Part shown: one piece after another, positions 1-64,000 of the stretch | Position numbering within the stretch: the first letter of the stretch is position 1 | Layout of the letters: every line of letters starts with the position of its first letter | From: Terrirubrum flagellatum | GTDB taxonomy: Bacteria; Pseudomonadota; Alphaproteobacteria; Rhizobiales; Beijerinckiaceae | Assembly (NCBI RefSeq): GCF_022059845.1 | Contig: NZ_CP091851.1 | Coordinates: 1,302,001 to 1,366,000 of the forward strand | Length of the DNA stretch: 64,000 nt | Direction of reading: 5' to 3' | The notes under the pieces: generated by a model | The model's database searches: none | What the model was told of the DNA's origin: nothing | The model's input: only the letters and a program-made list of their open reading frames with translations | Translations under genes and position numbers: made by a program

Positions 1-2055
1 TCGCGCTGCGTCGACGAACTTCGCATAGCTGCGATAAAGCGTAACCGGGATAAGGGCGCCTTCGGGCGGTAGCTCATCGACGTGGATCGGCAAGATCTTG
101 CGATGGTCAACCGCAAAGGGGGATCCGGCATGGGCGTTATAATAGTCGCCAAGATCAAGCTCGATATTGACGTTTTTTGATATGTTGATGCCGTGCGGGT
201 TTTTCTTCACGCGGAGGTAGATGATCGCATCGCGCGGATAATAGGCGAAGTTCTTCGTTCCGACGCTATAAATTTCCGTGTAGGAGGTGTAGCAGCCGGA
301 AGCCTTGTCCTGACGCCAGGCGGAAGGGTCGGGACCAGCCGACGATGGCCACGCCTTATTCGACGATCCATCAGTTGGATCCTTCTGGAAATAGCATCCG
401 TTGAGCTTCAATGCTTTAAACATGCCATCTCGGACTTTCTCGATCATAAGCTCTCGCGCCTGAGCGACGGCTACGGCGAGGGCCGCTTCTGCGCCTGCCT
501 CGACGGCCGCTTCCGTTGCGGAGCTGGCGGCCGCGCCTGCCGCGCCGCCTCCTGGAATGTAGGAAAGCCCGTAGTCAACGGCCTGCGTCGCCGCCCAGGT
601 CAACCCGTCGTTTGTCAGGCTCGAAGCAGTCGGTAACGAAGGCGGCAGCCCGACCAACGTCGCCGCGTATTGGACCGCGATAAAGGTCACAGAATTGGCC
701 GCGTCGCAGAATTTGGAGTGCGTGCCGCCGCTTCCATCGATGGGGTTGCTCGGCTCGCACTGACCGACAGTTACGATCGCGACCACCAGATTGGCGACCG
801 AGTGCTCCATTATCGAATAAAGCTGCGCGTAAGCGTCGAGGACTTCAACCACCGGATCGTACCAATGCTTGGGCGGCCCGACAGAAAGGTATTCCTGGAC
901 GTTGAAGGCGCAGCCGATCGGAAAATCCTGCAGACCGTCAGGGAAATTGTCGGAATGGACAGTGACGATGGTCACCAATTCATCGAGATAGCTGTAAGGC
1001 GCGCTAATGAATTCCGGCAGGAAGGTCGCCACCTCGACGGTGATGGGGCTCCCTGTCTTGCCATCTGGCCCAGTGGCCGCGTTGCGTTCGGCATCATAGT
1101 CGCTCTGTTTCTTCTGAGCTTCTTTAATGTTCTGCGTCACGTCCTCCATGGCCGCCGTGAGAGCGACTGTATTGGTGGCGGGACCATTCAGACAGATTGG
1201 GCCCACGCCTTTCCTGGTGGTGATGGGTACGAGACGCACCGAAACATATTGCGAGGTGTGGTTTGGAATGCCGCGTAGAGTTTTGCCGATGTCGACTTTC
1301 ACTTGACGATGGGTCGGAGAAAGTGCGGCGTCCTGCGCAGGCGTCACCGGAACGGTGAATTGGGCGATCGGCGCCGTCGGATGATCCCAATCCTTGCAGG
1401 GGTCTTCTTGAGAAGATGGTTGCTGGCTGCCGGTCGGAAAAACCTTTGGTTCCTCAAGCCCATTGAGCTGCACCACGGCGTTCTGGAAATCCGGCATGCC
1501 GGCCGTATCGAATACGAATGTGAAAACGCTTTGATCCGACGGACTGATGGTCGCGGTTGCAAGGTATTCAGACTTTTGGGGAACCACGACCTGGCCGTCG
1601 AGCTTCTGCTCGTTCTGATAGCGCCAGTAGCGCAACTCTGTTGGCCGGGCTGGCGAAAGTTTTCGCGCCAGCGCGGGCTTGGCCAGGACGTTGGCTTGGT
1701 TCGAGGCGACACGTCGCGGATGATGGATACGGCAGCGATAACGCCCGCCCGTGAAACGCACCAGCAGCCTGCCTCCCTTGTCGTCCGCCTTATAGGCCTG
1801 GAAAAGCTTGAGGCAGTTGTCGAGCGCGTTCTCGTCGAAGATATCTTCGGCGCGCGGCGCACTCGGTTGAACGGCGGGTCTTGTCTGCGCTTGGGCGATC
1901 GGAGGCGTCACCGGTTTGGCGGGTTGGATTTGCGCCATGGCCGGCGCGGAAATGGCGACAGACAAGGCCAGAGTGAGCAACCGTCCCGGAACAGGAGGCG
2001 CAATCCGCGATCGGCCTTGTTCGGCTATGCCGGACGGGCGTTGGAACAAGCGCAT
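1..2055 (-). CDS. Large exported protein of unknown function (3' end outside window)
   Basis: On the minus strand the frame is open from an ATG at 2053-2055 to the window edge, 685 codons without a stop, so the C-terminus is missing here. A GAGGGGAGA ribosome binding site lies just upstream. The N-terminus looks like a signal peptide: basic residues to about residue 25, then hydrophobic LLTLALSVAISAPAMA, a likely AMA-Q cleavage site, and a Pro/Ala/Gln-rich linker. The mature part holds several Cys, a long Ala/Gly-rich stretch encoded around 440-570 that could be a helical or membrane-associated segment, and many aromatic residues near the visible end. I recognise no family. It is probably periplasmic or surface-exposed. 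It is divergent from another exported protein, which suggests a shared envelope role (inference). Confidence 0.8.
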   Translation of the reverse strand, partial: MRLFQRPSGIAEQGRSRIAPPVPGRLLTLALSVAISAPAMAQIQPAKPVTPPIAQAQTRPAVQPSAPRAEDIFDENALDNCLKLFQAYKADDKGGRLLVRFTGGRYRCRIHHPRRVASNQANVLAKPALARKLSPARPTELRYWRYQNEQKLDGQVVVPQKSEYLATATISPSDQSVFTFVFDTAGMPDFQNAVVQLNGLEEPKVFPTGSQQPSSQEDPCKDWDHPTAPIAQFTVPVTPAQDAALSPTHRQVKVDIGKTLRGIPNHTSQYVSVRLVPITTRKGVGPICLNGPATNTVALTAAMEDVTQNIKEAQKKQSDYDAERNAATGPDGKTGSPITVEVATFLPEFISAPYSYLDELVTIVTVHSDNFPDGLQDFPIGCAFNVQEYLSVGPPKHWYDPVVEVLDAYAQLYSIMEHSVANLVVAIVTVGQCEPSNPIDGSGGTHSKFCDAANSVTFIAVQYAATLVGLPPSLPTASSLTNDGLTWAATQAVDYGLSYIPGGGAAGAAASSATEAAVEAGAEAALAVAVAQARELMIEKVRDGMFKALKLNGCYFQKDPTDGSSNKAWPSSAGPDPSAWRQDKASGCYTSYTEIYSVGTKNFAYYPRDAIIYLRVKKNPHGINISKNVNIELDLGDYYNAHAGSPFAVDHRKILPIHVDELPPEGALIPVTLYRSYAKFVDAAR

Positions 2056-2113
2056 CGGCTGTCTCCCCTCGCGGTGGACCGTCGATGAAGCTAACGGAGC
2101 GACGGCCGGCTTC

Positions 2114-2135
2114 ACCTCTCCCATTTGGGAGAGGT
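2114..2135. repeat. REP-like perfect inverted repeat in the divergent intergenic region
   Basis: ACCTCTCCCA and TGGGAGAGGT form a perfect 10-base stem around a TT centre, between the divergent starts at 2055 and 2188. Short CCTCTCCC..GGGAGAGG palindromes are common dispersed intergenic elements in Hyphomicrobiales genomes (general knowledge), so a REP-type unit is the likeliest reading. An operator or the leader hairpin of the rightward gene is possible. I saw no second copy in the window. Confidence 0.6.
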
Positions 2136-2187
2136 CGGGACACCCAAACGCGCTAGGATGCGCCGATCAGCCTTGAACGGCGGATTC

Positions 2188-3159
2188 ATGAAGAGCGGGT
2201 TGATGCAGGCTGTGCCGATTTCATTCTCGTGCGCGACGAGATGCGCCTTCATGCTCGCAGCGGCGCTAATCGCGCCGACGGCCCTCGCGCAAACGGCGCC
2301 TGCGCCGCAGGCCGCGCCGGCTCCACAGGCGGCCGGTCAACCGATGGCGATCGTTCTCAGCCCGAAGATCGATGTCGAGCTTGCGAAAGTCACTCCGCTC
2401 CGGCCTGTTCCAGCCACAAATTTCGTCATCCCCAAGCGGGCTCATCTCGGCAAGACCGTGGTGGTGAAGAACAACGAGGACTTATCCGGCACATTGGAAT
2501 GCGACGGATCGCATCGCGCGGACGACAAGCTCGTCCTCGAAAAGAGTGGCGACTACACAATCATCTCGATCCACTGCAACGGTCGTCCCGACCGCAAGGT
2601 CATTGGCGCGCCGGCGATCCAGCAGAAGCTCTCGATGGCGTTCAAGCCAGCGGCGAGCACAGCCAAGCCTGCGGATCCGGGAAAACCGGTTGAGCCAGCA
2701 CCGCGAACGGAGCCAGCGAAGCCAGCCTCGTCCGGGGCTGCGCTTGGACCGGGTAGCGCGGCCATTGACGGCGCGCCCTGGACCGCTGATCGCGCGCTGG
2801 CGGTTGCGACAGTCATCACCAACAAGCCGGCGCTCAACCTGAATCTGTTCGCTGGAACTAACCCGCCGTCGCGCTTTGGATTCAATCTCGGCCTGGCGCA
2901 GGCGGGCAGTTACATCGGCGCATATGATTTGGTGAGCCGAGGAGCGAGCTATGGAAGCTACACGCCTAACCAACTGGACCCCGACATCATGGCGAACAGC
3001 TTCGTTCTCACGGGAAAGCTCACGATCATCTCCTTCGATGCCGCGAAGAACCGAATTTCCGGGTCATTCTCGGGGATCGCGACCAATCGTACAGGCGCGA
3101 AGACCCTCAAAATCGAGAACGGACGGTTCGCTGATATCGAAATTTCAACGCAGCATTGA
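2188..3159 (+). CDS. Exported protein of unknown function
   Basis: The 323-residue product starts at the ATG at 2188, which puts a standard signal peptide at the N-terminus (hydrophobic CAFMLAAALIAPTALA, cleavage near ALA-Q). A frame extension to 2125 would run through the palindrome and add a basic leader, so I did not use it. After the signal comes a Pro/Ala/Gln-repeat linker, a first domain with two Cys (DGSHRADDK and SIHCNGR regions), a second Pro/Ala/Lys linker at about residues 155-190, and a C-terminal beta-rich domain. That domain contains KNRISGSFSGIATN, a pattern seen in small beta-barrel lipoprotein-like domains. The function is unknown. It is divergent from the large exported protein on the other strand. 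Confidence 0.75.
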   Translation: MKSGLMQAVPISFSCATRCAFMLAAALIAPTALAQTAPAPQAAPAPQAAGQPMAIVLSPKIDVELAKVTPLRPVPATNFVIPKRAHLGKTVVVKNNEDLSGTLECDGSHRADDKLVLEKSGDYTIISIHCNGRPDRKVIGAPAIQQKLSMAFKPAASTAKPADPGKPVEPAPRTEPAKPASSGAALGPGSAAIDGAPWTADRALAVATVITNKPALNLNLFAGTNPPSRFGFNLGLAQAGSYIGAYDLVSRGASYGSYTPNQLDPDIMANSFVLTGKLTIISFDAAKNRISGSFSGIATNRTGAKTLKIENGRFADIEISTQH

Positions 3160-3565
3160 TCCGGCGAAGTTCGCGGGTCTGACGATGCGCGGACGAATTC
3201 GACCCGCCGGCCGCTCTTATTTTTCAAGTGTGCGCCGACGCGATCGCTTAAACTCTTTGGCTGCGGCTCGTCTGGCAAAGCGATCCGATGATTTTCCGGG
3301 GGCTCAGGTGTTCAAGGACGCCGTTCCGATCTGATCAACTGGTCTGCCAAGCGACGAATGTGGTCGCGGCGCCAGCGTCTGGTCTGGAGAACGAATGCGA
3401 AGGGCGATTCATCGCGCCTTGCCGCTCAATCGCATATCGAAGGAAAATAGGCGCACGCCCGATCGGCCGGACTTGTGCCGCGCTACAGGCAAGACGCAAT
3501 GACGTTTCATCTAAATGCTGAAGTTTTGCGCCTTCGCAATCGAAGTTCGAGAAAATTCCCACGCC
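3160..3565. other. Convergent intergenic region, nothing recognised
   Basis: This is about 400 bases between the ends of the exported-protein gene and the deacetylase gene. Short open frames here overlap one another and lack a ribosome binding site and family resemblance. I found no strong hairpin with a T-run, RNA gene or repeat. Confidence 0.5.
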
Positions 3566-4492
3566 TTAGCCCGCGATGCCAGCGCGTTGAAGCTTGGCCT
3601 CCGAGGCGCAATATTGAGCTATTTCTGCATGTGTTGCGAACCAGGCGCCTCCCTTCGCCTTGGCGGCCCGGATCACCTCGTCGAGAATGCCGATGCGCGA
3701 ACGATGGCCGCTGTGGTGGGGATGCATCGTCAGCACATAGAGGCCGCCTTCCTCTGCGGCGACGTCGAGCTCGCGCAGAAAGATGTCGAGCACCATGGCC
3801 GGGCCGCCATAGGGACGGAGCGACGCCATGCGGTCCATGTTGAAATAGACCGCGTCGTCGCGAATCCATTCGACCGGCAGTTCGACGACGCCTGTCGGTT
3901 CGCCTTCGTCGAGGAGTTCGTAAGCTTCGTCATCGGCCATGAGCGAAGAGTCATAGAGCAGGCCCAGCTTGCGGATGACTTTCAGCGTATGCGGGCTGAA
4001 GTCCCATGACGCCGTGCGCATGCCGACCGGGCGCTTACCCGAAAGCTTCTCCAGCACATCGCTGGCCCGTTGCGACAGATCGAGTTCGGTCTCGTAATCG
4101 AGCTGCGAATTGAACTCATGGATCCAGCTATGGATCGCGAGCTCATGGCCGTGATCCATGACTTGCTTGACTTCGGCGTCGTTGATCAGCGCCGAAACCG
4201 CAGGCATGAAGAACGTCGCGGGCACGTCATGACGGTTGAGAAGATTGAGGATGCGCGGCATGCCGGCGCGCGCGCCATACTGTCCCTGACTGATCCGCGA
4301 ATAGGATTTGCCGCCATTCCGCAACTCAATCGTTTCGTGGTCGCTGTCGAAGGACAGCGCGACCGCGAAGCGCGCGCCATTCTTCCACGCCGCCGGCTTC
4401 AACGAGCGGCCCGCGCGGACATGGTTGACGATGCGACGCCATGTGTCCTCTCGCAATTGCCACGGCTTTTCGGTGGAGGTTTGAGCGCTCAT
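3566..4492 (-). CDS. Polysaccharide-deacetylase-family hydrolase (HpPgdA/PuuE-like)
   Basis: The 308-residue product is a NodB-homology carbohydrate esterase or C-N hydrolase. FDSD near residues 48-51 replaces the usual TFDDG motif 1, as in the HpPgdA-like branch. HSWIHEF at 121-127 gives the HxxxH metal ligands. RTASWDFSP near 159-167 and LTMHPH near 255-259 fit the remaining motifs. There is no signal peptide, so a cytoplasmic substrate (modified sugar, allantoin-like amide or imported amide) is likelier than peptidoglycan. GAGG precedes the ATG, and the gene starts 9 bases after the SDR stop, so it is probably last in the importer operon. It may process the imported compound (inference). 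Confidence 0.85.
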   Translation of the reverse strand: MSAQTSTEKPWQLREDTWRRIVNHVRAGRSLKPAAWKNGARFAVALSFDSDHETIELRNGGKSYSRISQGQYGARAGMPRILNLLNRHDVPATFFMPAVSALINDAEVKQVMDHGHELAIHSWIHEFNSQLDYETELDLSQRASDVLEKLSGKRPVGMRTASWDFSPHTLKVIRKLGLLYDSSLMADDEAYELLDEGEPTGVVELPVEWIRDDAVYFNMDRMASLRPYGGPAMVLDIFLRELDVAAEEGGLYVLTMHPHHSGHRSRIGILDEVIRAAKAKGGAWFATHAEIAQYCASEAKLQRAGIAG

Positions 4493-4501
4493 GCCAAGTC
4501 C

Positions 4502-5260
4502 TCAGCAGTTGTAGTGGAAACCGTCGACCGTGAAGGCCTGACCGGTGATGAAGCAGGGTTCGGATGCGGCGAGAAAGACGACGAGTTGTGCGATGTCGTC
4601 GGGCTTGCCGAGGCGCCTGAGCGCGATGTCGTTAGCGGCGATCTGTGGACCGCGCGAGCGCGTGACGGCGTTGCCAAGCTCGGTCTCGATCAGACCGGGG
4701 CAGATGGCGTTGATATGAATGGCGGGACCAAGCTCCTTGGCGAGCGCGCGCGTCATGCCGAGGATGCCCGCTTTCGCCGCGGCGTAGGAGAAGCGGCTGA
4801 CGGCCGCTGTGACGCCGCCCGAGAACGCGTTGAGTGAGGACATCGAGGCGATGCGTCCCGCGCCCTGCTCAAGCATCGTCGGCGCGACGGCGCGAATATA
4901 GTTGAAGCAACTCTTCAGGTTGATATCGATCGTGCGATCGAATTCCTCTTCGGTGATTTCGAGGATGCCCTTGGGCTGGCCCTTGCCGGCGTCATTGAGC
5001 AGGAAATCGATGCGGCTGAAGCGCGCCTTCACCTCCTGGGCGATCTGCTGCGCCCGGGCGAAGTCGGTCACGTCAGCTTCGAATGTCACGACGTCCCGTC
5101 CGATCTCGCGAATCTCTCCGGCCGTCCGCTGCGCCTCCTCGACCAGGAGATCGACGATCGCAATATCGAATCCGGATCGCGCGAGCGCTTTCACACAGGC
5201 GCGGCCGATGCCCCGCGCGCCGCCCGTGACAAGCGCGACTTTCCTCTGTTCAGTCGTCAT
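4502..5260 (-). CDS. Short-chain dehydrogenase/reductase
   Basis: The 252 residues have the classical SDR layout. TGGARGIG at 12-19 binds the nucleotide, N114 and S141/S142 are present, and YAAAK gives the catalytic Tyr159 and Lys163. PGLIETELG follows as the substrate-loop lead-in. D39 after beta-2 suggests NAD rather than NADP. The usual NNAG motif reads NDAG (89-92). GAAGGAG lies upstream of the ATG. It sits between the transporter ATPase and the deacetylase, all on one strand. The likely role is oxidation or reduction of a hydroxy/keto intermediate of the imported compound. The specific substrate cannot be named. Confidence 0.9.
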   Translation of the reverse strand: MTTEQRKVALVTGGARGIGRACVKALARSGFDIAIVDLLVEEAQRTAGEIREIGRDVVTFEADVTDFARAQQIAQEVKARFSRIDFLLNDAGKGQPKGILEITEEEFDRTIDINLKSCFNYIRAVAPTMLEQGAGRIASMSSLNAFSGGVTAAVSRFSYAAAKAGILGMTRALAKELGPAIHINAICPGLIETELGNAVTRSRGPQIAANDIALRRLGKPDDIAQLVVFLAASEPCFITGQAFTVDGFHYNC

Positions 5261-5281
5261 CGCGGTCTGCTCTCCTTCTTC

Positions 5282-6285
5282 CTAACTGGCTTCGACGTCA
5301 TGGAGATGGCATGCGGCCCAATGACCCGGTCTCACCTCGCGGAGCGTTGGGTCGTCCACCCGGCAACGCGGCATTGCGAGCGGGCAGCGGGTGTGAAAGC
5401 GGCAGCCGCTCGGCGGGTTGACCGGGCTTGGGAGGTCGCCGCTGAGCACGGCGCGATCGGCGCGCTTCGCTGATGGCGCGGGGCGCGGAATCGCCGAGAG
5501 GAGCGCCTGCGTGTAAGGATGCAGGGGATCGCGGAACAGGCTGCGCCGATCCGCCAGCTCCACAATGCGGCCGAGATACATCACCGCGACGCGGTGGCTG
5601 ATGTGATGGACCACCGCCAGATCATGCGCGATGAACAGGTAGGACAGGCCGAATTCATCCTGCAAATCCATAAGTAGATTGACGACCTGCGCCTGGATTG
5701 AAACGTCCAGCGCCGACACCGGCTCATCGCAGACGATCAGCTCCGGATTGAGCGCGAGCGCACGCGCGATGCCAATGCGCTGCCGCTGACCGCCGGAGAA
5801 GGCCGCCGGCAGCTTGCGCATGTCGTCGGCGCGCAAGCCGACGCGCCTGAACAGCATCTCGACTCGATCATTGATGGCGGTGCCGGATTGCGTGCGATGA
5901 ATCACCATGGGCTCGGCCACGATGGAGCCAGCGCTCTGGCGCGGATTGAGCGAGGAATAGGGGTCCTGAAAGATGATCTGCATGCGCCGTCGCAGATGTT
6001 GAGCTTGCGCCACGTCGAGCGCAGTCACGTCTTCGCCGTCAAAGCGGATTGCGCCGGCGGTCGGCTCCATCAGCTTCATGACAAGGCGGCCTGTGGTCGA
6101 CTTGCCGCAGCCGCTTTCGCCGACGACGCTGAGCGTTTCGCCGCGCCCGATCGAAAACGAGATTCCATCCACCGCATGGACCTGGCCCACGGTGCGCCTG
6201 AGCAATCCTTTCCGCACGGGGAAATGCTTCTTCAGTTCCGAAACTTCGAGCAGCGGAGCGCTCGGCGGTGGCGGCGTGTCTGTCG

Positions 6286-6289
<4 letters not shown>
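5282..6289 (-). CDS. Peptide-type ABC transporter ATPase, OppF/DppF class
   Basis: This 335-residue ATPase couples ATP hydrolysis to import. It has Walker [10 protein letters not shown] at 57-65, signature FSGGQRQR near 164-171 and Walker B LIVCDEP near 184-190. The C-terminal oligopeptide-transporter region carries the cysteine pattern [14 protein letters not shown], typical of OppD/OppF proteins. Its start overlaps the stop of the neighbouring ATPase by four bases, as expected for translational coupling. It is the second ATPase of the importer encoded from 10832 down to 5282. Confidence 0.95.
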
Positions 6290-7327
<1,038 letters not shown>

Positions 7328-7344
<17 letters not shown>

Positions 7345-8215
7345 GAGGATTCGTCGCCTCCTGGACTCCGTCGACCAGCATGTTGAGGCCGAAGATCACG
7401 AACAGGATCGCCAGCACCGGCAGCAGCGACGGCCACGGATTGACGTAGAGCGTGCCGATCCCTTCCTTGATCATCAGCCCCCAGCTCGGCGTCGGCGGCT
7501 GCGCGCCGAGGCCGAGGAATGACAGGCTCGTCTCGACCTCGATCGCCGTGCCGAGCCATAGTGTCGTGATGGCGGCCATTTCGCTCGCGACATTCGGCGC
7601 GAGATGCCGCAGGATGATGCGCGTGCGACTTGCGCCAATCGCGCGCGCCGCCTCGACATATTCGTTCGCGATGATGGAGAGAGCGACACCGCGCGCCATG
7701 CGCGTCAGCCGCGGCAGAAAAGCGATGCCGATGGCAAGGCCGACATTGACCATGCCAGGCCCGAAGATCGCGACTGCGACGACGCCGAGGATCAGCGTTG
7801 GAAATGTCATCACGACGTCGACCGCCCAGGTGACGAAGAGATCAAGCCGCCCGCCGCGATTATAGGCTGCGAGCAGACCGATGAACGCGCCGAGCGCGGC
7901 GGATATGAGAAGCGCGCTGAAGCTGATCGACAGCGTATAGCGCGCGCCCATGACAAGGCGGCTGTAGACATCGCGGCCGAAGCTGTCCGTTCCAAGCCAG
8001 TAATCGGCCGAGAATCCGCGATTGCGTCGAACCATGGATTGCGCGGTCGGGCTGCGCGTGATCAGCAAAGGCGCGAAGACCGCGACAAAGACCACGATCG
8101 TGACCATGACGCCCCCGATCTTGGCCGTCAGCGGAAGCTGGCAGATGAAGCGCGCGGCGTTGCGCAGAGCGCTGCGCGAGGGATTGGCCGCGGCCTGATG
8201 ATCGACGGCCGTCAT
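7328..8215 (-). CDS. Peptide-type ABC transporter permease, OppC/DppC class
   Basis: The 295 residues have the OppC layout: an N-terminal membrane segment, the periplasmic GTDSFGRDVYSR motif, then five further membrane segments. The EAA-type cytoplasmic loop EAARAIGASRTRIILRHLAPN contacts the ATPase. The start overlaps the upstream permease stop by four bases (ATGA). The protein forms the translocation channel with the DppB-type partner. The substrate class (peptide, opine, metal-chelate or glycoside) cannot be told from the permease. Confidence 0.95.
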
Positions 8216-9153
8216 GCGTAGCTGATCCTGGGATCGATCAGCGCGTAGGTGACGTCGACCAGAAGGTTCACGAGGCAGACGAAAGCGGCGTAGAAGATCA
8301 CCGCGCCTTGCACGACGGGATAATCGCTCTGGGTGATCGCGCCGACGATCAACTGGCCGACGCCGGGCCGGCTGAAAACGACCTCGATGACGACAGAACT
8401 GCCTACAGTGATGGTGGCGTAAAGGCCGACCAGCGTGACGATCGTGACCAGCGACAGCCGTAGCACATAGCGGGTGAGGATCACGCGCTGGCTCAGGCCC
8501 TTCGCGCGGCCCGTGCGAACGAAGTCGCGTGACAGGATTTCGAGAACCGTCGTCCGCGTCAGACGCGTGATGTAGGACGTCATGATGAGGCCGAGCGAAA
8601 GCGCCGGCATCACGAGATGGCGGAGGCGATCGCCAGCGTCGCCGAGATTACCGCCGCCAGCGACCGGCAGCAGCCCGAGCCCAACCACGAACACGATGAT
8701 CAGCAAGTAGCCCATGATGAAGGGCGGGATCGAAATGCCGCTCAATGTTACGAAGCGAATGAGATGATCGGGAATTGCGTTGCGGCGCACCGCAGCGAGG
8801 AATCCCAGCGGCACGCCGAGAACAAGCCCGATGATCAGTCCGGACACAGTGAGGTCGAAAGTGTAGGGCGCGACCTGCAGGATCTGGTCGAGAACAGGCT
8901 GGCCGTTCTGGATCGAAAGGCTGAGATCGCCGCGCGAGAGATGTTCGAGATAGATCAGATATTGCCGCCACAGCGGCTTATCCAGACCAAGCGCCTCGCT
9001 GAGCCGGGCGAGACTCTCGGCCGTCGCATAGGTTCCTTGGATCGCGATCGTCGGATCGCCGCGGCCGAGGCGGACGCCGAAGAACAGCGCAGTGAGCACC
9101 GTGAAAATGGCGAGCGCCATGAAGACAAGGCGCGTGAGGATGAGCCTCAGCAT
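8212..9153 (-). CDS. Peptide-type ABC transporter permease, OppB/DppB class
   Basis: This is a 313-residue inner-membrane permease. It has an N-terminal membrane segment, the periplasmic loop with GDLSLSIQNGQPV typical of OppB, and an EAA loop (ILSRDFVRTGRAKGLSQRVILTRYVL). VVIEVVFSRPGVGQL is the conserved family motif before the last segments. The gene follows the SBP gene by 41 bases and starts the chain of overlapping transporter genes. The ribosome binding site is weak. Confidence 0.95.
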   Translation of the reverse strand: MLRLILTRLVFMALAIFTVLTALFFGVRLGRGDPTIAIQGTYATAESLARLSEALGLDKPLWRQYLIYLEHLSRGDLSLSIQNGQPVLDQILQVAPYTFDLTVSGLIIGLVLGVPLGFLAAVRRNAIPDHLIRFVTLSGISIPPFIMGYLLIIVFVVGLGLLPVAGGGNLGDAGDRLRHLVMPALSLGLIMTSYITRLTRTTVLEILSRDFVRTGRAKGLSQRVILTRYVLRLSLVTIVTLVGLYATITVGSSVVIEVVFSRPGVGQLIVGAITQSDYPVVQGAVIFYAAFVCLVNLLVDVTYALIDPRISYA

Positions 9154-9194
9154 TTGGGGCGGCAGGCGGTTAGCGGCGTGTTCGAGGCTGCTTG

Positions 9195-10832
9195 TCAGCC
9201 CACCGAAGTCAGATGGTTGAGGTGATACATGTAGGGAAGGCTGAGGAAGGGCTTGTCCTTCTCCACCTTGTATCCGAGATCGACATATCCCTGCCGCAAC
9301 GTTGGCGTGGTCAGTCCGCCAAGCGGCACTGAGGGGACATCCTTGAGTTCGATGAGCTGCGCTTCCTGGAAATTTTTGGCGCGTATTGCGGGATCGAAGG
9401 ATTCAATGCCGGCCTGATAGGTCGAATCGAACGTCGGGTTGCAGTATTCGGCGAAGCCCTGAACGCCGCTTGGCTTGGTGACGTCGGCGGAGCACAGCCA
9501 GAATTCGCGCAGGATCAACTCGGCGCTGGGGAAGCGCGAGGCGGTCGACCAGACAAGCGAACCCTTCTTCTCCTTGATGATCGCGGCGATCCAGGAGCCA
9601 TGATCCATCACATTGAGCTTGAGATCGATTCCGACTGCGGCAAGCTGCTCGCGCGCGATCTGGGCGAGGTTCAAATAGTCGCTCCGTTCGCTGACGACCG
9701 TCTCGAGCTTGAATCCGCCTGCAAAGCCGGCGCTCTTCAGCAACGCTTTGGACTTGTCCGGATCGAATTCATAGATCAGTTCCTTCGGGATGCGGTCCTG
9801 CGGCATCGTTCCGAAGTAGTCGGCCGGAATCGCGGTGAAGCTCGGCTGGAACACGCGCCCGAAGAACTGCACATAATCGTCGCGGTTGATCGCGTGCGCG
9901 ATAGCCTTGCGCACGTCGAGATTATCGAGCGGCTTCACGCTCTTCTTCATGTGGATTGCGGTGACGCGGCTCGGTCCGAGCAGGTCGACGATGGCGCCGC
10001 CCGGCGTCGATTTCTGGATTTCGGCCAGCCATTCCTCGCTCGCCTGTCCCTGAATCACGTCGACTTCCTGCTGGACGAAAGCGAAGCGGCGCGAAGTTTC
10101 ATCGGGGATGTAGGAAAAGATCACGCGATCGAGTTTCGGCTTGCCGAAATAATAATCGGGGTTCGCTGACAGCGTGACATTGTCTTTCGGGCGGTAGGAT
10201 TCGAACTGGAAGGGGCCGGAGCCGATGGGTTGATTCTTGTATTTGTCGCCCAGCTCTTCCGACGCCTTCTTGCAGATCATATAGCCGCCCTGCCAGTTGG
10301 CGACAGCGATGGGAAAGACAGGATCGACATTCTTCAACGAGATGACGACCGTGTAGGGGTCGGGTGTCTCAACGCGCTCGATATTGCCGTAGAGCGGCTT
10401 GAAAGTGGATTGCGGATTCTCGCGCACCCAGGCGAGCGAATATTTGACGTCCTCGGACGTGACCTCGCCGTAACCCTTGTGCCATTTCGCGCCTTTGCGC
10501 AGATGAAACGTATAGGTCTTGTGGTCGCTTGACGCTTCCCAGCGCTCGGCGAGATCGGGCTCGATGCCGTCGATCGCGACTCGCGGCGACGCATAGCGGA
10601 GCAGTCCGCTGAACACGGAATCGATGATGGGCGTGTCGTTCGAACCGGTCGCGACATGCGGATGCAGCGAGCCCATGTCGCGCGAGCCGAGCCCGACGCG
10701 CATCACGCCCGCCTGCTTCGCGAGAGCGGAAAGAGAAGGCAGGCCGGCGGCGCCTATGATCGCGCCCGCAGACTTGAGAAGCGCGCGACGAGCGACGAGA
10801 AATCCCTGTTTCTGTTCGTGATCTCTCGTCAT
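9195..10832 (-). CDS. Substrate-binding protein, SBP family 5 (Tat signal)
   Basis: The 545-residue periplasmic receptor belongs to the peptide/nickel SBP_bac_5 family. ARRALLKSAG near residue 15, followed by a hydrophobic stretch, is a twin-arginine-type export signal. LRKGAKWHKGYGEVTSEDVKYSL is the family motif. A GGGAGG site precedes the ATG. It is first in the importer operon and, as the receptor, sets the substrate. The ligand is unknown: members bind peptides, opines, oligosaccharides, nickel or glutathione. An FCD-type regulator gene lies 118 bases upstream on the same strand. Confidence 0.93.
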   Translation of the reverse strand: MTRDHEQKQGFLVARRALLKSAGAIIGAAGLPSLSALAKQAGVMRVGLGSRDMGSLHPHVATGSNDTPIIDSVFSGLLRYASPRVAIDGIEPDLAERWEASSDHKTYTFHLRKGAKWHKGYGEVTSEDVKYSLAWVRENPQSTFKPLYGNIERVETPDPYTVVISLKNVDPVFPIAVANWQGGYMICKKASEELGDKYKNQPIGSGPFQFESYRPKDNVTLSANPDYYFGKPKLDRVIFSYIPDETSRRFAFVQQEVDVIQGQASEEWLAEIQKSTPGGAIVDLLGPSRVTAIHMKKSVKPLDNLDVRKAIAHAINRDDYVQFFGRVFQPSFTAIPADYFGTMPQDRIPKELIYEFDPDKSKALLKSAGFAGGFKLETVVSERSDYLNLAQIAREQLAAVGIDLKLNVMDHGSWIAAIIKEKKGSLVWSTASRFPSAELILREFWLCSADVTKPSGVQGFAEYCNPTFDSTYQAGIESFDPAIRAKNFQEAQLIELKDVPSVPLGGLTTPTLRQGYVDLGYKVEKDKPFLSLPYMYHLNHLTSVG

Positions 10833-10950
10833 TGTCCTGCCTCCCGTCCGAACCCTGCGATCGCTCAGCGTCGTCTCTGCGCGTCCGCCAATTGCGCTTT
10901 CATCGCGCGCGACCGTCGCTCGATTCCGTCACCTGTCACACGGAGTTTCT

Positions 10951-11688
10951 TCATGCCGCGACGCTCCGCGCGCGGCGGCCGCGCTGCGCGGCTGCAGCGC
11001 CGCGCGCTCTTTCGGCAATCACCAGGAGCGCCATTTCGGCTGCCGCCTCGATATGATGGATGCAGGCGCGCTCCATGGCTGCGGCGTCGCGCGCATTGGC
11101 GGCGTCAGCGATACTGTGCAGCTCCGCCATGCTTTGCGCCGCGCGGCCCGGCCATCGTGTGGAACTGAAGCGGAAGAGCGCGAGCCTGTTGTGAATCGTT
11201 TGCAGCGCCTGACTCAGCGGCCGGTTGGCGACGCCTTCGGCAAGGATGCGATAGAAGCGGTCCGAATTGGCGATAACGCCCACCATGTCGCTGACATCAT
11301 GAGCATGGCCGATGTCATCAACCGCCTGCGACAGCGCCGCGACCAGATCCGGTTTTGCCCGTTCGACAAAGAGGCGGCCCGCTTGTCCTTCGAGAAACGC
11401 CCGGAACTCGTAGATTTCGCGCGCTTCCCGCTCTTCCAGGAGAGCGACGGTCGGCCCGCGATGCGGCGTGGTCGTGATCAGCCCTTCCGTCTCGAGCTGC
11501 CGCACCACCTCTCGAACGGTCGTGCGAGACGCGCCTGTCAGGATGCAAAGCTCGCGCTCGGGGAGTCTCTGCCCCGGCAGCAGGTCGCCGGAAGCAATCG
11601 CAGTCCGCACCCTGTCAGCCGCTTGTTCGCGGACGCCGACAATGCGGTCCGGCGAGGAAGAGTCGGGGTCCGTATCGTTCGCCATCAT
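10951..11688 (-). CDS. GntR-family transcriptional regulator, FadR/FCD subfamily
   Basis: Starting at the ATG at 11686-11688 gives 245 residues, normal for the subfamily. The N-terminal winged helix contains LPERELCILTGASRTTVREVVRQLETEGLI. The C-terminal FCD helical effector domain has the conserved EIYEFRAFLEG and a His/Asp ligand-binding set near HIEAA. The frame extends to 11841, but the longer version would run through a consensus FCD operator at 11702-11714, which supports the shorter start. It is upstream of the importer operon and divergent from the ketopantoate-reductase-like gene, so both are candidate targets (inference). Confidence 0.9.
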   Translation of the reverse strand: MMANDTDPDSSSPDRIVGVREQAADRVRTAIASGDLLPGQRLPERELCILTGASRTTVREVVRQLETEGLITTTPHRGPTVALLEEREAREIYEFRAFLEGQAGRLFVERAKPDLVAALSQAVDDIGHAHDVSDMVGVIANSDRFYRILAEGVANRPLSQALQTIHNRLALFRFSSTRWPGRAAQSMAELHSIADAANARDAAAMERACIHHIEAAAEMALLVIAERARGAAAAQRGRRARSVAA

Positions 11689-11701
11689 CGCAGCGTCTCT
11701 G

Positions 11702-11714
11702 ATTGTCAGACAAT
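11702..11714. promoter_or_regulatory. FCD-GntR operator, probably autoregulatory
   Basis: ATTGTC-A-GACAAT is a perfect 13-base palindrome whose core TTGTCAGACAA matches the FadR-subfamily consensus TNGTNNNACNA at every fixed position. It lies 13 bases upstream of the regulator start and about 85 bases before the divergent reductase start. A half-site TGACAAT recurs at about 11753-11759. The likely regulator is the adjacent FCD protein. Confidence 0.75.
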
Positions 11715-11797
11715 AATCAACTAGATTATCGTCAGCTACGTCGCTTTCTGCATGACAATATGGGATAGCAGCGGAAGCGCGACGAGGGATGGGCTGC

Positions 11798-12805
11798 ATG
11801 GCGGACGTGGTGATCTGGGGCTCCGGGGCGATCGGCGGCACGATCGGCGCCTACCTCGCAAGGGCTGGTCGGGAGGTGCTTTTCGTCGACATCGAACAGG
11901 CGCATGTCGACGCCATCAACAGCGGGCGCCTGGCGATCGAGGGGCCGATCGACGCGTTCAGCGTCGGCGGCGCGGCGAAGACGCCTGACGGGGTCAAAGG
12001 CGCATTTCCGCTCATTCTGCTGGCCGTGAAAGCGCACCACACCGAAGCTGCGACGCGCAGCCTTGCTCCGCATCTCGCTGAGAACGGCGCCGTCGTCTCC
12101 TGTCAGAACGGGCTGAACGAGCTCGTCATCGCCGACATCGTCGGGCGCGGGCGCACCATCGGCGCCTTCGTCAACTTCATGGCGGACTATCTCGAACCGG
12201 GACGCATCGCCTATGGCGGGCGTGGCGCCGTCGTGGTCGGCGAACTCCACGGCGCGCTCAGTGAGCGCCTCCAGTCGCTTCACGACTTGCTGCGCATTTT
12301 TGAACCGGACGCGATCCAGACCGACAACATCTTCGGCTATCTCTGGGGCAAGGCCGCCTATGGCCTCATTCTGAAAGCGTCCGCCGTCGCGGATGAATCG
12401 ATTATCGGATTCATCGCCAATCCGGAATGGCGCGCAAGCACGATCGCCATGATCCAGGAGGTGCTCCGCGCGGCCGAAGCCGCCGGCGTCATTCCGCTTG
12501 GCTTCAACGGATTTGATCCTGCCGCCTTTTCAAACGGCCACGCGGCGGCGATCGATTCCTCGATGCAAGCGTTGATCGCCTACAACAGCAAGGCGGCGAA
12601 GTCGCATAGCGGCGTGTGGCGCGACATCGTGGTGCGCCGCCGCCACACCGACGTCGCCGCTCAACTCGCGCCTGTCCAGAAAGCCGCGCGAGAGCATGGC
12701 GTCGCCACGCCGAAAGTCGATCGGCTCGTCGCGATGATCAAAGAGATCGAGACGGGCTCCAGATCTGTGGGCGCTGAATTCTATAGAGAGATATTGGCGA
12801 GTTAG
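11798..12805 (+). CDS. Ketopantoate-reductase-family NAD(P) oxidoreductase (PanE/ApbA-like)
   Basis: The product is 335 residues from the ATG at 11798, chosen over 11789 because GAGGG sits about 8-10 bases ahead of it. The N-terminal Rossmann fold has GSGAIGG at residues 8-14, followed by FVDIE, the NCQNGLNE-type catalytic loop and the C-terminal ApbA_C helical domain. PanE reduces 2-dehydropantoate in pantothenate synthesis. Its position beside an FCD regulator and a scavenging operon suggests a catabolic paralogue rather than the biosynthetic enzyme (inference). Confidence 0.85.
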   Translation: MADVVIWGSGAIGGTIGAYLARAGREVLFVDIEQAHVDAINSGRLAIEGPIDAFSVGGAAKTPDGVKGAFPLILLAVKAHHTEAATRSLAPHLAENGAVVSCQNGLNELVIADIVGRGRTIGAFVNFMADYLEPGRIAYGGRGAVVVGELHGALSERLQSLHDLLRIFEPDAIQTDNIFGYLWGKAAYGLILKASAVADESIIGFIANPEWRASTIAMIQEVLRAAEAAGVIPLGFNGFDPAAFSNGHAAAIDSSMQALIAYNSKAAKSHSGVWRDIVVRRRHTDVAAQLAPVQKAAREHGVATPKVDRLVAMIKEIETGSRSVGAEFYREILAS

Positions 12806-13464
12806 CGTATTCGCCGAGGGTCGGCGCCTGCTGAATGGCGTCTCGTGGGTCCTGCGGTCGCACGGCGTGCTCGAAGATCGAAGCGCGTGGAGATTGCAAC
12901 GATCTGCGTTGACGCCTGCATCATCTATTCATCGAGATTGCAGCGGAGAGCTTCGAGCACAACCAGCCTGGCGGCTGGCCTGTGAACGGCGGAACACATG
13001 CTGCGGCGATCAGCCTGCGCGCGAAAGCCCATTCCCCTTTCGGCGCGCCGCAGTCGGCGTCTCCACCTTTGTCTGAATTTTTTTTAAAGAGTCCGGCGCC
13101 TACTGGTTTTTCCGCGATCTTTATCACCGGGCCCTTCGGATGTCGCGATGCGGCTCTCACGCCAGGGGGCATGGACTCGTCACACCCGGCGATCGGCCTT
13201 CAGCGCGAGAGTTAGCCGCACTGTCTTTTAGCCGCCTCGCCCCATCGCCAACGTCTGCTATGAGGAACGGCCCTGAATGTCAGGAGTTGGCGCTGAGCGG
13301 CGCCGCGTCTCGCGCTAAGGACATTCAGACAGCCTCGTCTAATGGGGAGGGATCGTCGCGCCTTCCAGAGCTCCAAATCTTTCTTGCTCCGGAAATTGAT
13401 GGACTTTCCTTGCTTTCGGATATTCTTGTCATGCGGTCCTATTTATGATTTGCCGAGGCGGCCG
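12806..13464. other. Intergenic region, no gene recognised
   Basis: This is about 660 bases between the reductase and the glutathione transferase genes. Overlapping short frames lack ribosome binding sites and family resemblance. A T-run near 13078-13086 has no GC-rich stem in front of it, so it is not a convincing terminator. The promoter of the transferase probably lies in the last 150 bases. Confidence 0.5.
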
Positions 13465-14112
13465 ATGCTCAAGATCTATGGAAGGAAAAGCTCTTTTAAC
13501 GTGCAGAAGGTCATGTGGCTCGTCGGCGAAATGCGACTTCCGCATCGCCACGTCGAACTAGGTGGACAATTCGGCGGTTTGGACACGAACGAATTTAGGG
13601 CGCTGAATCCGCACGGCAAGGTGCCTGTCGTCGATGACAACGGCATCGTCGTTTGGGAGTCGCATGCAATCTTGCGTTACTTGGCCGACCGCTACGGGCA
13701 TGGGTTGTTCTGGAACAGTGACCCGGCTGAACGTTCCCTGCCGGATCGATGGATGGATTGGGCGCAGACGACGTTGCAGCCAGATTTTCTGAACGGGGTC
13801 TTTTGGGGGTTCTATCGAACGCCGGAAGAGCGGCGTGATCTGCGTTCGGTCAATAGAAAAGTCGATCTTTGTTCCCAGCATTTCATGCTGTTGGACCGTC
13901 ATCTCGAGGATCGCGCCTTCATGCTCGGCGATGCGCTGACGCTCGCCGACATCCCGATCGGAACCCATCTCTACCGCTATTTCAATCTCGATATCGAACG
14001 CCCATCCGTTCTGAATGTGGAAGCGTGGTATGCGCGTCTGCAGGAGCGCGCCGCCTATCGGGAGCACGTCATGATTCCATTTCAGGAGCTCTATGGCCGT
14101 CTCGATTATTAG
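13465..14112 (+). CDS. Glutathione S-transferase
   Basis: The 215 residues carry an N-terminal thioredoxin-like domain (MLKIYGRKSSFNVQKVMW, with a Ser likely activating glutathione). NPHGKVPVVDDNG holds the cis-Pro, and WESHAILRYLADRYG is the glutathione gamma-glutamyl binding motif. A helical C-terminal domain has LTLADIPIGTHLYRY, the capping-box region. The start at 13465 has GAGG at good spacing; longer in-frame extensions add unrelated residues. It probably conjugates glutathione to, or removes it from, an electrophile. It stands alone between two intergenic regions. Confidence 0.93.
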   Translation: MLKIYGRKSSFNVQKVMWLVGEMRLPHRHVELGGQFGGLDTNEFRALNPHGKVPVVDDNGIVVWESHAILRYLADRYGHGLFWNSDPAERSLPDRWMDWAQTTLQPDFLNGVFWGFYRTPEERRDLRSVNRKVDLCSQHFMLLDRHLEDRAFMLGDALTLADIPIGTHLYRYFNLDIERPSVLNVEAWYARLQERAAYREHVMIPFQELYGRLDY

Positions 14113-14120
14113 TCGCCTGG

Positions 14121-14135
14121 GCGCGGCAGCCGCGC
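14121..14135. terminator. Possible bidirectional terminator hairpin
   Basis: GCGCGGC and GCCGCGC form a perfect 7-base inverted repeat around a single A, in the 36-base gap between the convergent transferase and MFS genes. No T-run follows on either strand, so intrinsic termination is uncertain. Confidence 0.35.
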
Positions 14136-14148
14136 AAGTTGAACGCGC

Positions 14149-15384
14149 TTAATCGCTTCTCATTCTGATTTCGCGCCAGAAGCGCTGGGTCAGAAGCAGC
14201 GCGACCAGCCCTTCGCAGCCGGTAATGATGGTGGCGAGCGGAGCGCCGAACGCATTGGCCAGCAGGCCGACCTGGAGAAAGCCGAGCGGGCCTATGCCGA
14301 TCGAGACCGAAAGGAGCCCGAGGATGCGCCCTCGCATCTCGGGCGTCGCGGAGCGAAACGCAAGCGTGGACTGGGTGATCGCGAAACCCGAGCCGCCGAG
14401 GCCAGCCATGAACAAAGCAACGCCGGCCAGCGAGGGGTCAGGCAACATCGCGAAAGTCGTCAGCGCGACGAGGTAGGCGAGCACGCTGTAGATGTAGAGT
14501 TTGGGATAGTAGGCGGGTCGTCCGAAAAAATAGACCACAAGGACTCCAGTGATTGCTCCGACGCCCTCCATGCTGGCGAGCAAGCCCACACCGGTCGGCC
14601 CGAGATGGAGGTTGTCTTTGCCGATCACCGGGATGAGGCTGAGATTCGGCCATGCGAACAGATTGAAGATGAAGGTGATCGCGAAGACGCCCAGCAGTCT
14701 TTTATCGCTGCGGACGAGCGCGACGGCGTCGAGAATGTTTCGGAGCCGGAGGCTCGAATTGTTCGGTTTATGGGGATTGCGATAGCGAATCCCTGCTGCG
14801 GCCAGAATGGCCAGGAGATACATGACGGCACCGAGCGCAAAGCAGCCATTGATGCCCCACGCCGCAAGCGCAGCGCCGCCAATCGCGGGTCCGGCCATGC
14901 GGCTCGCATTGCTGGAGCCGACGTCGAAAACCATGGCGTTGGCCATGCGATCGGGGCCAACGACTCGTCCTATCATCAGTCGTCGAAGCGGCATGTCCGT
15001 GGACCAAATCACCCCGCTCGTGAAGGTCGCGATCGCGAGATGCCAGATTTCGAGGCGGCCCGCATAAGCGAGAAACGCCATCGTCACGGACGTCGCCAGC
15101 AATGTCAGGGTGTTCAACAGCAGGACGGCGCGGCCTTCGACAAGATCCGCCGCGGCGCCCACGAAGGCGCCGAATAATGCGAGCGGAAGAACCCGAAGCA
15201 TCGTCAATAAAGTCACCAGAAAAGGCGAACCGGTGCTTTGATAGACGAAAATACCGATCGCGAGCATCTCGATCCAACGCACGCTGAACTGGACCGCGCC
15301 AACCAGCCACAGGCGCCAGAAGTCCGCTTCGCTAGGCCATCGATTGGGCTGCGCCTCGGCTGATTGCGCCAACTTCCGCTCCAC
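14149..15384 (-). CDS. MFS transporter, probable exporter
   Basis: The 411 residues have about twelve hydrophobic segments. The motif A region after segment 2 (FGAFVGAAADLVEGRAVLL) and the overall pattern fit the MFS_3/EntS-like group of single-component exporters. The gene starts 6 bases after the RibBA stop and is last in the monooxygenase operon. That position suggests export of a flavin, a toxic product or the cleaved remainder of the substrate (inference). A fluorescence- or uptake-related role is equally possible. No substrate can be assigned from sequence. Confidence 0.88.
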   Translation of the reverse strand: MERKLAQSAEAQPNRWPSEADFWRLWLVGAVQFSVRWIEMLAIGIFVYQSTGSPFLVTLLTMLRVLPLALFGAFVGAAADLVEGRAVLLLNTLTLLATSVTMAFLAYAGRLEIWHLAIATFTSGVIWSTDMPLRRLMIGRVVGPDRMANAMVFDVGSSNASRMAGPAIGGAALAAWGINGCFALGAVMYLLAILAAAGIRYRNPHKPNNSSLRLRNILDAVALVRSDKRLLGVFAITFIFNLFAWPNLSLIPVIGKDNLHLGPTGVGLLASMEGVGAITGVLVVYFFGRPAYYPKLYIYSVLAYLVALTTFAMLPDPSLAGVALFMAGLGGSGFAITQSTLAFRSATPEMRGRILGLLSVSIGIGPLGFLQVGLLANAFGAPLATIITGCEGLVALLLTQRFWREIRMRSD

Positions 15385-15390
15385 AACGCT

Positions 15391-16650
15391 TTATTCGACC
15401 GCGCTCGCGCAGACGCGGTCAAGCGACATCGATCGCGAGGGCTTGTCTTCTGCGAGATCCAGCAGGTGTCCCATTTTTTGCTGCTTGGCGCGCAGATATT
15501 GCAGATTGTGGCGAGTCGGCTTGGTGACGAGGGGCACGCGCTCGCTGATGCTCAATCCAAATTCCGCAATGCTGTCGTACTTTGCAGGGTTATTGGTCAT
15601 GAGGCGGATGCTCGTCACGCCGAGGTCTGCGAGGATCTGCGCTCCGACCGAATAGTCTCGCGCATCGACGGGAAGGCCAAGCTCGAGATTCGCCTCCAGC
15701 GTATCGCGGCCCTGGTCCTGCAGCCGATAGGCGCTGACCTTGTGTCCGATGCCGATGCCGCGTCCCTCATGGCCACGCAGATAAACGATTACGCCGCGGC
15801 CCTCGGCCGCGACGCGTGCAAACGCCTCATCCAGTTGGCGGCCGCAGTCGCAGCGCATTGATCCAAAGATATCGCCGGTGAGACACTCGGAATGGACTCT
15901 TACGAGCACGTTCGCGATCGACGCGACATCGCCCATGACGAGAGCGACATGCTGGATACCGTCAATGAGAGACTCATATACGTGGATAGCGAAGTCGCCA
16001 TGGCGCGTGGGAAGTCGCGCTTGCGACAGCCGTTTGACGAGCTGTTCGGTGCGCCGGCGATATTGGACGAGATCGCCTATGCTCGCGATTGTCAGGCCAT
16101 GCGTCTCGGCGAATGTTTCGAGCTGCCGACCGCGCGCCAGGGCGCCGTCATCGTTGACCACTTCGGCCAGAATGCCGGCGGGGTAAAGCCCGGCGGCTCG
16201 CGCAAGATCGACTGTCGCCTCGGTGGGGCGCATGCGACGCAGCACGCCGCCCTCGACTGCGCGCAGCGGGAAAATGTGGCCTGGCCGCGCGAGGTCTCCT
16301 GGTTTCGTGTCGGGATGAATGAGCGCGCGGATGGTCGCGACGCGATCCGCCGCCGAGATGCCGGTTGTCGTTCCATGGCGCGCGTCGACCGAGACCGTGA
16401 ACGCGCCTCGCTGCGCATCCGTGTTGTCGGCCGGCATCAGGGGCAATTGCAGTTCGTCGAGCCGTCTGCCGGGAAGCGCGGCGCAGATCACCCCGCTAGT
16501 GTGGCGCACCATGAACGCCACGGCCTCAGGCGTGGCGCGGGCGGCAGCCATGACGAGGTCACCCTCGTTCTTCTGCTCATCATCGACCAGAACGACGATC
16601 CGGCCTTTTGCGAGTTCCGTGACGGCTTGTTGTATGTTCGATGAAAGCAT
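15391..16650 (-). CDS. ribBA: RibBA: GTP cyclohydrolase II with a degenerate DHBP-synthase half
   Basis: The 419-residue fusion matches riboflavin-pathway RibBA. The C-terminal GTP cyclohydrolase II half looks intact: VHSECLTGDIFGSMRCDCGRQL with the three zinc Cys, YLRGHEGRGIGI, YRLQDQGRDTLEANLELG and MTNNPAKYD. The N-terminal half has the fold landmarks (VDDE, TSGVICAAL, GTTTGISAADR, RPGHIFPLR). However, the usual DDEDRENEGD reads DDEQKNEGD, one residue shorter and without the first catalytic Glu. The usual RAGHTEA reads RMRPTEA, without the metal-binding His. DHBP-synthase activity is therefore doubtful. It sits 34 bases after a flavin reductase, so it probably supplies flavin precursor to the operon. 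Confidence 0.9.
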   Translation of the reverse strand: MLSSNIQQAVTELAKGRIVVLVDDEQKNEGDLVMAAARATPEAVAFMVRHTSGVICAALPGRRLDELQLPLMPADNTDAQRGAFTVSVDARHGTTTGISAADRVATIRALIHPDTKPGDLARPGHIFPLRAVEGGVLRRMRPTEATVDLARAAGLYPAGILAEVVNDDGALARGRQLETFAETHGLTIASIGDLVQYRRRTEQLVKRLSQARLPTRHGDFAIHVYESLIDGIQHVALVMGDVASIANVLVRVHSECLTGDIFGSMRCDCGRQLDEAFARVAAEGRGVIVYLRGHEGRGIGIGHKVSAYRLQDQGRDTLEANLELGLPVDARDYSVGAQILADLGVTSIRLMTNNPAKYDSIAEFGLSISERVPLVTKPTRHNLQYLRAKQQKMGHLLDLAEDKPSRSMSLDRVCASAVE

Positions 16651-16684
16651 TGCGGGCGCGGCGCTTGTGGAGGGTCAAGATTCG

Positions 16685-17209
16685 TTATGTCGCGGCGCTT
16701 AGCGTCGTGTAGGTCTTGCCGCGGAAATAGACTAACGGCTCGCCTTCGCCGCGCGCGGCCGCGCCGACCACGGCGCCGATGATGATCGAAACATTTCCGC
16801 GTTCAATCACATCAGTGATGGAGCAGTCGAAGACGCCGAGCGCGTTCTTGTAGACCGGGGCGCCGGTGGTGAGCGTCGTCCACTCACCGTCGATGAAGCG
16901 CGCGGCGCCGGATAGCCCTGCCTTCCCGCCGAAGGCGTTGGCGACTGCCGCAGCATCGGAGGCGAGGAAATTCACCGCGAAGTGGCGTCGCGACAGAACG
17001 CCGGCGAGCGCGATGGTCTTGCGGTCGATCGACACCAGCATGGTGGCGGGGTCAGCCGCTACATGGGTCGCAGACAGACCGAGAAATCCGGTCGGGCCTT
17101 CGTCGCTATCGGCGGTGACGACCGTCATGCCGGTCGCCCGCTCGCTGAGAGTCTTCCAGAAAGTCTTGACGTCGATTGTCGGTGAGATCGGAGGAGTGAT
17201 GACCGTCAT
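16685..17209 (-). CDS. Flavin reductase (HpaC/RutF-type) serving the LLM monooxygenase
   Basis: The 174 residues start at the ATG at 17207-17209, which overlaps the upstream monooxygenase stop by four bases. A longer frame to 17578 is antisense-like low-complexity coding inside that gene. The split-barrel flavin-reductase domain shows the family pattern: ERATGMTVVTA, GPTGFLGLSATHVAADPATMLVSIDR, HFAVNFLASD, GAPVYKNALGVFDC and the final PLVYFRGKTYTTL. It reduces FMN with NAD(P)H and hands FMNH2 to the partner oxygenase. Translational coupling supports a one-to-one pairing with the LLM gene upstream. Confidence 0.9.
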   Translation of the reverse strand: MTVITPPISPTIDVKTFWKTLSERATGMTVVTADSDEGPTGFLGLSATHVAADPATMLVSIDRKTIALAGVLSRRHFAVNFLASDAAAVANAFGGKAGLSGAARFIDGEWTTLTTGAPVYKNALGVFDCSITDVIERGNVSIIIGAVVGAAARGEGEPLVYFRGKTYTTLSAAT

Positions 17210-18264
17210 TGAACGCGCTCCGCTTTTGCGCAGGGATCGGCGGCCGAGAGGCCCATCTCGCGCGCGACGAGTTCGTACGAGCGCAGACGATCCGCCGGAT
17301 CGTGCGTCATGGTCACGATCGCCATCTCGTCGGCCGCAAAAGTCTCGGAGAGACGACGAAGTTGCGCGGCGACTGCGCGCGCTTCGCCAAAGATGGTCGC
17401 GCCGCGAAGCTGTGCGATGCGCTCCTCCTCTCGCGCCGACAGGACCCGCGCCGCGATCTCGGATGGTCCAGGAAATGGCGTATGGCGCATGCGATCGCGA
17501 TCGAGCCGCCAGCAAGCATAGGGAAGAAACAGATCTTCGCCGAGGCTCGCTGTCGGCGCAGCGAGCGCCCAGACGCAAAGGCTCACATATGGCTTGCTGA
17601 AATGTCGGCCTGGCCGGAAGTGCGCGCGATAGGCGTCCAACGCCTCGGCGCAGCCTTCGCCGTCATGGAAGAAGTGGGCGAAACAGAACGGCAGCCCGAG
17701 ATGCCCGGCGAGACTCGCAGTGAACGGCGTGCTCCCGAGCAGCCAGGGTTGCGGCGCGGTTTCGCTCACCGGTTGGGCGCGGACGCCTGCAAACGGATGG
17801 TCGTCAGGCAACGGCTCGGTGAGCGACCATGCGATCACATCGCTGACATCGTTTGCGAAAGAGTCGGCGGCCGCCATCATCAGCGGATTGTCCATCATCG
17901 CCGGCCTCAGCGCGTAGCTTGTCTGGCGATCGGCGCCGGGGCCGCGGCCGATGCCGAGATCGATGCGTCCCGGCGCAAGCGCGTCGAGAACGCGAAACTG
18001 CTCGGCGACTTTCAGGGGCGCGTAGTGCGGCAGCATGACGCCGGCGCTGCCGATGCGGATCGAGCGCGTGATCGTCGCCAGCGCTCCAAGCAGGATCTCC
18101 GGGGCGGAGCCGGCGAGCGCCTCGTTGTTGTGATGCTCCGAAACCCAGTACCTGCAATAGCCGAGCTCCTCACACGCGCGCGCCAGCGCCAGCGACTCGC
18201 GGATGGAAGCATCGGGTGATCGTCCGGCGACAACGCCCGATTGATCGAGAACCGAGAGGCGCAT
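17206..18264 (-). CDS. Luciferase-like FMN monooxygenase, MsnO8-type
   Basis: The 352-residue TIM-barrel flavin monooxygenase belongs to the bacterial-luciferase superfamily. It has LDQSGV at the N-terminus, YWVSEHHNNEALAGSAPEILLGALA, RIGSAGVMLPHYAPLKVAEQFRVLDALAPGRIDLGIGRGPG and the C-terminal FGEARAVAAQLRRL segment, which together match the MsnO8 subgroup. It uses FMNH2 and O2, probably on a small organic sulfur or related compound (family-level inference). It lies 63 bases after one flavin reductase and is coupled to the next. Its sequence is far from the three tandem NtaA-type enzymes upstream. Confidence 0.9.
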   Translation of the reverse strand: MRLSVLDQSGVVAGRSPDASIRESLALARACEELGYCRYWVSEHHNNEALAGSAPEILLGALATITRSIRIGSAGVMLPHYAPLKVAEQFRVLDALAPGRIDLGIGRGPGADRQTSYALRPAMMDNPLMMAAADSFANDVSDVIAWSLTEPLPDDHPFAGVRAQPVSETAPQPWLLGSTPFTASLAGHLGLPFCFAHFFHDGEGCAEALDAYRAHFRPGRHFSKPYVSLCVWALAAPTASLGEDLFLPYACWRLDRDRMRHTPFPGPSEIAARVLSAREEERIAQLRGATIFGEARAVAAQLRRLSETFAADEMAIVTMTHDPADRLRSYELVAREMGLSAADPCAKAERVQ

Positions 18265-18327
18265 CAGGAACGCTCGATTCGACGACGGCTCACAGCAGGC
18301 TCCTTATCTTGCGTCAGCGGTTCGGCG

Positions 18328-18870
18328 TCAGGCGACGACGCGATGAAACTTGCGGCCGAAATAGACGAGGCCTTCCGAATTCTCCGCTTCGCGGACCGCG
18401 ACGACTTCGCAGAACAGCGCATCATGCGTGCCGATTTCGATGCTTCGAACGACGCGACAATCGAAGGCGACGTTCGCATCCGCGAGGCATGGAGCTCCGG
18501 TGACCAATGTGATCCAGTCGGCCCCGGTGAATCTTGCATCCATGTCTTTGACGCCATTTGCGCCTGCAAATCGCATCGAAAGCTCTTCATGCAGGCCCGA
18601 AACCGTGTTGACGCACAAGACACCGCTCTCCTTGATCACGGCGTAGGACTGGCTGCTGCGATTCATGCAGACGAGCAGGGTCGGCGGATCGTCGGTCACG
18701 CTGCAGACCGCAGACGCGGTGAACCCGCATGGGCCGGCGGGGCCGGCGCTTGTGATGATGTTGACGCCCGCCGCAAGCCTCGCCATGCCGCTCCGAAACG
18801 CCTTGCTGTCGACGGAGGAGGCAGGAATGTCGAACTCGGGAGCGGCAGCGATCGCCAGATTGCTTGTCAT
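18328..18870 (-). CDS. Flavin reductase (HpaC/RutF-type)
   Basis: The start at 18868-18870 gives 180 residues with GAGG six bases upstream. A longer frame to 18900 adds ten residues without better evidence. The split-barrel motifs are present: FRSGMARLAAGVNIITSAGPAGPCGFTASAVCSVTDDPPTLLVCMNR, VLCVNTVSG, FDCRVVRS, GLVYFGRKFHRV. It is distinct from the second reductase in the same operon, implying two FMNH2 supplies for two monooxygenase types. It starts 39 bases after the last tandem NtaA-type gene and probably serves those. Confidence 0.9.
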   Translation of the reverse strand: MTSNLAIAAAPEFDIPASSVDSKAFRSGMARLAAGVNIITSAGPAGPCGFTASAVCSVTDDPPTLLVCMNRSSQSYAVIKESGVLCVNTVSGLHEELSMRFAGANGVKDMDARFTGADWITLVTGAPCLADANVAFDCRVVRSIEIGTHDALFCEVVAVREAENSEGLVYFGRKFHRVVA

Positions 18871-18909
18871 GGATGCCTCGCTAACGAAGAGGGGCGACAA
18901 CTCACCGTC

Positions 18910-20223
18910 TCAGAATTCAAGAAGCGTCTCGCGGAGTGTGGTTTTCGTGTATTGCGTGCGCACGAGGCCGCGTCGTTGCAGCGCCGGGATCAGGCCCTCG
19001 CAGATTTCCGAAATATATCGGCGGTTCACGAGAGTCGTCTGAGGCTTCGTGATCAGGAAGCCGTCGCCTCCAACCTGCTCGGCGACCTGCTCCATGTAGT
19101 CGGCGACGGAGTCAGGCGTGCCGACCATCCCTTCGAGGCCGCGCGAGATATTGTCCCAGACCAGCTCGCGCAGCGTCTTGCCGCTGCCCCACTGGGCGAA
19201 GGCGTCGAGCGAACCTTGCTCGCCATTGGTGGTGAGCGGCGGCAGCTCCTTGTCGAGATCGAACCTGGAAAAGTCGATGTCCGATGTCGAACTGCGGCCG
19301 GCTAGCGTTTTCTCGATGTAATAGGGCGCCGACTGGATGCGCTTGAGCTTGTCCATAGCTTCGGATCGGGTCGCGCCGAGAATGGGCGAGACCACGAACA
19401 GGACTTTGACTTCGTCCGGATTGCGGCCGGCTGCGGCTGCGTGAGCGCGGACGTCGTCGCGATAGGCCTTGTTGGCTTTGACGCCAGCTGATGGAGCGAT
19501 GATGCTGTCGGCGGTCAAGGCGGCGAATTTCCGGCCGCGCGGCGATCCGCCCGCCTGCACGAATGCTGGGCGACCCTGCGGCGAAGGCGCCGTGTTGAGC
19601 GGGCCGCGGCATTTGAAATATTTTCCGACGAAGTTGATCGGCCGCACTTTCCTGTGGTCCGCGTAGGTTCCACTTTGGCGATCGAGTACGACTGCGTCAG
19701 CCTCCCAGCTCCCCCAAAGCTGTTTGACCAGTTCGACATATTCGTCGGCCATATCGTAGCGGGCCTGACGCGGCGGTAATTCGTCCATACCGAAATTCTG
19801 CGCCGCGAGATTCTCGCCTGACGTGACGATGTTCCACCCGAATCTGCCTTTGCAGATATGATCCAGCGTGTTGCAGAGCCGCGCGAGCATGAAGGGCGGA
19901 TAGGCCATGGTCGAGAGCGTCGCGACCACGCCCATTCTCTGGGTATTGGCGCCGAGCAGCGCTGCAAGCGGCGCGGGGTCGTGCTTCGGCCCCATGATGG
20001 CGTGCTTGAGATAGGCTTGAGGGCTGTGACCGTAGGAGTCGGAGATCATCAGGGTGTCTTCGATCATGATGTAGTCGAAGCACGCGCGCTCCATCTCCTG
20101 CGCCCAGTCGATGAAGAACTTGCCGTCCCAGGGTTGTCCGCCCGCCGACGTGAGCGGACGCTCCCATTCGTCGGGCGTGAAATTCATGAACCATCCCAGG
20201 TGAAACTTCTTCTTCGCGCCCAT
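18910..20223 (-). CDS. NtaA/SnaA/DszA-family FMN monooxygenase, tandem copy 3
   Basis: This is a 437-residue LLM-class monooxygenase that uses FMNH2 and O2. Landmarks are FHLGWFMNF, MERACFDYIMIEDTLM, GVVATLSTMAYPPFMLARLCNTLDHICKGRFGWNIVTSGEN and RYDMADEYVELVKQLWGSW. A distinctive tail has LTTNGEQGSLDAFAQWGSGKTLREL and ends TLRETLLEF. Three ATGs stand in a row; the third (20221-20223) is best spaced from GAAAGG. The long upstream frame to 20556 merely rereads the end of the preceding paralogue. The family includes nitrilotriacetate, EDTA, sulfone and S-alkylcysteine oxygenases, so the substrate is open. Confidence 0.92.
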   Translation of the reverse strand: MGAKKKFHLGWFMNFTPDEWERPLTSAGGQPWDGKFFIDWAQEMERACFDYIMIEDTLMISDSYGHSPQAYLKHAIMGPKHDPAPLAALLGANTQRMGVVATLSTMAYPPFMLARLCNTLDHICKGRFGWNIVTSGENLAAQNFGMDELPPRQARYDMADEYVELVKQLWGSWEADAVVLDRQSGTYADHRKVRPINFVGKYFKCRGPLNTAPSPQGRPAFVQAGGSPRGRKFAALTADSIIAPSAGVKANKAYRDDVRAHAAAAGRNPDEVKVLFVVSPILGATRSEAMDKLKRIQSAPYYIEKTLAGRSSTSDIDFSRFDLDKELPPLTTNGEQGSLDAFAQWGSGKTLRELVWDNISRGLEGMVGTPDSVADYMEQVAEQVGGDGFLITKPQTTLVNRRYISEICEGLIPALQRRGLVRTQYTKTTLRETLLEF

Positions 20224-20273
20224 CATCATGCCTTTCGTCGACTTTCCGTCGGACCTGATCGCCCTGCTTGCAA

Positions 20274-21581
20274 TCAGAACTCGCGCAACGTCTCGCGCAG
20301 CGTGCTCTTGGTGTATGAGGTGCGCGTGAGTCCGCGCCGCTGCAGGGCGGGAACCAGCCCTTCGCAAATGTCGGTGATGTATTGGCGGCTGACGAACGTG
20401 GTGTGCGGGCGCGTGATCAGGAAGCCGTCGCCGCCAATCTTTTCCATGATCTCTCCCATATTGGCGGAAACGCGATCCGGCGTGCCGACCATGCCGTCGA
20501 GACCGCGGGAGACCTGCTCCATGACGATCTGGCGCAGCGTCCTGCCGCTGCCCCATTGCGCGAAGGCGTCGAGCGAGCCTTGTTCGCCGTTGGTGGTCAG
20601 GCGCGGCAGCTCCTTGTCGAGATCGAATTTCGCGAAGTCGATATCGGTGATGGAGCTGATGCCCGCCAGCGTCCGCTCGATGAATGACGGGGATTGCCGG
20701 ATACGCTCGAATTTGGCCTGCGCCTCAGCGTCGGTTTCGCCGAGAATGGGCGCGACCACGAACAGCACCTTGATCTCGTCAGGATCGCGTCCGGCGGCGA
20801 TGGCGCGCGCCCGCACATCGTCGCGATAGGCCTTGTTGCCCTGGACGCCGGCCGACGGCGCGATGATGCTGTCGGCCGTTTCCGCCGCGAACTGGCGACC
20901 GCGCGGCGAGCCGCCTGCCTGCACGAAGGCCGGCCGGCCCTGCGGGGAGGGAGCGGTGTTGAGAGGCCCGCGGCACTTGTAGTATTTGCCCACGAAATCG
21001 ATCGGCCGCACTTTGGTGTAGTCCGCGTAGGTCTCGTTATTGTGATCGAGCACGACGGCGTCGGGGTCCCAGCTCCCCCAAAGCTGTTTGACCAGCTCGA
21101 CATATTCGTCGGCCATGTCATAGCGATCCTGGCGTGGCGGCAATTCGTCCATGCCGAAATTGCGTGCGGCGTGATTTTCGCCTGACGTAACGATGTTCCA
21201 ACCGAACCGGCCCTTGCAGATGTGGTCCAGCGTATTGCTGACACGCGCCAGCATGAAGGGCGGCCAGGCCATGGTGGACATGGTGGCGACGATGCCCATG
21301 TGTTTGGTGTTGGCGCCGAGCAACGCCGCAAGCGGCGTGGGATCATGTTTTGGCGCCATGATCGCGTGCTTGAGATAGGCCTCGGAGGTGCCGCCATAAG
21401 CTTCCGAAATCATCAGCGTGTCTTCAAGCATGATATAGTCGAAGCAGGCCCGCTCCATCGCCTGCGCCATGCCGATGTAGAATTTGCCATCCCATGGGCG
21501 GCCGCCCGATGTGAAAGGCAGCATCCATTCGTCGGTAATGAAATTGGTGAACCAGCCAAGGTGGAATTTCTTTGTCGGCAT
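20274..21581 (-). CDS. NtaA/SnaA/DszA-family FMN monooxygenase, tandem copy 2
   Basis: The 435-residue paralogue of its two neighbours is near-identical to them in long blocks, such as the FGWNIVTSGEN, KVRPIDFVGKYYKCRGPLNTAPSPQG and AGGSPRGRQFAAETADSI regions. The ATG at 21579-21581 has GGAA upstream. The frame to 21917 is the out-of-frame end of copy 1. Differences cluster around residues 1-50 and the DADAVVLD/YADYTK loop, which may tune the substrate pocket. It ends TLRETLREF. The genes on either side are separated by about 50-60 bases, so all three are probably on one transcript. Confidence 0.92.
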   Translation of the reverse strand: MPTKKFHLGWFTNFITDEWMLPFTSGGRPWDGKFYIGMAQAMERACFDYIMLEDTLMISEAYGGTSEAYLKHAIMAPKHDPTPLAALLGANTKHMGIVATMSTMAWPPFMLARVSNTLDHICKGRFGWNIVTSGENHAARNFGMDELPPRQDRYDMADEYVELVKQLWGSWDPDAVVLDHNNETYADYTKVRPIDFVGKYYKCRGPLNTAPSPQGRPAFVQAGGSPRGRQFAAETADSIIAPSAGVQGNKAYRDDVRARAIAAGRDPDEIKVLFVVAPILGETDAEAQAKFERIRQSPSFIERTLAGISSITDIDFAKFDLDKELPRLTTNGEQGSLDAFAQWGSGRTLRQIVMEQVSRGLDGMVGTPDRVSANMGEIMEKIGGDGFLITRPHTTFVSRQYITDICEGLVPALQRRGLTRTSYTKSTLRETLREF

Positions 21582-21637
21582 GTGCTTCCGGTTTCCGATT
21601 GGCGCGTTCGTGGAGACTCTCTGGAGCTGGCTCACTC

Positions 21638-22942
21638 CTAGAATTCGAGCAGCGTCTCGCGCAGCGTGCTCCTGGTGTATTCGGTTCGCACGACGCCGCG
21701 GCGCTGCAACGCCGGCACCAAGCCTTCGCAGATTTCGTTCACATAACGGCGGCTGATCTTCTGGAATGGTGAATTGATCAGAAAACCGTCGCCCTGGAAC
21801 TCCTCGTTCACCTCGATCAGCCGCTCGGCGACCTGCTCGGGCGTGCCGACCATGCCGTCGAGTCCGCGCTTGGCGCGATCCTTGACGAGCTGGCGGAGCG
21901 TCTTGCCGCTGCCCCATTGCGCAAACGCGTCGAGCGAACCTTGCTCGCCATTCGTCGTCAGACGCGGCAGTTCGGAGTCGAGATCGAATTTGGAGAAGTC
22001 GATGTCGGTGACGGAGCTGATGCCCGCCAGCGCCTTCACGATATAGTCGGGCGAGTCGAAGTAGAGATCGAATCTCTCCTGGGCTGCGGCCTTGGTTTCC
22101 GCCAGCACCGGCGCCACGATGAAGAGGACCTTGATGTCGTCCGGATTGCGCCCCGCCGCTGCGGCGCGCTTGCGGATGTCGTCGCGATACTCCCGCATCG
22201 CTTCGACGCCGGAGGCCGCTGCGATGATGCTGTCAGCGGTTTCCGCGGCGAACTGGCGACCGCGCGGCGAGCCGCCGGCTTGCACAAAAGCAGGCCGGCC
22301 CTGCGGCGAAGGCGCGGTGTTGAGCGGGCCGCGCACCTTGTAATATTTGCCGGAAAAATTGATGGGCCGGACTTTTCTGTAATCCGCGTAAGTGCTGGTT
22401 TCCCGATCGAGGACGACGGCGTCGGGGTCCCAGCTTTTCCATAGCGCGCTGACGACCTGGATGTATTCGTCCGCCATGTCATATCGCTGCTGGCGCGGCG
22501 GCAGCTCATCCATGCCGAAATTGCGCGCTGCATGATTCTCGCCTGTCGTGACGATGTTCCAGCCGAAGCGGCCGGTGCAGATGTGATCAAGCGTTGTGCA
22601 AAGACGCGCCAGCATGAAGGGCGGATAGGCCATGGTCGAAAATGTAGCGACCACACCCATGCTCTTGGTGGCGGCGCCGATCAGCGCCGCCTGCGGCGCC
22701 GGATCCATTTTAGGCCCCATGAGGGCGTACTTCAGGTATGCCTCGGTGCTATCGCCATAGGCGTCGGCGATCATCAACGTATCTTCGAGCATGATGTAAT
22801 CGAAGCACGCACGCTCCATCGCCTTCGCCATATCGACGAAGAATTCACCATCCCAGGGATTGCCGTTCGCCGAGAAAGGCTGATTCCAGTCGTCGACCGT
22901 GGCGGTCATGAACCAGCCGAGGTGAAATTTTTTTGCGGCCAC
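21638..22942 (-). CDS. NtaA/SnaA/DszA-family FMN monooxygenase, tandem copy 1
   Basis: This 434-residue monooxygenase is first of the three tandem copies. I place the start at the GTG at 22940-22942, which has GAGGGAAG upstream and aligns VAAKKFHLGWF with the ATG starts of the other copies. The frame continues to 23296, but that part has no family resemblance. Motifs are as in the other copies (YIMLEDTLMIADAYG, NIVTTGENHAARNFGMDELPPR, LTTNGEQGSLDAFAQWGSGKTLRQL, TLRETLLEF). It lies 286 bases downstream of the SBP gene on the same strand, so either a promoter lies in that gap or the SBP is co-transcribed. Confidence 0.9.
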   Translation of the reverse strand: MAAKKFHLGWFMTATVDDWNQPFSANGNPWDGEFFVDMAKAMERACFDYIMLEDTLMIADAYGDSTEAYLKYALMGPKMDPAPQAALIGAATKSMGVVATFSTMAYPPFMLARLCTTLDHICTGRFGWNIVTTGENHAARNFGMDELPPRQQRYDMADEYIQVVSALWKSWDPDAVVLDRETSTYADYRKVRPINFSGKYYKVRGPLNTAPSPQGRPAFVQAGGSPRGRQFAAETADSIIAAASGVEAMREYRDDIRKRAAAAGRNPDDIKVLFIVAPVLAETKAAAQERFDLYFDSPDYIVKALAGISSVTDIDFSKFDLDSELPRLTTNGEQGSLDAFAQWGSGKTLRQLVKDRAKRGLDGMVGTPEQVAERLIEVNEEFQGDGFLINSPFQKISRRYVNEICEGLVPALQRRGVVRTEYTRSTLRETLLEF

Positions 22943-23002
22943 TTGCTGCTTCCCTCTAGGTTGGCGTCGGCGCGGTCCGACGCGGCCGCTGACACCGAAA
23001 TC

Positions 23003-23015
23003 ATCGCATTGCGAT
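23003..23015. promoter_or_regulatory. Operator-like palindrome ahead of the monooxygenase operon
   Basis: ATCGCA-T-TGCGAT is a perfect 13-base palindrome in the 286-base gap upstream of the first tandem monooxygenase, about 60 bases before its GTG start. The position suits a repressor site or activator half-sites. No particular regulator can be named. Confidence 0.35.
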
Positions 23016-23228
23016 CCGGGAAAACCATCGGGAATGCCACAAGCATCTCCCGCCTTGTTCGACGATTTCGCCTTGGGCAGTCGCACGCAAAAAGAGGCAG
23101 CGTGACGGATGTCGGCGCGCGAACTATCGTGCGAATCGTGAAGATTGTGCAGGAAATGCGATCGATGCGTCACCGCCGCGATGCGGCCGGTCCGGCCGCG
23201 CCTGTCTCGCAAGATATCGTTGCAGTGC

Positions 23229-24818
23229 TTACGCGTCCTTGGACAGAAGATAATACGATATCGGCATTTCCCACTTGAACAGTTCACCGCGCGCATTCTT
23301 GTTGAGCGTGAAATTGCGGCTGAGGAAGCAGGGGATGATGACGCCGGATTCGAGCGCGACGCGGCGCAACGCGTCCTTGTACATCTCGACCTGCTTCGCG
23401 GGATCTGATTCGACCAGCGCCTTGTCGATGAATTCGCGCAGCTTGCCGTCCTGGTCGAAGTTTACGCCGTCCGCGTAAGGCGTGCCCTTGGCGAAAACGA
23501 GATCAAGAGCGTCGTGCGCGTTGCGACGGTAATTGTAGTCGACATAGGTGGGATACTTGATCCACACCTGATCCCAATATGTCGCGGCGGGCCATTGGTT
23601 GACCGTGACGCGGATTCCGGCGGCTTTGACGGATTCAGCAAACGTGACCGCAAGGTCGACCATGCCGGGAAGGATGGGCGAGGTGTAGAGCGTGAACTCG
23701 AGGCCATTGGGAAAACCAGCCTCGGCCAGCAATTTCTTCGCGCCGGGAATGTCCTGGGCGCCGTCGCCGAGATCGGTGGGAAACATTGGATCGCCGGGCG
23801 GCAATGGAACATCAGGCGTGATCACGCCGAGTCCCTGATAGACGGTGTCGAGGATTAGCTTGCGGTCGACGGCAAGCTTGATCGCGCGCCTTACGCGCAC
23901 ATCGTCGAAAGGCTTCACTTTCTGGTCGAGAAAGATGCACCACGACATCGCGCTCGGCAGCGGCTCCACCCTGACTTTGGGATTGGCGGCGAGCTGTTTG
24001 ACGAGAACCGAGTCGACCGGATCGATGAGGTCGACCGCGCCCGAGATCACGGATTGCACCTTCGCGCTCTGGTCCGGAATGTTGATGCATTGGATCCCGT
24101 CAAGGAGCGGCACGCCGGGCTGCCAATATCCTGCGAACCGTTCAACCTGCCAGGATTGGCCGGGTTCGAAACTCTTGATCTTGAAGGGGCCGGTGCCGAT
24201 CGCGGTTTTTGGGTCGGCGGTCGGGACGGTTCCCGCCTTGATGATCCCCGTATTGTAGCGCGAGAGCGGTTGGTCGAGCATCGTATCGCGCCGGAGCATG
24301 TGGATCCTGACGGTGTGCTCGTCGACCGCTTCGAGGCTGCCGGCGTTGAAGCTTCCTTTCAGGCGCGATCGCAGCGATGCGCCGACCTTTTCGTCGACGA
24401 GACGCCCAAGCGAGTAGATGACGTCTTTGGCCGTCAGCGGCGAGCCGTCGTGAAACTTGACACCCTTGCGCAGATGGAATGTCCAGATGTTCTTGTCTCT
24501 GTCGAGTTCATAGGACTCGGCGAGCCAGGGAGAGAACTTCCAGTCTTTCCCGCGCCTGACCAGCGGCTCGAAAATGACATGCATAAGTTCGATGCTGGCG
24601 CCGTTCTGCACGGTCGCCGGGTCCATCTGCTCGCCGGCATTCGTGTCGCCGAAGCCATATCGCAAGACGCCGCCGCGCTTCTCGTTCGCAAGCGCGGGGC
24701 AAGCCGCAATGGCTGACAGAAGTCCGCCGCCGGCTGCGGCTGCGCCAAGCAGGAGTTGACGGCGATCGAGCCACGCGTCGTTGAAGAACTCGTCTGCCGG
24801 ATCGATAGGTTTCGCCAT
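23229..24818 (-). CDS. Substrate-binding protein, SBP family 5 (Tat signal)
   Basis: The 529-residue periplasmic receptor has DRRQLLLGAAAAGGGLLSAIAACPALA as a twin-arginine-type signal. The SBP_bac_5 landmarks include LRKGVKFHDGSPLTAKDVIYSLGRLVD. It is divergent from a LysR gene and precedes the monooxygenase operon. The permease/ATPase genes that could serve it are at 25-32 kb beyond the LysR gene, so the importer is split around the regulator. From memory, an SBP of this type occurs with monooxygenases in the 'KPN_01854-01858 system' described by protein-family models. The match here is unverified. Confidence 0.92.
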   Translation of the reverse strand: MAKPIDPADEFFNDAWLDRRQLLLGAAAAGGGLLSAIAACPALANEKRGGVLRYGFGDTNAGEQMDPATVQNGASIELMHVIFEPLVRRGKDWKFSPWLAESYELDRDKNIWTFHLRKGVKFHDGSPLTAKDVIYSLGRLVDEKVGASLRSRLKGSFNAGSLEAVDEHTVRIHMLRRDTMLDQPLSRYNTGIIKAGTVPTADPKTAIGTGPFKIKSFEPGQSWQVERFAGYWQPGVPLLDGIQCINIPDQSAKVQSVISGAVDLIDPVDSVLVKQLAANPKVRVEPLPSAMSWCIFLDQKVKPFDDVRVRRAIKLAVDRKLILDTVYQGLGVITPDVPLPPGDPMFPTDLGDGAQDIPGAKKLLAEAGFPNGLEFTLYTSPILPGMVDLAVTFAESVKAAGIRVTVNQWPAATYWDQVWIKYPTYVDYNYRRNAHDALDLVFAKGTPYADGVNFDQDGKLREFIDKALVESDPAKQVEMYKDALRRVALESGVIIPCFLSRNFTLNKNARGELFKWEMPISYYLLSKDA

Positions 24819-25141
24819 GGATTAGTTTGCTCCGAGGATGCGAAAGCTAATCGGCCGCGGAAGAAACGAACTATCGGAAAAGCGACAAGCTTCAGTCGGC
24901 GAGGAGGCCGATTTTAGTTTAGGCAAGAACACAAAAATGCAGCAGTAAGCTGCTGGCGCGCGCAGGACCACGAGCGTGGTTCGCTGATCCTAAGACGCAG
25001 CGCGGTTGGACTGATGTCGATTCCGTAGGACCGGCGCCTAAAGCTTGGGCGAAAATTGCTTGGCACAATTGTTGCAAATCCGTCCTACCAGGGGGGAGCC
25101 GAAGCGGGTGGCCGAGTTTCTTCGTTGAAGGAGCGAGCCCC
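24819..25141. promoter_or_regulatory. Divergent promoter region, SBP and LysR genes
   Basis: These 323 bases hold a sigma-54-like promoter facing the LysR gene (listed separately). They also hold a perfect 6-base dyad ACCACG-AG-CGTGGT at 24967-24980 and a CAGCAG-TAAG-CTGCTG hairpin near 24943-24960. The dyads are candidate LysR sites. The promoter for the leftward SBP gene was not identified. Confidence 0.5.
25061..25076 (+). promoter_or_regulatory. Sigma-54 (RpoN) -24/-12 promoter upstream of the LysR gene
   Basis: TGGCACAATTGTTGCA matches the sigma-54 pattern TGGCAC-N5-TTGCW, with GG and GC exactly 10 bases apart. Only the G commonly found after CAC differs (A here). The implied transcript start near 25088 leaves about 55 bases of leader before the LysR ATG. 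Sigma-54 promoters need an enhancer-binding activator and often respond to nitrogen or, for SfnR-type activators, sulfur state. None is encoded in this window. Confidence 0.7.
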
Positions 25142-26176
25142 ATGTCAGGTCCAAGCCAGATCTATGATATCGACTTGAAGCTGCTGCGCTGCTTTTGCGC
25201 TATCGTTGAAGGAGGCAGCTTCACTGCGGCGCAGGCGGCGCTGAATCTTTCACAGTCCGTGCTCAGCGAGCATCTCAAATCGTTGGAGATACGTTTAGGC
25301 GCGCGCCTGTGCCAACGCGGGCCGAAAGGCTTCAAACTGTTTCGGGAAGGCGAAGTCGTCTATCAGGCGGCGAGAGATCTCTTTGCTTCGATTGAACTCT
25401 TCAAGCAACGCGCTTCGACCTTGAACGCGACAGCCCACGGCGAGTTGGTGGTCGGCATTCAGGATGGCATCGTCGACAATCCGCATGCGCGCATCTCCGA
25501 GGCGATCGAAAACTTCACCGCCTGCTATCCGAACATCCGCTTCAAGATCGAGATCATGCTGGGCTTCCAGATGGCGGGCAGGGTCGCTGACGGCCTGATT
25601 CATGTTGGCGTCGGGCTCGTGACCGATCAGTTTGAACAGCTCACATTCGAGCGTTTGTTCGATGAGGTGACGCTTCTCTGTTGCGGACGCACGCACCCGC
25701 TGTTCGACATTCCGGATCGGATGATCACGACGGAACACATTGCGTCGGCGGCCTATTGCAACAGGGGGCATCTCGAAGACATTCATCCCAGCCCCAACGG
25801 CCATTATTTCAAAACCTTCGGGGACATCGGACATGGAGCGCACGCCAAGTTGGCGCTGGTTCTGTCTGGCCGCAACATCGGCTATGTGCCCGAGCATGTC
25901 GCGAAGCCCCATATCGAGTCAGGAGCGTTGCGCGTTCTCAAACCGGAGCTGACTCGCCGCGTCAGCCCGATAACCGCGGTGACGCGGCCTAATTCGCCGG
26001 ATTTCAAGCTTGCCGAGCGGTTCGTCGACAGTCTTGTGGAAATTCACATGGAGGCGGCTGCAGCGGCGCGTCGCGCTGAAGCGGCGTCGCGGGCCGACGG
26101 AGCGGGCCCAGTCAGCGTTCCGCAGTTGCGGTCTCCCAAGCTGGCGAGCGTTCAGGCGTTGTGCCGAACCGCGTAG
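25142..26176 (+). CDS. LysR-family transcriptional regulator
   Basis: The 344 residues have an N-terminal winged helix-turn-helix (DLKLLRCFCAIVEGGSFTAAQAALNLSQSVLSEHLKSLEIRLGARLCQRG), followed by a periplasmic-binding-like effector domain. The C-terminal tail from about residue 295 is Ala/Arg-rich. GAAGGAG lies eight bases before the ATG. It is divergent from the SBP gene and converges, with a 25-base overlap, on the EamA gene. It probably controls the flanking importer and monooxygenase genes. Its own promoter looks sigma-54-dependent, which is uncommon for LysR genes. Confidence 0.92.
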   Translation: MSGPSQIYDIDLKLLRCFCAIVEGGSFTAAQAALNLSQSVLSEHLKSLEIRLGARLCQRGPKGFKLFREGEVVYQAARDLFASIELFKQRASTLNATAHGELVVGIQDGIVDNPHARISEAIENFTACYPNIRFKIEIMLGFQMAGRVADGLIHVGVGLVTDQFEQLTFERLFDEVTLLCCGRTHPLFDIPDRMITTEHIASAAYCNRGHLEDIHPSPNGHYFKTFGDIGHGAHAKLALVLSGRNIGYVPEHVAKPHIESGALRVLKPELTRRVSPITAVTRPNSPDFKLAERFVDSLVEIHMEAAAAARRAEAASRADGAGPVSVPQLRSPKLASVQALCRTA

Positions 26177-27042
26177 CCCGTTGAGGCGATGATGATTGTC
26201 GCGCCAAGGAGAGTGGTCGGGCTCGGAATCTCCAGGAACACGAAATAGCCGACGAGGGTTGCGATCAGGAGCCGCGAGAATTCGAGCGGCGCCAGAGCCG
26301 AAGCTTCGCCGATCTGGCAGCCGCGCGTGAAGAGGTACTGCGCGATGGTGCCGACTACTCCGATCTGGATGAGCCGCCACCATTCGCTTGATGTCGGCCA
26401 GATCCACCAACAGGCGGCGGGCGCAGCGTAGAATATGCAGAGGATGATGCTCTGATAGAGCATGATCGTCATGGTCGGTTCCGTCGCCGCCATCGACCGG
26501 ATCGTGATCGAGACGCCGGCGCCGAACAGGCCGCTCGACAGCGCCATGAGAGCGAAGGCATTGATGACGCCGCCGCTGGCTGGCAGCATCATCACGACCA
26601 TGCCGGCGAATCCGGCGATCGCGGCGAGCCAGCGGCGCCAGTCCACGGTCTCGCGCAGGATGACCGCGGCCGCGATCGTGATGAAGATGACCTGGCTGAA
26701 GCTGAGGGCGGTGACTTCGGCGAGCGGGATGTAGAGCAGGGCGACGAATTGCGTGAGCTGCGAGCCGAATGAAAAGAGGCCGCGGAGGATTTGCAGGCCC
26801 GGATGATTGGTCCGCAGCGCGCTCCGCAGATCGCTTCCGAAAAACTGGATGATCAGCAACGACACGATAAGCTGACGGATCAGCAATATCTCCGTCATGG
26901 GGATGCGTGTCCCGATCAGCTTGAGATTCGTCAGCATGACCGAGAACAGCACGATTGATCCCATCGTCATGATCGTGGCGCGAAGATTGTCGGATGCGCG
27001 CGACCAGAGCCGCGTTATGGCGGCCGGCGCGATTCTGATCAT
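26152..27042 (-). CDS. EamA/DMT-family transporter
   Basis: The start at 27040-27042 overlaps the MATE stop by four bases and gives 296 residues. The longer frame to 27186 rereads MATE coding sequence. About ten hydrophobic segments form two EamA repeats, with PLAEVTALSFSQVIFITIAAAVILRET in the first and ALAPLEFSRLLIATLVGYFVFLE in the second. Such proteins usually export amino acids or small metabolites. It is last in the operon that begins with the DppB-type permease at 32183. Its tail overlaps the convergent LysR gene. Confidence 0.88.
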   Translation of the reverse strand: MIRIAPAAITRLWSRASDNLRATIMTMGSIVLFSVMLTNLKLIGTRIPMTEILLIRQLIVSLLIIQFFGSDLRSALRTNHPGLQILRGLFSFGSQLTQFVALLYIPLAEVTALSFSQVIFITIAAAVILRETVDWRRWLAAIAGFAGMVVMMLPASGGVINAFALMALSSGLFGAGVSITIRSMAATEPTMTIMLYQSIILCIFYAAPAACWWIWPTSSEWWRLIQIGVVGTIAQYLFTRGCQIGEASALAPLEFSRLLIATLVGYFVFLEIPSPTTLLGATIIIASTGYAVRHNA

Positions 27043-28502
27043 CCGTGATCCAGGCTCGAAGCTGGTCGCGCTAGTGTCGGGCCGTCGTTCGATTGGGCCG
27101 TCGCAGCCGCCTGCGGGCGGCTGACCCAAGCGAAGCGTCCAATCAGAATCAGCGCATTGACTGTCAGCGCCAGCACAAAGGCGCACCAGAAGCCGACAAG
27201 GCCGAGCTGCAATGTGGATGAAAGCAGGTAAGCTGTGGTGAGGCCAAGGCCCCAGTACACCAGGGGCACCACCAGCATCGCGAAGCGATTGTCATCTGTG
27301 GCGCGCGGCAGGCCAAGTGACGCCACATAGACGCCGTCCGTCAGCACCCAAAAGATGGACATCAGCGCAAGAGATCGTGCGATCGCGATGATGGGCTGGG
27401 TTTCGGGCGCGTGGAGATCGATGAAGAGCCCGAGGAAAAAATCAGGAAACAGGCCGACGCAGACGGCGGCGATGGCGGTCATGACGCAACTCATGACAAT
27501 GCCGACAAATCCGGCGCGGCGCGCGTCTGCGAACTCGCGCTTCCCGCGAAAATATCCGATGCGCAGCGAAGCGGCGTCGCCGCTCGAGACGGCGAAGCTC
27601 GACGTGATGGTTCCGTAATTCATGACGATCTGGTGCGCGGCGAGCGGCGCCGCGCCGAGCCGGCCGATCATCAGCGTGGTGGTGAAGAAGAACAGCGTGT
27701 CGAGCGCCTGGACGACGCCGATCGGAACGCCCACGCGGAGCATGAGGCCGAGCACGGAGACGCGTGGCGGCCCGAGCGGAATGTGCTTTCGGCAATTTGT
27801 GGCGTGGACCATCGTGAGCATCGCGAGCGCGGCGAGCCATTTGGTCGCAACAAGCGCGATCGGAATGCCGAGCCAGCCCATGGGAGGCGCCCCCAGCGCG
27901 CCCTTGGCGATCGCGATCGCGGCGACGAAGTAGATGACAAGGGATGCAGGCGTGAGCGCATAGAGGATGCGGGCCATTCCGAAGGCCGGAAGAACGCCGC
28001 GCATCAATCCAAGCGTGATGAGATTCGCAGGCTCCGCCCAACGCATGATGTCGAGACAGCGTTGAGTGTCGGCGATGACTTCCGGGGGCAGCGTAAGGGC
28101 GGTGAGCAGCAGATGCGCGTTGCTGAACCACAGGAATGACAGAAGTGAAAGGAGGAACGACAGATACAGTCCGTTCCAATACAGCGCGGCGACGCGTCGC
28201 GCGTCGCCGGCGCCTTTCGCGACAGCGATCGACACGCCGACCGTCAGGAGAACGGCAGACAGAATTTGGGTTGTGACGGTGATCCGGACGGCGAGACCGC
28301 CGGCGGCCAGCGTTTGCGGATGGATCACTCCGAACAGGACCAATGTCGCGGTCTGCATCAACTGCTTTGAGAGCTGACCCATGGCGATCGGGCCGGCGAG
28401 GTGTGCTGTCTCCAGGATGTGCGTGTGAACGGGCCGCCGCGCCGCGGGCGGCTCCGCGACGCCGGTCGGGAGAAGCGTCCGCTGCGCCGCCAGCGTCGTC
28501 AT
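27039..28502 (-). CDS. MATE-family efflux transporter
   Basis: This 487-residue cation-coupled exporter has about twelve membrane segments in two MATE repeats. Landmarks are LAGPIAMGQLSKQLMQTATLVLFGVI at the N-terminus and VGVPIGVVQALDTLFFFTTTLMIGRLGAAPLAAHQIVMN at the start of the second half. It overlaps the fused ATPase gene upstream and the EamA gene downstream by four bases each. Two exporters behind an importer suggest removal of a toxic product or of the unused part of the imported molecule (inference). Confidence 0.92.
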   Translation of the reverse strand: MTTLAAQRTLLPTGVAEPPAARRPVHTHILETAHLAGPIAMGQLSKQLMQTATLVLFGVIHPQTLAAGGLAVRITVTTQILSAVLLTVGVSIAVAKGAGDARRVAALYWNGLYLSFLLSLLSFLWFSNAHLLLTALTLPPEVIADTQRCLDIMRWAEPANLITLGLMRGVLPAFGMARILYALTPASLVIYFVAAIAIAKGALGAPPMGWLGIPIALVATKWLAALAMLTMVHATNCRKHIPLGPPRVSVLGLMLRVGVPIGVVQALDTLFFFTTTLMIGRLGAAPLAAHQIVMNYGTITSSFAVSSGDAASLRIGYFRGKREFADARRAGFVGIVMSCVMTAIAAVCVGLFPDFFLGLFIDLHAPETQPIIAIARSLALMSIFWVLTDGVYVASLGLPRATDDNRFAMLVVPLVYWGLGLTTAYLLSSTLQLGLVGFWCAFVLALTVNALILIGRFAWVSRPQAAATAQSNDGPTLARPASSLDHG

Positions 28503-30328
28503 GCGGCGTTCAGCTTCGGGATCGCCGCGATGAGTTCGCGGGTGTAGTCGGATTGTGGATTGATGAAGAGCGCATCGCTGTCCTGTTGTTCGATGATGCG
28601 GCCGGCGCGCATCACGATGGTGCGATCCGCCATGGTGCGGACCAGCGCCAGGTCGTGGCTGACGAGAATGACCGCTACGCCGGACTCGGCGGACAATTCG
28701 GCGATCATTTGCAGGACGGTCGCCTGCACTGACACGTCAAGCGCAGATGTCACCTCGTCGCAGAGCAGAAGCCGTGGTTGAGCGAGAAAGGCGCGCGCGA
28801 TCGCGATCCGCTGACGCTGGCCGCCGGAGAGCTCTCCTGGCAGACGATCGATCACGGAGGGAGGGAGCCGCACCCGTTCGAGGCCGTCGCGAATGACAGC
28901 CTCTCGATCTTTGGCGGCCAGTTCGCGCCGGAACGCCGCAAGCGGACGCGTGAGTATTTGCCGGATCGTGTGGCGCGGATTGAGCGACGCGTCCGGATTC
29001 TGGAAGATCAGTTGAATGTCGCGGCAGAGCGATTTCGGTCGGTCGATCGCCAGGCCGTCAAGTCGCGTATTGTCGAATCGCATATAGCCGTCGCTCGGCG
29101 CGACGAGGCCGACGATCATCTTGAGGATCGACGATTTTCCGCTGCCGCTTTCGCCGACGATTCCCAGTCGCTCGCCCTCGCGCAGCCGGAATGAGACCTT
29201 GTCGACCGATTTGACCGTCGCGCGCCGGTAGGTGAGCTCCAACTGGTCGACAATCAGCAGATGCCCGTTGCCGATGGCTGCGGTCTTGCTCATGGCGACC
29301 GGCGCCGGCGCGACGCTTCCGAGCTCGTTGGCGCGAACGCATCGCGCCGTGTGACTCTCGCCGAAATGTTCAAGCGCCACCCGAGCGCTGCGGCAGCTCT
29401 CCTGGACGTAGGGACAGCGCGGACTGAAGGCGCATTGATTGAGCACGACGCCGGCCGGCGGGATGCCCGGGATGCCCGAGACGAGTCTCGGATCGTCGAG
29501 ACGCGGGCTCAGCCCGAGCAGGATCTTCGTGTAGGGATGCCGCGGCGCGCGGATCACCTCGGCGGTCGGCCCTTCCTCGACGATTTGGCCGGCGTACATG
29601 ATGGCGAGGCGATCCGAGAGGCCGCCCAGGAGAGCAAGATCGTGGCTCACATAGAGAACTGCGATGCACGTTTCGTCCACAATGCGACGCAGCGCCGTTG
29701 AGATATGCGCCTGCGTCGTGACATCGAGGCCGGTGGTCGGTTCGTCGAGAATCAGGACGTCAGGGTTGCAGCACAGGGCGATCGCCAGCGCGACGCGCTG
29801 CTGTTGCCCGCCGCTGAATTGGAACGGATAGCGCTTGAGCGCCTCCTTTGGATTTGGAATCTGAACGAGTTCGAACAGCTCCATCTGGCGCTTCGCCAGC
29901 GCGCTCCCGCGAAGCCCCAGATGCCGGCGGAGCGGCTGCGCAAGCTGCCGGCCGACGGTGAGGGCCGGATTGAGCGCGAGCGACGCGCTCTGCGAAACGT
30001 AGGAAACGCGGTTCCCCCAGAGACGCCGGCGATCGGGAGCCGATAACGCCAGCAGGTCGACGCCTCCGAGCAATGAGGCTCCTGCGATCATTTCCTCGCC
30101 TTGCTGGAATGCGATGGCCGCCTTGGCGGTCGTCGACTTGCCGCAGCCTGACTCGCCGGCAAGGCCGACGATGCTCCCCGGCTCGAGATTGAGCGACACG
30201 TCCCAGATCGCGAATCGACTGTCCGCCGCGCCTGAGTAGCGCACGCTGAGACCCTTGATCTCCAGGCGCCCCGGAGGGGCCTGCGCGGTTGTGTCCGGCG
30301 ATTGCGTCATGCCGCCATGCATCGTCAT
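28499..30328 (-). CDS. Fused double ABC ATPase (DppD-DppF type)
   Basis: The 609 residues contain two full nucleotide-binding domains in one chain. The first has [18 protein letters not shown] and VLILDEPTTGLD, followed by the oligopeptide Cys region (CAFSPRCPYVQESC). The second, from about residue 365, has [18 protein letters not shown] and LLLCDEVTSALD. Walker B of the second domain reads CDEVTSA instead of CDEPTSA. The ATG at 30326-30328 has GAAGGAG and overlaps the permease stop by four bases. It replaces separate DppD and DppF subunits, as in YejF/GsiA-like systems. Confidence 0.95.
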   Translation of the reverse strand: MTMHGGMTQSPDTTAQAPPGRLEIKGLSVRYSGAADSRFAIWDVSLNLEPGSIVGLAGESGCGKSTTAKAAIAFQQGEEMIAGASLLGGVDLLALSAPDRRRLWGNRVSYVSQSASLALNPALTVGRQLAQPLRRHLGLRGSALAKRQMELFELVQIPNPKEALKRYPFQFSGGQQQRVALAIALCCNPDVLILDEPTTGLDVTTQAHISTALRRIVDETCIAVLYVSHDLALLGGLSDRLAIMYAGQIVEEGPTAEVIRAPRHPYTKILLGLSPRLDDPRLVSGIPGIPPAGVVLNQCAFSPRCPYVQESCRSARVALEHFGESHTARCVRANELGSVAPAPVAMSKTAAIGNGHLLIVDQLELTYRRATVKSVDKVSFRLREGERLGIVGESGSGKSSILKMIVGLVAPSDGYMRFDNTRLDGLAIDRPKSLCRDIQLIFQNPDASLNPRHTIRQILTRPLAAFRRELAAKDREAVIRDGLERVRLPPSVIDRLPGELSGGQRQRIAIARAFLAQPRLLLCDEVTSALDVSVQATVLQMIAELSAESGVAVILVSHDLALVRTMADRTIVMRAGRIIEQQDSDALFINPQSDYTRELIAAIPKLNAA

Positions 30329-31218
30329 CGCGCTCCTTCGGAATGGGCGCCGGCCGTGTGTCTGACGATGGCGTCGGCCGCCAGATTGAAGCCAACGGAA
30401 AGGCAAGCGATGCCCATCGCCGGCACGATGGCGACGAGTGGCGCCTGTTGCAGCGAGGAACGGCCCTCCTGGATCATCAGCCCCCAGTCCGGCTGCGGGG
30501 GTTGCACGCCGAGACCAAGGAAACTCAACGTGGAGAGCGAGATGATTCCCCAGGTGATGCGCAGAGAAAAATCCGCCGCGACGGGTCCGAGGATGTTCGG
30601 CAGGATCTCAAGAATGACGACCGAGAGAGCTGACTCGCCCCGCGCCTGCGCCGCCTGCACATAGTCGACGCCAGCCTGGCTGAGCACGGCGCCGCGAACG
30701 ACGCGGCTTGATCCGGGCATGTTGGAGATCGCGATCGCCAGGATCAACACAGGCGTCGAAGGGCCGAAGGCGGCGACAAGCAGCAGAATCTTCAGTAGCG
30801 ACGGCAGGCTCATCAAAAATTCGAATAGACGAGCGGTGACAAGGTCGAACCAGCCGCCTCTGTAGGAGGCAAGGAGACTGAGGAGGCCGCCAGTGGCGTA
30901 GGTGATCGAAATCGCGATGATGGGAATCGTGATGATGCTGCGGCCGCCCCAAAGGAAGCGGCTGAGCACGTCGCGCCCGAGATGATCGGTGCCGAGCCAG
31001 TGGCTGGCCGATGGCCCCTGATTGGCGGGTCCCAGCCGGATTTCGGTCGGTCCATAAGGAGCGAGCAGCGGCCCTACCAGAATCAGGGCCAGCATCGCCG
31101 CGATCAGTGAAAAGCCGAAACGGCCATCGCGCGAAGACAGCATCTGCAGCCAGGCCGAACGCCGGAGCGTCGCATGGGCCTCTTCGATGACCGCGGCTGG
31201 CATCAACCCGTTAGTCAT
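30325..31218 (-). CDS. Peptide-type ABC transporter permease, OppC/DppC class
   Basis: The start at 31216-31218 overlaps the DppB-type stop by four bases and gives 297 residues. The much longer frame to 32211 rereads the upstream permease gene. It carries GTDHLGRDVLSRFLWGGRS and VDYVQAAQARGESALSVVILEILPN (EAA loop), with six hydrophobic segments, typical of OppC. It forms the channel with the neighbouring DppB-type protein and is powered by the fused ATPase. Confidence 0.93.
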   Translation of the reverse strand: MTNGLMPAAVIEEAHATLRRSAWLQMLSSRDGRFGFSLIAAMLALILVGPLLAPYGPTEIRLGPANQGPSASHWLGTDHLGRDVLSRFLWGGRSIITIPIIAISITYATGGLLSLLASYRGGWFDLVTARLFEFLMSLPSLLKILLLVAAFGPSTPVLILAIAISNMPGSSRVVRGAVLSQAGVDYVQAAQARGESALSVVILEILPNILGPVAADFSLRITWGIISLSTLSFLGLGVQPPQPDWGLMIQEGRSSLQQAPLVAIVPAMGIACLSVGFNLAADAIVRHTAGAHSEGAR

Positions 31219-32183
31219 GGCGTCGCGAGCCGCAGCCGCGGATTGAGCCACAGGATCATGGCGTCGACGCTGACATTGATGATCGCGATGATCACCGCGA
31301 ACATCATGATGATCCCTTGCGTGGTCAGGACATCGCCGCTCCCGATCGCAGCGACGAGAAGCGATCCGATCCCCGGGAAGCCGAAGAGATAGTCGACGAC
31401 GAGCACGCCGGAGATGGCGTAGACCAGATTGAGGCCGATAACGCTCGCGAGGGGCACCGCGGCGTTGCGAAACGCGTGATCCCATTTCACTTGCCGTTCG
31501 TTCAACCCGCGCAAACGCGCCGCGCTGACATAGCTGGCGGCGAAAGCCTCTGACGTGGCGACCCGCGCCACCCGGGCGATGTGTGGAACAAGGAGCAGCG
31601 CGATCGTCGCCGCAGGCAGTATGAATGTGACGGCGCGAGCCCAGAAGTCGCCGAAGGAGAACGCCATCGCCGATTGGGTGGGAAACCAGCCGAGCCAGAC
31701 GACGAAGACGAGATAGAGCGCGATCCCGATCAGGAACTCCGGCATCGAGGCGAGCACGAGCAACAGGGTCACGCATCTGAAATCGGTCGCAGTTCCCTTG
31801 CGCTGCGCGAGAAATACGCCGAGAAAAATACCGCCCAGCACTCCGAACAATGCTGCGACGCCGGCGAGCGTGAGGCTGCGTCCCAGCCGCGTGAATACGT
31901 CGTTCGAAACCGCCCGTCCGGTGACGATCGATTTTCCGAGATCGCCCCGGACGAAGTTGCCGATCCATTCGAGGTAACGGACATAAGCGGGTCGACCCAG
32001 TTGGTTCCTTTCGACGAATCTCGCGATCTGCTCGCCACTGATCTCGCGGCCAAGCACGCTGCGCGCGATGTCCTCGGGCTTCTTTATGTTCATGAGCAGA
32101 AAAGTGACCACCGATACGATCAGAAGCGTCACAAGATTGCTTCCGAGGCGCATCCCGAATTGCTGCAGCACCTTCAGCGTCAC
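31215..32183 (-). CDS. Peptide-type ABC transporter permease, OppB/DppB class
   Basis: I chose the GTG at 32181-32183 (AAGGAG eight bases upstream), giving 322 residues beginning VTLKVLQQFGMRLGSN. The frame extends to 32414, but the extra N-terminus is basic, not membrane-like, and has no family resemblance. OppB features include the periplasmic GDLGKSIVTGRAVSNDV loop and an EAA loop (SYVSAARLRGLNERQVKWDHAFRN). It is first of five overlapping genes (permease, permease, ATPase, MATE, EamA). No SBP gene is in this operon; the one at 23229-24818 is the nearest candidate. Confidence 0.9.
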   Translation of the reverse strand: MTLKVLQQFGMRLGSNLVTLLIVSVVTFLLMNIKKPEDIARSVLGREISGEQIARFVERNQLGRPAYVRYLEWIGNFVRGDLGKSIVTGRAVSNDVFTRLGRSLTLAGVAALFGVLGGIFLGVFLAQRKGTATDFRCVTLLLVLASMPEFLIGIALYLVFVVWLGWFPTQSAMAFSFGDFWARAVTFILPAATIALLLVPHIARVARVATSEAFAASYVSAARLRGLNERQVKWDHAFRNAAVPLASVIGLNLVYAISGVLVVDYLFGFPGIGSLLVAAIGSGDVLTTQGIIMMFAVIIAIINVSVDAMILWLNPRLRLATP

Positions 32184-32512
32184 CGCTTCGCTCCTTGTGG
32201 CGATGTGGCACCGTATCGCTCGCCTACGTCCAGGTAACATCAAGAATAAGCCAAGCTTGCCCGCCCGTTTTCGATCATCGATGCGCATATAATTTGCGCC
32301 GCCGATTGCTTTGTCCGGGGTGTTGGCGCTCGCCTGGTCAGGACGCCGAAAAAATCGGCATCGCATTCTTCGTGAACGGCAGGGCCATATATCAGGGCTT
32401 CTTGATGTTTCCATCGCCGCCGCGCCGATAGCGTCGCGTTAGCTGCAGACTGTCGGCGCATCGCTTGTCGATGACGCGCAGTCTGCGAGCTGGCCTCGCA
32501 TCGAAAGGCGTC
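32184..32512. promoter_or_regulatory. Divergent promoter region with two inverted repeats
   Basis: The 329 bases lie between the leftward transporter operon and the rightward monooxygenase gene. GCGCA-TATAATT-TGCGC at 32283-32299 is a dyad enclosing a TATAAT-like -10 element and may be an operator. GCAGACTG at 32445-32452 and CAGTCTGC at 32479-32486 are perfect 8-base arms 26 bases apart, just ahead of the monooxygenase start. They could form a leader hairpin. Confidence 0.45.
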
Positions 32513-33832
32513 ATGCCCGCTGATCACTTCCATCTTGCCTGGTTTCTGCAGGGATCGAGCATCCAGGCCTGGCGCGCGCCATGGACAGGCAACATCAGCG
32601 AAGAATGGATGGAGCCAGGCCTGTTCCTCGATCTCGTTCGAGCAATGGAGCGGGCGTGCTTCGACTATATGCTGATCGAAGATTCAATCTACGTCGGACA
32701 GAACTGGCGAAATTCACGCGAGATTTTTCTGAAGAACGGGATGTCGGTTCCTCGTCAGGAGCCGTCGGTCGTCGCGACCATGATGGCGGCGGTCACTTCA
32801 CGGCTTGGCGTCGTCCCGACGCTGTCGACCTTCGCCTATCATCCGTATCTCGCAGCGCGGATCCTCAGCACGCTCGATCAGGTGTCGTCCGGGCGCGCCG
32901 GCTGGAACATGGTGACCGGCAGCTCCGATCTGTCGGCGATGAATTTCGGCCTCGACCAGCTGCCCCCGCATGACCAGCGCTACGAGATGGCCGAGGAGTA
33001 TGTGGAGATCGTCAAGCGGCTGTTCGGCTCCTGGGAGCCCGGCGCCATCGTGGCGGACCGAAAGTCGGGCGTGCTCATCGATCACGCCAAGGTCCACACG
33101 ATCGACTTCGAGGGTAAATATTATCGCTCGCGCGGGCCTCTGAACTCCGGCCCGGCTCCGCAGGGCCAGCCGGTCATCGCCCAAGCTGGCGGCTCGGATC
33201 AGGGCAGGGCGTTCGCGGCGAGATACGCCGACACGATCGTCGCTCATCCCAAGGGGATCGGCGCGATGAAACAGTACCGGGACGACATCCACAGGCGCAT
33301 GATCGAGGCGGGCCGGGATCCGGCGTCGTGCAAGGTCCTGTTCCTTGTCTCGCCGATCGTCGCCGAAACCCGGCAGGAAGCGCAGGCCAAGGCGGACCAG
33401 CGCGCGGCGCTGGCGGAAAAGAGTATCGACGTGCGGCTGGCTCAATTCGGTTGGAGCACCAATCTCGATCTCTCCGACATCGATCTCGATACGCCGGTCG
33501 GTCAGCTCGAACTCACGACCAACGGTCATCAGTCGAGTCTGGCGCAGTTCGTCCGTAGGGCCGGCGACAAGAGTCTGCGCGAGGCGATCATCAGCTACAA
33601 CAGCAATGGCGGGACGATCGACCTCGTCGGCGATCCCGATAGCGTCGCTACCCAGATGGCGGAAGTGATGCAGGAAGTCGGCGGCGACGGATTCCTGTTC
33701 AACCTGCCTGACGTCAGCCGCCGCAGCATTGCGACCATTACGGACGGGCTGGTGCCTGAACTGCAGCAGCGGGGGCTCGTCCGGCGCGCCTACGCCCACC
33801 AGCATCTGCGCGACAATCTGCTTGAATTCTAA
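32513..33832 (+). CDS. NtaA/SnaA/DszA-family FMN monooxygenase (fourth copy)
   Basis: The 439-residue LLM-class monooxygenase belongs to the same sub-clade as the three tandem copies: FHLAWF start, MERACFDYMLIED, GWNMVTGSSDLSAMNFGLDQLPPHDQRYEMAEEYVEIVKRLFGSW. Its tail has LTTNGHQSSLAQFVRRAGDKSLREAI and ends HLRDNLLEF. It is clearly more diverged. The ATG at 32513 has AAAGG upstream; earlier in-frame starts at 32465 and 32471 are possible. It precedes a polar-amino-acid ABC transporter by 33 bases. In Bacillus, NtaA-family enzymes next to such transporters act on S-modified cysteines (YxeK, YtnJ/CmoJ), which is a reasonable model here. Confidence 0.92.
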   Translation: MPADHFHLAWFLQGSSIQAWRAPWTGNISEEWMEPGLFLDLVRAMERACFDYMLIEDSIYVGQNWRNSREIFLKNGMSVPRQEPSVVATMMAAVTSRLGVVPTLSTFAYHPYLAARILSTLDQVSSGRAGWNMVTGSSDLSAMNFGLDQLPPHDQRYEMAEEYVEIVKRLFGSWEPGAIVADRKSGVLIDHAKVHTIDFEGKYYRSRGPLNSGPAPQGQPVIAQAGGSDQGRAFAARYADTIVAHPKGIGAMKQYRDDIHRRMIEAGRDPASCKVLFLVSPIVAETRQEAQAKADQRAALAEKSIDVRLAQFGWSTNLDLSDIDLDTPVGQLELTTNGHQSSLAQFVRRAGDKSLREAIISYNSNGGTIDLVGDPDSVATQMAEVMQEVGGDGFLFNLPDVSRRSIATITDGLVPELQQRGLVRRAYAHQHLRDNLLEF

Positions 33833-33865
33833 CCCGTTCCCACCCCGCAGCGAGAGGACAAGGCT

Positions 33866-34717
33866 ATGAAAATGCGAACTTCCCCAACGCGCCGCCTGAT
33901 CGCTCTGGCGGGCGCCTGTTCTTTCGGGCTGGCCGCGCTGATCAGCGCCGCCACGTCCGCGCAAGCCGAGAAGCTGAAGCTCGGCAATGAAGGCGTCTTC
34001 CCGCCCTTCAGCATGGTCGGCTCCGACGGCGTCCTCAAGGGCGTGGAGCCCGACCTTGCGCGCGAAATGTGCAAGCGCATGAACGTCGAATGCGAAATGG
34101 TCGTGATGGACTTCAAGGCGCTGATCCCTTCGCTGCTTCAGGGCAAGTTCGACATCCTGATCTCGCAGTTGCTCCCGACGCCGGAACGTCGGGAGCGGCT
34201 CGCGCTCAGCCGGCGCTTGTTCAAGAATCCATCGACGTTCGTCGTTCCCGTCAACAGCCAGTACACCTTCACCAAGGAGGGTTTGCGCGGAAAGGGAATC
34301 AAACTTGCTCTGCAGCGCGGCGCGGCCACCATCAAGTGGATTCAGGACCGCTTCGGCGACGCAGTCGAGTACTCGTACTACGACAACCCGGATCAGGAGA
34401 AGCTCGATCTGCTGGCGGGTCGCGTCAACATGCTGTTCCAGCTCAAGATCAACGCGACGATCGAGCTGATCATGAAACCCGAGGGTAAGGGGTGGAAACT
34501 TGATGGCGGCGAATACGAGATCGGGCAGGATGATATCCCGGAGCCGATGCGCGGCCTCTCCTGGGCGGTGAAAAAGGGTGATGACGAGTTGCTCAAGCGT
34601 ATGAACGTGGCGCTTGAATCGATCTTCGCGGACTGCACTTTCACCGCCATCCGCAAGAAATATCTCGATATCACGACAGGCCCCGAGGACGCGGCTTGCG
34701 TGGCGAAGGGCATGTGA
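33866..34717 (+). CDS. Amino-acid ABC transporter substrate-binding protein, SBP family 3
   Basis: This 283-residue periplasmic receptor has a signal peptide (RRLIALAGACSFGLAALISAATSAQA). The family-3 fold includes GVFPPFSMVGSDGVLKGVEPDLAREMCKRM, LIPSLLQGKFDILISQLLPTPERRERLALS and a C-terminal CTFTAIRKKY segment. Four Cys in the mature part could form disulfides. It is first of a complete SBP-permease-permease-ATPase set and directly follows the monooxygenase gene, so its ligand may be that enzyme's substrate (inference). Confidence 0.93.
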   Translation: MKMRTSPTRRLIALAGACSFGLAALISAATSAQAEKLKLGNEGVFPPFSMVGSDGVLKGVEPDLAREMCKRMNVECEMVVMDFKALIPSLLQGKFDILISQLLPTPERRERLALSRRLFKNPSTFVVPVNSQYTFTKEGLRGKGIKLALQRGAATIKWIQDRFGDAVEYSYYDNPDQEKLDLLAGRVNMLFQLKINATIELIMKPEGKGWKLDGGEYEIGQDDIPEPMRGLSWAVKKGDDELLKRMNVALESIFADCTFTAIRKKYLDITTGPEDAACVAKGM

Positions 34718-34778
34718 AGCTCAGGTTTCCGCGATGAACTGACTGCAGCGACGCCTTTCTGACGGGCGAGAGCAGGCC

Positions 34779-35480
34779 ATGGACATCTTCTCCGAACAGT
34801 TCGGCGGATACGCCTTCCAGATGCTTCGCGGCGCCGCGATCACGCTTCAGCTCTTTGTCGTGGGGTTTCTGCTTGCGCTGCTGTGTGGAACCGTTTTTGG
34901 CATCGCCAGCAGCCTTTCCCGCAGTTTCATCATTCAGGGCGTCTATCGGACCTATCTCTCGATCATCACCGGCGTCCCGTCACTGCTGATCATTTTCCTG
35001 ATCTATTATGGCGGGAGCGCGATGCTGACGAGCCTCTTCGGGAGGTCGCGCGGTTTTGACGTGACGCCATTTGGCGCCGGCGTCGCATCATTGACAATCG
35101 TCTACAGCGCCTACATCGCCGAACTGGTGCGCGGCGCCATCCGCAATCTGCCGCGCGGCCAGTTCGAGGCGGCCGCCGCGCTCGCGATCCGGCCTTTCGC
35201 CGCATGGCGGCGCGTCATTATTCCACAGCTCGTTCGCCTCGCGCTGCCCGGGCTGGTCAACATCTGGATGATCGTCCTGAAGGACACGCCGCTGGTCGGG
35301 CTTGCCGGGCTCAACGAGCTCGTCGGCAACGCGAAGATCGCTGCGGGGGCGACCAAGGAGCCGTTTCTGTTCTTCATTGCGGCGTCCCTGTTCTTTGTCG
35401 CATTCAGCGCGCTTACGCTGAGACTGTCGGCCGTTCTCGAAGCGCGCTTTGCCCGGGGCATTGCGGAGGCAAAAGCATGA
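34779..35480 (+). CDS. Polar-amino-acid ABC transporter permease (HisQ/GlnP-type)
   Basis: The 233-residue inner-membrane protein has about five hydrophobic segments. The IITGVPSLLIIFLIYYGG motif is typical of polar-amino-acid permeases. The EAA loop reads FEAAAALAIRPFAAWRRVIIPQ. It is translationally coupled to the next permease by a four-base overlap. The two permeases form the channel of the importer encoded at 33866-37035. Confidence 0.93.
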   Translation: MDIFSEQFGGYAFQMLRGAAITLQLFVVGFLLALLCGTVFGIASSLSRSFIIQGVYRTYLSIITGVPSLLIIFLIYYGGSAMLTSLFGRSRGFDVTPFGAGVASLTIVYSAYIAELVRGAIRNLPRGQFEAAAALAIRPFAAWRRVIIPQLVRLALPGLVNIWMIVLKDTPLVGLAGLNELVGNAKIAAGATKEPFLFFIAASLFFVAFSALTLRLSAVLEARFARGIAEAKA

Positions 35481-36286
35481 ACGCGCTGCCGATCGACCTG
35501 TCGCTCGCCATGGCGAGCCTGCCTGATATGGCGCGCGGCTTGACGATCAATATTTTGCTGACTTTCCTGACCCTCGCGATTGGCCTTTTCACCTCGCTTC
35601 TGGTGACGCTGGCGCGCATGTCGAAGAATCGCCTGGTGTCGGGCGTGGCCGCAGCCTATGTGGTGTTCTTTCGCGGCGCGCCGCTGCTCATCCTGCTCTA
35701 TCTCGTCTATTACGGCTTCGGACAGATCGCCGTAGTGCGGGAAGGTCCGCTGTGGCTGATCTTTGGCAGCGCATTCTCGTGCGCGATCATCGGGCTCGTC
35801 CTCAATCACACGGCTTTCATGGTCGAAGTGGTGCGCGGCGCTCTCGAGGCGGTCCCCGCCGGGCTGATCGAAGCCAGTCACGCGTTGGGCATTTCGCCGC
35901 GACAGACATTTCTGCGCATTCGCCTCCCGCTCGCCATGCGCTATGGCCTCAAAGCCTACCAGAATGAAGTCGTCATGTTCGCCAAGGGCACCGCCGTCGT
36001 CAGCACGATCACCGTCAATGATCTGACGTCTGTCGCAAACGGCATATTCGAAGCGACCTATGATCCATTCACGCCGATCCTGACAGCCGCTGCGCTCTAC
36101 TGGATATTCGTCAATATTGTGCGCCTCGGATTTCTGAAAATCGACCGCTATCTCAATGATCATCTGATTAGCGAGGAGAAGCGGCGTCATGCGGCCGCCA
36201 CGCGACCGGTTGCGCGCGCCGCGCCTCGACGCGCGGCTGCATCGACGGGCGCGATGGCGCCGGTTGTAAGGGAGCACGCGGCATGA
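35477..36286 (+). CDS. Polar-amino-acid ABC transporter permease (HisM-type)
   Basis: The ATG at 35477 overlaps the previous permease stop and gives 269 residues. An upstream extension to 35204 is antisense-like. It has five hydrophobic segments, FFRGAPLLILLYLVYYG and an EAA loop (IEASHALGISPRQTFLRIRLPLAMRYG). The C-terminal tail from about residue 230 is an unusual Ala/Arg/Pro-rich cytoplasmic extension (HAAATRPVARAAPRRAAAS) absent from most homologues. It overlaps the ATPase gene by four bases. Confidence 0.93.
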   Translation: MNALPIDLSLAMASLPDMARGLTINILLTFLTLAIGLFTSLLVTLARMSKNRLVSGVAAAYVVFFRGAPLLILLYLVYYGFGQIAVVREGPLWLIFGSAFSCAIIGLVLNHTAFMVEVVRGALEAVPAGLIEASHALGISPRQTFLRIRLPLAMRYGLKAYQNEVVMFAKGTAVVSTITVNDLTSVANGIFEATYDPFTPILTAAALYWIFVNIVRLGFLKIDRYLNDHLISEEKRRHAAATRPVARAAPRRAAASTGAMAPVVREHAA

Positions 36287-37035
36287 AGAGGCAGGCGGAA
36301 CGCCCGATCGCTGTTCATATCTCCGGCGTCGACAAATATTATGGCTCCTTCCAGGCTCTCTCGCAGATCGATCTGGAGGTCAGAAAGGGGGAGAAGATCG
36401 TCATTTGCGGCCCGTCAGGGTCCGGAAAGTCCACGCTCATCCGATGTATCAATCGGCTTGAGCCGCATGACGTCGGTCGAATCGTGGTCAATGGGATTGA
36501 GGTCACCAGCAGCCGGCTCGCGATCCAGGACGTGCGGCTGGAAGTCGGCATGGTGTTTCAGCAATTCAACCTGTTTCCCCATTTGACCATTCTCGACAAT
36601 TGCACGCTGGCGCCGCAGCTCACGCGAGGCTTCACGAAAGAGAAAGCGGAGAAGCTGGCGCGATTCTATCTGGAGCGCGTGCATATCAGCGAGCAGGCGT
36701 CAAAATATCCAAGTCAGCTATCAGGCGGACAGCAACAGCGGGTCGCGATCGCCCGCGCGCTGTGCATGGAGCCGCCTATCATGCTTTTTGACGAGCCGAC
36801 GTCCTCGCTGGATCCGGAAATGATCAATGAGGTGCTCCAGGTGATGGAGGAGCTCGCCAATGACGGCACGACCATGATTTGCGTGACCCATGAGATGGGC
36901 TTTGCGCGCCGCGTCGCGAATCGCTGCGTGTTCATGGACAAGGGGGAGATCGTCGAGATCGCGTCTGCGAAGGAGTTCTTCGAGTCGCCGCGCAGCGAAC
37001 GCCTAAGATCTTTTATCGCTCAAATCTTACATTGA
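36283..37035 (+). CDS. Polar-amino-acid ABC transporter ATPase (GlnQ/HisP-type)
   Basis: The 250-residue ATP-binding subunit has CGPSGSGKSTLIRCINRLE (Walker A), QLSGGQQQRVAIARAL (signature), IMLFDEPTSSLDPEM (Walker B) and CVTHEMGFARRVANR (H-loop), all typical of the polar-amino-acid class. It is the last gene of the operon that may begin with the monooxygenase at 32513. The strong hairpin at 37180-37211 lies about 145 bases beyond its stop. Confidence 0.95.
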   Translation: MKRQAERPIAVHISGVDKYYGSFQALSQIDLEVRKGEKIVICGPSGSGKSTLIRCINRLEPHDVGRIVVNGIEVTSSRLAIQDVRLEVGMVFQQFNLFPHLTILDNCTLAPQLTRGFTKEKAEKLARFYLERVHISEQASKYPSQLSGGQQQRVAIARALCMEPPIMLFDEPTSSLDPEMINEVLQVMEELANDGTTMICVTHEMGFARRVANRCVFMDKGEIVEIASAKEFFESPRSERLRSFIAQILH

Positions 37036-37573
37036 TGACGCGCCGACGACGGATCGTGCGTCGATACGGCGCTTCGTCTCTCAACGCGAGCGTCAACGCT
37101 AACCTGGATCACTCTCTTTCGTCGAGGCAGTGAAGGTTCAGCTTTCGGGGAGCGTTGGCGCTGACGGTCGTGGCTCAGGGCTGCTCGAGCCGCGTCTGCG
37201 GCTCGAGCAGCGTCCATGACCACTGATTCAGCAGCTTGCTTTACTGCGCGGCGGCGATCGCTGTATCAAAGGAGATTGGGAGAGTATTTATTCCAGCCGA
37301 TTGTTGCGTGCCCGATACTTTCGTCAAGGCGACTTGATATCTGCGGAAAGCGGAGAATAGGGTTTTCACCGCTATTGCGGCGCTCAATTGTAATCGAAAT
37401 CAAGCGCGGCCCGAAATATCTCTCCGAATCGCGCTTTCGGATGTGGTGCGAATGTCTGCTATCGACGAGCGCTCCGCACGACTGCAATTGGCGCAGTATG
37501 CCTGCATAGCTACCGACGAGCTTCGCGCATGACAGATTCGGATTTGCTTCGTCGCATCTCGCCGCGAACGCAA
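37036..37573. other. Convergent intergenic region
   Basis: These 538 bases lie between the ATPase and AhpD-domain genes. Apart from the strong hairpin listed separately, the right half is lower in GC and contains no open frame with a ribosome binding site or family resemblance. No RNA gene was recognised. Confidence 0.5.
37180..37211. terminator. 14-bp perfect stem-loop between convergent operons
   Basis: GCTGCTCGAGCCGC, loop GTCT, GCGGCTCGAGCAGC: a perfect 14-base stem with a four-base loop. It is placed to end transcripts from the amino-acid transporter (plus) and the AhpD/CMD pair (minus). No T-run follows on the plus strand, so it may be a Rho-assisted terminator, an mRNA 3' stabiliser or a protein site. 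Confidence 0.55.
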
Positions 37574-38152
37574 TCATATCGGCTCGGTTGGCTCACCGAG
37601 CGTGTGCATGAGACGGTTTGCCCAACCGAAGATCGCCGCGGAGAGGATGAGGTCTACCATTTCCAGAGTATCAAGACCGACTTGCTCCAGTTTCTTGGTC
37701 GCCGCCCCTGTAATTGTCGGCGGCGTATCCGAGAGCTGGGCGGCGAAATCGAAGATTGCTTGCTCGCGTGGCTCGAGTTTCGCGCTACGCTCGTCCGCGA
37801 AGATTGCGTCCATCACTTCCGGGCGCTTGGTTAGGTTATTGAATCGCGAGGCGTGAACAGCTGCGCAATAAATACAGCGGTTGACGACGGACGCGCCGAC
37901 AGCGCCGAGCTCCCGTTCGGCGGAAGTCAGGCCTTGCCTGCCATACATGATCTGATTGAAAAGGGGCGAGCGCACCGCGAGCGATTCCGGATCGTGCGCA
38001 AGCGTCAGAACATATGGTGAGACGCCCTTGTTGGATGGCGTCACCTGCATCGCCGCCATCTGCTCTGGCGTGGCCGCAGCGAGATCAACGGGCGTCACAT
38101 AGGGCGACCAGACCGGGATCTCGGTTGTGAAGGCGTGAACGACGCGGCTCAT
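37574..38152 (-). CDS. Alkylhydroperoxidase-domain protein (Avi_7169-like)
   Basis: The 192 residues have an AhpD-like core with CIYCAAVHASRF (Cys93, Cys96, His100), the CxxC...H redox signature. Pro-rich N-terminal sequence and LRE-like acidic loops follow. Such proteins are peroxidatic disulfide reductases or decarboxylase-like enzymes. The length and order next to a CMD-domain gene resemble the Avi_7169/Avi_7170 pair defined by protein-family models near LLM monooxygenases and peptide-type ABC transporters (from memory). A plausible role is dealing with peroxide or hydroperoxyflavin by-products, but this is inference. It overlaps the upstream gene by four bases. Confidence 0.85.
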   Translation of the reverse strand: MSRVVHAFTTEIPVWSPYVTPVDLAAATPEQMAAMQVTPSNKGVSPYVLTLAHDPESLAVRSPLFNQIMYGRQGLTSAERELGAVGASVVNRCIYCAAVHASRFNNLTKRPEVMDAIFADERSAKLEPREQAIFDFAAQLSDTPPTITGAATKKLEQVGLDTLEMVDLILSAAIFGWANRLMHTLGEPTEPI

Positions 38153-38622
38153 CGCTTCGCCTCTCCCAGGCCTTGCAGCCCCTTGATGACGCGCACCTGG
38201 TAATTCACGAATGCTGCGAGTTCGGCGAGTCGGACAATGTCCGGCTCACCAAGGCCAGCGCGCCTTAATGCTTCAATATCGTTCCGCGTAGCGTCGCGCG
38301 GCCGCAGCGTCAGCAGATCCGCATGGGTGACAATTGCCGCAACCCGCGTTTGCTCGCGCAAGGAAACGTCGCTGTCCTGCATTTCGCCGCTGCGACGCAT
38401 GAGCTCGTCATAGTGTTCTGCGAGCCGCGGCTGAGCGTTCTGCCGCGCCATTCGCGCCGCCAGCGCCGCGCGCAGGCCATGACTGATACCGCCTGGTTTT
38501 TTGGGCAGCAGCACCGCGTCATGAGCTGCCTGACTGAGCCTTAGGATCTCAGCGCGAGCCGCCATGGCTTGAGCGAGTGGCGTTCCCGGACGGATGCCGG
38601 CCATGTGTTCGATAAGCGTCAT
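38149..38622 (-). CDS. CMD-domain protein (Avi_7170-like)
   Basis: The start at 38620-38622 has GAGGG upstream and gives 157 residues (MTLIEHMAGIRPGTPLAQAMAARAEILRLSQ...). The frame to 38961 crosses the divergent promoter and the LysR start, so it was rejected. The sequence fits the carboxymuconolactone-decarboxylase/AhpD-like fold without an evident CxxC pair. It would therefore depend on its coupled partner for redox chemistry or be structural. The pair is transcribed away from the LysR gene at 38770. Confidence 0.8.
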   Translation of the reverse strand: MTLIEHMAGIRPGTPLAQAMAARAEILRLSQAAHDAVLLPKKPGGISHGLRAALAARMARQNAQPRLAEHYDELMRRSGEMQDSDVSLREQTRVAAIVTHADLLTLRPRDATRNDIEALRRAGLGEPDIVRLAELAAFVNYQVRVIKGLQGLGEAKR

Positions 38623-38734
38623 GCACCCTCGCCGGCCCCAGGACGGCAGCGCCCCATTATATCGATTAGGCATCAAGAGTGCGTATTCATTCAAAAGTGT
38701 GAGGTTGAGCGCCTTTGGTATCACAACTCCATAT

Positions 38735-38748
38735 TTGATCTGCATCAA
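38735..38748. promoter_or_regulatory. LysR-type box in the divergent CMD/LysR promoter
   Basis: TTGAT-CTGC-ATCAA is a dyad that also fits the T-N11-A pattern of LysR sites. It lies about 20 bases upstream of the LysR start and 113 bases before the CMD start, the standard place for autoregulation and divergent activation. Confidence 0.6.
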
Positions 38749-38769
38749 TCTCTCTCTATCATTCGTTGA

Positions 38770-39756
38770 ATGGATAGCCCGCCTCTCGACATCCGGCAGC
38801 TCGAAGCCTTCGCGGCAGTGATGTCGGCGGGAAGCATCACAGGGGCGGCACGGCTGCTGGGGCGTTCTCAACCGGCTGTCACCCGCCACATCAAAGAGCT
38901 CGAAGCCGACATCGGCTACGAGCTTCTCCATCGTAGTGGCCCCCGCATCAGTCCGACCCAACGCGGCTTACAGTTTCACGCGCAGGTCGAACGTCTGCTG
39001 TTCGGGCTCAAGCATATCCGGGCGCGAGCGGAGGCGATCGGCGCAGCTACGCTGCCAGCCTTCGAATTCGCTTGCACGTCGGCGTTGGCGGCCGGGCTGA
39101 TCCCCGACGCATTGGCGGCAGTCGATCCGGCGCTGTTGCCAGACAAGATCCACATTCAGTCGCTGTCGGCGGAAGGCGTGGTCCAGCAGGTGTTATCCCA
39201 CGCCGCCGATTTCGGTCTCGCCAGCCTGCCGGTCGAACATCCTGGTCTTGAAGTTCATTGGATAGGTGAGGCGCCCTGTATCGCGGCGCTCGCGCCGAAC
39301 GATCCCTTTGCGCAGCAAGACGTCGTCTCGCTTCGTGACATTGCAAAACGGCGCGTCATCACGATGGCGAACCCTTATCGCCTGCGCCGGCGTGTCGACG
39401 ATGCATTTGCAGTCGCCAAGACGGCGCCGGCTCAGATGATCGATGCCAACTCGTCGCTGACCGCTCTGGCGCTTGTGCGCCGCGGCCTCGGAGTGGCGAT
39501 TGTCGAGCCGGTCATGGCGTGCGCTCTCGAACTGGAAGGCGTCATGCTGCGGCCGCTCGACGTCGAAATTCCTTTTCTGTTCGGCGCGATCTCTCCAGCT
39601 GCGCACCCTCTGCCGCCGGGCGTCGCTGCGCTCAATGAGGCTGTGTTGAAGGCCGCGGCGCTTATTCCGGGCTTCCGGCTCCACGACCTCGCTAGCGCAG
39701 ATCTCCTGTCTGATCTGGTCTATGGGCCCAAAGATCACGAAAACGCGCTTCGATGA
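38770..39756 (+). CDS. LysR-family transcriptional regulator
   Basis: The 328 residues start with the LysR helix-turn-helix (LDIRQLEAFAAVMSAGSITGAARLLGRSQPAVTRHIKELEADIGYELLHRSG), followed by the two-lobed effector domain. It is divergent from the AhpD/CMD pair and overlaps the FAD-monooxygenase gene by four bases (ATGA). It probably controls both directions. The effector is unknown. Confidence 0.93.
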   Translation: MDSPPLDIRQLEAFAAVMSAGSITGAARLLGRSQPAVTRHIKELEADIGYELLHRSGPRISPTQRGLQFHAQVERLLFGLKHIRARAEAIGAATLPAFEFACTSALAAGLIPDALAAVDPALLPDKIHIQSLSAEGVVQQVLSHAADFGLASLPVEHPGLEVHWIGEAPCIAALAPNDPFAQQDVVSLRDIAKRRVITMANPYRLRRRVDDAFAVAKTAPAQMIDANSSLTALALVRRGLGVAIVEPVMACALELEGVMLRPLDVEIPFLFGAISPAAHPLPPGVAALNEAVLKAAALIPGFRLHDLASADLLSDLVYGPKDHENALR

Positions 39757-41198
39757 GCGACGCCTGCAACCCGCCGTCCGGGCTCGACGCCCTGGAGAAG
39801 CGGTTGGCGCAGGATCTCTCATGGCTGGAGTTGCCGGCGAAGTCGTGGGTCCCGCCAATCGAGATTGACGGACAGCGCGTGCGCGACGTCGTCATCATAG
39901 GGGCTGGCATGGCCGGGCTCGTCGCCTCGGGCATGCTGAAGCGCCTCGGCGTCGACAATCATGTGTTGTTCGACCGCGCGTCGGCCGGACACGAGGGCCC
40001 GTGGGTCACCACTGCGCGGATGCGAACCCTGCGCTCGCCCAAGCAGCTTACCGGACCTGCAATGGGTCTGCCCGCTTTGACTTTTCGCGCCTACTACGAG
40101 GCGCGTTTCGGCCGCGAGGCTTGGGACGTTCTTGATCGCGCGCCGCGCCCGCTATGGATGGACTATCTCATCTGGTATCGAAAGGTGCTGGAGCTTCCCG
40201 TCGAGAACGGAGTCGAGGTCAAATCAATAGAGCCGCGGTCGGACGGTCTGCTGGCGTTGCGCATCGCGAGCCAAGAAGCCGACAGCATGGTTTATGCGCG
40301 TCACGTCGTTCTTGCTACCGGGCGCGACGGACTTGGCGGGCCTTATGTGCCTCCGATCGCGCAAACGATCGACTGGCGCTTTTGGGCCCATACCGCCGAC
40401 GCCATTGATTTCGGTGCGCTGCGCGGAAAGCGGGTCGCTATCATCGGCGCAGGCGCTTCTTCGATGGACAATGCCGCTGTTGCTCTCGAGGCTGGCTGTG
40501 CGCGGCTCGATCTCTTCATTCGCCGCGCGGACATCCCGCGCATCAATAAGTTCACGGGCATCGGCAGCCAAGGCGTCGTCCACGGCTTCGCCGGCCTGCC
40601 GGACGAATGGAAATGGCGCTTCCTCGACCATACCCTCCGCGCACAGACCCCGCCGCCTCGCCCGAGCACATTGCGAGTCTCGCAACACGCCAACGCGTAT
40701 TTCCATCTCGGCAGCCCGCTCCTCGCTCTCGTGAAGAACGACAATCACGTCGTCATCACAACCCCGAAGGGCCGCTACAAAACCGACTTCATTATCTTCG
40801 GCACCGGTTTTCAGGTTGATCTTGGATCCCGGCCCGAGTTGGCCGCTTTCGCGCCACAGATTCGGCTCTGGCGAGATCGCTTCCAAGCGCCGGCGAGCAT
40901 GGCCAATTCCGAATTGGAAAGCTCGCCTGATCTCGGGCCGAGTTTCGAGTTCCAGGAAAAGACGCCCGGCGCTTGCCCCGCGCTTCGCCAAATTCATTGT
41001 TTTAACTTTCCTGCCACGCTGAGCCACGGCAAGCTCTCAGGCGATATTCCCGCGATTAGTGAAGGCGCCGACCGCCTCGCGCGCGGAATCGTCCGTAGCC
41101 TCTTCGTCGCCGATCGCGAAAAGCATTTTGCTGCCCTGCAAGCCTTTGAGACGCCGGAATTGCTTGGCGACGAGTGGACAGACGCTGACGCCGCGTAA
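39753..41198 (+). CDS. Flavin-containing (FAD/NADPH) monooxygenase-like oxidoreductase
   Basis: The 481 residues have two dinucleotide sites: GAGMAG at 50-55 for FAD and GAGASS at 232-237 for NADPH. ATGRDG near 188-193 and IIFGTGFQVD follow, as in group B FAD monooxygenases (FMO and Baeyer-Villiger types). The full BVMO fingerprint FxGxxxHxxxWP is not evident; the corresponding region reads DWRFWAHT. N- or S-oxygenation is therefore likelier than Baeyer-Villiger oxidation. It is translationally coupled to the LysR gene. It could act on an amino compound imported by the ABC system that follows. Confidence 0.88.
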   Translation: MSDACNPPSGLDALEKRLAQDLSWLELPAKSWVPPIEIDGQRVRDVVIIGAGMAGLVASGMLKRLGVDNHVLFDRASAGHEGPWVTTARMRTLRSPKQLTGPAMGLPALTFRAYYEARFGREAWDVLDRAPRPLWMDYLIWYRKVLELPVENGVEVKSIEPRSDGLLALRIASQEADSMVYARHVVLATGRDGLGGPYVPPIAQTIDWRFWAHTADAIDFGALRGKRVAIIGAGASSMDNAAVALEAGCARLDLFIRRADIPRINKFTGIGSQGVVHGFAGLPDEWKWRFLDHTLRAQTPPPRPSTLRVSQHANAYFHLGSPLLALVKNDNHVVITTPKGRYKTDFIIFGTGFQVDLGSRPELAAFAPQIRLWRDRFQAPASMANSELESSPDLGPSFEFQEKTPGACPALRQIHCFNFPATLSHGKLSGDIPAISEGADRLARGIVRSLFVADREKHFAALQAFETPELLGDEWTDADAA

Positions 41199-41229
41199 CG
41201 ACTTACCGCCGAGGGGACACCAACCAGAA

Positions 41230-41970
41230 ATGCTTGAGCTCAGAAACTTAAAGCTGTCCTACGGAAGCACGAACGTCCTGAACGGCGTCAATCTCTCGGT
41301 CCGTCGTGGCGACGTTGTCTCGATCATCGGCCCCAGCGGCACCGGCAAGACCACGTTGCTGAAATGCATCAATTATCTGGTCAAGCCATCATCGGGAGCT
41401 ATCACGTTCGATCAGATCCAGATGGATTATCAGCGCCCTGACAAGCCTGTTGTGCAGGCGATCCGGCGTCGAACGGCTATGGTCTTTCAGCAGTTTAATG
41501 TCTTCAAGAACATGACCGTGATTCAGAATGTGATGGATCCGCTCATGGTGGTTCAGCAAAAAGCTGAGCAGGAGGCGCGTGAAATCGCGCTGCGAGAGCT
41601 GGAGCGTGTGGGGCTCTCAGACAAGCTCAACAGTTATCCCTCCCAACTTTCAGGGGGGCAGCTCCAGAGAACAGGCATCGCGCGAGCGTTGGCAGTTCGA
41701 CCGGATGTGATGCTGTTCGATGAACCTACGTCGTCGCTTGATCCTGAACTCGTCAGCGAGGTTCTGAAAGTTATTCGGGACGTCACCTCGTCGGGAATCA
41801 CTTCGCTTCTGGTGACTCACGAGATGCAATTCGCAAAGAGCATCTCGAACCGGATCGTCTTTATGGATCGTGGCGTCGTCGCAGCTGACGGCAGCCCGAC
41901 TGAGATATTCGAGACGACCTCCAACCCGCGCCTCGTCCAATTCCTTCGTTCCGAACGCGCAGTTCATTGA
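41230..41970 (+). CDS. Polar-amino-acid ABC transporter ATPase
   Basis: The 246-residue ATPase has GPSGTGKTTLLKCIN, QLSGGQLQRTGIARAL, VMLFDEPTSSLDPEL and LVTHEMQFAKSISNR. The signature QLSGGQLQRT is slightly unusual against the common QQQRV. The start at 41230 is preferred because the frame back to 41059 only rereads the monooxygenase. The GAGGGG site is rather far from it. This is the first gene of the second amino-acid importer, with the ATPase placed before the SBP, unlike the first set. From here the DNA is noticeably less GC-rich. Confidence 0.93.
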   Translation: MLELRNLKLSYGSTNVLNGVNLSVRRGDVVSIIGPSGTGKTTLLKCINYLVKPSSGAITFDQIQMDYQRPDKPVVQAIRRRTAMVFQQFNVFKNMTVIQNVMDPLMVVQQKAEQEAREIALRELERVGLSDKLNSYPSQLSGGQLQRTGIARALAVRPDVMLFDEPTSSLDPELVSEVLKVIRDVTSSGITSLLVTHEMQFAKSISNRIVFMDRGVVAADGSPTEIFETTSNPRLVQFLRSERAVH

Positions 41971-41987
41971 AAAAGGGAGCACTGACT

Positions 41988-42824
41988 ATGTCTGCAATGA
42001 ATTCAATTTCGCGCCGTCGGCTTAGCTTGAGCCTTTGCGGCGGAGCCGCAATTGCTCTTGCGAGCGTAACCGGAACCTATGGACAGGCGCCCGGCGGAGT
42101 GCGTGTCGCCAAAATCGCGACGTCGGCTGAATCCAAGCCTCTGGCGTGGGGCGCGATCGGCGTTGAACCACAGGGCTATGAACCTGATTTGCTGCGAGCC
42201 ATCAATGCGAAGCTTCCTCAGTATAAATTCGAAATGGAGGGCGTTGCCGATATCGCGCAGGAAACGGGGCTTGCAACGGGCAAGTACGACATGGCGTGCG
42301 GTGGATACTACAGGTCTGATGCGCGCGCGAAGCAGTTCCTCATTCCGGAGAATCCAATGGGGGCGAGCTTGATGAAAATCTATAGCCGCAAGGATAGCGG
42401 CATCGCTGGAATGAAGGACTTGGTCGGCAAGCGGATTGTGCCTCTTACGGCCGGAGGCGGGACATACAGGTTTGTCATGAGCTGGATGCAGGAAAATCCC
42501 GGATTCAAACTCGACATCACGGCGTCAAGCGCCGGCATCCCCTATCCCGATCGCTTGAAAGAGGTTCAGAACAGCAAATTCGATGCGCTGATCCTGCCGT
42601 CGAACCTTGGCGAGCAGACCGTCATCGAAGAGCAGAAGCTCGACATCAAGGCGTCTGAGCCCGTCTATAGCGCCAACACCTATATGTTGATCCATCGCGC
42701 GGAGAAGAACACGCAGCTCGCCGCCGACGTCAACAGAGTCCTCAAGGAACTGAAAGAGGATGGCACGATGGACAAGCTCTCGCAGAAGTGGTTCGGCGAG
42801 GAAATTGTCAAATACATCAAATAG
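41988..42824 (+). CDS. Amino-acid ABC transporter substrate-binding protein, SBP family 3
   Basis: The 278 residues start at the ATG at 41988 with GGGAG eight bases upstream. SRRRLSLSLCGGAAIALASVTGTYGQ is an export signal with arginines (Tat- or Sec-like). The family-3 fold includes GYEPDLLRAINAKLPQY, GLATGKYDMACGGYYRSDARAKQF and a LIHRAEKNTQLAADVNRVLKELKEDGTMDKLSQKWFGEE tail. It is the receptor of the second importer. An opine-dehydrogenase-like gene follows in the cluster, so an amino acid or opine-like ligand is plausible (inference). Confidence 0.92.
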   Translation: MSAMNSISRRRLSLSLCGGAAIALASVTGTYGQAPGGVRVAKIATSAESKPLAWGAIGVEPQGYEPDLLRAINAKLPQYKFEMEGVADIAQETGLATGKYDMACGGYYRSDARAKQFLIPENPMGASLMKIYSRKDSGIAGMKDLVGKRIVPLTAGGGTYRFVMSWMQENPGFKLDITASSAGIPYPDRLKEVQNSKFDALILPSNLGEQTVIEEQKLDIKASEPVYSANTYMLIHRAEKNTQLAADVNRVLKELKEDGTMDKLSQKWFGEEIVKYIK

Positions 42825-42894
42825 GCGTTCTTCTCGATGCCGATGATTCCATAGCCAACGATATGGCCGCGATTTCGACAAGGGATGTTTCGAC

Positions 42895-43602
42895 GTGGAT
42901 ATTCCTGCAATGATTCCCGAGCTGATGTCGGCGCTCCCGCTGACGCTCGCGATCACATTTACGGCTCTCATCGTTGGCTTCTGTCTGGCGCTTATTGCGG
43001 CCACACTCCGGATTCGTAGGCTACCGGTGATCAGTATCTTTGCTGATCTCTATGTCTCCTACGCCCGGAGTGTTCCTGTCGTTCTTCAGTTGTTCGTCGC
43101 GTTTTATGGACTTCCGTTACTGGTGGCCTTGCTAGGAGCGCCCGACTTCTTTTCTCCGACGGTCGCTGCGATGGTCGGGCTCAGCCTCTATCACGGCGGA
43201 TATCTGTCAGAAGTGATAAGGCCCGCCTATCTCGCGGTCGATCGTGGTCAACATGATGCGGCTGATAGTCTGGGATACACATTTCGCCAGAAGATGACTC
43301 GAATTGTTGGTCCACAAGCGGTGCATATCGCATTGCCAGGCTACGGAAATTCGTTGATCTATCTGACTCACAACGTTGCGCTGGTCATGTACATCGGGGC
43401 GGCGGACGTGATGGCGACGGCCCATTTGATCATGGAGCGTTCCTATAACCAATATCAATTCGAAACCTACCTCGTGCTGGCGGTCATCTATTCGCTGATG
43501 TGCCTGGTCGCGTGGCTTATCGTGCGGTTATTTGAGCTCCGCTCGCCCATGTACGCGCCACAGGCTAAGCAACTGAAGCAAGTGGCCATGCCAAGCGTTT
43601 GA
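42895..43602 (+). CDS. Polar-amino-acid ABC transporter permease
   Basis: The 235-residue membrane protein has SYARSVPVVLQLFVAFYGLPLL and an EAA-type loop (HDAADSLGYTFRQKMTRIVGPQA) typical of the HisM/GlnP class. I start it at the GTG at 42895 (AGGGA upstream); an ATG at 42910 is a possible alternative. It partners the next permease at 43619. Confidence 0.9.
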   Translation: MDIPAMIPELMSALPLTLAITFTALIVGFCLALIAATLRIRRLPVISIFADLYVSYARSVPVVLQLFVAFYGLPLLVALLGAPDFFSPTVAAMVGLSLYHGGYLSEVIRPAYLAVDRGQHDAADSLGYTFRQKMTRIVGPQAVHIALPGYGNSLIYLTHNVALVMYIGAADVMATAHLIMERSYNQYQFETYLVLAVIYSLMCLVAWLIVRLFELRSPMYAPQAKQLKQVAMPSV

Positions 43603-43618
43603 GATAGGGAAGACCGTC

Positions 43619-44314
43619 ATGATGTTTGATTTTGAGATTCTGGTCCAAGACGCGCAGGAAATCCTGGGCGCCGTTCCGTTCACGCTTCTCATGGCGTTTA
43701 TGATTTTTATTTTCTCGGCGATTCTGGGCAGCCTGTTTGCGCTTGTCGAACATCAGCGAGTACCCGTGCTGCGAGAATTTGTTTTCGCCTACAAGGTCGC
43801 CTTCAAGGGCATTCCCATGGTGATCGTGATCTTCCTCTCCTACTACGGCCTGCCTCCGGTCATCCAATTCCTGGCCTCACTGATCGGTGTGAAGTTCAAT
43901 GGTCATGCGACGCCGAACTGGGTAATCTTGGTGATTGCGGTGACAGCCTGCATTGCCGCGTTCCAAGCGGAGGTTGTCAAAGGCGCTCTGAACTCGTTTG
44001 ATACTGGTCAGGCAGATGCGGCCCGCTCTTTGGGCTATACGAGCGGCCAGCTATTTCGGAGAGTTCTTTTCCCGCAGGTTGTGATCGCGGCCATCCCGGA
44101 TCTGACCAATTCTATCATGGTCATTATGAAGGCCCTCTCGCTGGGCTTTGCAATTGAGGTTGTTGACATCTTCGCGCAGTCGCAACTGACTGCGGCTCTC
44201 AATTTTTACTATCTCGAAGCATTTGTCATCGCGGTCGTGATTTACATGGTGATCGCTTACGCCGTCACACAAGCGGCGGATCGAATGGAACGCGCCCTTA
44301 GAGTGTGGATCTAG
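43619..44314 (+). CDS. Polar-amino-acid ABC transporter permease
   Basis: The 231 residues have about five hydrophobic segments, AFKGIPMVIVIFLSYYGLPPV, and an EAA loop (QADAARSLGYTSGQLFRRVLFPQVV). Its DNA is clearly poorer in GC than neighbours to the right: 28 of 60 bases at 43681-43740 are G or C, against 43 of 60 at 46321-46380. It completes the second amino-acid importer. Confidence 0.92.
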   Translation: MMFDFEILVQDAQEILGAVPFTLLMAFMIFIFSAILGSLFALVEHQRVPVLREFVFAYKVAFKGIPMVIVIFLSYYGLPPVIQFLASLIGVKFNGHATPNWVILVIAVTACIAAFQAEVVKGALNSFDTGQADAARSLGYTSGQLFRRVLFPQVVIAAIPDLTNSIMVIMKALSLGFAIEVVDIFAQSQLTAALNFYYLEAFVIAVVIYMVIAYAVTQAADRMERALRVWI

Positions 44315-44480
44315 TCGTGGCGTGGTGCTGGTAGGTAGGCGGAACCCGGGCGACCCATAGCGGTTCGACGCTGCTGGAATTCGCGATGTGTCGTCAAAGA
44401 TCGAGAGTGAAGCCTGCGGTTGTGGGACGAGTGGTCACTCGCCGGCTCCTGTCGTCATCCCCAAAATGGAGGCTGAGCGC

Positions 44481-45551
44481 GTGCGTGTGAGCATCCTCGG
44501 AGCCGGCGCAGTGGCCTGCGGCGCGGCGGCGCATCTATCAGTTGCAGGACATGATCCGATGCTCTGGTCACCATCAGGGCGAAGCGCCCAAGTTTTCGCC
44601 GCCGGCGCGGCGCTACGAGCAACGGGAGCAATCGAAGCAACGTGCGATCTACGGGTCGCGCATAGCGTCCAAGCTGCCGTGGGCGATGCCGATGTTGTGA
44701 TGCTGGCGATGCCAGGTTATGCGCACAAGCTGGCTTTCGACGCTATCGCTCCGCATCTCCAGGATGGGCAATCGGTAATTATCAGCTCGCACGCCTCGTT
44801 CGGCGCACTCTATTTATCGCGTTTGCTGGCTGAGCGTCGGCTCCGTTTGCCGATCGTTGCTTGGAGCACAACTCTTACAACTGGCCGCAAGACCTCGCCT
44901 CAAGAGGTCACCGTGAATTCGTTGCGGTCCAAGATTGATCTCGCAAGCGTGCCCAAAAGCGCCTCTACCGAATCGGTGGCGCTGTGCACGTCGCTCTTTG
45001 GCGAGCGCTTTCTGCCGCGCGAAAGTCTTCTTGCGATCGCGCTCAGCAACCTCAACCCGCAGAACCATCTCGCGATTGCCTTGTTCAATCTGACGCGGAT
45101 GGAGCGAGGAGAGAGATGGGGCCAAGCAGAAAATGTAACTCCGGCAGTCGGCCGCATGATGGAAGCGCTGGATGATGAGCGGCTGGCGATAGCAGAGGCC
45201 TTCAATGTGTCGGTCAGGACAATCCGCGAGCATTACGCCTATTCCTATCAGCTGCCGATTGGCAGCATCGCAGAAATGAATGCGGAACTGCACAGGCGTG
45301 GGCGAGGTGGATTTGGCCCCACGACGCTCGATAGTCGCTATGTGATCGAAGATGCTCCCTATGGCTTGCTGCCTACCGTGCTACTTGGTCGCCTCGTTGG
45401 GCATCCAGCCTCGTTGCACGAGGCCGGCCTCTCGCTTCTTTCCGCCGCCTATGGGCGAGATTTTGCCAATGACAACAACTTGTTGCCTGCGCTCGATCTC
45501 AACGAAATGAGCCGCGCGGAGCTGGAAAGGCGAGCAAGAGATGGATTCTAA
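44481..45551 (+). CDS. Octopine/nopaline (opine) dehydrogenase-family protein
   Basis: From the GTG at 44481 (GGAGG eight bases upstream) the product is 356 residues beginning VRVSILGAGAVACGAAAHLSVAGHDPMLW. That is a Rossmann start typical of NAD(P)-dependent opine dehydrogenases. The C-terminal half (NPQNHLAIALFNLTRMERGERWG and HYAYSYQLPIGSIAEMNAELHRRG) fits the octopine/nopaline dehydrogenase domain with its conserved His. The frame extends back to 44388. The enzymes reductively join an amino acid to a 2-oxo acid, or reverse this. Beside an amino-acid importer, oxidative breakdown of an imported opine-like compound is plausible (inference). Confidence 0.82.
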   Translation: MRVSILGAGAVACGAAAHLSVAGHDPMLWSPSGRSAQVFAAGAALRATGAIEATCDLRVAHSVQAAVGDADVVMLAMPGYAHKLAFDAIAPHLQDGQSVIISSHASFGALYLSRLLAERRLRLPIVAWSTTLTTGRKTSPQEVTVNSLRSKIDLASVPKSASTESVALCTSLFGERFLPRESLLAIALSNLNPQNHLAIALFNLTRMERGERWGQAENVTPAVGRMMEALDDERLAIAEAFNVSVRTIREHYAYSYQLPIGSIAEMNAELHRRGRGGFGPTTLDSRYVIEDAPYGLLPTVLLGRLVGHPASLHEAGLSLLSAAYGRDFANDNNLLPALDLNEMSRAELERRARDGF

Positions 45552-45569
45552 CTCCCTCGGCTCACCGAC

Positions 45570-46175
45570 GTGAGATCGCTCGGCCTGCTTGCGTCCGATC
45601 TTCTCGCCGCCCACTGCATCTCAAGCTCGGACAGCGATCTCAAGCTGATGGCGGCGCGCGGCGCGACGGTGCTGAACTGTCCGCGCGTGTTCGCTCGCGC
45701 CGGCGTGACCGCCGCATTCGGGCGCTTCGCCGACCATGGCGTGAAAACCGTGGTGGGGACCGACGGCTACAACATGGATTTCCTCGGAGAGTTGAACGCC
45801 GCGTCGATCATCTCCAAGATTTCGTCGGGACGGGCCGATGCGGCGAACGCGCCCGAACTGATCGAGTCTGTCACCGCGACGGCTGCAAGCGTTATCAAAC
45901 GCCCCGATCTCGGCGTCATCGCTCCGGGCGCGACCGCCGACCTGACCGTCGTCGATCTCTCCCATCCGCATCTGCAACCCTTGTTCGATCCCAGGCGCGG
46001 CCTGATCGCGCTCGCGAACCGCGCGAATATCGATCAGGTGATCGTCGACGGGCGTCTGCTGATTGATCGCGGCCAATATGTTGAAGGAGATGAGACCGCG
46101 ATCGGCTCGGCCGCGGCGGCTGTGATCGGCAAGATCTGGGATCTGCCGGAAGCGCAGGCGGCCTTCAATGGTTGA
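45570..46175 (+). pseudogene. Amidohydrolase (ATZ/TRZ type), N-terminal half lost
   Basis: The remaining 201 codons align with the C-terminal part of the complete amidohydrolase at 51574-53013 (about its residues 255-440): LLAAHC, GATVLNCPRVFARAGVTAAFGRF, HGVKTVVGTD and PGATADLTVVDLSHP. The N-terminal barrel strands with the HxH metal pair and the third metal His are absent. Only the later His and the catalytic Asp remain, so it cannot be an active hydrolase. Homology begins almost exactly at 45570, about 20 bases after the opine-dehydrogenase stop. This suggests that the lower-GC cassette to the left joined the gene here or replaced its first half. Confidence 0.8.
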
Positions 46176-46273
46176 GGGCGGCGTTGCGCGCCGCGCATGC
46201 GCGGATCGAGCGTGACGTCTTGCGTGGCGCGGCCGCGCCATAGGATGCTGCGCGGCGCATCCGGAGATCAGAC

Positions 46274-47908
46274 GTGACCGCTCTGCCGCAGGCCGACATC
46301 GTGCTCCTCAATGGCCCAGTCTATCTCGGGCTGAAGGAGGGCTATGCGAGCGCCGCCGCGCTTTGGGCCGGGCGCGTGCTGGCCACGGGCGCGCCTTCCG
46401 ACATGGAGCCGCTCATTGGTCCGACGACGAAAGTCGTCGATCTTAACGGGCGCCTCGCGACGCCAGGCTTTTACGAGGCGCACCTGCACCTCCTGCCGCT
46501 CGGGCTCACAATGAGCGAGCTGGACGTCAGGCCGCGCTTCATCCGCACGCTCGACGACATGTTGAAGCTGATCGCCAGACGGGCCCGCGAAATCAAGCCC
46601 GGAGAGTGGATTCTGGCGCGCGGCTACGACCATTTCGAGCTTGATGTGAAGCGTCATCCGCATCGCACCGAGCTCGATGCGGCGGCTCCCAATAATCCCG
46701 TCTATGTCGTGCGGGCCTGCGGCCATCTGGCGGTGGCGAATTCATTCGCTCTCAAGCTCGCTGGCGTCGACGAGCGTACGCCCGTTCCGGCCGGCGGAGC
46801 CATTGAGCAGGTCAATGGATCGTTGACCGGTCTCATGGCGGAGAATGGGCGCGACTCGCTTCAGAAAGTGATCCCGGACCCGACAGACGAGGAGCTTGTT
46901 GCGGCGATCGAACGGGCCGGGCGCTATTGCAACAGCTTCGGCGTGACGAGCGTGATGGATGCTGCGGTCGGCATTCGTTCGCAGATGCGCGAAGTAAAGG
47001 CCTACCGCACGGCGCGGCGCACGCAGCGGCTGCCGGTTCGCACCAATATGTGCCTTCTTGGCGGCCACAAAGGCATTGTCGCGGAGTGCTTCGCTGAAGG
47101 TCTCGTGACCGGCGAAGGCGACGACTGGCTGAGCGTCGGGCCGGTCAAGATATTCACCGATGGTTCGGCCGGCGGCCGCACCGCGGCGATGAGCGCGCCC
47201 TATCTCGGAGAGCCCGAGACAAACGGCATCTTCTGTCTGACCGACGCGGAGATGGATGCGCTCACGCGCGACTATCACGACAAGGGTTATCAGCTGGCGG
47301 TGCACGCAATTGGCGATGCTGCGATCGAGCAGACGTTGAACGCAATGGAGAGCGCGCTCGCGGCGTCGCCTGATCCGGAGCGCCGCCATCGGATCGAGCA
47401 TTGCGGTTTCAATTCCGCGGAGCAGATTGCGCGCATGGTCCGCCTTGGAATCGAGCCGACGCCGCAACCCGTCTTCATCTATGATTTTGGCGATCTCTAT
47501 CGCTCGGTTCTTGGCGATGAGCGGCCGGCGGCAAGCTATCCCATGCGCGACTGGATTGCCGCCGGCTTGAAGCCTGCCGCGTCGTCCGACGCGCCAGTGT
47601 GCGACGTCAACATCTTTCCGAACCTTTATACGATGCTCACGCGCAAAACTTCCCGCGGGGTGGTGATTGGCAGGGAGCAGGCGCTGAACATTCACGAGGC
47701 GATCGCCGCCTATACCGATTTCGGCGCCTTTGTGAACAAAGCCGAGAGAACGCGCGGCCGGCTTCTGCCGGGGATGCTCGCTGACGTCGCCGTGTTTTCG
47801 CGCGATTTGACCACGGCGACCCCGGAACACATCTTGCATGAGACGCGCGTTGATCTGACCATACTCGATGGAAAGATCGTTCACGATGCGACCGGGGAAG
47901 CGAGTTGA
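46274..47908 (+). CDS. Metal-dependent amidohydrolase, YtcJ-like (amidohydrolase 3)
   Basis: The 544 residues start at the GTG at 46274 with GGAG upstream. Metal-site motifs are FYEAHLHL (His70, His72), KIFTDGSAGG, HAIGDAAIEQ, HRIEHC and SSDAPV, in the order of the YtcJ/AepA-like branch. There is no signal peptide, so it is cytoplasmic. It hydrolyses an amide, cyclic amide or ester that cannot be named. It is first gene of the group leading into a complete peptide-type ABC transporter, so it probably acts on the imported compound. Confidence 0.9.
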   Translation: MTALPQADIVLLNGPVYLGLKEGYASAAALWAGRVLATGAPSDMEPLIGPTTKVVDLNGRLATPGFYEAHLHLLPLGLTMSELDVRPRFIRTLDDMLKLIARRAREIKPGEWILARGYDHFELDVKRHPHRTELDAAAPNNPVYVVRACGHLAVANSFALKLAGVDERTPVPAGGAIEQVNGSLTGLMAENGRDSLQKVIPDPTDEELVAAIERAGRYCNSFGVTSVMDAAVGIRSQMREVKAYRTARRTQRLPVRTNMCLLGGHKGIVAECFAEGLVTGEGDDWLSVGPVKIFTDGSAGGRTAAMSAPYLGEPETNGIFCLTDAEMDALTRDYHDKGYQLAVHAIGDAAIEQTLNAMESALAASPDPERRHRIEHCGFNSAEQIARMVRLGIEPTPQPVFIYDFGDLYRSVLGDERPAASYPMRDWIAAGLKPAASSDAPVCDVNIFPNLYTMLTRKTSRGVVIGREQALNIHEAIAAYTDFGAFVNKAERTRGRLLPGMLADVAVFSRDLTTATPEHILHETRVDLTILDGKIVHDATGEAS

Positions 47909-48023
47909 GTAGCGCGCGGCAGGCGGGGAGCTTTCGAGAAGAAGCGCGGCGAAGCTGCAGCGCCGCGACGCGTGCGCAGGCAATAGGCGCGGCGAGCCGC
48001 CTCAGACCCGCTCACGCGGCGTC

Positions 48024-48968
48024 ATGCTGAACCATATCGCCTATCGGTTGGCGCTCGCCGCGCCGGTCCTCTTCGGCGTTCTGCTTTTCGGCTTTCTGCT
48101 TCTGCAACTGACTCCGGCCGACCCGGCGGCGATCATTGCAGGCCCGACCGCAAGCCAGGAGTTGGTGGCTCAGATTCGTAGGGACATGGGCCTCGATCGC
48201 CCTGTCATCGTGCAATTCGCGCTTTATCTCGTCCGCGTGCTGCAGGGCGATCTCGGCGTGTCGCTCATCTCGAACAGCCGCGTCACGAGCGAGTTGGGCG
48301 ACGCCATCGGGCCCACAGTGGAACTGATGTTCGCTTGTCTCGTCTGGGCGATTCCGGCCGGCGTCGCTCTTGGCGCGTTTGCAGCGGTCTATCGCGGACG
48401 CCTGATCGATCGGCTCGTCATCGCGGTGTCCGTCGCTGGCGTGTCGACGCCGGTGTTTTTCATCGGGCTGATCCTGATGCAATATGTCGGCTATCAGTGG
48501 GACCTACTGCCGTTCATTGGCCGGGGCGGGCCGCTCTGGACGTTCGACGGCCTTTCCCACATCACTCTGCCCGCGATGACGTTGGGCCTCACCTTCGTCG
48601 GACCGATTTCGCGCATGACGCGTACGGCGGCGCTCGAAGTGATGAACGCCGACCATGTGCGCACGGCTCGCGCCAAGGGGCTGCGCGAGCGCACTGTGGT
48701 CATCAAGCATGTGCTGCGCAACGCGCTGATCCCGGTCGTCACCCTGATCGGCCTGCAAGCGGGGTATCTACTGGGCGGCGCCGTGGTGACTGAAACCATC
48801 TATTCCTGGCCTGGCATCGGCCGGCTCGCCGTCGGCGCCATTCTCGCGAGCGATTTTCCCCTGGCGCAGGGCGCGATTCTGACGCTCGCGATCGCTTTCG
48901 TCAGCATCAATCTCGTTGTCGACATGCTCTACGCTGCGCTCGATCCTCGGGTGCAGACGCATGGCTGA
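48024..48968 (+). CDS. Peptide-type ABC transporter permease, OppB/DppB class
   Basis: The 314-residue permease has the N-terminal membrane segment, the periplasmic GDLGVSLISNSRVTSEL loop, an EAA loop (VMNADHVRTARAKGLRERTVVIKHVLRNALIPVVT) and VVTETIYSWPGIGRL. It follows the amidohydrolase by 115 bases and overlaps the next permease by eight bases. Confidence 0.95.
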   Translation: MLNHIAYRLALAAPVLFGVLLFGFLLLQLTPADPAAIIAGPTASQELVAQIRRDMGLDRPVIVQFALYLVRVLQGDLGVSLISNSRVTSELGDAIGPTVELMFACLVWAIPAGVALGAFAAVYRGRLIDRLVIAVSVAGVSTPVFFIGLILMQYVGYQWDLLPFIGRGGPLWTFDGLSHITLPAMTLGLTFVGPISRMTRTAALEVMNADHVRTARAKGLRERTVVIKHVLRNALIPVVTLIGLQAGYLLGGAVVTETIYSWPGIGRLAVGAILASDFPLAQGAILTLAIAFVSINLVVDMLYAALDPRVQTHG

Positions 48969-49857
48969 TGTCAGCGCCTCAATGAATGATGCGCCGCCGC
49001 GCCGCGTTGGAGCAGCGTCGCTGGTGCGCCGCATCTTGCGCGACAGGCTCGCTGCGTTGGCGCTGCTGATTCTTGTGATCATCGTCATCGGCGCCCTGTT
49101 CGCGCCATGGCTTGCGCCATTCGATCCCTATGAGACCACTCGCCGTCCGTTCCTGCCTCCCTTCTGGAGCGATGGCCACGTCCCTCGCCACAAGCTCGGC
49201 ACCGACGCACAAGGCCGCGACATGCTCTCACGCTTGCTCTATGGCGCGCGTCTGACGCTCGTGATGGGGCTCGCATCGGTGCTGCTCGGCGGCGTGCTTG
49301 GCGCCCTGTTCGGCATGCTCTCCGCCTTCTATCGCCGCATCGATCCCTATGTGATGCGCTTCGCCGATATTCTGCTTTCTTTTCCAGCGATCCTGCTGGG
49401 CCTTGCGCTGGCTGCGGTTGTCGGTCCGGGCCTCACCGCGATTGTCATCGCGCTTTCGATCGCAACTATTCCCGATGTCGCGCGAGTCACGCGTGGAGCC
49501 GCCGTTGTCGTGATGGCGCAGGACTATATAGAGGCCGGCCGCGCGCTTGGCCTGCCCGACCGCACGCTGATCTGGCGCTATCTCGGCCTCAACTGCATCT
49601 CTTCGGTGTTTGTGTTTCTCACGCTGCGCTTTGGGCAGGTGATCCTGATTGGCGCTGCGCTGTCCTTCCTCGGCCTTGGAGTGCGGACGCCGGAGGCTGA
49701 ACTCGGCATGATGGCTTCGCTGGGCCGCGACTCCTTGTTCTTCGCGCCGCATATTTCGCTGCTGCCGAGTCTCGGCATCGTTCTGATTGTGCTCTGCGTC
49801 AACATTCTGGGCGATGCGCTGCGCGACGTGCTCGATCCGCGTCTGCGCAACACCTAG
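48961..49857 (+). CDS. Peptide-type ABC transporter permease, OppC/DppC class
   Basis: The ATG at 48961 gives 298 residues. The frame extends to 48916 inside the previous gene. It has GTDAQGRDMLSRLLYGARLTL, an EAA loop (DYIEAGRALGLPDRTLIWRYLGLN) and six hydrophobic segments. It forms the channel with the DppB-type partner. Confidence 0.95.
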   Translation: MADVSASMNDAPPRRVGAASLVRRILRDRLAALALLILVIIVIGALFAPWLAPFDPYETTRRPFLPPFWSDGHVPRHKLGTDAQGRDMLSRLLYGARLTLVMGLASVLLGGVLGALFGMLSAFYRRIDPYVMRFADILLSFPAILLGLALAAVVGPGLTAIVIALSIATIPDVARVTRGAAVVVMAQDYIEAGRALGLPDRTLIWRYLGLNCISSVFVFLTLRFGQVILIGAALSFLGLGVRTPEAELGMMASLGRDSLFFAPHISLLPSLGIVLIVLCVNILGDALRDVLDPRLRNT

Positions 49858-49901
49858 GCTAAGGCCTTCCTGAATTTGGCTTCATGAGTGGAGGAGAGAT
49901 C

Positions 49902-51497
49902 ATGAAAGCATTGTTGAAGGCGATTGGAGGCGCGGCTCTTGCCGTCGCTGCATTCGCCGGACCGGCGATTGCGCAGGGGTCGAACGCCAGCATTACCGTG
50001 GTGCGCGAGGTCGACAGCGATCGCTATGACCCTCATCGCTCGACAGCGCGCGCCGCGTCGGAAATCCTATTCATGCTCGGCGACACGCTGGTGTCGCTCG
50101 ACTATGACATGGCGACGATCAAGCCGGGTCTCGCGACAAGCTGGTCGGTTTCTCCGGACGCCAAGACCTACACTTTCAAGCTGCGCAACGATGTGAGCTT
50201 CTGCGACGGCAAGAAGATGACGGCGCAGGATGTGGTCTACTCGATCAAGCGCTGGATCGATCCGGCGACGCGATCGCCGGTGGCGTGGCGGGCCGGGCAG
50301 GTGGAGGATATCGTCGCTGCCGACGACTACACCATCGAATACAAGCTGAAGGCGCCGTTCTCTGAGTTGCTGTATCAATTGACCCAGAGCTTCGCCGTCG
50401 TGGTCGACAAGGCGAATGTGGAGGCGCTCGGCGCCGATTTTGGCGTCAAGGGTTTCAACGGAACCGGACCCTATTGCTGGGTCGACTGGAAGCCGCGCAA
50501 CGAATTCCGGATGAAGCGCAACGCCGCCTACAAATGGGGACCTCCGATCTATGAGAACAAAGGCCCGGCGCATATCGAAGAAATCGTATGGCGCATCGTG
50601 CCGGAAGAAGCGACTCGTCTCGCCGCGGTAATGACCGGTCAATCGCAGGTGACGCAATATGCGCCGTTCACGGGCATGCCGCAGATGCGCGCCAACAAGA
50701 ATCTCAAGATCGTGGAGATGAAGGAGGCCTTCTGGACCTATTTCGTTGGGTTCAAGATCGACAAGGATGGCGTCAACGACGCTGCGGTGCGCCGCGCCAT
50801 GGTGATGGCGGTGGACCAGAAGGCGATCGCGGACAATCTGTTCTTCGGCGAGGTCGAGCCGGCTTACAGCTACATCTCCACCGAAGCGCTGGACTGGAAC
50901 AAGAAGCTCACGCCTGAACTGATCAAGACGAACGTTGTAGAAGCCAACAAGCTTCTTGATGCAGCCGGCTGGGTCCGTGGACCGGATGGAATCCGCGTCA
51001 AGGACGGCAAGAAGCTTTCGCCGCTCATCTATGGCTTCACGGGGTCGACCTGGCAGAAGTTGATGGAGGCGATCCAGGGCGACTTGCGCAAGGTCGGCGT
51101 CGACATGCGCATCCAGCTCTTCGATGCGACTATCGCCTGGGGCAAGCTCGCCACCCAGGAGTTCGACATGTTCGGGATGAGCTATCCCTATATTTCGGCC
51201 GGTGACGCGCTCAATCTCTATTTCAAGTCGACCAACGCGCCGACCCCGAACCGGATGAACTGGAAGGATGCGCGCACCGACGAACTACTGCTGAAGGGAA
51301 TGGCGGCCACGAACGACGCCGACCGCGCCGCAGCCTATGGCGAGGTGCTCGAGCAGGTGCATAAGGCGGCCGTCTGGATTCCGCTTTATCACGAGCCGAT
51401 GAAGATCGCGGCCTCGGCGCGACTGGGGCCGTTCAAGGCCCACAATATCTATGGCTGCGGCCTCTACAAAGGCCTCGACCTGAAATTCACGAAATAA
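49902..51497 (+). CDS. Substrate-binding protein, SBP family 5
   Basis: The 531-residue receptor has a Sec signal peptide (LLKAIGGAALAVAAFAGPAIA). SBP_bac_5 landmarks include LRNDVSFCDGKKMTAQDVVYSIKRW and a C-terminal WIPLYHEPMKIAAS segment. The ATG at 49902 has GGAGGAGAG; an earlier in-frame ATG at 49884 contains that site and is unlikely. The gene is followed by a strong hairpin at 51506-51539, typical of SBP genes expressed at a higher level than the rest of their operon. Confidence 0.93.
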   Translation: MKALLKAIGGAALAVAAFAGPAIAQGSNASITVVREVDSDRYDPHRSTARAASEILFMLGDTLVSLDYDMATIKPGLATSWSVSPDAKTYTFKLRNDVSFCDGKKMTAQDVVYSIKRWIDPATRSPVAWRAGQVEDIVAADDYTIEYKLKAPFSELLYQLTQSFAVVVDKANVEALGADFGVKGFNGTGPYCWVDWKPRNEFRMKRNAAYKWGPPIYENKGPAHIEEIVWRIVPEEATRLAAVMTGQSQVTQYAPFTGMPQMRANKNLKIVEMKEAFWTYFVGFKIDKDGVNDAAVRRAMVMAVDQKAIADNLFFGEVEPAYSYISTEALDWNKKLTPELIKTNVVEANKLLDAAGWVRGPDGIRVKDGKKLSPLIYGFTGSTWQKLMEAIQGDLRKVGVDMRIQLFDATIAWGKLATQEFDMFGMSYPYISAGDALNLYFKSTNAPTPNRMNWKDARTDELLLKGMAATNDADRAAAYGEVLEQVHKAAVWIPLYHEPMKIAASARLGPFKAHNIYGCGLYKGLDLKFTK

Positions 51498-51505
51498 GGC
51501 CGGTT

Positions 51506-51539
51506 GTCGCTGCGACGCATTTCAACGCGTCGCGGCGAC
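51506..51539 (+). terminator. Intra-operon hairpin after the SBP gene
   Basis: GTCGCTGCGACGC and GCGTCGCGGCGAC form a 13-base stem with one mismatch and an eight-base loop, starting 9 bases after the SBP stop. No T-run follows. It probably protects the SBP message or attenuates downstream transcription, so the receptor is made in excess of the ATPases. Confidence 0.6.
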
Positions 51540-51573
51540 GGCAACTCACTCACAGATACGTTGGAATTGCAGC

Positions 51574-53013
51574 ATGTCCGTCACCGTCATCAGGAACGCC
51601 GACTGGATCATCGCCTATGACGCCGGGGCGAAGGGCCATGTCTATCTGCGCCACGGCGACGTCGCTTATGACGGCGACCGGATTATTCATGTTGGGGGCG
51701 CCTATCAGGGCGATGCCGCATCTATGATTGACGGGCGAGGCGCGATGATCATGCCCGGCCTTGTCAACATTCATTCGCATCCATCGTCCGAACCGATGAC
51801 AAAAGGCTGGAATGACGAGCTTGGCAGCGCAAGACTCTACGGCTCGTCGCTTTATGAGTTCATGCCGCTGTTCCGTTGCGACGCCGAGGGGGTGAAGGCT
51901 TGCGCTCAGGTCGCCTATTCCGAACTCCTCATGTCAGGCGTCACGACCTTGGTCGATATGTCCGTCGCCTGGGAGGGCTGGCTTGAGGCCTTCGCCGCAT
52001 CAGGTCTGCGCGGCGTTCTTGCGCCTATGTATCGCTCGGCCTCATGGCGAACCGATAACGGCCACGTCGTGACCTATGACTGGAATGAGCAGGCCGGCGC
52101 AAAGGCTATGGAAGCTGCGCTGAAGCTTATCGAAGTCGCGTCGAAACATTCGTCGGGACGAATGTCTGGCATGGTGTCGCCATCGCAGATCGACACCTGC
52201 ACGCCGGGGCTGATCCGTGACAGCCACGCTGAGGCGACGGCGCGCAGGCTTCCTTTCCAGATTCATGCAGCTCAAAGCGTCGTCGAATTTCACGAAATCA
52301 CGCGCCGTCATGGTCTGACGCCGGTGCAGTGGCTGAAGTCGCTTGGCGTCCTGAGCGACGTCAGCATCATCGGCCATGGCATTTTTCTCGATCATCACAC
52401 CTCGGCGCATTGGCCGGAGACTGACGACATCGGGATGCTGGTCGATCATGGCGTGACCGTCGCCCATTGCCCGGTGGTTTTCCAGCGACGCGGCATCGCG
52501 ATGCAGAGCTTTGGCCGCTACGTCGCCGCCGGCGTGAAGATGGGAATCGGCACCGACACTTATCCACATCACATGCTGGAGGAGTTGCGCGCGGTCTGCA
52601 TTGGATCGCGCATGATGGCCGAGAATGTATTCGATCTGCGCACGAGCGACGCCTTTAACGCGGCGACGCTCGGCGGCGCGAAAGCGCTTGGCCGTGACGA
52701 CGTCGGGCGTCTTGCGGCGGGCGCCAAGGCGGACATCGTCATCGTCGATGCGACCCACCCGATGATGCGGCCGCTGCGCGATCCCCTGCGCAGCCTGATC
52801 TATTGCGCCGCGGAGCGCGCGGTGAAGACCGTCATCGTCAATGGCGTCGTTGCGGTGGACGGCGGCAAAGTGCTGACGATGGACTATCCCGCTGCGGCGG
52901 CTGCTCTAGAGGAGGCGCAGCGACGCGCCGAGCCGAAGGTGAAAGACTTTGATTGGGCGAAGCGCGATCATCTTACGATTTCGCCGCTCGCCTTTCCGAT
53001 GCGGGCGCCCTGA
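51574..53013 (+). CDS. Metal-dependent amidohydrolase, ATZ/TRZ-like
   Basis: The 479 residues carry the full metal site: HSH (His67, His69), His231 in QIHAAQS, His268 in IGHG and Asp328 in GTDTYP. This is the deaminase/hydrolase layout of atrazine chlorohydrolase, guanine deaminase and SsnA relatives. It is cytoplasmic, and the likely reaction is hydrolytic deamination or amide cleavage of the imported compound. The truncated gene at 45570-46175 is a clear relative. It ends immediately before the ATPase start (TGA-ATG adjacent). Confidence 0.92.
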   Translation: MSVTVIRNADWIIAYDAGAKGHVYLRHGDVAYDGDRIIHVGGAYQGDAASMIDGRGAMIMPGLVNIHSHPSSEPMTKGWNDELGSARLYGSSLYEFMPLFRCDAEGVKACAQVAYSELLMSGVTTLVDMSVAWEGWLEAFAASGLRGVLAPMYRSASWRTDNGHVVTYDWNEQAGAKAMEAALKLIEVASKHSSGRMSGMVSPSQIDTCTPGLIRDSHAEATARRLPFQIHAAQSVVEFHEITRRHGLTPVQWLKSLGVLSDVSIIGHGIFLDHHTSAHWPETDDIGMLVDHGVTVAHCPVVFQRRGIAMQSFGRYVAAGVKMGIGTDTYPHHMLEELRAVCIGSRMMAENVFDLRTSDAFNAATLGGAKALGRDDVGRLAAGAKADIVIVDATHPMMRPLRDPLRSLIYCAAERAVKTVIVNGVVAVDGGKVLTMDYPAAAAALEEAQRRAEPKVKDFDWAKRDHLTISPLAFPMRAP

Positions 53014-54039
53014 ATGAGCGATGGTCTTCACCGGAGCGCCGACCAAGGCGACGATCGTGAGATCGTTCTCGACGTTCGCGATCTGAAGACGCATTTCAGG
53101 ACGGACCGCGGCTTCTATCGCGCCGTCGATGGCGTCAGTTTCTCAGTCGCCAAGGGGCGCACGCTCGGCATCGTTGGCGAAAGCGGCTGCGGCAAGAGCG
53201 TAACTTCGTTGTCGATCATGGGATTGGTGCCGGAGCCGCCGGGAATTCGCGCCGGTGGTCAAATCATATTCGGCGGACGCGACCTCTTGCAGTGCTCACG
53301 GGCCGAACTGGAAGAGATTCGGGGCGCCAGAATCGCAATGATCTTCCAGGAACCGATGACGTCGCTCAATCCGGTCTATCGGGTCGGCGATCAGATCATC
53401 GAAGGGTTGCGGCGTCATCGTGACATGTCGGCGGCCGAGGCGCGGGAGCGCGCGATCGAGATGCTGCGGCTCGTGCGGATTCCGTCTCCGGAAATCAGGG
53501 TCGATTCCTATCCGCACGAGATGTCCGGCGGCATGCGTCAGCGAGTTATGATCGCGCTGGCGCTCGCCTGCGATCCGCAGGTGTTGATCGCCGACGAGCC
53601 GACGACCGCGCTCGATGTGACGATTCAGGCGCAGATTCTCGAGCTCATGCGCGATCTTCAGAAAAGGCTCGGCGCGGCTATCGTCCTGATCACGCATGAT
53701 CTCGGCGTCATCGCCGAGACCGCGGATGATGTTGTGGTCATGTATGCCGGGAAGATCGTCGAGAGCGCCACAGTCGCGACGCTCTTCGCCAACGCTCAGC
53801 ATCCTTATACGCTCGGGCTGCTCGCATCGATCCCGCGGCTCGATAAAGATCGTGAGCGATTGCAGACAATCGAAGGCATGGTCCCTTCCCCCGATGCGAT
53901 GCCGGCGGGATGCCGCTTCGCGCCGCGATGCGCGCTCGCCAATAAAAGGTGCCGCGACGAGGAGCCGCCATTGCGAACGCTTGGCCTCGATCATCTGGCG
54001 GCTTGTTGGCGCGCGCCAATCGAAGTGGCGGAAGCTTGA
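53014..54039 (+). CDS. Peptide-type ABC transporter ATPase, OppD/DppD class
   Basis: The 341-residue ATPase has [45 protein letters not shown] and the C-terminal [14 protein letters not shown] cysteine region. Its ATG directly follows the amidohydrolase stop codon. It works with the OppF-type partner at 54047 and the permeases at 48024-49857. Confidence 0.95.
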
Positions 54040-54046
54040 GGGGACT

Positions 54047-55108
54047 ATGAGCGGCGCTCTTCTCGAGGTTTCCGGCCTGACCAAGCATTTCCCGATCACG
54101 GGCGCGTTCGGGCGAAGCATCGGCGCTGTGAAGGCGGTCGATGGCGTCAGCTTCACGCTCAAGCGCGGCGAGACGCTCGCGCTGGTGGGCGAATCCGGCT
54201 GCGGGAAGTCGACCACGGGCCGACTCATCCTGCGACTTATCGAAGCGACGTCGGGAAATATCCGGTTTGACGGCGCCGATGTGCGAGCGCTCCACAAAAC
54301 GGCTTTGCGGGCGCTCAGGCGGCGGATGCAGATTATCTTTCAGGACCCTTTCGCCTCGCTCAACCCGCGCATGTCGGTCGCTGACATTCTCGCCGAACCG
54401 TTGATCTTGCACGGCCTTGCGAAGCCAGCGGATGTAACGCCAAAGATGCAGGAATTGCTGCGCGTCGTTGGTCTCGGCCCGCAGCATGCGGAGCGCTTTC
54501 CACACGAATTTTCCGGCGGGCAGCGTCAGCGCATTGGTGTTGCGCGCGCGCTGGCGACGCGGCCTGATCTCGTTGTCTGCGATGAGCCGGTGTCGGCGCT
54601 TGACGTGTCCATTCAGGCGCAGGTCGTAAATCTGCTTCAGGATCTGCAGAGCCAGTTCGGACTCTCCTATATCTTCATTGCGCATGATCTTGCGGTCGTG
54701 AAACACATCGCGACGCGGGTCGCGGTGATGTATCTCGGTCGCATTGTCGAGCTTGCCGATAAGCGCACGCTCTATGCCGCGCCACGCCATCCCTATACGC
54801 AGGCGCTGCTGGCAGCCGCGCCATTGCCAGCGCCGGGCTTGCGTGAAGGTCGCGCGATTTTGCAGGGCGATGCGCCGAGCCCGGCTAATCCGCCGCCGGG
54901 TTGCGCCTTTCATCCCCGTTGCATTCATGCTCGGGATCGATGCCAGGTTGAGCGGCCTGATCTGCGCGCGCTGCCCGGAGGCGCTCAGGTCGCCTGCCAT
55001 TTCGCTGAGGCGCTTCCGGACACGAAGTTGATCGCGAAGCAGCCGTTCAATCCGGTCCTGATGCAGCGATTTGCACGCCTCAAGAGGGATCGCCTTCGCG
55101 CGACTTGA
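54047..55108 (+). CDS. Peptide-type ABC transporter ATPase, OppF/DppF class
   Basis: The start at 54047 has GAGGGGACT just upstream and gives 353 residues. The frame back to 53696 rereads the previous ATPase. It has [44 protein letters not shown] and the C-terminal [14 protein letters not shown] region. It is the last gene of the operon beginning with the amidohydrolase at 46274. Confidence 0.95.
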
Positions 55109-55548
55109 GCGCGCGAGGTCAGATCAGAATGTCGCTGACCTTGAGGGGATAGATATCAACCTCGACAAGCTGGCCGCCGCGTTGCAGACGTCAAGTCGCC
55201 CGCGCGCTCCATCAGTCAGACGAAAGCGTACTTGCGCCACATCCTGAAAGTGGCGTCCTGGCAACGAAGAGCCGACATCAGCTGAGCGTCTTCGCGCCGC
55301 GAGCGATCCGGGTTCGAGGACATCACTCCTGCAACGAGGCGGAAGCAACCTGACATTTCGGTCGCCGTCCGATGAACGAGACGCATGGGGCAGGGCGGCG
55401 CGTCGCCGACGATGCCAAGCCGAAGCGGTCGGCCCAAAGCTTTCAGGACAGGATTAGGCATCGGCTTACCATGGGTCTCGGCTGTAGCGGCTTGATGTTC
55501 GCGCAGCCTCTTATTATTAAATCAAATGAATTGAGCAAAGGGCGTGCG
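55109..55548. other. Intergenic region with a possible decayed minus-strand gene end
   Basis: These 440 bases lie before the amidohydrolase at 55549. A short minus-strand frame at about 55119-55192 reads like a protein tail (RGGQLVEVDIYPLKVSDILI then stop), but it has no gene body upstream, so it may be a remnant. The last 35 bases carry a ROK-type half operator, listed separately. Confidence 0.4.
55516..55540. promoter_or_regulatory. Candidate ROK-repressor operator (weak second arm)
   Basis: ATTAAATCAA-ATGAA-TTGAGCAAAG: the left arm is identical to that of the site at 60954-60978, and the right arm matches poorly (6 of 10). It ends nine bases before the amidohydrolase ATG and overlaps the AAAGGG ribosome binding site. 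Binding would block expression directly. Confidence 0.45.
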
Positions 55549-56790
55549 ATGGGCAGGATCATTTTGTCAGGCGGACGGGTGGTCAGCGGGCGTGGAGCCG
55601 AAGTGCTCGCGCGCGGCGCCGTGGAGATCGTCGACGGAAGGATCGGTCGCGTCGGCCCCGTCGAGACCTCCGATGTTCACGACGGGGCTGAGGTGGTCGA
55701 TGTAAGTGGCCATACGGTCACTGCCGGTCTGATCGATAGTCACATGCATGTGTTTCATGAGCCGCAACTGCTGAATTTGCCGCAAGGCGCGGCGGCGATT
55801 TGGGGCGCAAACTATGTTCAGTCCGCGCTCCGCGCCGGCTTCACGACGATTCGCGATCTTGGCGCGAAAAGTCCCGAAGTCTTCGGATTGAAGCGCGCGC
55901 TTAATGAAGGTTGGACAGTCGGCCCGCGCTACCTCGCAAGCGGCAAGGCCATATGCATCACCGGCGGACACGGCTGGCGGAACCTCAGCCAAGAAGCGGA
56001 CGGACCGGACGAGGTGCGAAAGCTTGCGCGTGAGGAGATCAAGCGCGGCGCAGACGTTATTAAGCTGATGGCGACAGGCGGAGCCGGCACGCTGACCGAG
56101 CTGCCGACGCAAGTGCAACTCGGGGTCGCGGAAATGCGGGCCGCCGCCGAGGTGGCGCACGACGCGGGACGTCCTGTTGCTGTCCATGCGCTTGCGACGC
56201 AGGGGATCATAAACGCTATCGAAGCGGGCGCGGACAGCGTTGAACACGGCGTTTTTCTCGACGAACGTGGGGCCGAGCTCCTCGTGAAGCACGATGTCGC
56301 GCTCTGTCCGACCCTCTCGGTTTATCCTCGTATCGTCGAGCGCGGCCCCGCCGGCGGCGAGGAGCAATTCGTGATCGACCGCTCCGTTCTGTTGCGGCGG
56401 CCGCATCTCGACAGCATCTCGCTCGCGGTGAAGGCTGGCGTGCGCATCGTTTTCGGCACCGACGCGACGACTTTGTATAACCCGGTGGGCGATGTCTCCG
56501 CCGAGCTCGATCTGATGCGGCAAGCCGGCATGTCCGCGCTCGACATCATTTTGTCCGCGACGCGCACAGCGGCGAGCGTATGCCGCGTCGAAGGAGAGGT
56601 TGGCACGCTGGAGAGCGGAAAGATCGCGGACATCACCGTCACCGAAGGCGATGCGACCACGAACATCCTCGACCTGACGCGCACGGCGCGGGTCTATCGA
56701 GCGGGATCGCTTGTTTACGCCAAAGACGATGGCGTGCGCAGCGCAGGACTTGTCGCGGCGCCGATCCTCAAGGCGGATCTGGCGCGTTAG
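55549..56790 (+). CDS. Imidazolonepropionase-like amidohydrolase
   Basis: The product is 413 residues from the ATG at 55549 (AAAGGG upstream); the longer frame to 55372 lies in intergenic-looking sequence. Metal-site motifs are SHMHVFHEP (His65, His67), DVIKLMATGG (likely carboxylated or bridging Lys), AVHALATQG, VEHGVFLD and FGTDATT. This order is that of the imidazolonepropionase/prolidase-like amidohydrolases, which cut peptide-like or cyclic amides. It has no signal peptide. It converges on the aldose-epimerase gene with a 4-base overlap and lies under a candidate ROK operator. Confidence 0.9.
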   Translation: MGRIILSGGRVVSGRGAEVLARGAVEIVDGRIGRVGPVETSDVHDGAEVVDVSGHTVTAGLIDSHMHVFHEPQLLNLPQGAAAIWGANYVQSALRAGFTTIRDLGAKSPEVFGLKRALNEGWTVGPRYLASGKAICITGGHGWRNLSQEADGPDEVRKLAREEIKRGADVIKLMATGGAGTLTELPTQVQLGVAEMRAAAEVAHDAGRPVAVHALATQGIINAIEAGADSVEHGVFLDERGAELLVKHDVALCPTLSVYPRIVERGPAGGEEQFVIDRSVLLRRPHLDSISLAVKAGVRIVFGTDATTLYNPVGDVSAELDLMRQAGMSALDIILSATRTAASVCRVEGEVGTLESGKIADITVTEGDATTNILDLTRTARVYRAGSLVYAKDDGVRSAGLVAAPILKADLAR

Positions 56791-57665
56791 GAACCGCGAA
56801 ATGACGAACGAATCCGCATCGAGAAGGTCGCGGATTGGCCGGGCGATATAAGCGTGACGCCGGGCTTTTCCGCGAGTTCGCCGTCGAACCCAACTGGATC
56901 GGCATGGGCGCTCAGCGGTTCGATGCAGAGGAATGGCGCCGACGGCCGGCTCCACAGCATGAGATACGGCAATGACGGAAAATCCACATGGATCATTTCG
57001 CCGTCGCGCGGACCGAAGGCGACGGAGCGGCTGTTGAGCCCGAGGAGAAGTACTCCGCCGGTAGCAAACAGCGTCGGCGAAAGCGGCAGCCGGCCGTCCT
57101 GCAAGGGAAGAATGCCACGCTTAGGACCCACCAGCCGTTCAATCGGGCGTGTGTAGGCGAGCGTGCGATCGTCCGGGAAGAGGACGACGTGATCCGATTT
57201 CGCCGCGGCCTCTACGAGCGGCCAGCGGAAGCCGGGATGGAATCCAAGGCTCGCCGGCAGCGGCTTTTCGCCTGGATTTTCGATGCGCGCCGTGATCTCT
57301 AGCGCTTTGGGCCGCAACGCGAAGTTTACGCCAAGCCGGAATGCGAATGGATAATGAGCGCGCGTGTCGTCGTCATCGCGCAAAATAAGTTCGCAATTTG
57401 TTTGGCTCGCCGCGACGAAATCGAAGCGTCGAATTCCGGCGAAGCCATGCAAAGGCATCGCATATTCGCGACGGTCGACCCGCACAACACCGCCGCGGAC
57501 CGCCGCAACCACCGGGAAGAGTATAGGGCACGCGCCGGCCCAGATCGCGGGCTCCGGCCGCCAGAGTACTTCCCGCCCTTCGAACGCCAGCCTCGTGAGT
57601 TCCGCGCCCAAAAGCGAGATACTCGCTTCAGACCCTCTTGACCTGAGATGGATCGTCTCGTCCAC
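56787..57665 (-). CDS. Aldose 1-epimerase-family protein
   Basis: The 292 residues start at the GTG at 57663-57665; the frame to 57902 would run through the operator and the divergent gene. Catalytic landmarks are MPLHGFAG (His), LGFHPGFRWPL (His) and FLCIEPLSAHADP (the catalytic Glu), as in the GalM/YihR superfamily, plus SLLGAELTRLAFEGREVLW at the start. It interconverts alpha and beta anomers of a free or modified hexose. It is divergent from the SIS-domain gene across a strong dyad. Confidence 0.85.
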   Translation of the reverse strand: MDETIHLRSRGSEASISLLGAELTRLAFEGREVLWRPEPAIWAGACPILFPVVAAVRGGVVRVDRREYAMPLHGFAGIRRFDFVAASQTNCELILRDDDDTRAHYPFAFRLGVNFALRPKALEITARIENPGEKPLPASLGFHPGFRWPLVEAAAKSDHVVLFPDDRTLAYTRPIERLVGPKRGILPLQDGRLPLSPTLFATGGVLLLGLNSRSVAFGPRDGEMIHVDFPSLPYLMLWSRPSAPFLCIEPLSAHADPVGFDGELAEKPGVTLISPGQSATFSMRIRSSFRGS

Positions 57666-57707
57666 GAAAGCGGTCTCGCCGATTGCCTTGCACAGGAGCG
57701 AGGCAGC

Positions 57708-57732
57708 ATTTAATCCACTTATTGGATGAAAT
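57708..57732. promoter_or_regulatory. ROK-repressor operator between epimerase and SIS genes
   Basis: ATTTAATCCA-CTTAT-TGGATGAAAT: 10-base arms around five bases, with 9 of 10 arm positions matching. It lies between divergent starts (57665 leftward, 57752 rightward), so one site could repress both. It shares its layout with the site in front of the ROK regulator gene. Confidence 0.7.
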
Positions 57733-57751
57733 TTGGCGAGGCGTCCATCGG

Positions 57752-58741
57752 GTGCGGATTCAGGACTATATTCGAGACCAACCGGACGTAATTGCTGCGG
57801 CGTTGCGGGCTGCGGACACCGCCCCGGCGTTCTCTCTGGCGGGCGCCGTTCTGATCGGCTCGGGCTCGTCGCTGAATGCGCTTTCGGTTGTGGCGGAGAC
57901 ATTGCCTTCGCTGGCGCGCCCGCCGGTCGTTGGCCCGTCAGCCTATCTCGCGGAAGATTACGGCGCGAGACCGGCTCTGATCCTGTCGCAAAGCGGCGCG
58001 AGCACGACCAGTGTCGCGGCTGCTGAGCGAGCGTTGGGGGCGGGTGGTCCTCTTTTGATCGTCACATGCGAGGCCGACAGCCCGCTTGCCCGCTTGCCCG
58101 CTTCGCGCCTAGTCCTTTGCATCGGAGGCGAACCCATCGGACCGAAAACGAAAGGGTTCACCGCCACTCTGGCTGCCGTGCTTGGCGTCGCCGCGCGGGC
58201 AAATGGCGCGTATCTGCCCGAATTTTCTCGAGCGCGGTTCGCGGCGCTGATCGAGGCGGCGGAAGGGGCGGCCGAAGAGTTCGCGGCGAAGCTCGACCAT
58301 GTCGACAATGTGGTCATAGCGGGGAATGGCCGCTTTCTCGGCATCGCGCTCGAAGCGTCGCTCAAAGTGGCTGAGATCACGGGTTTCGCGACGGCCGCCT
58401 TCACGTTCGAGGAGCTGCTTCATGGACGCCTGCATGGCGTTGGTCCGGAGAGTCTCGTCGTCATGATTGTCGCAGCGACGGACGAAAGACATGTCGCGGA
58501 AACGACCGCCCGCGTCATGGCCGAGCGTGGCGTGCAAGTGCGCATTCTCAATCTCACCAAGACGTCGACTTCGTTCGACTGGATGCAGATCCGTGCGCCG
58601 GCCGCGCCGCTTGATGCATTGGCCGCGATCGCGCCCTTTCAATGGCTTGCGACGCATCTTGCGCTTCGGCGCAGCATGGAGCCCGAGGCGATGCGTTATC
58701 CCGGTCTGTCGAAGGCCCTCTCGATCAAATTGCCGGCCTGA
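57752..58741 (+). CDS. SIS-domain sugar isomerase/deglycase (GlmS-C/AgaS/FrlB-like)
   Basis: The GTG at 57752 has GCGAGGCG upstream and gives 329 residues. Longer extensions cross the operator. Two SIS domains are seen: GSGSSLNALSV with ILSQSGASTTSV in the first, and GNGRFLGIALEASLKVAEITGFATAAFTFEELLHGRLHGVG in the second. The latter matches the phospho-sugar and catalytic Glu/His region of GlmS, AgaS and fructosamine-6-phosphate deglycases. It probably isomerises or deaminates an amino sugar phosphate. A ROK kinase follows one base later, which can supply the phosphorylated substrate. Confidence 0.85.
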   Translation: MRIQDYIRDQPDVIAAALRAADTAPAFSLAGAVLIGSGSSLNALSVVAETLPSLARPPVVGPSAYLAEDYGARPALILSQSGASTTSVAAAERALGAGGPLLIVTCEADSPLARLPASRLVLCIGGEPIGPKTKGFTATLAAVLGVAARANGAYLPEFSRARFAALIEAAEGAAEEFAAKLDHVDNVVIAGNGRFLGIALEASLKVAEITGFATAAFTFEELLHGRLHGVGPESLVVMIVAATDERHVAETTARVMAERGVQVRILNLTKTSTSFDWMQIRAPAAPLDALAAIAPFQWLATHLALRRSMEPEAMRYPGLSKALSIKLPA

Positions 58742-58742
58742 A

Positions 58743-59678
58743 ATGTTGATTGGCGTCGATATCGGTGGCACGGCTGTGAAGGCGGGCGCCATCGACGCCG
58801 CGGGCCGGATGCTCGTCCGCCGCATCTTCCCGTTCGCCGCTGATGGCGCGTTTGAGGGTTTTCTGGAGCGCGTCGTCGAAACCTGCAGGGCGCTGGATGT
58901 GGACGTGGGCGGGCGGGCGACAGCGATCGGCGTCTGCATGCCCGGGCATATCGATGCGGATACAGGCCGGCTAACGGACGGCGGGGCTAACATTGCGATC
59001 CTGCGCGAGCGCCCGCTGGCGGCCTTGATGGCGGACAAAATCGGGGCGCCGGTCCATGTCGCCAACGACGGCGTCGCGGCTGCGATCGGAGAGCTGAATT
59101 GTGGCGCCGCCTCGGCGTTCCGGCGCTTCGCGATGCTGACTCTCGGCACCGGCGTCGGCGGCTGCGTGGCGCTGGACGGGCAGGTGGTCACGGGTCGGCG
59201 AGGCGAGCCGCCCGAACTTGGGGCGATCGTGTTGGACGAGGGAGGGCCGTCGCACGGCGCCGGTCGGCCGGGATCCCTGGAGAGTTTCGCCGGCGCTCAA
59301 GGTTTTCTTGCCGCTTATCGAAGCGCCGGGGGGCGGGCGGCGATTGCGGATCCGAAAGAGTTGTTCGATCGCATCGCGATTGACGCCGCCGCGGCGAAGG
59401 CGGTTGCAACAACGTCTCGCCGCATCGCTCAGGCGCTCGGTGGGCTGATCAACGCGCTGGCGCTTGACGGGTGTATTGTTGGCGGCGGAATTAGCGCCGC
59501 TGGCCCGGCGCTGCTCGACCCGATCCGCGCGGCGCTGCCGGATTTCACCTGGCCGATGCTGTTGGCGGATGTGAAGGTCGTTCCGGCCGCGCTCGGCAAC
59601 GATGCCGGAGTCATTGGAGCCGCGCTGCTCGCAGGCGAACGATCAGGCGCGATCAGGAAGCGTCGGCCAGCCGAATAG
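58743..59678 (+). CDS. ROK-family sugar kinase lacking the zinc motif
   Basis: The 311 residues have the ATP loop DIGGTAVKAG at the N-terminus, NDGVAAAIGE with the catalytic Asp, GTGVGGCVALDG and GGGISAAGP. The usual ROK zinc site (GH..., CxCGxxGCxE) is replaced: GEPPELGAIV lacks the His, and the Cys region reads GAGRPGSLES. It resembles zinc-free glucokinase/N-acetylmannosamine kinase relatives. It starts two bases after the SIS stop, so the pair is one unit, and its end overlaps the convergent ROK repressor by 26 bases. The substrate is probably the sugar processed by the SIS enzyme. Confidence 0.88.
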   Translation: MLIGVDIGGTAVKAGAIDAAGRMLVRRIFPFAADGAFEGFLERVVETCRALDVDVGGRATAIGVCMPGHIDADTGRLTDGGANIAILRERPLAALMADKIGAPVHVANDGVAAAIGELNCGAASAFRRFAMLTLGTGVGGCVALDGQVVTGRRGEPPELGAIVLDEGGPSHGAGRPGSLESFAGAQGFLAAYRSAGGRAAIADPKELFDRIAIDAAAAKAVATTSRRIAQALGGLINALALDGCIVGGGISAAGPALLDPIRAALPDFTWPMLLADVKVVPAALGNDAGVIGAALLAGERSGAIRKRRPAE

Positions 59679-60888
59679 GCTCTGGCTCCGTATGCTCCTG
59701 GCGCCTCAGGCGGGCGAAGTCAGGAGTCATTGTGTCGAACATCACAAGCGCCGCGGCGCCCAGCACCCGCGTGTTGAGGCCGGCCTGCGCCTTCACCAGC
59801 CGCCGACCCTGCGGATTGTGACGGCTGGATACGCTCGGCGGCAGGGGTTCGATGGCTGCGAGCAAAGCATCGAGCAACGGCTCCGGCATCAGCCCGCCGA
59901 CGATCACAGCTTCAGGGTCGAGCAGATTCTCAACGCTGACGATGGCGTTGCGCAGATGTATGCCCGCCGCCGAAATCCACGCGGTCAGTCGCGGATTTTT
60001 CGCGGCGTAGGCGGCCGCTAGCGCCGCCACATCCACCGCCCGCGCGCCCTCGGGCTCGCCGGTAAGCGCGCTTTGCGCAGCGGATAAGGAGACATAGCGT
60101 TCGAGGCAACCGGAATTCCCGCACGCACAGGGAAGTCCGCCGGGCACGCTGATCAGATGAGCGACCTCGCCCGCCATGCCGGACGCGCCCCGCCCCGGCC
60201 GCCCGTCCATGACGATCCCGCCTCCCAGCCCGACGCCGAGATAGAAATAGAAGAAGCTGCGCAGCGCCTTGCCGGCGCCGTAAAGCATCTCGCCGATCGC
60301 TCCCGCCGTCGCATCGTTATCGACCAGCACGGGGAGGCTGAGCCGTTCTTGCAAACGGTCGGCGACGGGAAACTCTTGCCAGTTTGGTCCTGGAAGCGGG
60401 CCAAGCGCGGTTGGGTCGCCGTTGCGAACGAGCGCCGGCAGCACCAGACCGAGCCCCCAGACCCGTTCGCGCGGAGCCGCGTGACGACCGAGCAGCGCCT
60501 GCGCCGCCGATTCGATAAGCGGGACGAGCACGTCGGGTGTCGCTTCGATCACGGGCAGAACTACTTCACCGCGAATCGCGCCGCCGAGGTCGAGCAGGAT
60601 TACTGACAATCGGCTGTGATCGAAGGAGACGCCGAATGAGTAGGCGCCGGCTGGATCAATTTCGATGTTGATCGGCGGCTGGCCGCGGGAGCCGGACCGT
60701 CGCGCCCGTTCGGTGACCAAATGCTCACGCTTCAGCACCTCCATGATGTTGGAGATCGTTTGCGCGGACAGGCCGGTGCGGCGGGCGATTTCGGCGCGTG
60801 ACAGCGGCCCGTGGAGGCGAATGGCCTCCAAAACAACGCGCCGATTGTAGCGCTGCCCATGCTCCAGGTTGGTTCCGAAAAGCGCCAT
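59653..60888 (-). CDS. ROK-family transcriptional repressor (NagC/Mlc/XylR-like)
   Basis: The 411 residues have an N-terminal winged helix (GPLSRAEIARRTGLSAQTISNIMEVLKREHLV) and a C-terminal ROK sensor domain (VDNDATAGAIGE, YLGVGLGGGIVMDG). The complete zinc motif is HLISVPGGLPCACGNSGCLE. Such proteins repress sugar operons until a sugar or sugar phosphate binds. It is divergent from the gamma-glutamyltransferase-like gene and convergent with the ROK kinase. AT-rich dyads at 55516, 57708 and 60954 are its likely sites (inference). Confidence 0.93.
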   Translation of the reverse strand: MALFGTNLEHGQRYNRRVVLEAIRLHGPLSRAEIARRTGLSAQTISNIMEVLKREHLVTERARRSGSRGQPPINIEIDPAGAYSFGVSFDHSRLSVILLDLGGAIRGEVVLPVIEATPDVLVPLIESAAQALLGRHAAPRERVWGLGLVLPALVRNGDPTALGPLPGPNWQEFPVADRLQERLSLPVLVDNDATAGAIGEMLYGAGKALRSFFYFYLGVGLGGGIVMDGRPGRGASGMAGEVAHLISVPGGLPCACGNSGCLERYVSLSAAQSALTGEPEGARAVDVAALAAAYAAKNPRLTAWISAAGIHLRNAIVSVENLLDPEAVIVGGLMPEPLLDALLAAIEPLPPSVSSRHNPQGRRLVKAQAGLNTRVLGAAALVMFDTMTPDFARLRRQEHTEPEPIRLADAS

Positions 60889-60930
60889 GGCTCCAAACGT
60901 CGGCTCGAATTCGAGAGATATCAGAAGACG

Positions 60931-60950
60931 GTTGCGCGTTCTTGCGCAAC
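60931..60950. promoter_or_regulatory. Second dyad in the ROK/transferase promoter
   Basis: GTTGCGC-GTTCTT-GCGCAAC has perfect 7-base arms. It lies 43 bases upstream of the repressor start and just left of the AT-rich operator. It could be a second regulator's site or the stem of a leader hairpin for the leftward transcript. Confidence 0.4.
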
Positions 60951-60953
60951 CCT

Positions 60954-60978
60954 ATTAAATCAAATCGATGGATTGAAT
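60954..60978. promoter_or_regulatory. ROK-repressor operator, autoregulatory
   Basis: ATTAAATCAA-ATCGA-TGGATTGAAT: 10-base arms around five bases, 8 of 10 arm positions matching, with the same layout as 57708-57732. It lies between the divergent repressor (60888) and transferase (61002) starts. An AT-rich island in a GC-rich promoter is typical for ROK sites. Confidence 0.7.
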
Positions 60979-61001
60979 AAGCCAGGAGGGACCTACGACG
61001 C

Positions 61002-62666
61002 ATGGGTGTAGTGGATGCGCCGACTGGCCGGATCATACTGACTGGCAGCCGTCACATGGTTGCGGCTGGGCATCCGCTTGCCGCCATTGCGGCGCTGCGC
61101 ATCCTCGAAGGAAAGGGGAACGCCGTTGACGCCGGCGTCGCGGCCGGGTTCGCGCTCAACGTTCTTCAGCCAGACATGGCCAATCTCGGCGGCGTCGCGC
61201 CGATCCTGATCCGCATGGCCGACGGGCGCACGACGACGATCGCTGGCGTTGGCCGCTGGCCGAAGCTAGCGACGCTCCAAGCCGTGGCCGCCGCTGGCGG
61301 CGGGCGCATTCCAGAGGGACCGCAGCGCTGGGTGACGCCAGCGGCCGTGGACTCTTGGCTGTTGGCGCTCCGCCGCTATGGCACGATGTCGGCGGCAGAC
61401 ATTCTCAGCCCCGCGATCGAGCTCGCGCGCGATGGTTTCGCGATGCATTATTTTCTGCAGTCCAATCTCGCCGAGAACGCGGAGCGCCTGCGCGGTTGGC
61501 CCGGCGCTGCTGAAACGTATCTGCCCGGCGGATCCGTTCCGGCGACTGGCGATATCCTGCGTCAGCCGCGCCTCGCCGCCACTCTTGAGCATCTTGCCGC
61601 CGCCGAGCGGAAGGCACGTGGCAAACGGGAAGCGGGCGTCATCGCAGCGCGTGACGCCTTTTATAAGGGCGAAATCGCCGCCGAGATCGGTCGCTTCGCC
61701 GAGAGCGTCGGATCGTTCCTGCGCGTCGAGGATTTGCACGATTTCGCTGTGGAGGAGCTCCCCGCTGTCTCTGTGACGTATCGGGGCCAAACGGTTTTCG
61801 CGTGTGGTCCGTGGAGTCAGGGGCCGGCGGTGTTGCAGATGTTGCGCATCGCTGAACGTTTCGATTTAAAGCGCATGACGGTCGCGGATCGGACGCATGT
61901 GCTTGTCGAGGCGGCGAAGGCGTCGCTCGCCGACCGGAATCGCTTTTATGGTGATCCGGATGTCGTGAATCCGCCCCTGGAGCGTCTTATCTCGGCCGGG
62001 CATGGCGCGGAGCACGCACGGCGCATTGAACTGACGCGCGCGGCGAACCTCACCGATCAGTCATCGCCGGTCGGCCTCGGCGGTCCCGACACGACTTACG
62101 CCTGCGTCGTCGACCGAATGGGCAATGCGTTCTCTGCAACGCCGAGCGACTCCACAATGCTGATCTCGCCGATCGCGCCGTCTCTTGGGTTCGGAATTTC
62201 GGACCGAGGTCTCCAGGCTTCGCTCGACCCGCGCGATCCCAATCACGTCGCGCCTGGCAAGCGGCCACGTTTGACGCCAAATCCCGGCCTCGTCGTGGGC
62301 GAGGATTTCGTGATGCCCTATGGCACGCCGGGCGGTGAAGTGCAGACCAACGCCATGCTGCAGATGCTCGTGAACCATTTTGATCTCGGCCTCGATTTGC
62401 AGGCGGCCGTCGAGGCGCCGCGCTGGGCGACCACGGCTGTACCGGCGACCGAGGATCCGCATCCGTGCGAACCCATGGGCTTGAAGCTCGAGGCGCCTTT
62501 GATGGCCGAGATCGGGGACGATCTTCGTCGAAGGGGACACGCCATTTCTGAATGGCCGCGTCATGCGGCGCTGGCAGGCGGGGTTTGCGCGGTGAAACGT
62601 CATGGCGACGGCCGCTTGAGCGCTGGCGCTGACCCGCGCCGCATGAGCTACGCGGTTGGCTGGTAA
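61002..62666 (+). CDS. Gamma-glutamyltransferase-like Ntn hydrolase, cytoplasmic
   Basis: The 554-residue proenzyme of the GGT family contains GKGNAVDAGVAAGFALNVLQPDMANLGG and, near residue 363, DTTYACVVDRMGNAFSATPS. Self-cleavage before Thr364 would free the catalytic N-terminal Thr. PYGTPGGEVQTNAMLQMLVNHF is the conserved C-terminal block. No signal peptide is seen, whereas classical GGT is exported. The Arg-containing block after LIRM reads IAGVGRWP instead of the usual FRExAP. It may therefore be an amidase of the HpxW-like or acylase side of the family. AGGAGG precedes the start. Confidence 0.88.
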   Translation: MGVVDAPTGRIILTGSRHMVAAGHPLAAIAALRILEGKGNAVDAGVAAGFALNVLQPDMANLGGVAPILIRMADGRTTTIAGVGRWPKLATLQAVAAAGGGRIPEGPQRWVTPAAVDSWLLALRRYGTMSAADILSPAIELARDGFAMHYFLQSNLAENAERLRGWPGAAETYLPGGSVPATGDILRQPRLAATLEHLAAAERKARGKREAGVIAARDAFYKGEIAAEIGRFAESVGSFLRVEDLHDFAVEELPAVSVTYRGQTVFACGPWSQGPAVLQMLRIAERFDLKRMTVADRTHVLVEAAKASLADRNRFYGDPDVVNPPLERLISAGHGAEHARRIELTRAANLTDQSSPVGLGGPDTTYACVVDRMGNAFSATPSDSTMLISPIAPSLGFGISDRGLQASLDPRDPNHVAPGKRPRLTPNPGLVVGEDFVMPYGTPGGEVQTNAMLQMLVNHFDLGLDLQAAVEAPRWATTAVPATEDPHPCEPMGLKLEAPLMAEIGDDLRRRGHAISEWPRHAALAGGVCAVKRHGDGRLSAGADPRRMSYAVGW

Positions 62667-62695
62667 GGGCAGAGCAAACACGCAGGGGATGAGTC

Positions 62696-64000
62696 ATGTC
62701 ACACTTCACTGGACAAGGTTTTTCACGTCGCGCCATGCTGCGCTCGCTTGGCGCGAGCGGCGCAATCGCGGCGACTGGCGCTTCGCTCGGCGGCGCCAGG
62801 GCGCAGTCCGCCAAGAAGATTCTTTATTGGGGTCACACATTTCCGTCGCGGGTGAGGATCGTCAACGAGATCATGGCTCCTGGCTTCAGGAAGGAAGCCG
62901 GGATCGACGTCACGCACGAAGATTTTGAAACCAATCAGAACGAACTGAAAATCATCACCGCATGGGCCGGTGGGGCCGGCGGCCCCGACCTTGTTTCAGT
63001 CGGCGACAGCAACCTGCCGAACTACGTCTATCGCAAGCTGATCGCCCCGGTGGATCCGACTGCGTTTGGCTTCAAGACGCAGGATGAACTTGTCGCGGCC
63101 TACGAGCCCGGGGTGCTTGACGGATTCGTGGTCGATGGGAAGCTCTACGGCATCCCGATGGATCTCGCCTCCATCTCAATGTACTACCGAAAAGACTTCT
63201 TTAAGGAGGTCGGGCTCGATCCCGACCAGCCGCCGCAGACGTGGGAGGACGTCGCTGCGGCCGCTCGAAAATTGCTGAAGACTGACAGCAATGGCAAGGT
63301 GATCCGCGCCGGATGGTCTTGGCTTGCGCGTAGCAATTCGTCGCATTTCTACTATTGGGGAGCGATGCTTCCGCAGAAGGGCGTCGATTTCATTTCAAAG
63401 GACGGCGCGAAGAACGGCTTCAACAACGACGGTGGCGTCGCTGTTCTTGACTACGTCTCCAAGGCTTTTCACGGCTCGAATAAATTCGCCGCGCTTGGCC
63501 TTGCGCCGACAATCAATCCGATTGACGATTTCGGCGCCGGACGTGCGGCTATGATCAACTCCGGCCTCTGGCTCCAGCCGTCGCTTGAGGCCGCCTATCC
63601 GAAGATTACATTCAAGGATGGCGTGTACGGCATCGCGCGACTGCCGCAATTCGCAGGCGGACAGGTTAAGACCCGCCTCAATCCCTGGGTGTGGATGGTG
63701 AGCGCCAGATCGTCTGTGCAAAAGGAAGCTTGGCAGTTCGTCGCCTACATGACGGCCAAGCCGGAGAACCGCAAGGTGTGGCTGCAGCAAGCACAATATG
63801 TCCAGCCTTGGAAAGGCTTCGATCAGGACCCCGCTGTGCAGGCCATTCCTGGCATCAAGTCTTTCCTCGCGGATCTCTCGGTCGGCGTTCCCATGCCGCG
63901 CACCGCTCGCTTCGTCGAGCTCTCGAGCATTGTCGCCAAAGCCTATGATCGTGTGACGGCGAATGGGGAAAAGGCCGAGGTGGTCGTTCCACAATTCGCC
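62696..64000 (+). CDS. Sugar-type ABC substrate-binding protein, SBP family 1 (3' end outside window)
   Basis: The 435 codons visible run to the window edge without a stop. SRRAMLRSLGASGAIAATGASLGGARAQ is a twin-arginine signal. The mature protein resembles SBP_bac_1 receptors of carbohydrate importers (DLVSVGDSNLPNYVYRKLIAPVD, YGIPMDLASISMYYRKDFFKEVGLDPDQPPQTWEDVAAAARKL, MINSGLWLQPSLEAAYPK). AGGGG lies upstream of the ATG, which is 29 bases after the transferase stop. It is thus likely co-transcribed under the ROK operator, with permeases expected beyond the window. Confidence 0.92.
   Translation, partial: MSHFTGQGFSRRAMLRSLGASGAIAATGASLGGARAQSAKKILYWGHTFPSRVRIVNEIMAPGFRKEAGIDVTHEDFETNQNELKIITAWAGGAGGPDLVSVGDSNLPNYVYRKLIAPVDPTAFGFKTQDELVAAYEPGVLDGFVVDGKLYGIPMDLASISMYYRKDFFKEVGLDPDQPPQTWEDVAAAARKLLKTDSNGKVIRAGWSWLARSNSSHFYYWGAMLPQKGVDFISKDGAKNGFNNDGGVAVLDYVSKAFHGSNKFAALGLAPTINPIDDFGAGRAAMINSGLWLQPSLEAAYPKITFKDGVYGIARLPQFAGGQVKTRLNPWVWMVSARSSVQKEAWQFVAYMTAKPENRKVWLQQAQYVQPWKGFDQDPAVQAIPGIKSFLADLSVGVPMPRTARFVELSSIVAKAYDRVTANGEKAEVVVPQFA

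Follow-up and report, generated by a model that had tools for sequence, protein, structure and literature searches.

We analysed a 64-kb stretch of DNA (the window) and found that a compact operon of flavin-dependent oxygenases belongs to a larger set of oxygenase, transport and regulatory genes whose core recurs in eight other genomes. We favour, with moderate confidence, the reading that this operon forms one branch of a conserved LysR regulon, induced by starvation, through which an amino-acid-like compound is taken up and oxidatively cleaved. A first-pass annotation of the window had described eight minus-strand genes, at most about 65 bases apart and with one overlap, as a unit covering positions 14149-22942. 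The genes, their order and their place were confirmed, and the gaps from OxA to the MFS gene, with the chosen start sites, were 56, 44, 39, 63, -4 (overlap of the MsnO8-type and Red2 genes), 34 and 6 bases. The limits of the unit did not hold: the most conserved parts (the LysR gene, OxD and the HisJ-type importer) lie outside it, at 25142-26176 and 32465-37035 (Table 1).

Table 1 Features of the flavin-oxygenase cluster and its surroundings in the window
Feature	Position	Strand	Remarks
MFS exporter-type transporter	14149..15384	-	GTG start; PF05977/PF07690
RibBA-like protein	15391..16650	-	RibB and RibA domains
Red2, second flavin reductase	16685..17209	-	PF01613
MsnO8-family luciferase-like monooxygenase	17206..18264	-	TIGR03558
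Red1, flavin reductase, RutF-like	18328..18870	-	PF01613
OxC, NtaA/DmoA-family monooxygenase	18910..20229	-	Window-specific OxB duplicate by sequence (TIGR03860; tree)
OxB, NtaA/DmoA-family monooxygenase	20274..21581	-	
OxA, NtaA/DmoA-family FMN-dependent monooxygenase	21638..22942	-	GTG start
Second promoter-element copy (putative LysR box)	23019..23052	-	Starts 110 bases before OxA; score 14.0
SBP_bac_5 substrate-binding protein (SBP5)	23229..24818	-	PF00496; probable first operon gene
Conserved promoter element (putative LysR box)	24865..24898	-	Starts 80 bases before SBP5; score 26.0
Sigma54 -24/-12 site TGGCAC-N5-TTGCA	25061..25076	+	Starts 81 bases before LysR ATG; perfect core
LysR-type regulator	25142..26176	+	Divergent; 53-65% identical in the relatives
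EamA-type transporter	26152..27186	-	
MATE-type exporter	27039..28502	-	
Oligopeptide-type ABC ATPases (fused) and permeases	28499..32414	-	Likely SBP5 partners
Weak promoter-element copy	32389..32422	+	About 125 bases before likely OxD start; score 4.6
OxD, NtaA/DmoA-family monooxygenase	32465..33832	+	TIGR03860
HisJ/ArgT-type amino-acid ABC importer	33866..37035	+	
HisJ-type importer SBP	33866-34717	+	
HisJ-type importer permeases	34779-35480 and within 35204-36286	+	
HisJ-type importer ATPase	36283-37035	+	

In the mechanism that we propose, starvation, probably for nitrogen, would trigger transcription of the LysR gene by sigma54 RNA polymerase from the promoter site found there, and the LysR protein would activate the SBP5-OxA-...-MFS and OxD-ABC operons by binding a common box. 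The HisJ-type importer, recognized by its family and perhaps helped by the SBP5/Opp importer, would take up the presumed compound. Red1 and Red2 would supply FMNH2 to the oxygenases, and OxA, OxB/C, OxD and the MsnO8-type enzyme would oxidise the compound or close analogues stepwise, in the manner of CmoO/CmoJ (see below), so that an aldehyde would be set free together with either an amine or a sulfur product, with C-S cleavage slightly favoured over C-N cleavage. Flavin supply may be raised by an additional enzyme, a GTP cyclohydrolase II in this genome and a DHBP synthase in four relatives. If true, this would be a transferable nutrient-scavenging regulon with four or five class-C flavin oxygenases and a clear regulatory logic, and its substrate could be traced through the ligand of the HisJ-type protein and the kind of starvation that induces the LysR gene.

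Profile scores upheld the family assignments made at first pass, i.e., three NtaA-type oxygenases, one MsnO8-type oxygenase, two reductases, RibBA domains and an MFS protein. With TIGR03860 (NtaA/DmoA FMN-dependent monooxygenase; curated cut-off 279.7), OxA, OxB, OxC and OxD scored 406.1, 398.3, 395.0 and 394.3 bits, and the MsnO8-type oxygenase scored 358.0 bits with TIGR03558, above the cut-off of 166.95. Red1 and Red2 are both members of PF01613 and reached 210.1 and 90.3 bits with the RutF equivalog TIGR03615, both under its cut-off of 254.75. In the tree OxC paired with OxB (support 97/84) and OxD formed a separate orthologue group (clade 100/100); judged by sequence, OxA, OxB and OxC are two old orthologue groups plus one window-specific duplicate, OxC. 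A scan of positions 14000-25400 gave no sigma70 promoter (2.4 expected) and terminator-like matches at chance level (9 versus 9.1 expected).

The same gene order was sought in other genomes, as had been proposed, and the core set was present in eight: seven of the same order and one of the same class. All eight relatives carry the LysR gene, OxB-type and OxD-type oxygenases and the HisJ-type importer; Red2 is kept in 7/8, the OxA orthologue group, Red1 and the MsnO8-type oxygenase in 6/8 each (in G307 the MsnO8-type gene is set apart and adjoins MATE), and RibB in 4/8. SBP5 and the Opp-type ABC block (70-74% identity) were each found in a single relative, G128, the block being outside the conserved core. 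By these comparisons the gene set is conserved, yet sporadically distributed, and beyond chance, its core recurring in eight other genomes. Apart from the genes of the cluster and components of ABC systems, a glucan-enzyme ORF pair (two loci) was the sole family common to at least two of ten loci, so recurrence is limited to oxygenases, reductases, flavin synthesis, transport functions and the regulator.

The first pass had also suggested an assembled system. The conserved oxygenases and reductases agree with this, and the system is apparently co-regulated, with a putative box common to the operons. For the window, the box matrix was trained on the eight other loci (leave-one-out) and run over segments of 300 bases: among 480 segments, that before SBP5 ranked first and that before OxA second. 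The score of the OxD copy (4.6) was equalled or beaten in 11/480; at all nine loci the score of the 300 bases before OxD was reached by only 2-11 of 148 or 480 segments. The best box match of the stretch precedes the Opp-MATE-EamA block in G128 and adjoins MATE in G307. Since the upstream regions of SBP5, OxA and, weakly, OxD have this element in common, these genes look like one LysR regulon. The weakness of the OxD box in the window counts against the main reading, as do MATE and EamA genes that have no box copy there and the presence of RibB in only half of the relatives.

The sigma54 core before the LysR gene was the only perfect one in the window. Ten loci totalling 244,516 bp contained five perfect cores, all of them before LysR; two more loci had one mismatch at this position, and in the remaining three the site lay inside the called 5' end (L145), had two mismatches (L147) or was absent (L166). 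Weighing against the main reading, the whole genome had only seven exact matches to the pattern versus four for the reversed control; in its favour, another of the seven precedes urtA, of a urea importer. When nine upstream regions were scanned in a simple way for NtrC/activator sites, no dyad in common turned up upstream of the sigma54 sites. In NAC-type cascades, sigma54 and NtrC transcribe a LysR gene whose product activates sigma70 operons. Here too a sigma54 site precedes a LysR gene that apparently controls nutrient-scavenging operons; the differences are that this LysR is cluster-borne and apparently dedicated, and that NtrC control is only putative. The site points to nitrogen as the limiting nutrient; against this, sulfur utilization in Pseudomonas likewise involves sigma54, through SfnR (cited in PMC13352529).

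The earlier proposal of a sulfur or nitrogen source divides: the sigma54 site indicates nitrogen, the nearest solved oxygenases indicate mostly sulfur, and the importers fit the uptake of some nutrient. The comparison with solved enzymes covered OxA, OxB and OxD; their nearest relatives were DszA (276 bits), DmoA (254) and DmoA/YtnJ (226), respectively. The alkane oxygenase LadA followed close behind, with 222, 228 and 212 bits, so resemblance to sulfur enzymes carries little weight as evidence. A pure sulfur-scavenging operon that responds to sulfur limitation and acts on S-alkylcysteines, sulfones or sulfonates would fit these relatives and an oxygenase pairing similar to CmoO/CmoJ; we consider it unlikely, given the sigma54 sites before LysR and urtA and flanks without recurrent gene families related to cysteine or sulfite. 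It overlaps the C-S branch of our preferred reading. The C-N branch is likewise shared with another account, which we rate about as unlikely: degradation of an aminopolycarboxylate or opine-like chelator, in which N-carboxyalkyl amino acids would be cleaved at the C-N bond in the way that NtaA and EmoA cleave NTA and EDTA, with SBP5 and HisJ/octopine-type importers as carriers. HisJ-type importers include opine carriers, such pathways need few further enzymes, the sigma54 site suits a nitrogen source, and the top NCBIfam match of SBP5 was a NikA-type model, below that model's cut-off. EmoA, however, was among the lowest-scoring solved NtaA-family relatives (157, 142 and 142 bits for OxA, OxB and OxD), 3sdo, titled nitrilotriacetate monooxygenase, gave 178-200 bits versus 226-276 for the best of DmoA/DszA, and SBP5 is rare among the relatives. 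A point against our main reading is that the HisJ-type SBP scored best as a basic-amino-acid binder, but under every curated cut-off.

The EDTA and NTA clusters (epp-emoAB, ntaAB) pair an NtaA-family oxygenase with a flavin reductase, as here, and use an SBP_bac_5 importer for EDTA; the present cluster differs in its distance from EmoA by score, in a core importer of HisJ type, and in its additional MsnO8-type oxygenase and flavin gene. The ytmI operon of B. subtilis likewise combines an amino-acid ABC importer with a LysR regulator and a flavin gene, ribR. CmoJ and YtnJ are one protein, and CmoO is of the luciferase-like kind. In S-alkylcysteine salvage by B. subtilis, CmoO (S-oxidation) and CmoJ (C-S cleavage) are sequential oxygenases working with reduced flavin, and one of the two is of the DszA/YxeK kind (PMC10863075). 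The window similarly combines an NtaA-type and a second flavin oxygenase (the second class in 6/8 relatives) with a reductase and an amino-acid importer; unlike that system, it has no recurring acetylation or deacetylation enzymes, carries either RibB or a RibA-only RibBA as its flavin gene, unites the OxA, OxB and OxD groups, and shows a sigma54 site before its LysR gene. The yxe/scm operon for S-(2-succino)cysteine also joins an FMN-dependent monooxygenase, YxeK, to a three-component ABC importer; it has a single oxygenase, and its acetyltransferase YxeL and deacetylase YxeP are without counterpart here (PMC9706529). Neither an N-acetyltransferase nor a deacetylase family recurs among the ten loci, in contrast to the S-alkylcysteine and 2SC pathways of B. 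subtilis; this weakens our main reading, although a partial Marinibacterium locus carries an M20 amidohydrolase. Literature searches, mainly of titles and abstracts, returned no such cluster by name.

An exporter had been counted as part of the system; the MFS gene is present here, but in 0/8 relatives within the stretches compared, where MATE and EamA (each 4/8) recur instead. An alternative reading is the tailoring of a secreted metabolite, with the oxygenases building a product exported by MATE, EamA and MFS. Three exporter types lie near the window cluster, and in all four relatives that have them the MATE-EamA genes follow or adjoin the putative LysR box. We regard tailoring as improbable: no scaffold-building enzyme recurs among the loci, the importer is found in 8/8 relatives versus 4/8 for MATE-EamA, and the exporters could rather remove a toxic product.

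The flavin-synthesis gene noted at first pass is present, and five of nine clusters (that of the window included) have one, but it probably does not encode a bifunctional RibBA. Its DHBP synthase half is without the Arg-Glu of the acidic loop (QK-) and the Gly-His of GHTE (RPTE), whereas R-E and GHTE are kept in 38/38 other sequences (33 aligned, 5 by motif). Glu39 and His154 mutants are inactive (PMC5228156). The zinc and catalytic motifs of GTP cyclohydrolase II are intact (HSECLTGD...RCDCG, YLRGHEGRG), and because residues required for DHBP synthase are lost the protein probably acts solely as a GTP cyclohydrolase II; in the housekeeping RibBA of this genome it is the GTP cyclohydrolase half that looks dead. 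Tentatively, lineages may have independently given the pathway a private flavin supply (a stand-alone DHBP synthase in the relatives; here a RibBA with GTP cyclohydrolase II only, complementing the oppositely defective housekeeping copy), within an undescribed cascade from sigma54 through a dedicated LysR to several operons, for a multi-oxygenase pathway on a natural amino-acid-like compound outside all known pathways. The two opposite defects make such a supply directly testable. A second flavin gene escaping riboswitch control was also considered and found no support, since neither RibBA copy is near an FMN riboswitch: an Rfam scan found none at gathering score in the window, and the sole one of the genome precedes an apparent lumazine synthase ORF.

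Two oxygenase classes, each followed by its own reductase, together with a flavin-synthesis gene in one unit had been called unusual. The set with two oxygenase classes recurs, but the placement of the flavin gene has precedents: in the ipp cluster of Rhodococcus D-6 a RibB-like (DHBP-synthase-like) gene stands between ippA1 and ippA2, the genes of a flavin monooxygenase and its reductase, although that pathway is aromatic (2-isopropylphenol) and its oxygenase belongs to a different family (PMC12442392), and on two plasmids RibBA adjoins the gene of a flavin reductase, an LLM gene lying close by. A system directed at flavins themselves, which would be made, modified and exported as a secretion module or turned into lumichrome by riboflavin-lyase-like chemistry, seems very improbable to us. 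The RibBA gene lies 6 bases before the MFS gene, the riboflavin lyase RcaE is of the same superfamily, and a flavin-secretion module with a transporter has been hypothesised in S. meliloti (PMC9478397); yet RcaE is the nearest solved relative of none of OxA, OxB and OxD, MFS and RibB occur in 0/8 and 4/8 relatives, and the conserved importers suit an incoming nutrient.

Single genes were also followed as markers. With the MsnO8-type gene, the best 80 loci of a longer list, some on short contigs, contained no similar oxygenase-reductase cluster; with RibBA, none of 29 same-order loci (L177-L205) had such an oxygenase or reductase within the up to 1.5 kb compared on each side; and the cluster was in none of three plasmid neighbourhoods of Red2 relatives. 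The neighbours of OxB relatives of about 60% identity were NMT1- or SBP-type importers, creatininase and SDR genes, with no consistent substrate clue among them.

We found all eight minus-strand genes that the first-pass annotation had placed at 14149-22942, separated from OxA to the MFS gene by 56, 44, 39, 63, -4, 34 and 6 bases. Family scans gave the families expected: three NtaA/DmoA monooxygenases, two PF01613 flavin reductases, one MsnO8-family monooxygenase, a protein with RibB and RibA domains, and an MFS protein. The extent first given to the unit was too small, i.e., SBP5, LysR, and OxD with its importer lie outside it. The window is G000:C1:1302001-1366000 of a 6.38 Mb genome in 4 contigs. 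This genome has 10 NtaA-family places above the cut-off, four of them (OxA-D) in the cluster region. EamA, MATE and oligopeptide-type ABC genes occupy the interval between LysR and OxD. The window also encodes a 635-aa protein in which the two oligopeptide ABC ATPases are fused as OppD- and OppF-like halves; locus L234 of genome G128 has a 71%-identical counterpart. A second ABC operon of dipeptide type comprises genes for two ATPases, two permeases and an SBP_bac_5 protein and is accompanied by a GntR/FCD regulator gene.

Features of the cluster region and other transport genes (window positions)
Feature	Position	Strand	Remark
Second dipeptide-type ABC operon and GntR/FCD gene	5282-11841	-	
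MFS gene	14149-15384	-	
RibBA-like gene	15391-16650	-	
Red2, flavin reductase	16685-17209	-	
MsnO8-type oxygenase	17206-18264	-	
Red1, flavin reductase	18328-18870	-	
OxC	18910-20229	-	
OxB	20274-21581	-	
OxA	21638-22942	-	
SBP5 (SBP_bac_5 gene)	23229-24818	-	directly upstream of the eight-gene run
LysR gene	25142-26176	+	divergent from SBP5
OppD/OppF-like fusion	28499-30406	-	
OxD, fourth NtaA-type oxygenase, then HisJ/ArgT-type amino-acid ABC importer	32465-37035	+	

A search of 397 genomes of the order with OxB gave 21 matches at E<=1e-120, the window's own included, and neighbourhoods were compared for 16 of the 20 other genomes (G174, G247, G283 and G403 were left out). LysR, an OxB-type gene, OxD and the importer occurred together in seven of the 16 (G045, G128, G307, G258, G092, G111 and G242); the contig of G220 stops before a full cluster could be seen, and the remaining genomes carried OxB relatives about 60-66% identical in other gene settings. 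Sampling 385 genomes across the class added 5 genomes with an OxB match at E<=1e-150; 4 were compared (G668 was left out) and the cluster was present in G518. In these eight relatives, seven of the order plus G518, absence refers to the compared stretches and not to the whole genome. LysR, the OxB-type gene (in G242 best matched by OxC, same clade), OxD, and the importer's binding protein, both permeases and ATPase were found in 8/8, Red2 in 7/8, and OxA, Red1 and the MsnO8-type gene in 6/8 each, the latter lying in G307 apart from the operon, beside MATE. The core of the gene set recurs; of the genes first listed, RibB was found in only 4/8 and MFS, within the stretches compared, in 0/8. SBP5 with the Opp importer occurred only in G128, where the entire block of SBP5, LysR, EamA, MATE, ATPases and permeases is arranged as in the window. 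A Marinibacterium plasmid carries a partial version (LysR 47%, OxB-type 67%, and importer, with no OxD). The presence of EamA and MATE in four of the eight relatives each makes slightly more likely the explanation that the oxygenases tailor a secreted metabolite, which we nevertheless consider quite improbable.

When gene families were compared over ten loci (all-against-all, at least 38% identity across 60% of the shorter), the one family common to two loci beyond cluster genes and ABC parts consisted of enzymes that Pfam assigns to glucan metabolism, found in G242 and G518 and taken as unrelated to the cluster. The ORF calling for this comparison overlooked the MsnO8-type and RibB genes of loci L143 and L146, which protein-to-DNA searches recovered. 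Neither the 397-genome order search nor the 385-genome class sample gave a match in any further genome of the family to which the window belongs; the distribution is therefore sporadic, which suggests horizontal spread.

In a maximum-likelihood tree of 38 rows, OxA (100/93), OxB (97/95) and OxD (100/100) formed separate clades, and the window's OxB and OxC were sisters inside the OxB clade (97/84). The three tandem oxygenases of the first description thus come from two old groups, one of which was duplicated locally, and the distinct fourth, OxD, lies beyond the span reported. OxA of G518 was left out of the tree, being split over two overlapping ORFs in different frames (L213, 10973-12339), perhaps through a frameshift or an error in sequencing. 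The nearest solved chains by score were DszA for OxA (276 bits), DmoA for OxB (254) and DmoA and YtnJ for OxD (226); against OxA, OxB and OxD as queries, the alkane oxygenase LadA scored 222, 228 and 212 bits and EmoA 157, 142 and 142. The substrate is not fixed by these scores alone. In our preferred reading an amino-acid-like compound would be imported and oxygenated stepwise, with C-S or C-N cleavage. The alternatives of an aminopolycarboxylate or opine substrate and of a purely sulfur-related role overlap branches of this reading, and their probabilities and its own do not sum to one. The CmoO/CmoJ system (PMC10863075) is the closest studied analogue; unlike it, the present clusters have no recurring acetylation and deacetylation enzymes. 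The cluster is real and conserved, a variation on a known type of system and not a separate type. Elsewhere, a 52%-identical NtaA-family oxygenase adjoins the fas (cytokinin) genes of Rhodococcus fascians on plasmid pFiD188 (L168, 10001-11302), and on a Salipiger plasmid (L167, 10001-13644) an OxB-like oxygenase (60%) precedes a creatininase-family gene and two SDR genes, behind a urea-type ABC importer.

Upstream regions of the loci share an element, in most of them GCTT-N5-(A/T)TT-N4-GAT(G/A)G, whose training sites were first picked by eye. With a matrix built from the eight other loci, the window excluded, the two top matches in the 64 kb lay before SBP5 (26.0) and OxA (14.0), both correctly oriented. 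Maximum scores in 15 Markov-resampled windows ranged from 9.3 to 18.7; the weight of the OxA site therefore comes chiefly from its position. Leave-one-out matrices were applied after the OxD starts of the window and L143 and the MATE start of L031 had been set from relatives: in 9/9 loci only 2-11 of 148 or 480 windows matched the top score of the 300 bases preceding OxD, and the top score before MATE was matched by 1/148 in L031 and 2/148 in L146. The same scan found no element upstream of EamA in L144, nor upstream of either MATE or EamA in the window. In extended stretches, the best match of G128 (15.5) preceded the Opp-MATE-EamA block, 170 bases ahead of its first Opp permease gene, and that of G307 (9.2) adjoined MATE. 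The LysR protein would bind this element.

Sigma54 promoters have a -24/-12 consensus, and a sigma54-driven LysR gene has an analogue in NAC. A search for TGGCAC-N5-TTGC across ten loci (244,516 bp) revealed five perfect cores (window, L031, L143, L144 and L146), each of them ahead of the LysR gene and directed into it. The core at this place had one mismatch in L149 and L213 and two in L147; in L145 a core with one mismatch lay inside the called 5' end of LysR, and the scan found none in L166. Genome-wide, exact TGGCAC-N5-TTGCW occurred 7 times and the reversed control pattern 4 times, which is little enrichment for the bare pattern. Apart from the LysR site, one precedes urtA (TIGR03407, 549 bits, cut-off 493); others lie upstream of a circularly permuted ATP-grasp gene and a glycosyltransferase gene, inside an ORF, and, in two cases, with no or a short ORF downstream. 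The LysR and urtA sites favour nitrogen limitation without proving it, because sigma54 regulators in Pseudomonas also serve sulfur use, as titles in the reference list of PMC13352529 indicate. Nitrogen starvation would then control the cluster.

The window's RibBA-like protein keeps the GTP cyclohydrolase II motifs and has a degenerate RibB half: its acidic loop reads QK- and a further motif RPTE, vs R-E and GHTE in 38/38 other sequences (33 aligned and five loci checked by motif). According to PMC5228156, Glu39, Glu41 and His154 mutants of DHBP synthase lose activity; by our alignment, the changes here probably correspond to Glu39 and His154. The genome's other RibBA (L169, G000:C1:4365828) keeps the DHBP synthase motifs and lacks the GTP cyclohydrolase II cysteines, i.e., the apparent defects of the window and housekeeping copies are complementary. 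GTP_cyclohydro2 has two further places in the genome. As the cluster flavin gene of four relatives is RibB only, with motifs intact, the clusters seem to have gained their flavin supply independently of one another, through different enzymes; the gene would boost flavin supply. Precedent for a flavin gene beside flavin oxygenase genes is found in PMC12442392. Two RibBA copies on Mesorhizobium plasmids have an LLM gene two genes away and no reductase gene. On plasmids of Variovorax RA8 (L172) and Rhodococcus ZPP (L175), an accessory RibBA gene adjoins one for a flavin reductase and an LLM oxygenase gene is close by, an arrangement which suggests that genes for flavin supply are sometimes grouped with those for flavin oxygenases.

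Follow-up and report, generated by a model that had tools for sequence, protein, structure and literature searches.

A locus of nine adjoining genes with a common palindrome switch in Terrirubrum flagellatum, a soil-type bacterium, raises the question of which compound its products would take up and break down. The window, the whole stretch of 64,000 nucleotides that was analyzed, ends within this locus. It opens with an amidohydrolase gene (55549-56790, + strand; PF01979 Amidohydro_1, 1.5e-46), followed on the opposite strand by a gene for an aldose 1-epimerase family protein (56787-57665, - strand; PF01263 Aldose_epim, 1.6e-24), whose putative GTG start at 57665 was placed from homologues and the operator position. 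A SIS-domain enzyme resembling GlmS and glucosamine-6-phosphate deaminases comes next (57752-58741, + strand; PF01380; the GTG start is again putative), and a ROK-family sugar kinase gene (58746-59678, + strand; PF00480, 1.5e-42) begins 4 bases past it. Farther along lie the genes for a gamma-glutamyltransferase (GGT)-fold Ntn hydrolase (61002-62666, + strand; PF01019 G_glu_transpept, 5.5e-107) and a sugar-type ABC substrate-binding protein (SBP) with a Tat-like signal, SRRAMLRSLGAS (PF13416/PF01547, SBP_bac_1/8). The SBP gene runs on the + strand from 62696 across the window edge at 64000 to C1:1366030. Pfam domain matches and open reading frame (ORF) positions confirmed all six of these families, which a sequence-only reading had named, at the positions it gave. 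Outside the window, 3' of the SBP gene, are two sugar-type permease genes (C1:1366040-1367014 and 1367011-1367874), recognized from ORFs and as PermF/PermG in L003. Missing from the earlier list was a ROK-family transcriptional repressor, encoded at 59653-60888 on the - strand and combining a winged helix with a ROK domain (PF00480 plus MarR_2/HTH_24); it is the likely regulator.

Rhizobium sp. BK376 and a plasmid of Neorhizobium petrolearium keep the nine genes in the same order and orientation, with protein identities of about 45 to 75% for the conserved set. The amidohydrolase forms the left edge of all three full loci (home, L007, and L025), and in each of them the SBP and permease genes stand in an operon that begins with the GGT-fold gene. 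No ATPase gene follows the permeases in the home locus; the other two full loci have one. In phylogenetic trees, the full-locus copies form a clade, with support of 100/99 for the repressor, 98/98 for the kinase, and a weaker 78/93 for the SIS enzyme. A frameshift breaks the epimerase gene in the deposited N. petrolearium sequence, so the epimerase may be dispensable. The neighboring Dpp operon (48024-55108) was considered as a member of the unit and rejected: it has no operator copy, and the full loci of L007 and L025 have no such neighbor. The left edge of the unit leaves it out. Among signs of a genomic island, there is no tRNA within the 64-kb window, and the composition shift is modest only.

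A palindrome, TTWAATCMA-N5-TKGATTWAA, stands 5' of each transcription unit in all three full-locus genomes. In the window, the operator-like copy O1 (55517-55539, TTAAATCAAATGAATTGAGCAAA) lies just 5' of the amidohydrolase gene, with counterparts at L007:7649 and L025:11569; O2 (57709-57731, TTTAATCCACTTATTGGATGAAA) separates the divergent epimerase and SIS genes; and O3 (60955-60977, TTAAATCAAATCGATGGATTGAA) separates the divergent repressor and GGT-fold genes. These three sites compare with 0.03 matches expected from shuffles of the window, and with up to 2 mismatches allowed, the palindrome occurs in the 6.38-Mb home genome at O1 to O3 only. A weight matrix trained exclusively on the sites of the other genomes and run over 143.7 kb of home DNA ranked O1 to O3 first to third (31.6, 29.4, and 27.0), with the next nonoverlapping site at 13.8. 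Repressor orthologues and the same palindrome occur together in Rhizobium, Neorhizobium, Stella, and G239. Since the palindrome precedes every transcription unit and is absent elsewhere in the home genome, the locus is one unit, presumably under one ROK repressor, and the common regulation proposed in the sequence-only reading is borne out. With a winged-helix ROK repressor and a common operator-like site before all its transcription units, the locus fits a ROK-repressor-controlled sugar catabolic regulon, and the repressor is predicted to bind O1 to O3. These results also support the proposal that the genes form one coregulated catabolic unit with its own importer, kinase, SIS enzyme, and amide-cleaving enzymes, conserved in two other bacteria.

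The GGT-fold protein belongs to the G_glu_transpept fold family (PF01019, 359 bits against a cutoff of 27) and scores 268 bits with the equivalog model TIGR00066, under its cutoff of 357.85. The equivalents of the catalytic threonine T391 and of the oxyanion residues G483 and G484 are intact in all three copies. In Escherichia coli GGT, residues R114, N411, Q430, D433, S462, and S463 bind the alpha-carboxylate and amine of the gamma-glutamyl group (PMC6769717); the window protein has V, S, R, Q, L, and T at these positions. Because these binding residues are lost, leaving only the nucleophile and the glycine pair, the gamma-amide proposed in the sequence-only reading is not implied. No signal peptide is apparent on this protein or on the amidohydrolase, and from its sequence we predict the GGT-fold protein to be a cytoplasmic amidase. 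Its homologues (42 to 49%) occur in 30 of the 385 class genomes, in mixed contexts and without this SIS enzyme. Their neighborhoods were tried as a guide to substrate and set aside: the homologues adjoin genes of the Dpp, TRAP, TTT, or CoA-transferase-like kinds, and no partner recurs consistently.

The SIS enzyme (329 residues) carries a GlmS-like SQSG motif, and its E208 and H224, the equivalents of GlmS E488 and H504, are invariant in an 11-row family alignment. Its structure model (pLDDT 90.5) best matched 2cb0, a glucosamine-6-phosphate deaminase, together with 2dec, PH0510, GFAT, and 1j5x. The two-SIS fold with Glu and His is that of the GlmS isomerase/glucosamine-6-phosphate deaminase group, although the NagB-II model NF046059 gave only 56.4 bits against a cutoff of 430, versus 279.9 for the SIS protein at a separate locus, L087. 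The fructoselysine 6-phosphate deglycase (FrlB) model had no match to the enzyme at an E value of ≤0.001, a tree with long branches set it apart from E. coli FrlB, and a profile search with it gave 67 bits for 3eua, a B. subtilis-type deglycase, versus 124 for GFAT. Of the GlmS/AgaS/FrlB assignment made earlier, the FrlB-type deglycase is not supported. On its modeled fold the enzyme resembles glucosamine-6-phosphate deaminases and GlmS, not FrlB-type Amadori deglycases, although SIS family membership itself does not decide between deaminase and deglycase. A search of the PDB found the ROK kinase to be glucokinase/NanK-like.

The amidohydrolase falls in the Xaa-Pro dipeptidase/arginine carboxypeptidase Cc2672 group (NF051886, 256.6 bits, under the cutoff of 500). 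Its PDB matches were 2qs8, 3mtw, and 3be7, the nearest being carboxypeptidase/prolidase-type amide hydrolases, and the HxH...K...H...H...D residues are kept in three genomes. It is a predicted amide (acyl-amino acid) hydrolase. With the NagA model TIGR00221 it reached 28.6 bits against a cutoff of 225.65. For the SBP, a sequence search returned generic sugar SBPs only, and a structure model built from 4 sequences (pLDDT 38) gave no ligand hint.

Related alphaproteobacterial loci (Stella L008, G239 L018, G140 L020, and others within L018 to L024) have a homologous SIS enzyme and kinase, and mostly a homologous repressor and a sugar ABC importer. The operator in Stella and G239 is identical in type to that of the home locus. 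Unlike the home locus, they have no adjoining GGT-like, amidohydrolase, or epimerase genes, and two Gfo/Idh oxidoreductases take the place of the GGT-like and amidohydrolase genes in L008 and in L018. Because related loci lack the GGT-like gene, the core consists of importer, repressor, SIS enzyme, and kinase, to which the amide hydrolases have been added.

We tentatively favor, at a little short of an even chance, a dedicated, ROK-repressor-controlled route for an amino sugar that carries an amide block on its amine or side chain. In the order of steps that we infer, the SBP would catch the intact compound and the two permeases would import it, powered by an ATPase encoded elsewhere. In the cytoplasm, the GGT-fold hydrolase, and probably also the amidohydrolase, would cut the amide bond or bonds, yielding amino acid or acyl parts and the free amino sugar. 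The epimerase would equilibrate the anomers of the latter, the ROK kinase would form its 6-phosphate, and the SIS enzyme would remove ammonia and isomerize the product to a hexose phosphate, while a pathway intermediate would free the three operators from the repressor. Somewhat more doubtfully, this may be a new catabolic route for an amide-conjugated amino sugar (a hexosamine with an aminoacyl, peptidyl, or other N-acyl group). A GGT-fold Ntn hydrolase without gamma-glutamyl recognition would first strip the amide in the cytoplasm, leaving the sugar to the ROK kinase and to a deaminase of the GlmS type. A literature search found nothing on this gene combination and nothing relevant on kanosamine or on Ntn/ROK/SIS.

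The GGT-like and amidohydrolase proteins could work on separate compounds. In one such arrangement, the core would handle either a free amino sugar or a sugar related to one; the two hydrolases would serve peptides or N-acyl amino acids co-occurring in the same source, under one switch. The loci that have SIS and kinase but neither hydrolase beside them (L008 and L018 to L024) and the scattered GGT homologues are in keeping with it; the GGT-fold gene's place at the head of the SBP-permease operon in three of three full loci and the lack of a second importer in the unit argue against it, and we consider it rather unlikely. An Amadori route seems to us unlikely as well. There, the GGT-fold enzyme would deamidate or deacylate a fructosyl amino acid, with fructosyl-glutamine and glycated peptides as examples; after its phosphorylation by the ROK kinase, a SIS deglycase would release glucose 6-phosphate and the amino acid. 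The earlier claim that known Amadori routes lack an amidase was too strong: in the fructose-asparagine pathway of Salmonella, FraE deamidates before the kinase FraD and the deglycase FraB act (PMC12755824), a precedent for amidase, kinase, and SIS logic in one nutrient route with a transporter. The parts differ, however. In Salmonella the amidase FraE is an asparaginase located in the periplasm, the carrier FraA is of the DcuA type, and FraB acts as a deglycase (PMC12755824). In the home locus the importer is of the ABC type, the GGT-fold hydrolase is predicted to be cytoplasmic, the kinase belongs to the ROK family, the SIS enzyme is GlmS/NagB-like, and the regulator is a ROK repressor. Fructosamines are also carried by sugar-type ABC importers, as by FrlONM of Bacillus subtilis, which is powered interchangeably by FrlP or MsmX (PMC12632257). 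That frlBONMD-frlP system shares with the home locus an SBP with two sugar permeases, a SIS enzyme, a kinase, a dedicated repressor, and an exchangeable ATPase; its SIS enzyme is of the FrlB type, its repressor is FrlR, and no amidase or amidohydrolase is reported in its operon (PMC12632257). SIS deglycases do have the same fold, but the FrlB model, profile, and tree results given above speak against this route, as does a separate FrlB-like/FrlD-like pair in the home genome at L086 (101 and 208 bits), whose kinase is PfkB, not ROK.

Far less probable is a glycosylamine or glycopeptide route akin to GlcNAc-Asn degradation, in which the Ntn hydrolase would split a sugar-N-acyl link and pass the sugar to kinase and SIS enzyme. 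Such a route would use an importer, an Ntn hydrolase, a ROK kinase, and a SIS enzyme, but the unit has no NagA-type deacetylase, and the genome's NagA/NagB-II/MurQ set lies at L087. GlcNAc/glucosamine catabolism (NagK/NagA/NagB-II), whose home copy is at L087, does resemble the favored amide-blocked amino sugar route in its SIS deaminase chemistry and in having an amidohydrolase take off an acyl group. It differs in that NagA deacetylates the 6-phosphate, whereas here the amidohydrolase is not NagA, the SIS enzyme is not NagB-II, and a GGT-fold enzyme is added. A MurNAc route was also set aside: MurQ, NagA, and NagB-II lie at L087, and the SIS enzyme of the locus has no match to MurQ models.

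With its three operators and its nine or ten genes, the locus offers a clean, testable regulon for a soil or plant nutrient. It also sets apart a subgroup of the GGT fold for which the database name "gamma-glutamyltransferase" does not predict the substrate. Identifying the ligand would establish a new nutrient for alphaproteobacteria living on roots and in soil, and it would set right the annotation that GGT-like relatives now carry in 30 of the 385 class genomes.

The 6.38-Mb, four-contig home genome of Terrirubrum flagellatum carries, in the window at C1:1302001-1366000, all six families that the sequence-only reading had placed in an amino-linked sugar pathway, as judged from gene and family calls, together with a ROK-family regulator in the middle of the locus that it did not list. 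The amidohydrolase gene lies first, running rightwards from 55549 on the plus strand, and converges with an aldose-epimerase-family gene on the minus strand. The SIS enzyme gene follows on the plus strand, and homologues and operator positions led us to revise the starts of both the epimerase (GTG at 57665) and SIS (GTG at 57752) genes. Four bases separate the SIS gene from the ROK kinase gene (plus strand), which converges with the ROK-family repressor gene (minus strand). The GGT-fold and sugar-type SBP genes then follow on the plus strand, the latter crossing the window end to stop at C1:1366030, with two sugar-type permease genes directly after it. No ATPase gene was found behind these permease genes. 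By analogy, this is no obstacle to the importer, because the Bacillus subtilis fructosamine importer FrlONM can run equally on FrlP or MsmX (PMC12632257).

A side-by-side comparison of intergenic stretches from three genomes revealed a palindrome, TTWAATCMA-N5-TKGATTWAA, before every transcription unit. The window contains three copies (55517-55539, 57709-57731, and 60955-60977) versus 0.03 expected from shuffles; allowing up to two mismatches, we detected no further copy elsewhere in the home genome, and a reversed-palindrome control gave zero matches there. Considering that the pattern had been derived from these very sites, we retested it with a weight matrix built exclusively on sites of other genomes, scanning 143.7 kb of home DNA. 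The window sites ranked 1 to 3 (scores of 31.6, 29.4, and 27.0), and the next non-overlapping site scored 13.8. The apparent shared regulation suggested earlier is thus well supported. In Stella vacuolata and genome G239, too, the palindrome stands in front of the orthologous repressor locus, and we infer that the ROK protein binds it.

The whole gene set recurs, with order and orientation unchanged, in Rhizobium sp. BK376 (L007) and on a plasmid of Neorhizobium petrolearium (L025). Both of these loci end in an ATPase gene and contain three copies of the palindrome, and each replicon has one weaker copy outside the locus. Protein identities between the window and BK376 are 64% (amidohydrolase), 45% (epimerase), 48% (SIS), 49% (kinase), 57% (repressor), 59% (GGT-like), 65% (SBP), and 74% and 68% (permeases). 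The home locus is one unit. The DNA left of the amidohydrolase differs in each full locus, and we therefore rejected the window's Dpp operon (48024-55108) as a member; it is a complete Dpp/Opp-type importer operon with its own, distinct chlorohydrolase-type amidohydrolase (51574-53013). The three copies form a clade in the repressor (100/99) and kinase (98/98) trees and, with lower support, in that of the SIS enzyme (78/93), a pattern that fits a cassette inherited or moved whole. The SIS family turned up in 8 genomes when 397 of the order were searched, in 2 of the 385 from BK376's family, and, for the class (357 genomes), in the home genome alone. The full cassette is rare, and among the SIS relatives examined, none outside the three full loci has a GGT partner. 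An autotransporter-like repetitive protein (2036 aa) is encoded downstream of the locus at L004:5003-11113.

The GGT-fold protein retains the Thr nucleophile (T391 of Escherichia coli GGT) and two oxyanion glycines. However, the residues that hold the gamma-glutamyl alpha-carboxylate and alpha-amine (PMC6769717, PMC8062742) are all substituted (R114V, N411S, Q430R, D433Q, S462L, and S463T), and at 268 bits the protein falls below the 357.85 cutoff of the curated GGT equivalog. It should therefore be named a predicted GGT-fold amidase, and the gamma-amide previously proposed for the substrate does not follow from it. No signal peptide is apparent in any of the three genomes, so the intact compound would have to enter the cell first. 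Within the class, 30 of 385 genomes have homologues at 42 to 49% identity, in mixed contexts. The amidohydrolase falls in the group of arginine carboxypeptidase Cc2672 and Xaa-Pro dipeptidase, enzymes that hydrolyze amino acid amides, and its metal ligands are kept in all three full-locus copies; we rejected its identification as NagA (28.6 bits; cutoff, 225.65). Searches gave the ROK kinase no specific sugar assignment. The epimerase may be dispensable, because the N. petrolearium copy (L025:12977-13741) is frameshifted as deposited, its C-terminal part continuing in another frame.

In the SIS family, the Glu and His matching GlmS E488 and H504 are invariant, and the lysine that forms the Schiff base in GlmS has no counterpart conserved across the family, as would be expected of a deaminase or isomerase and not of a synthase. 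NagB-II and GlmS models match the focal enzyme weakly, and among solved structures, its confident AlphaFold model (pLDDT, 90.5) comes nearest to glucosamine-6-phosphate deaminases and GlmS/GFAT. Elsewhere in the home genome lies a GlcNAc/MurNAc locus (L087, G000:C2:50000-69900), which combines a NagB-II-like SIS and a GntR-type regulator with MurQ, NagA, and an importer of the Dpp type. Another locus (L086, G000:C4:107000-126900) encodes a FrlB-like SIS (101 bits) and a FrlD-like PfkB kinase (208 bits; cutoff, 247), along with a RidA-like protein and an FAD-dependent oxidase; directly adjoining them are a GGT paralogue (377 bits on the GGT equivalog, above cutoff) and genes for a ROK repressor, a Gfo/Idh protein, and a Dpp importer. 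The focal SIS is, on these family calls, a third and separate enzyme, and L086 is a possible Amadori locus in this genome, one truly adjoining a GGT.

One main rival is an Amadori route organized along the lines of the fructose-asparagine pathway, in which FraE deamidates and FraD and FraB then act (PMC12755824). A profile search with the SIS family recovered a deglycase structure (3eua, 67 bits) below GFAT (124) and NagB-II (81); the FrlB model gave no match to the focal SIS at an E value of ≤0.001, and the enzyme's phosphate-binding motif is the GlmS-like SQSG, where E. coli FrlB has SDYG. The other main rival is a two-nutrient regulon whose amide enzymes would serve a second compound. Other alphaproteobacteria (L008 and L018 to L024) do have the core without amide enzymes, consisting of an importer under ROK control, a SIS enzyme, and a ROK kinase; the Stella (L008:3304-11943) and G239 (L018:2755-11314) loci share the repressor/operator and SIS-kinase core and have two Gfo/Idh oxidoreductases in place of the amide enzymes, a predicted sister pathway. 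The core is most simply an amino-sugar route, and the full locus adds two amide hydrolases, predicted to be cytoplasmic, and the epimerase. The original observation is confirmed and strengthened, and its interpretation is borne out in part. Our own preferred reading, held tentatively and with slightly less than even confidence, is that the full locus takes up an amide-blocked amino sugar: the compound would be imported intact and its amide block removed inside the cell, and the freed amino sugar would then be phosphorylated and deaminated.
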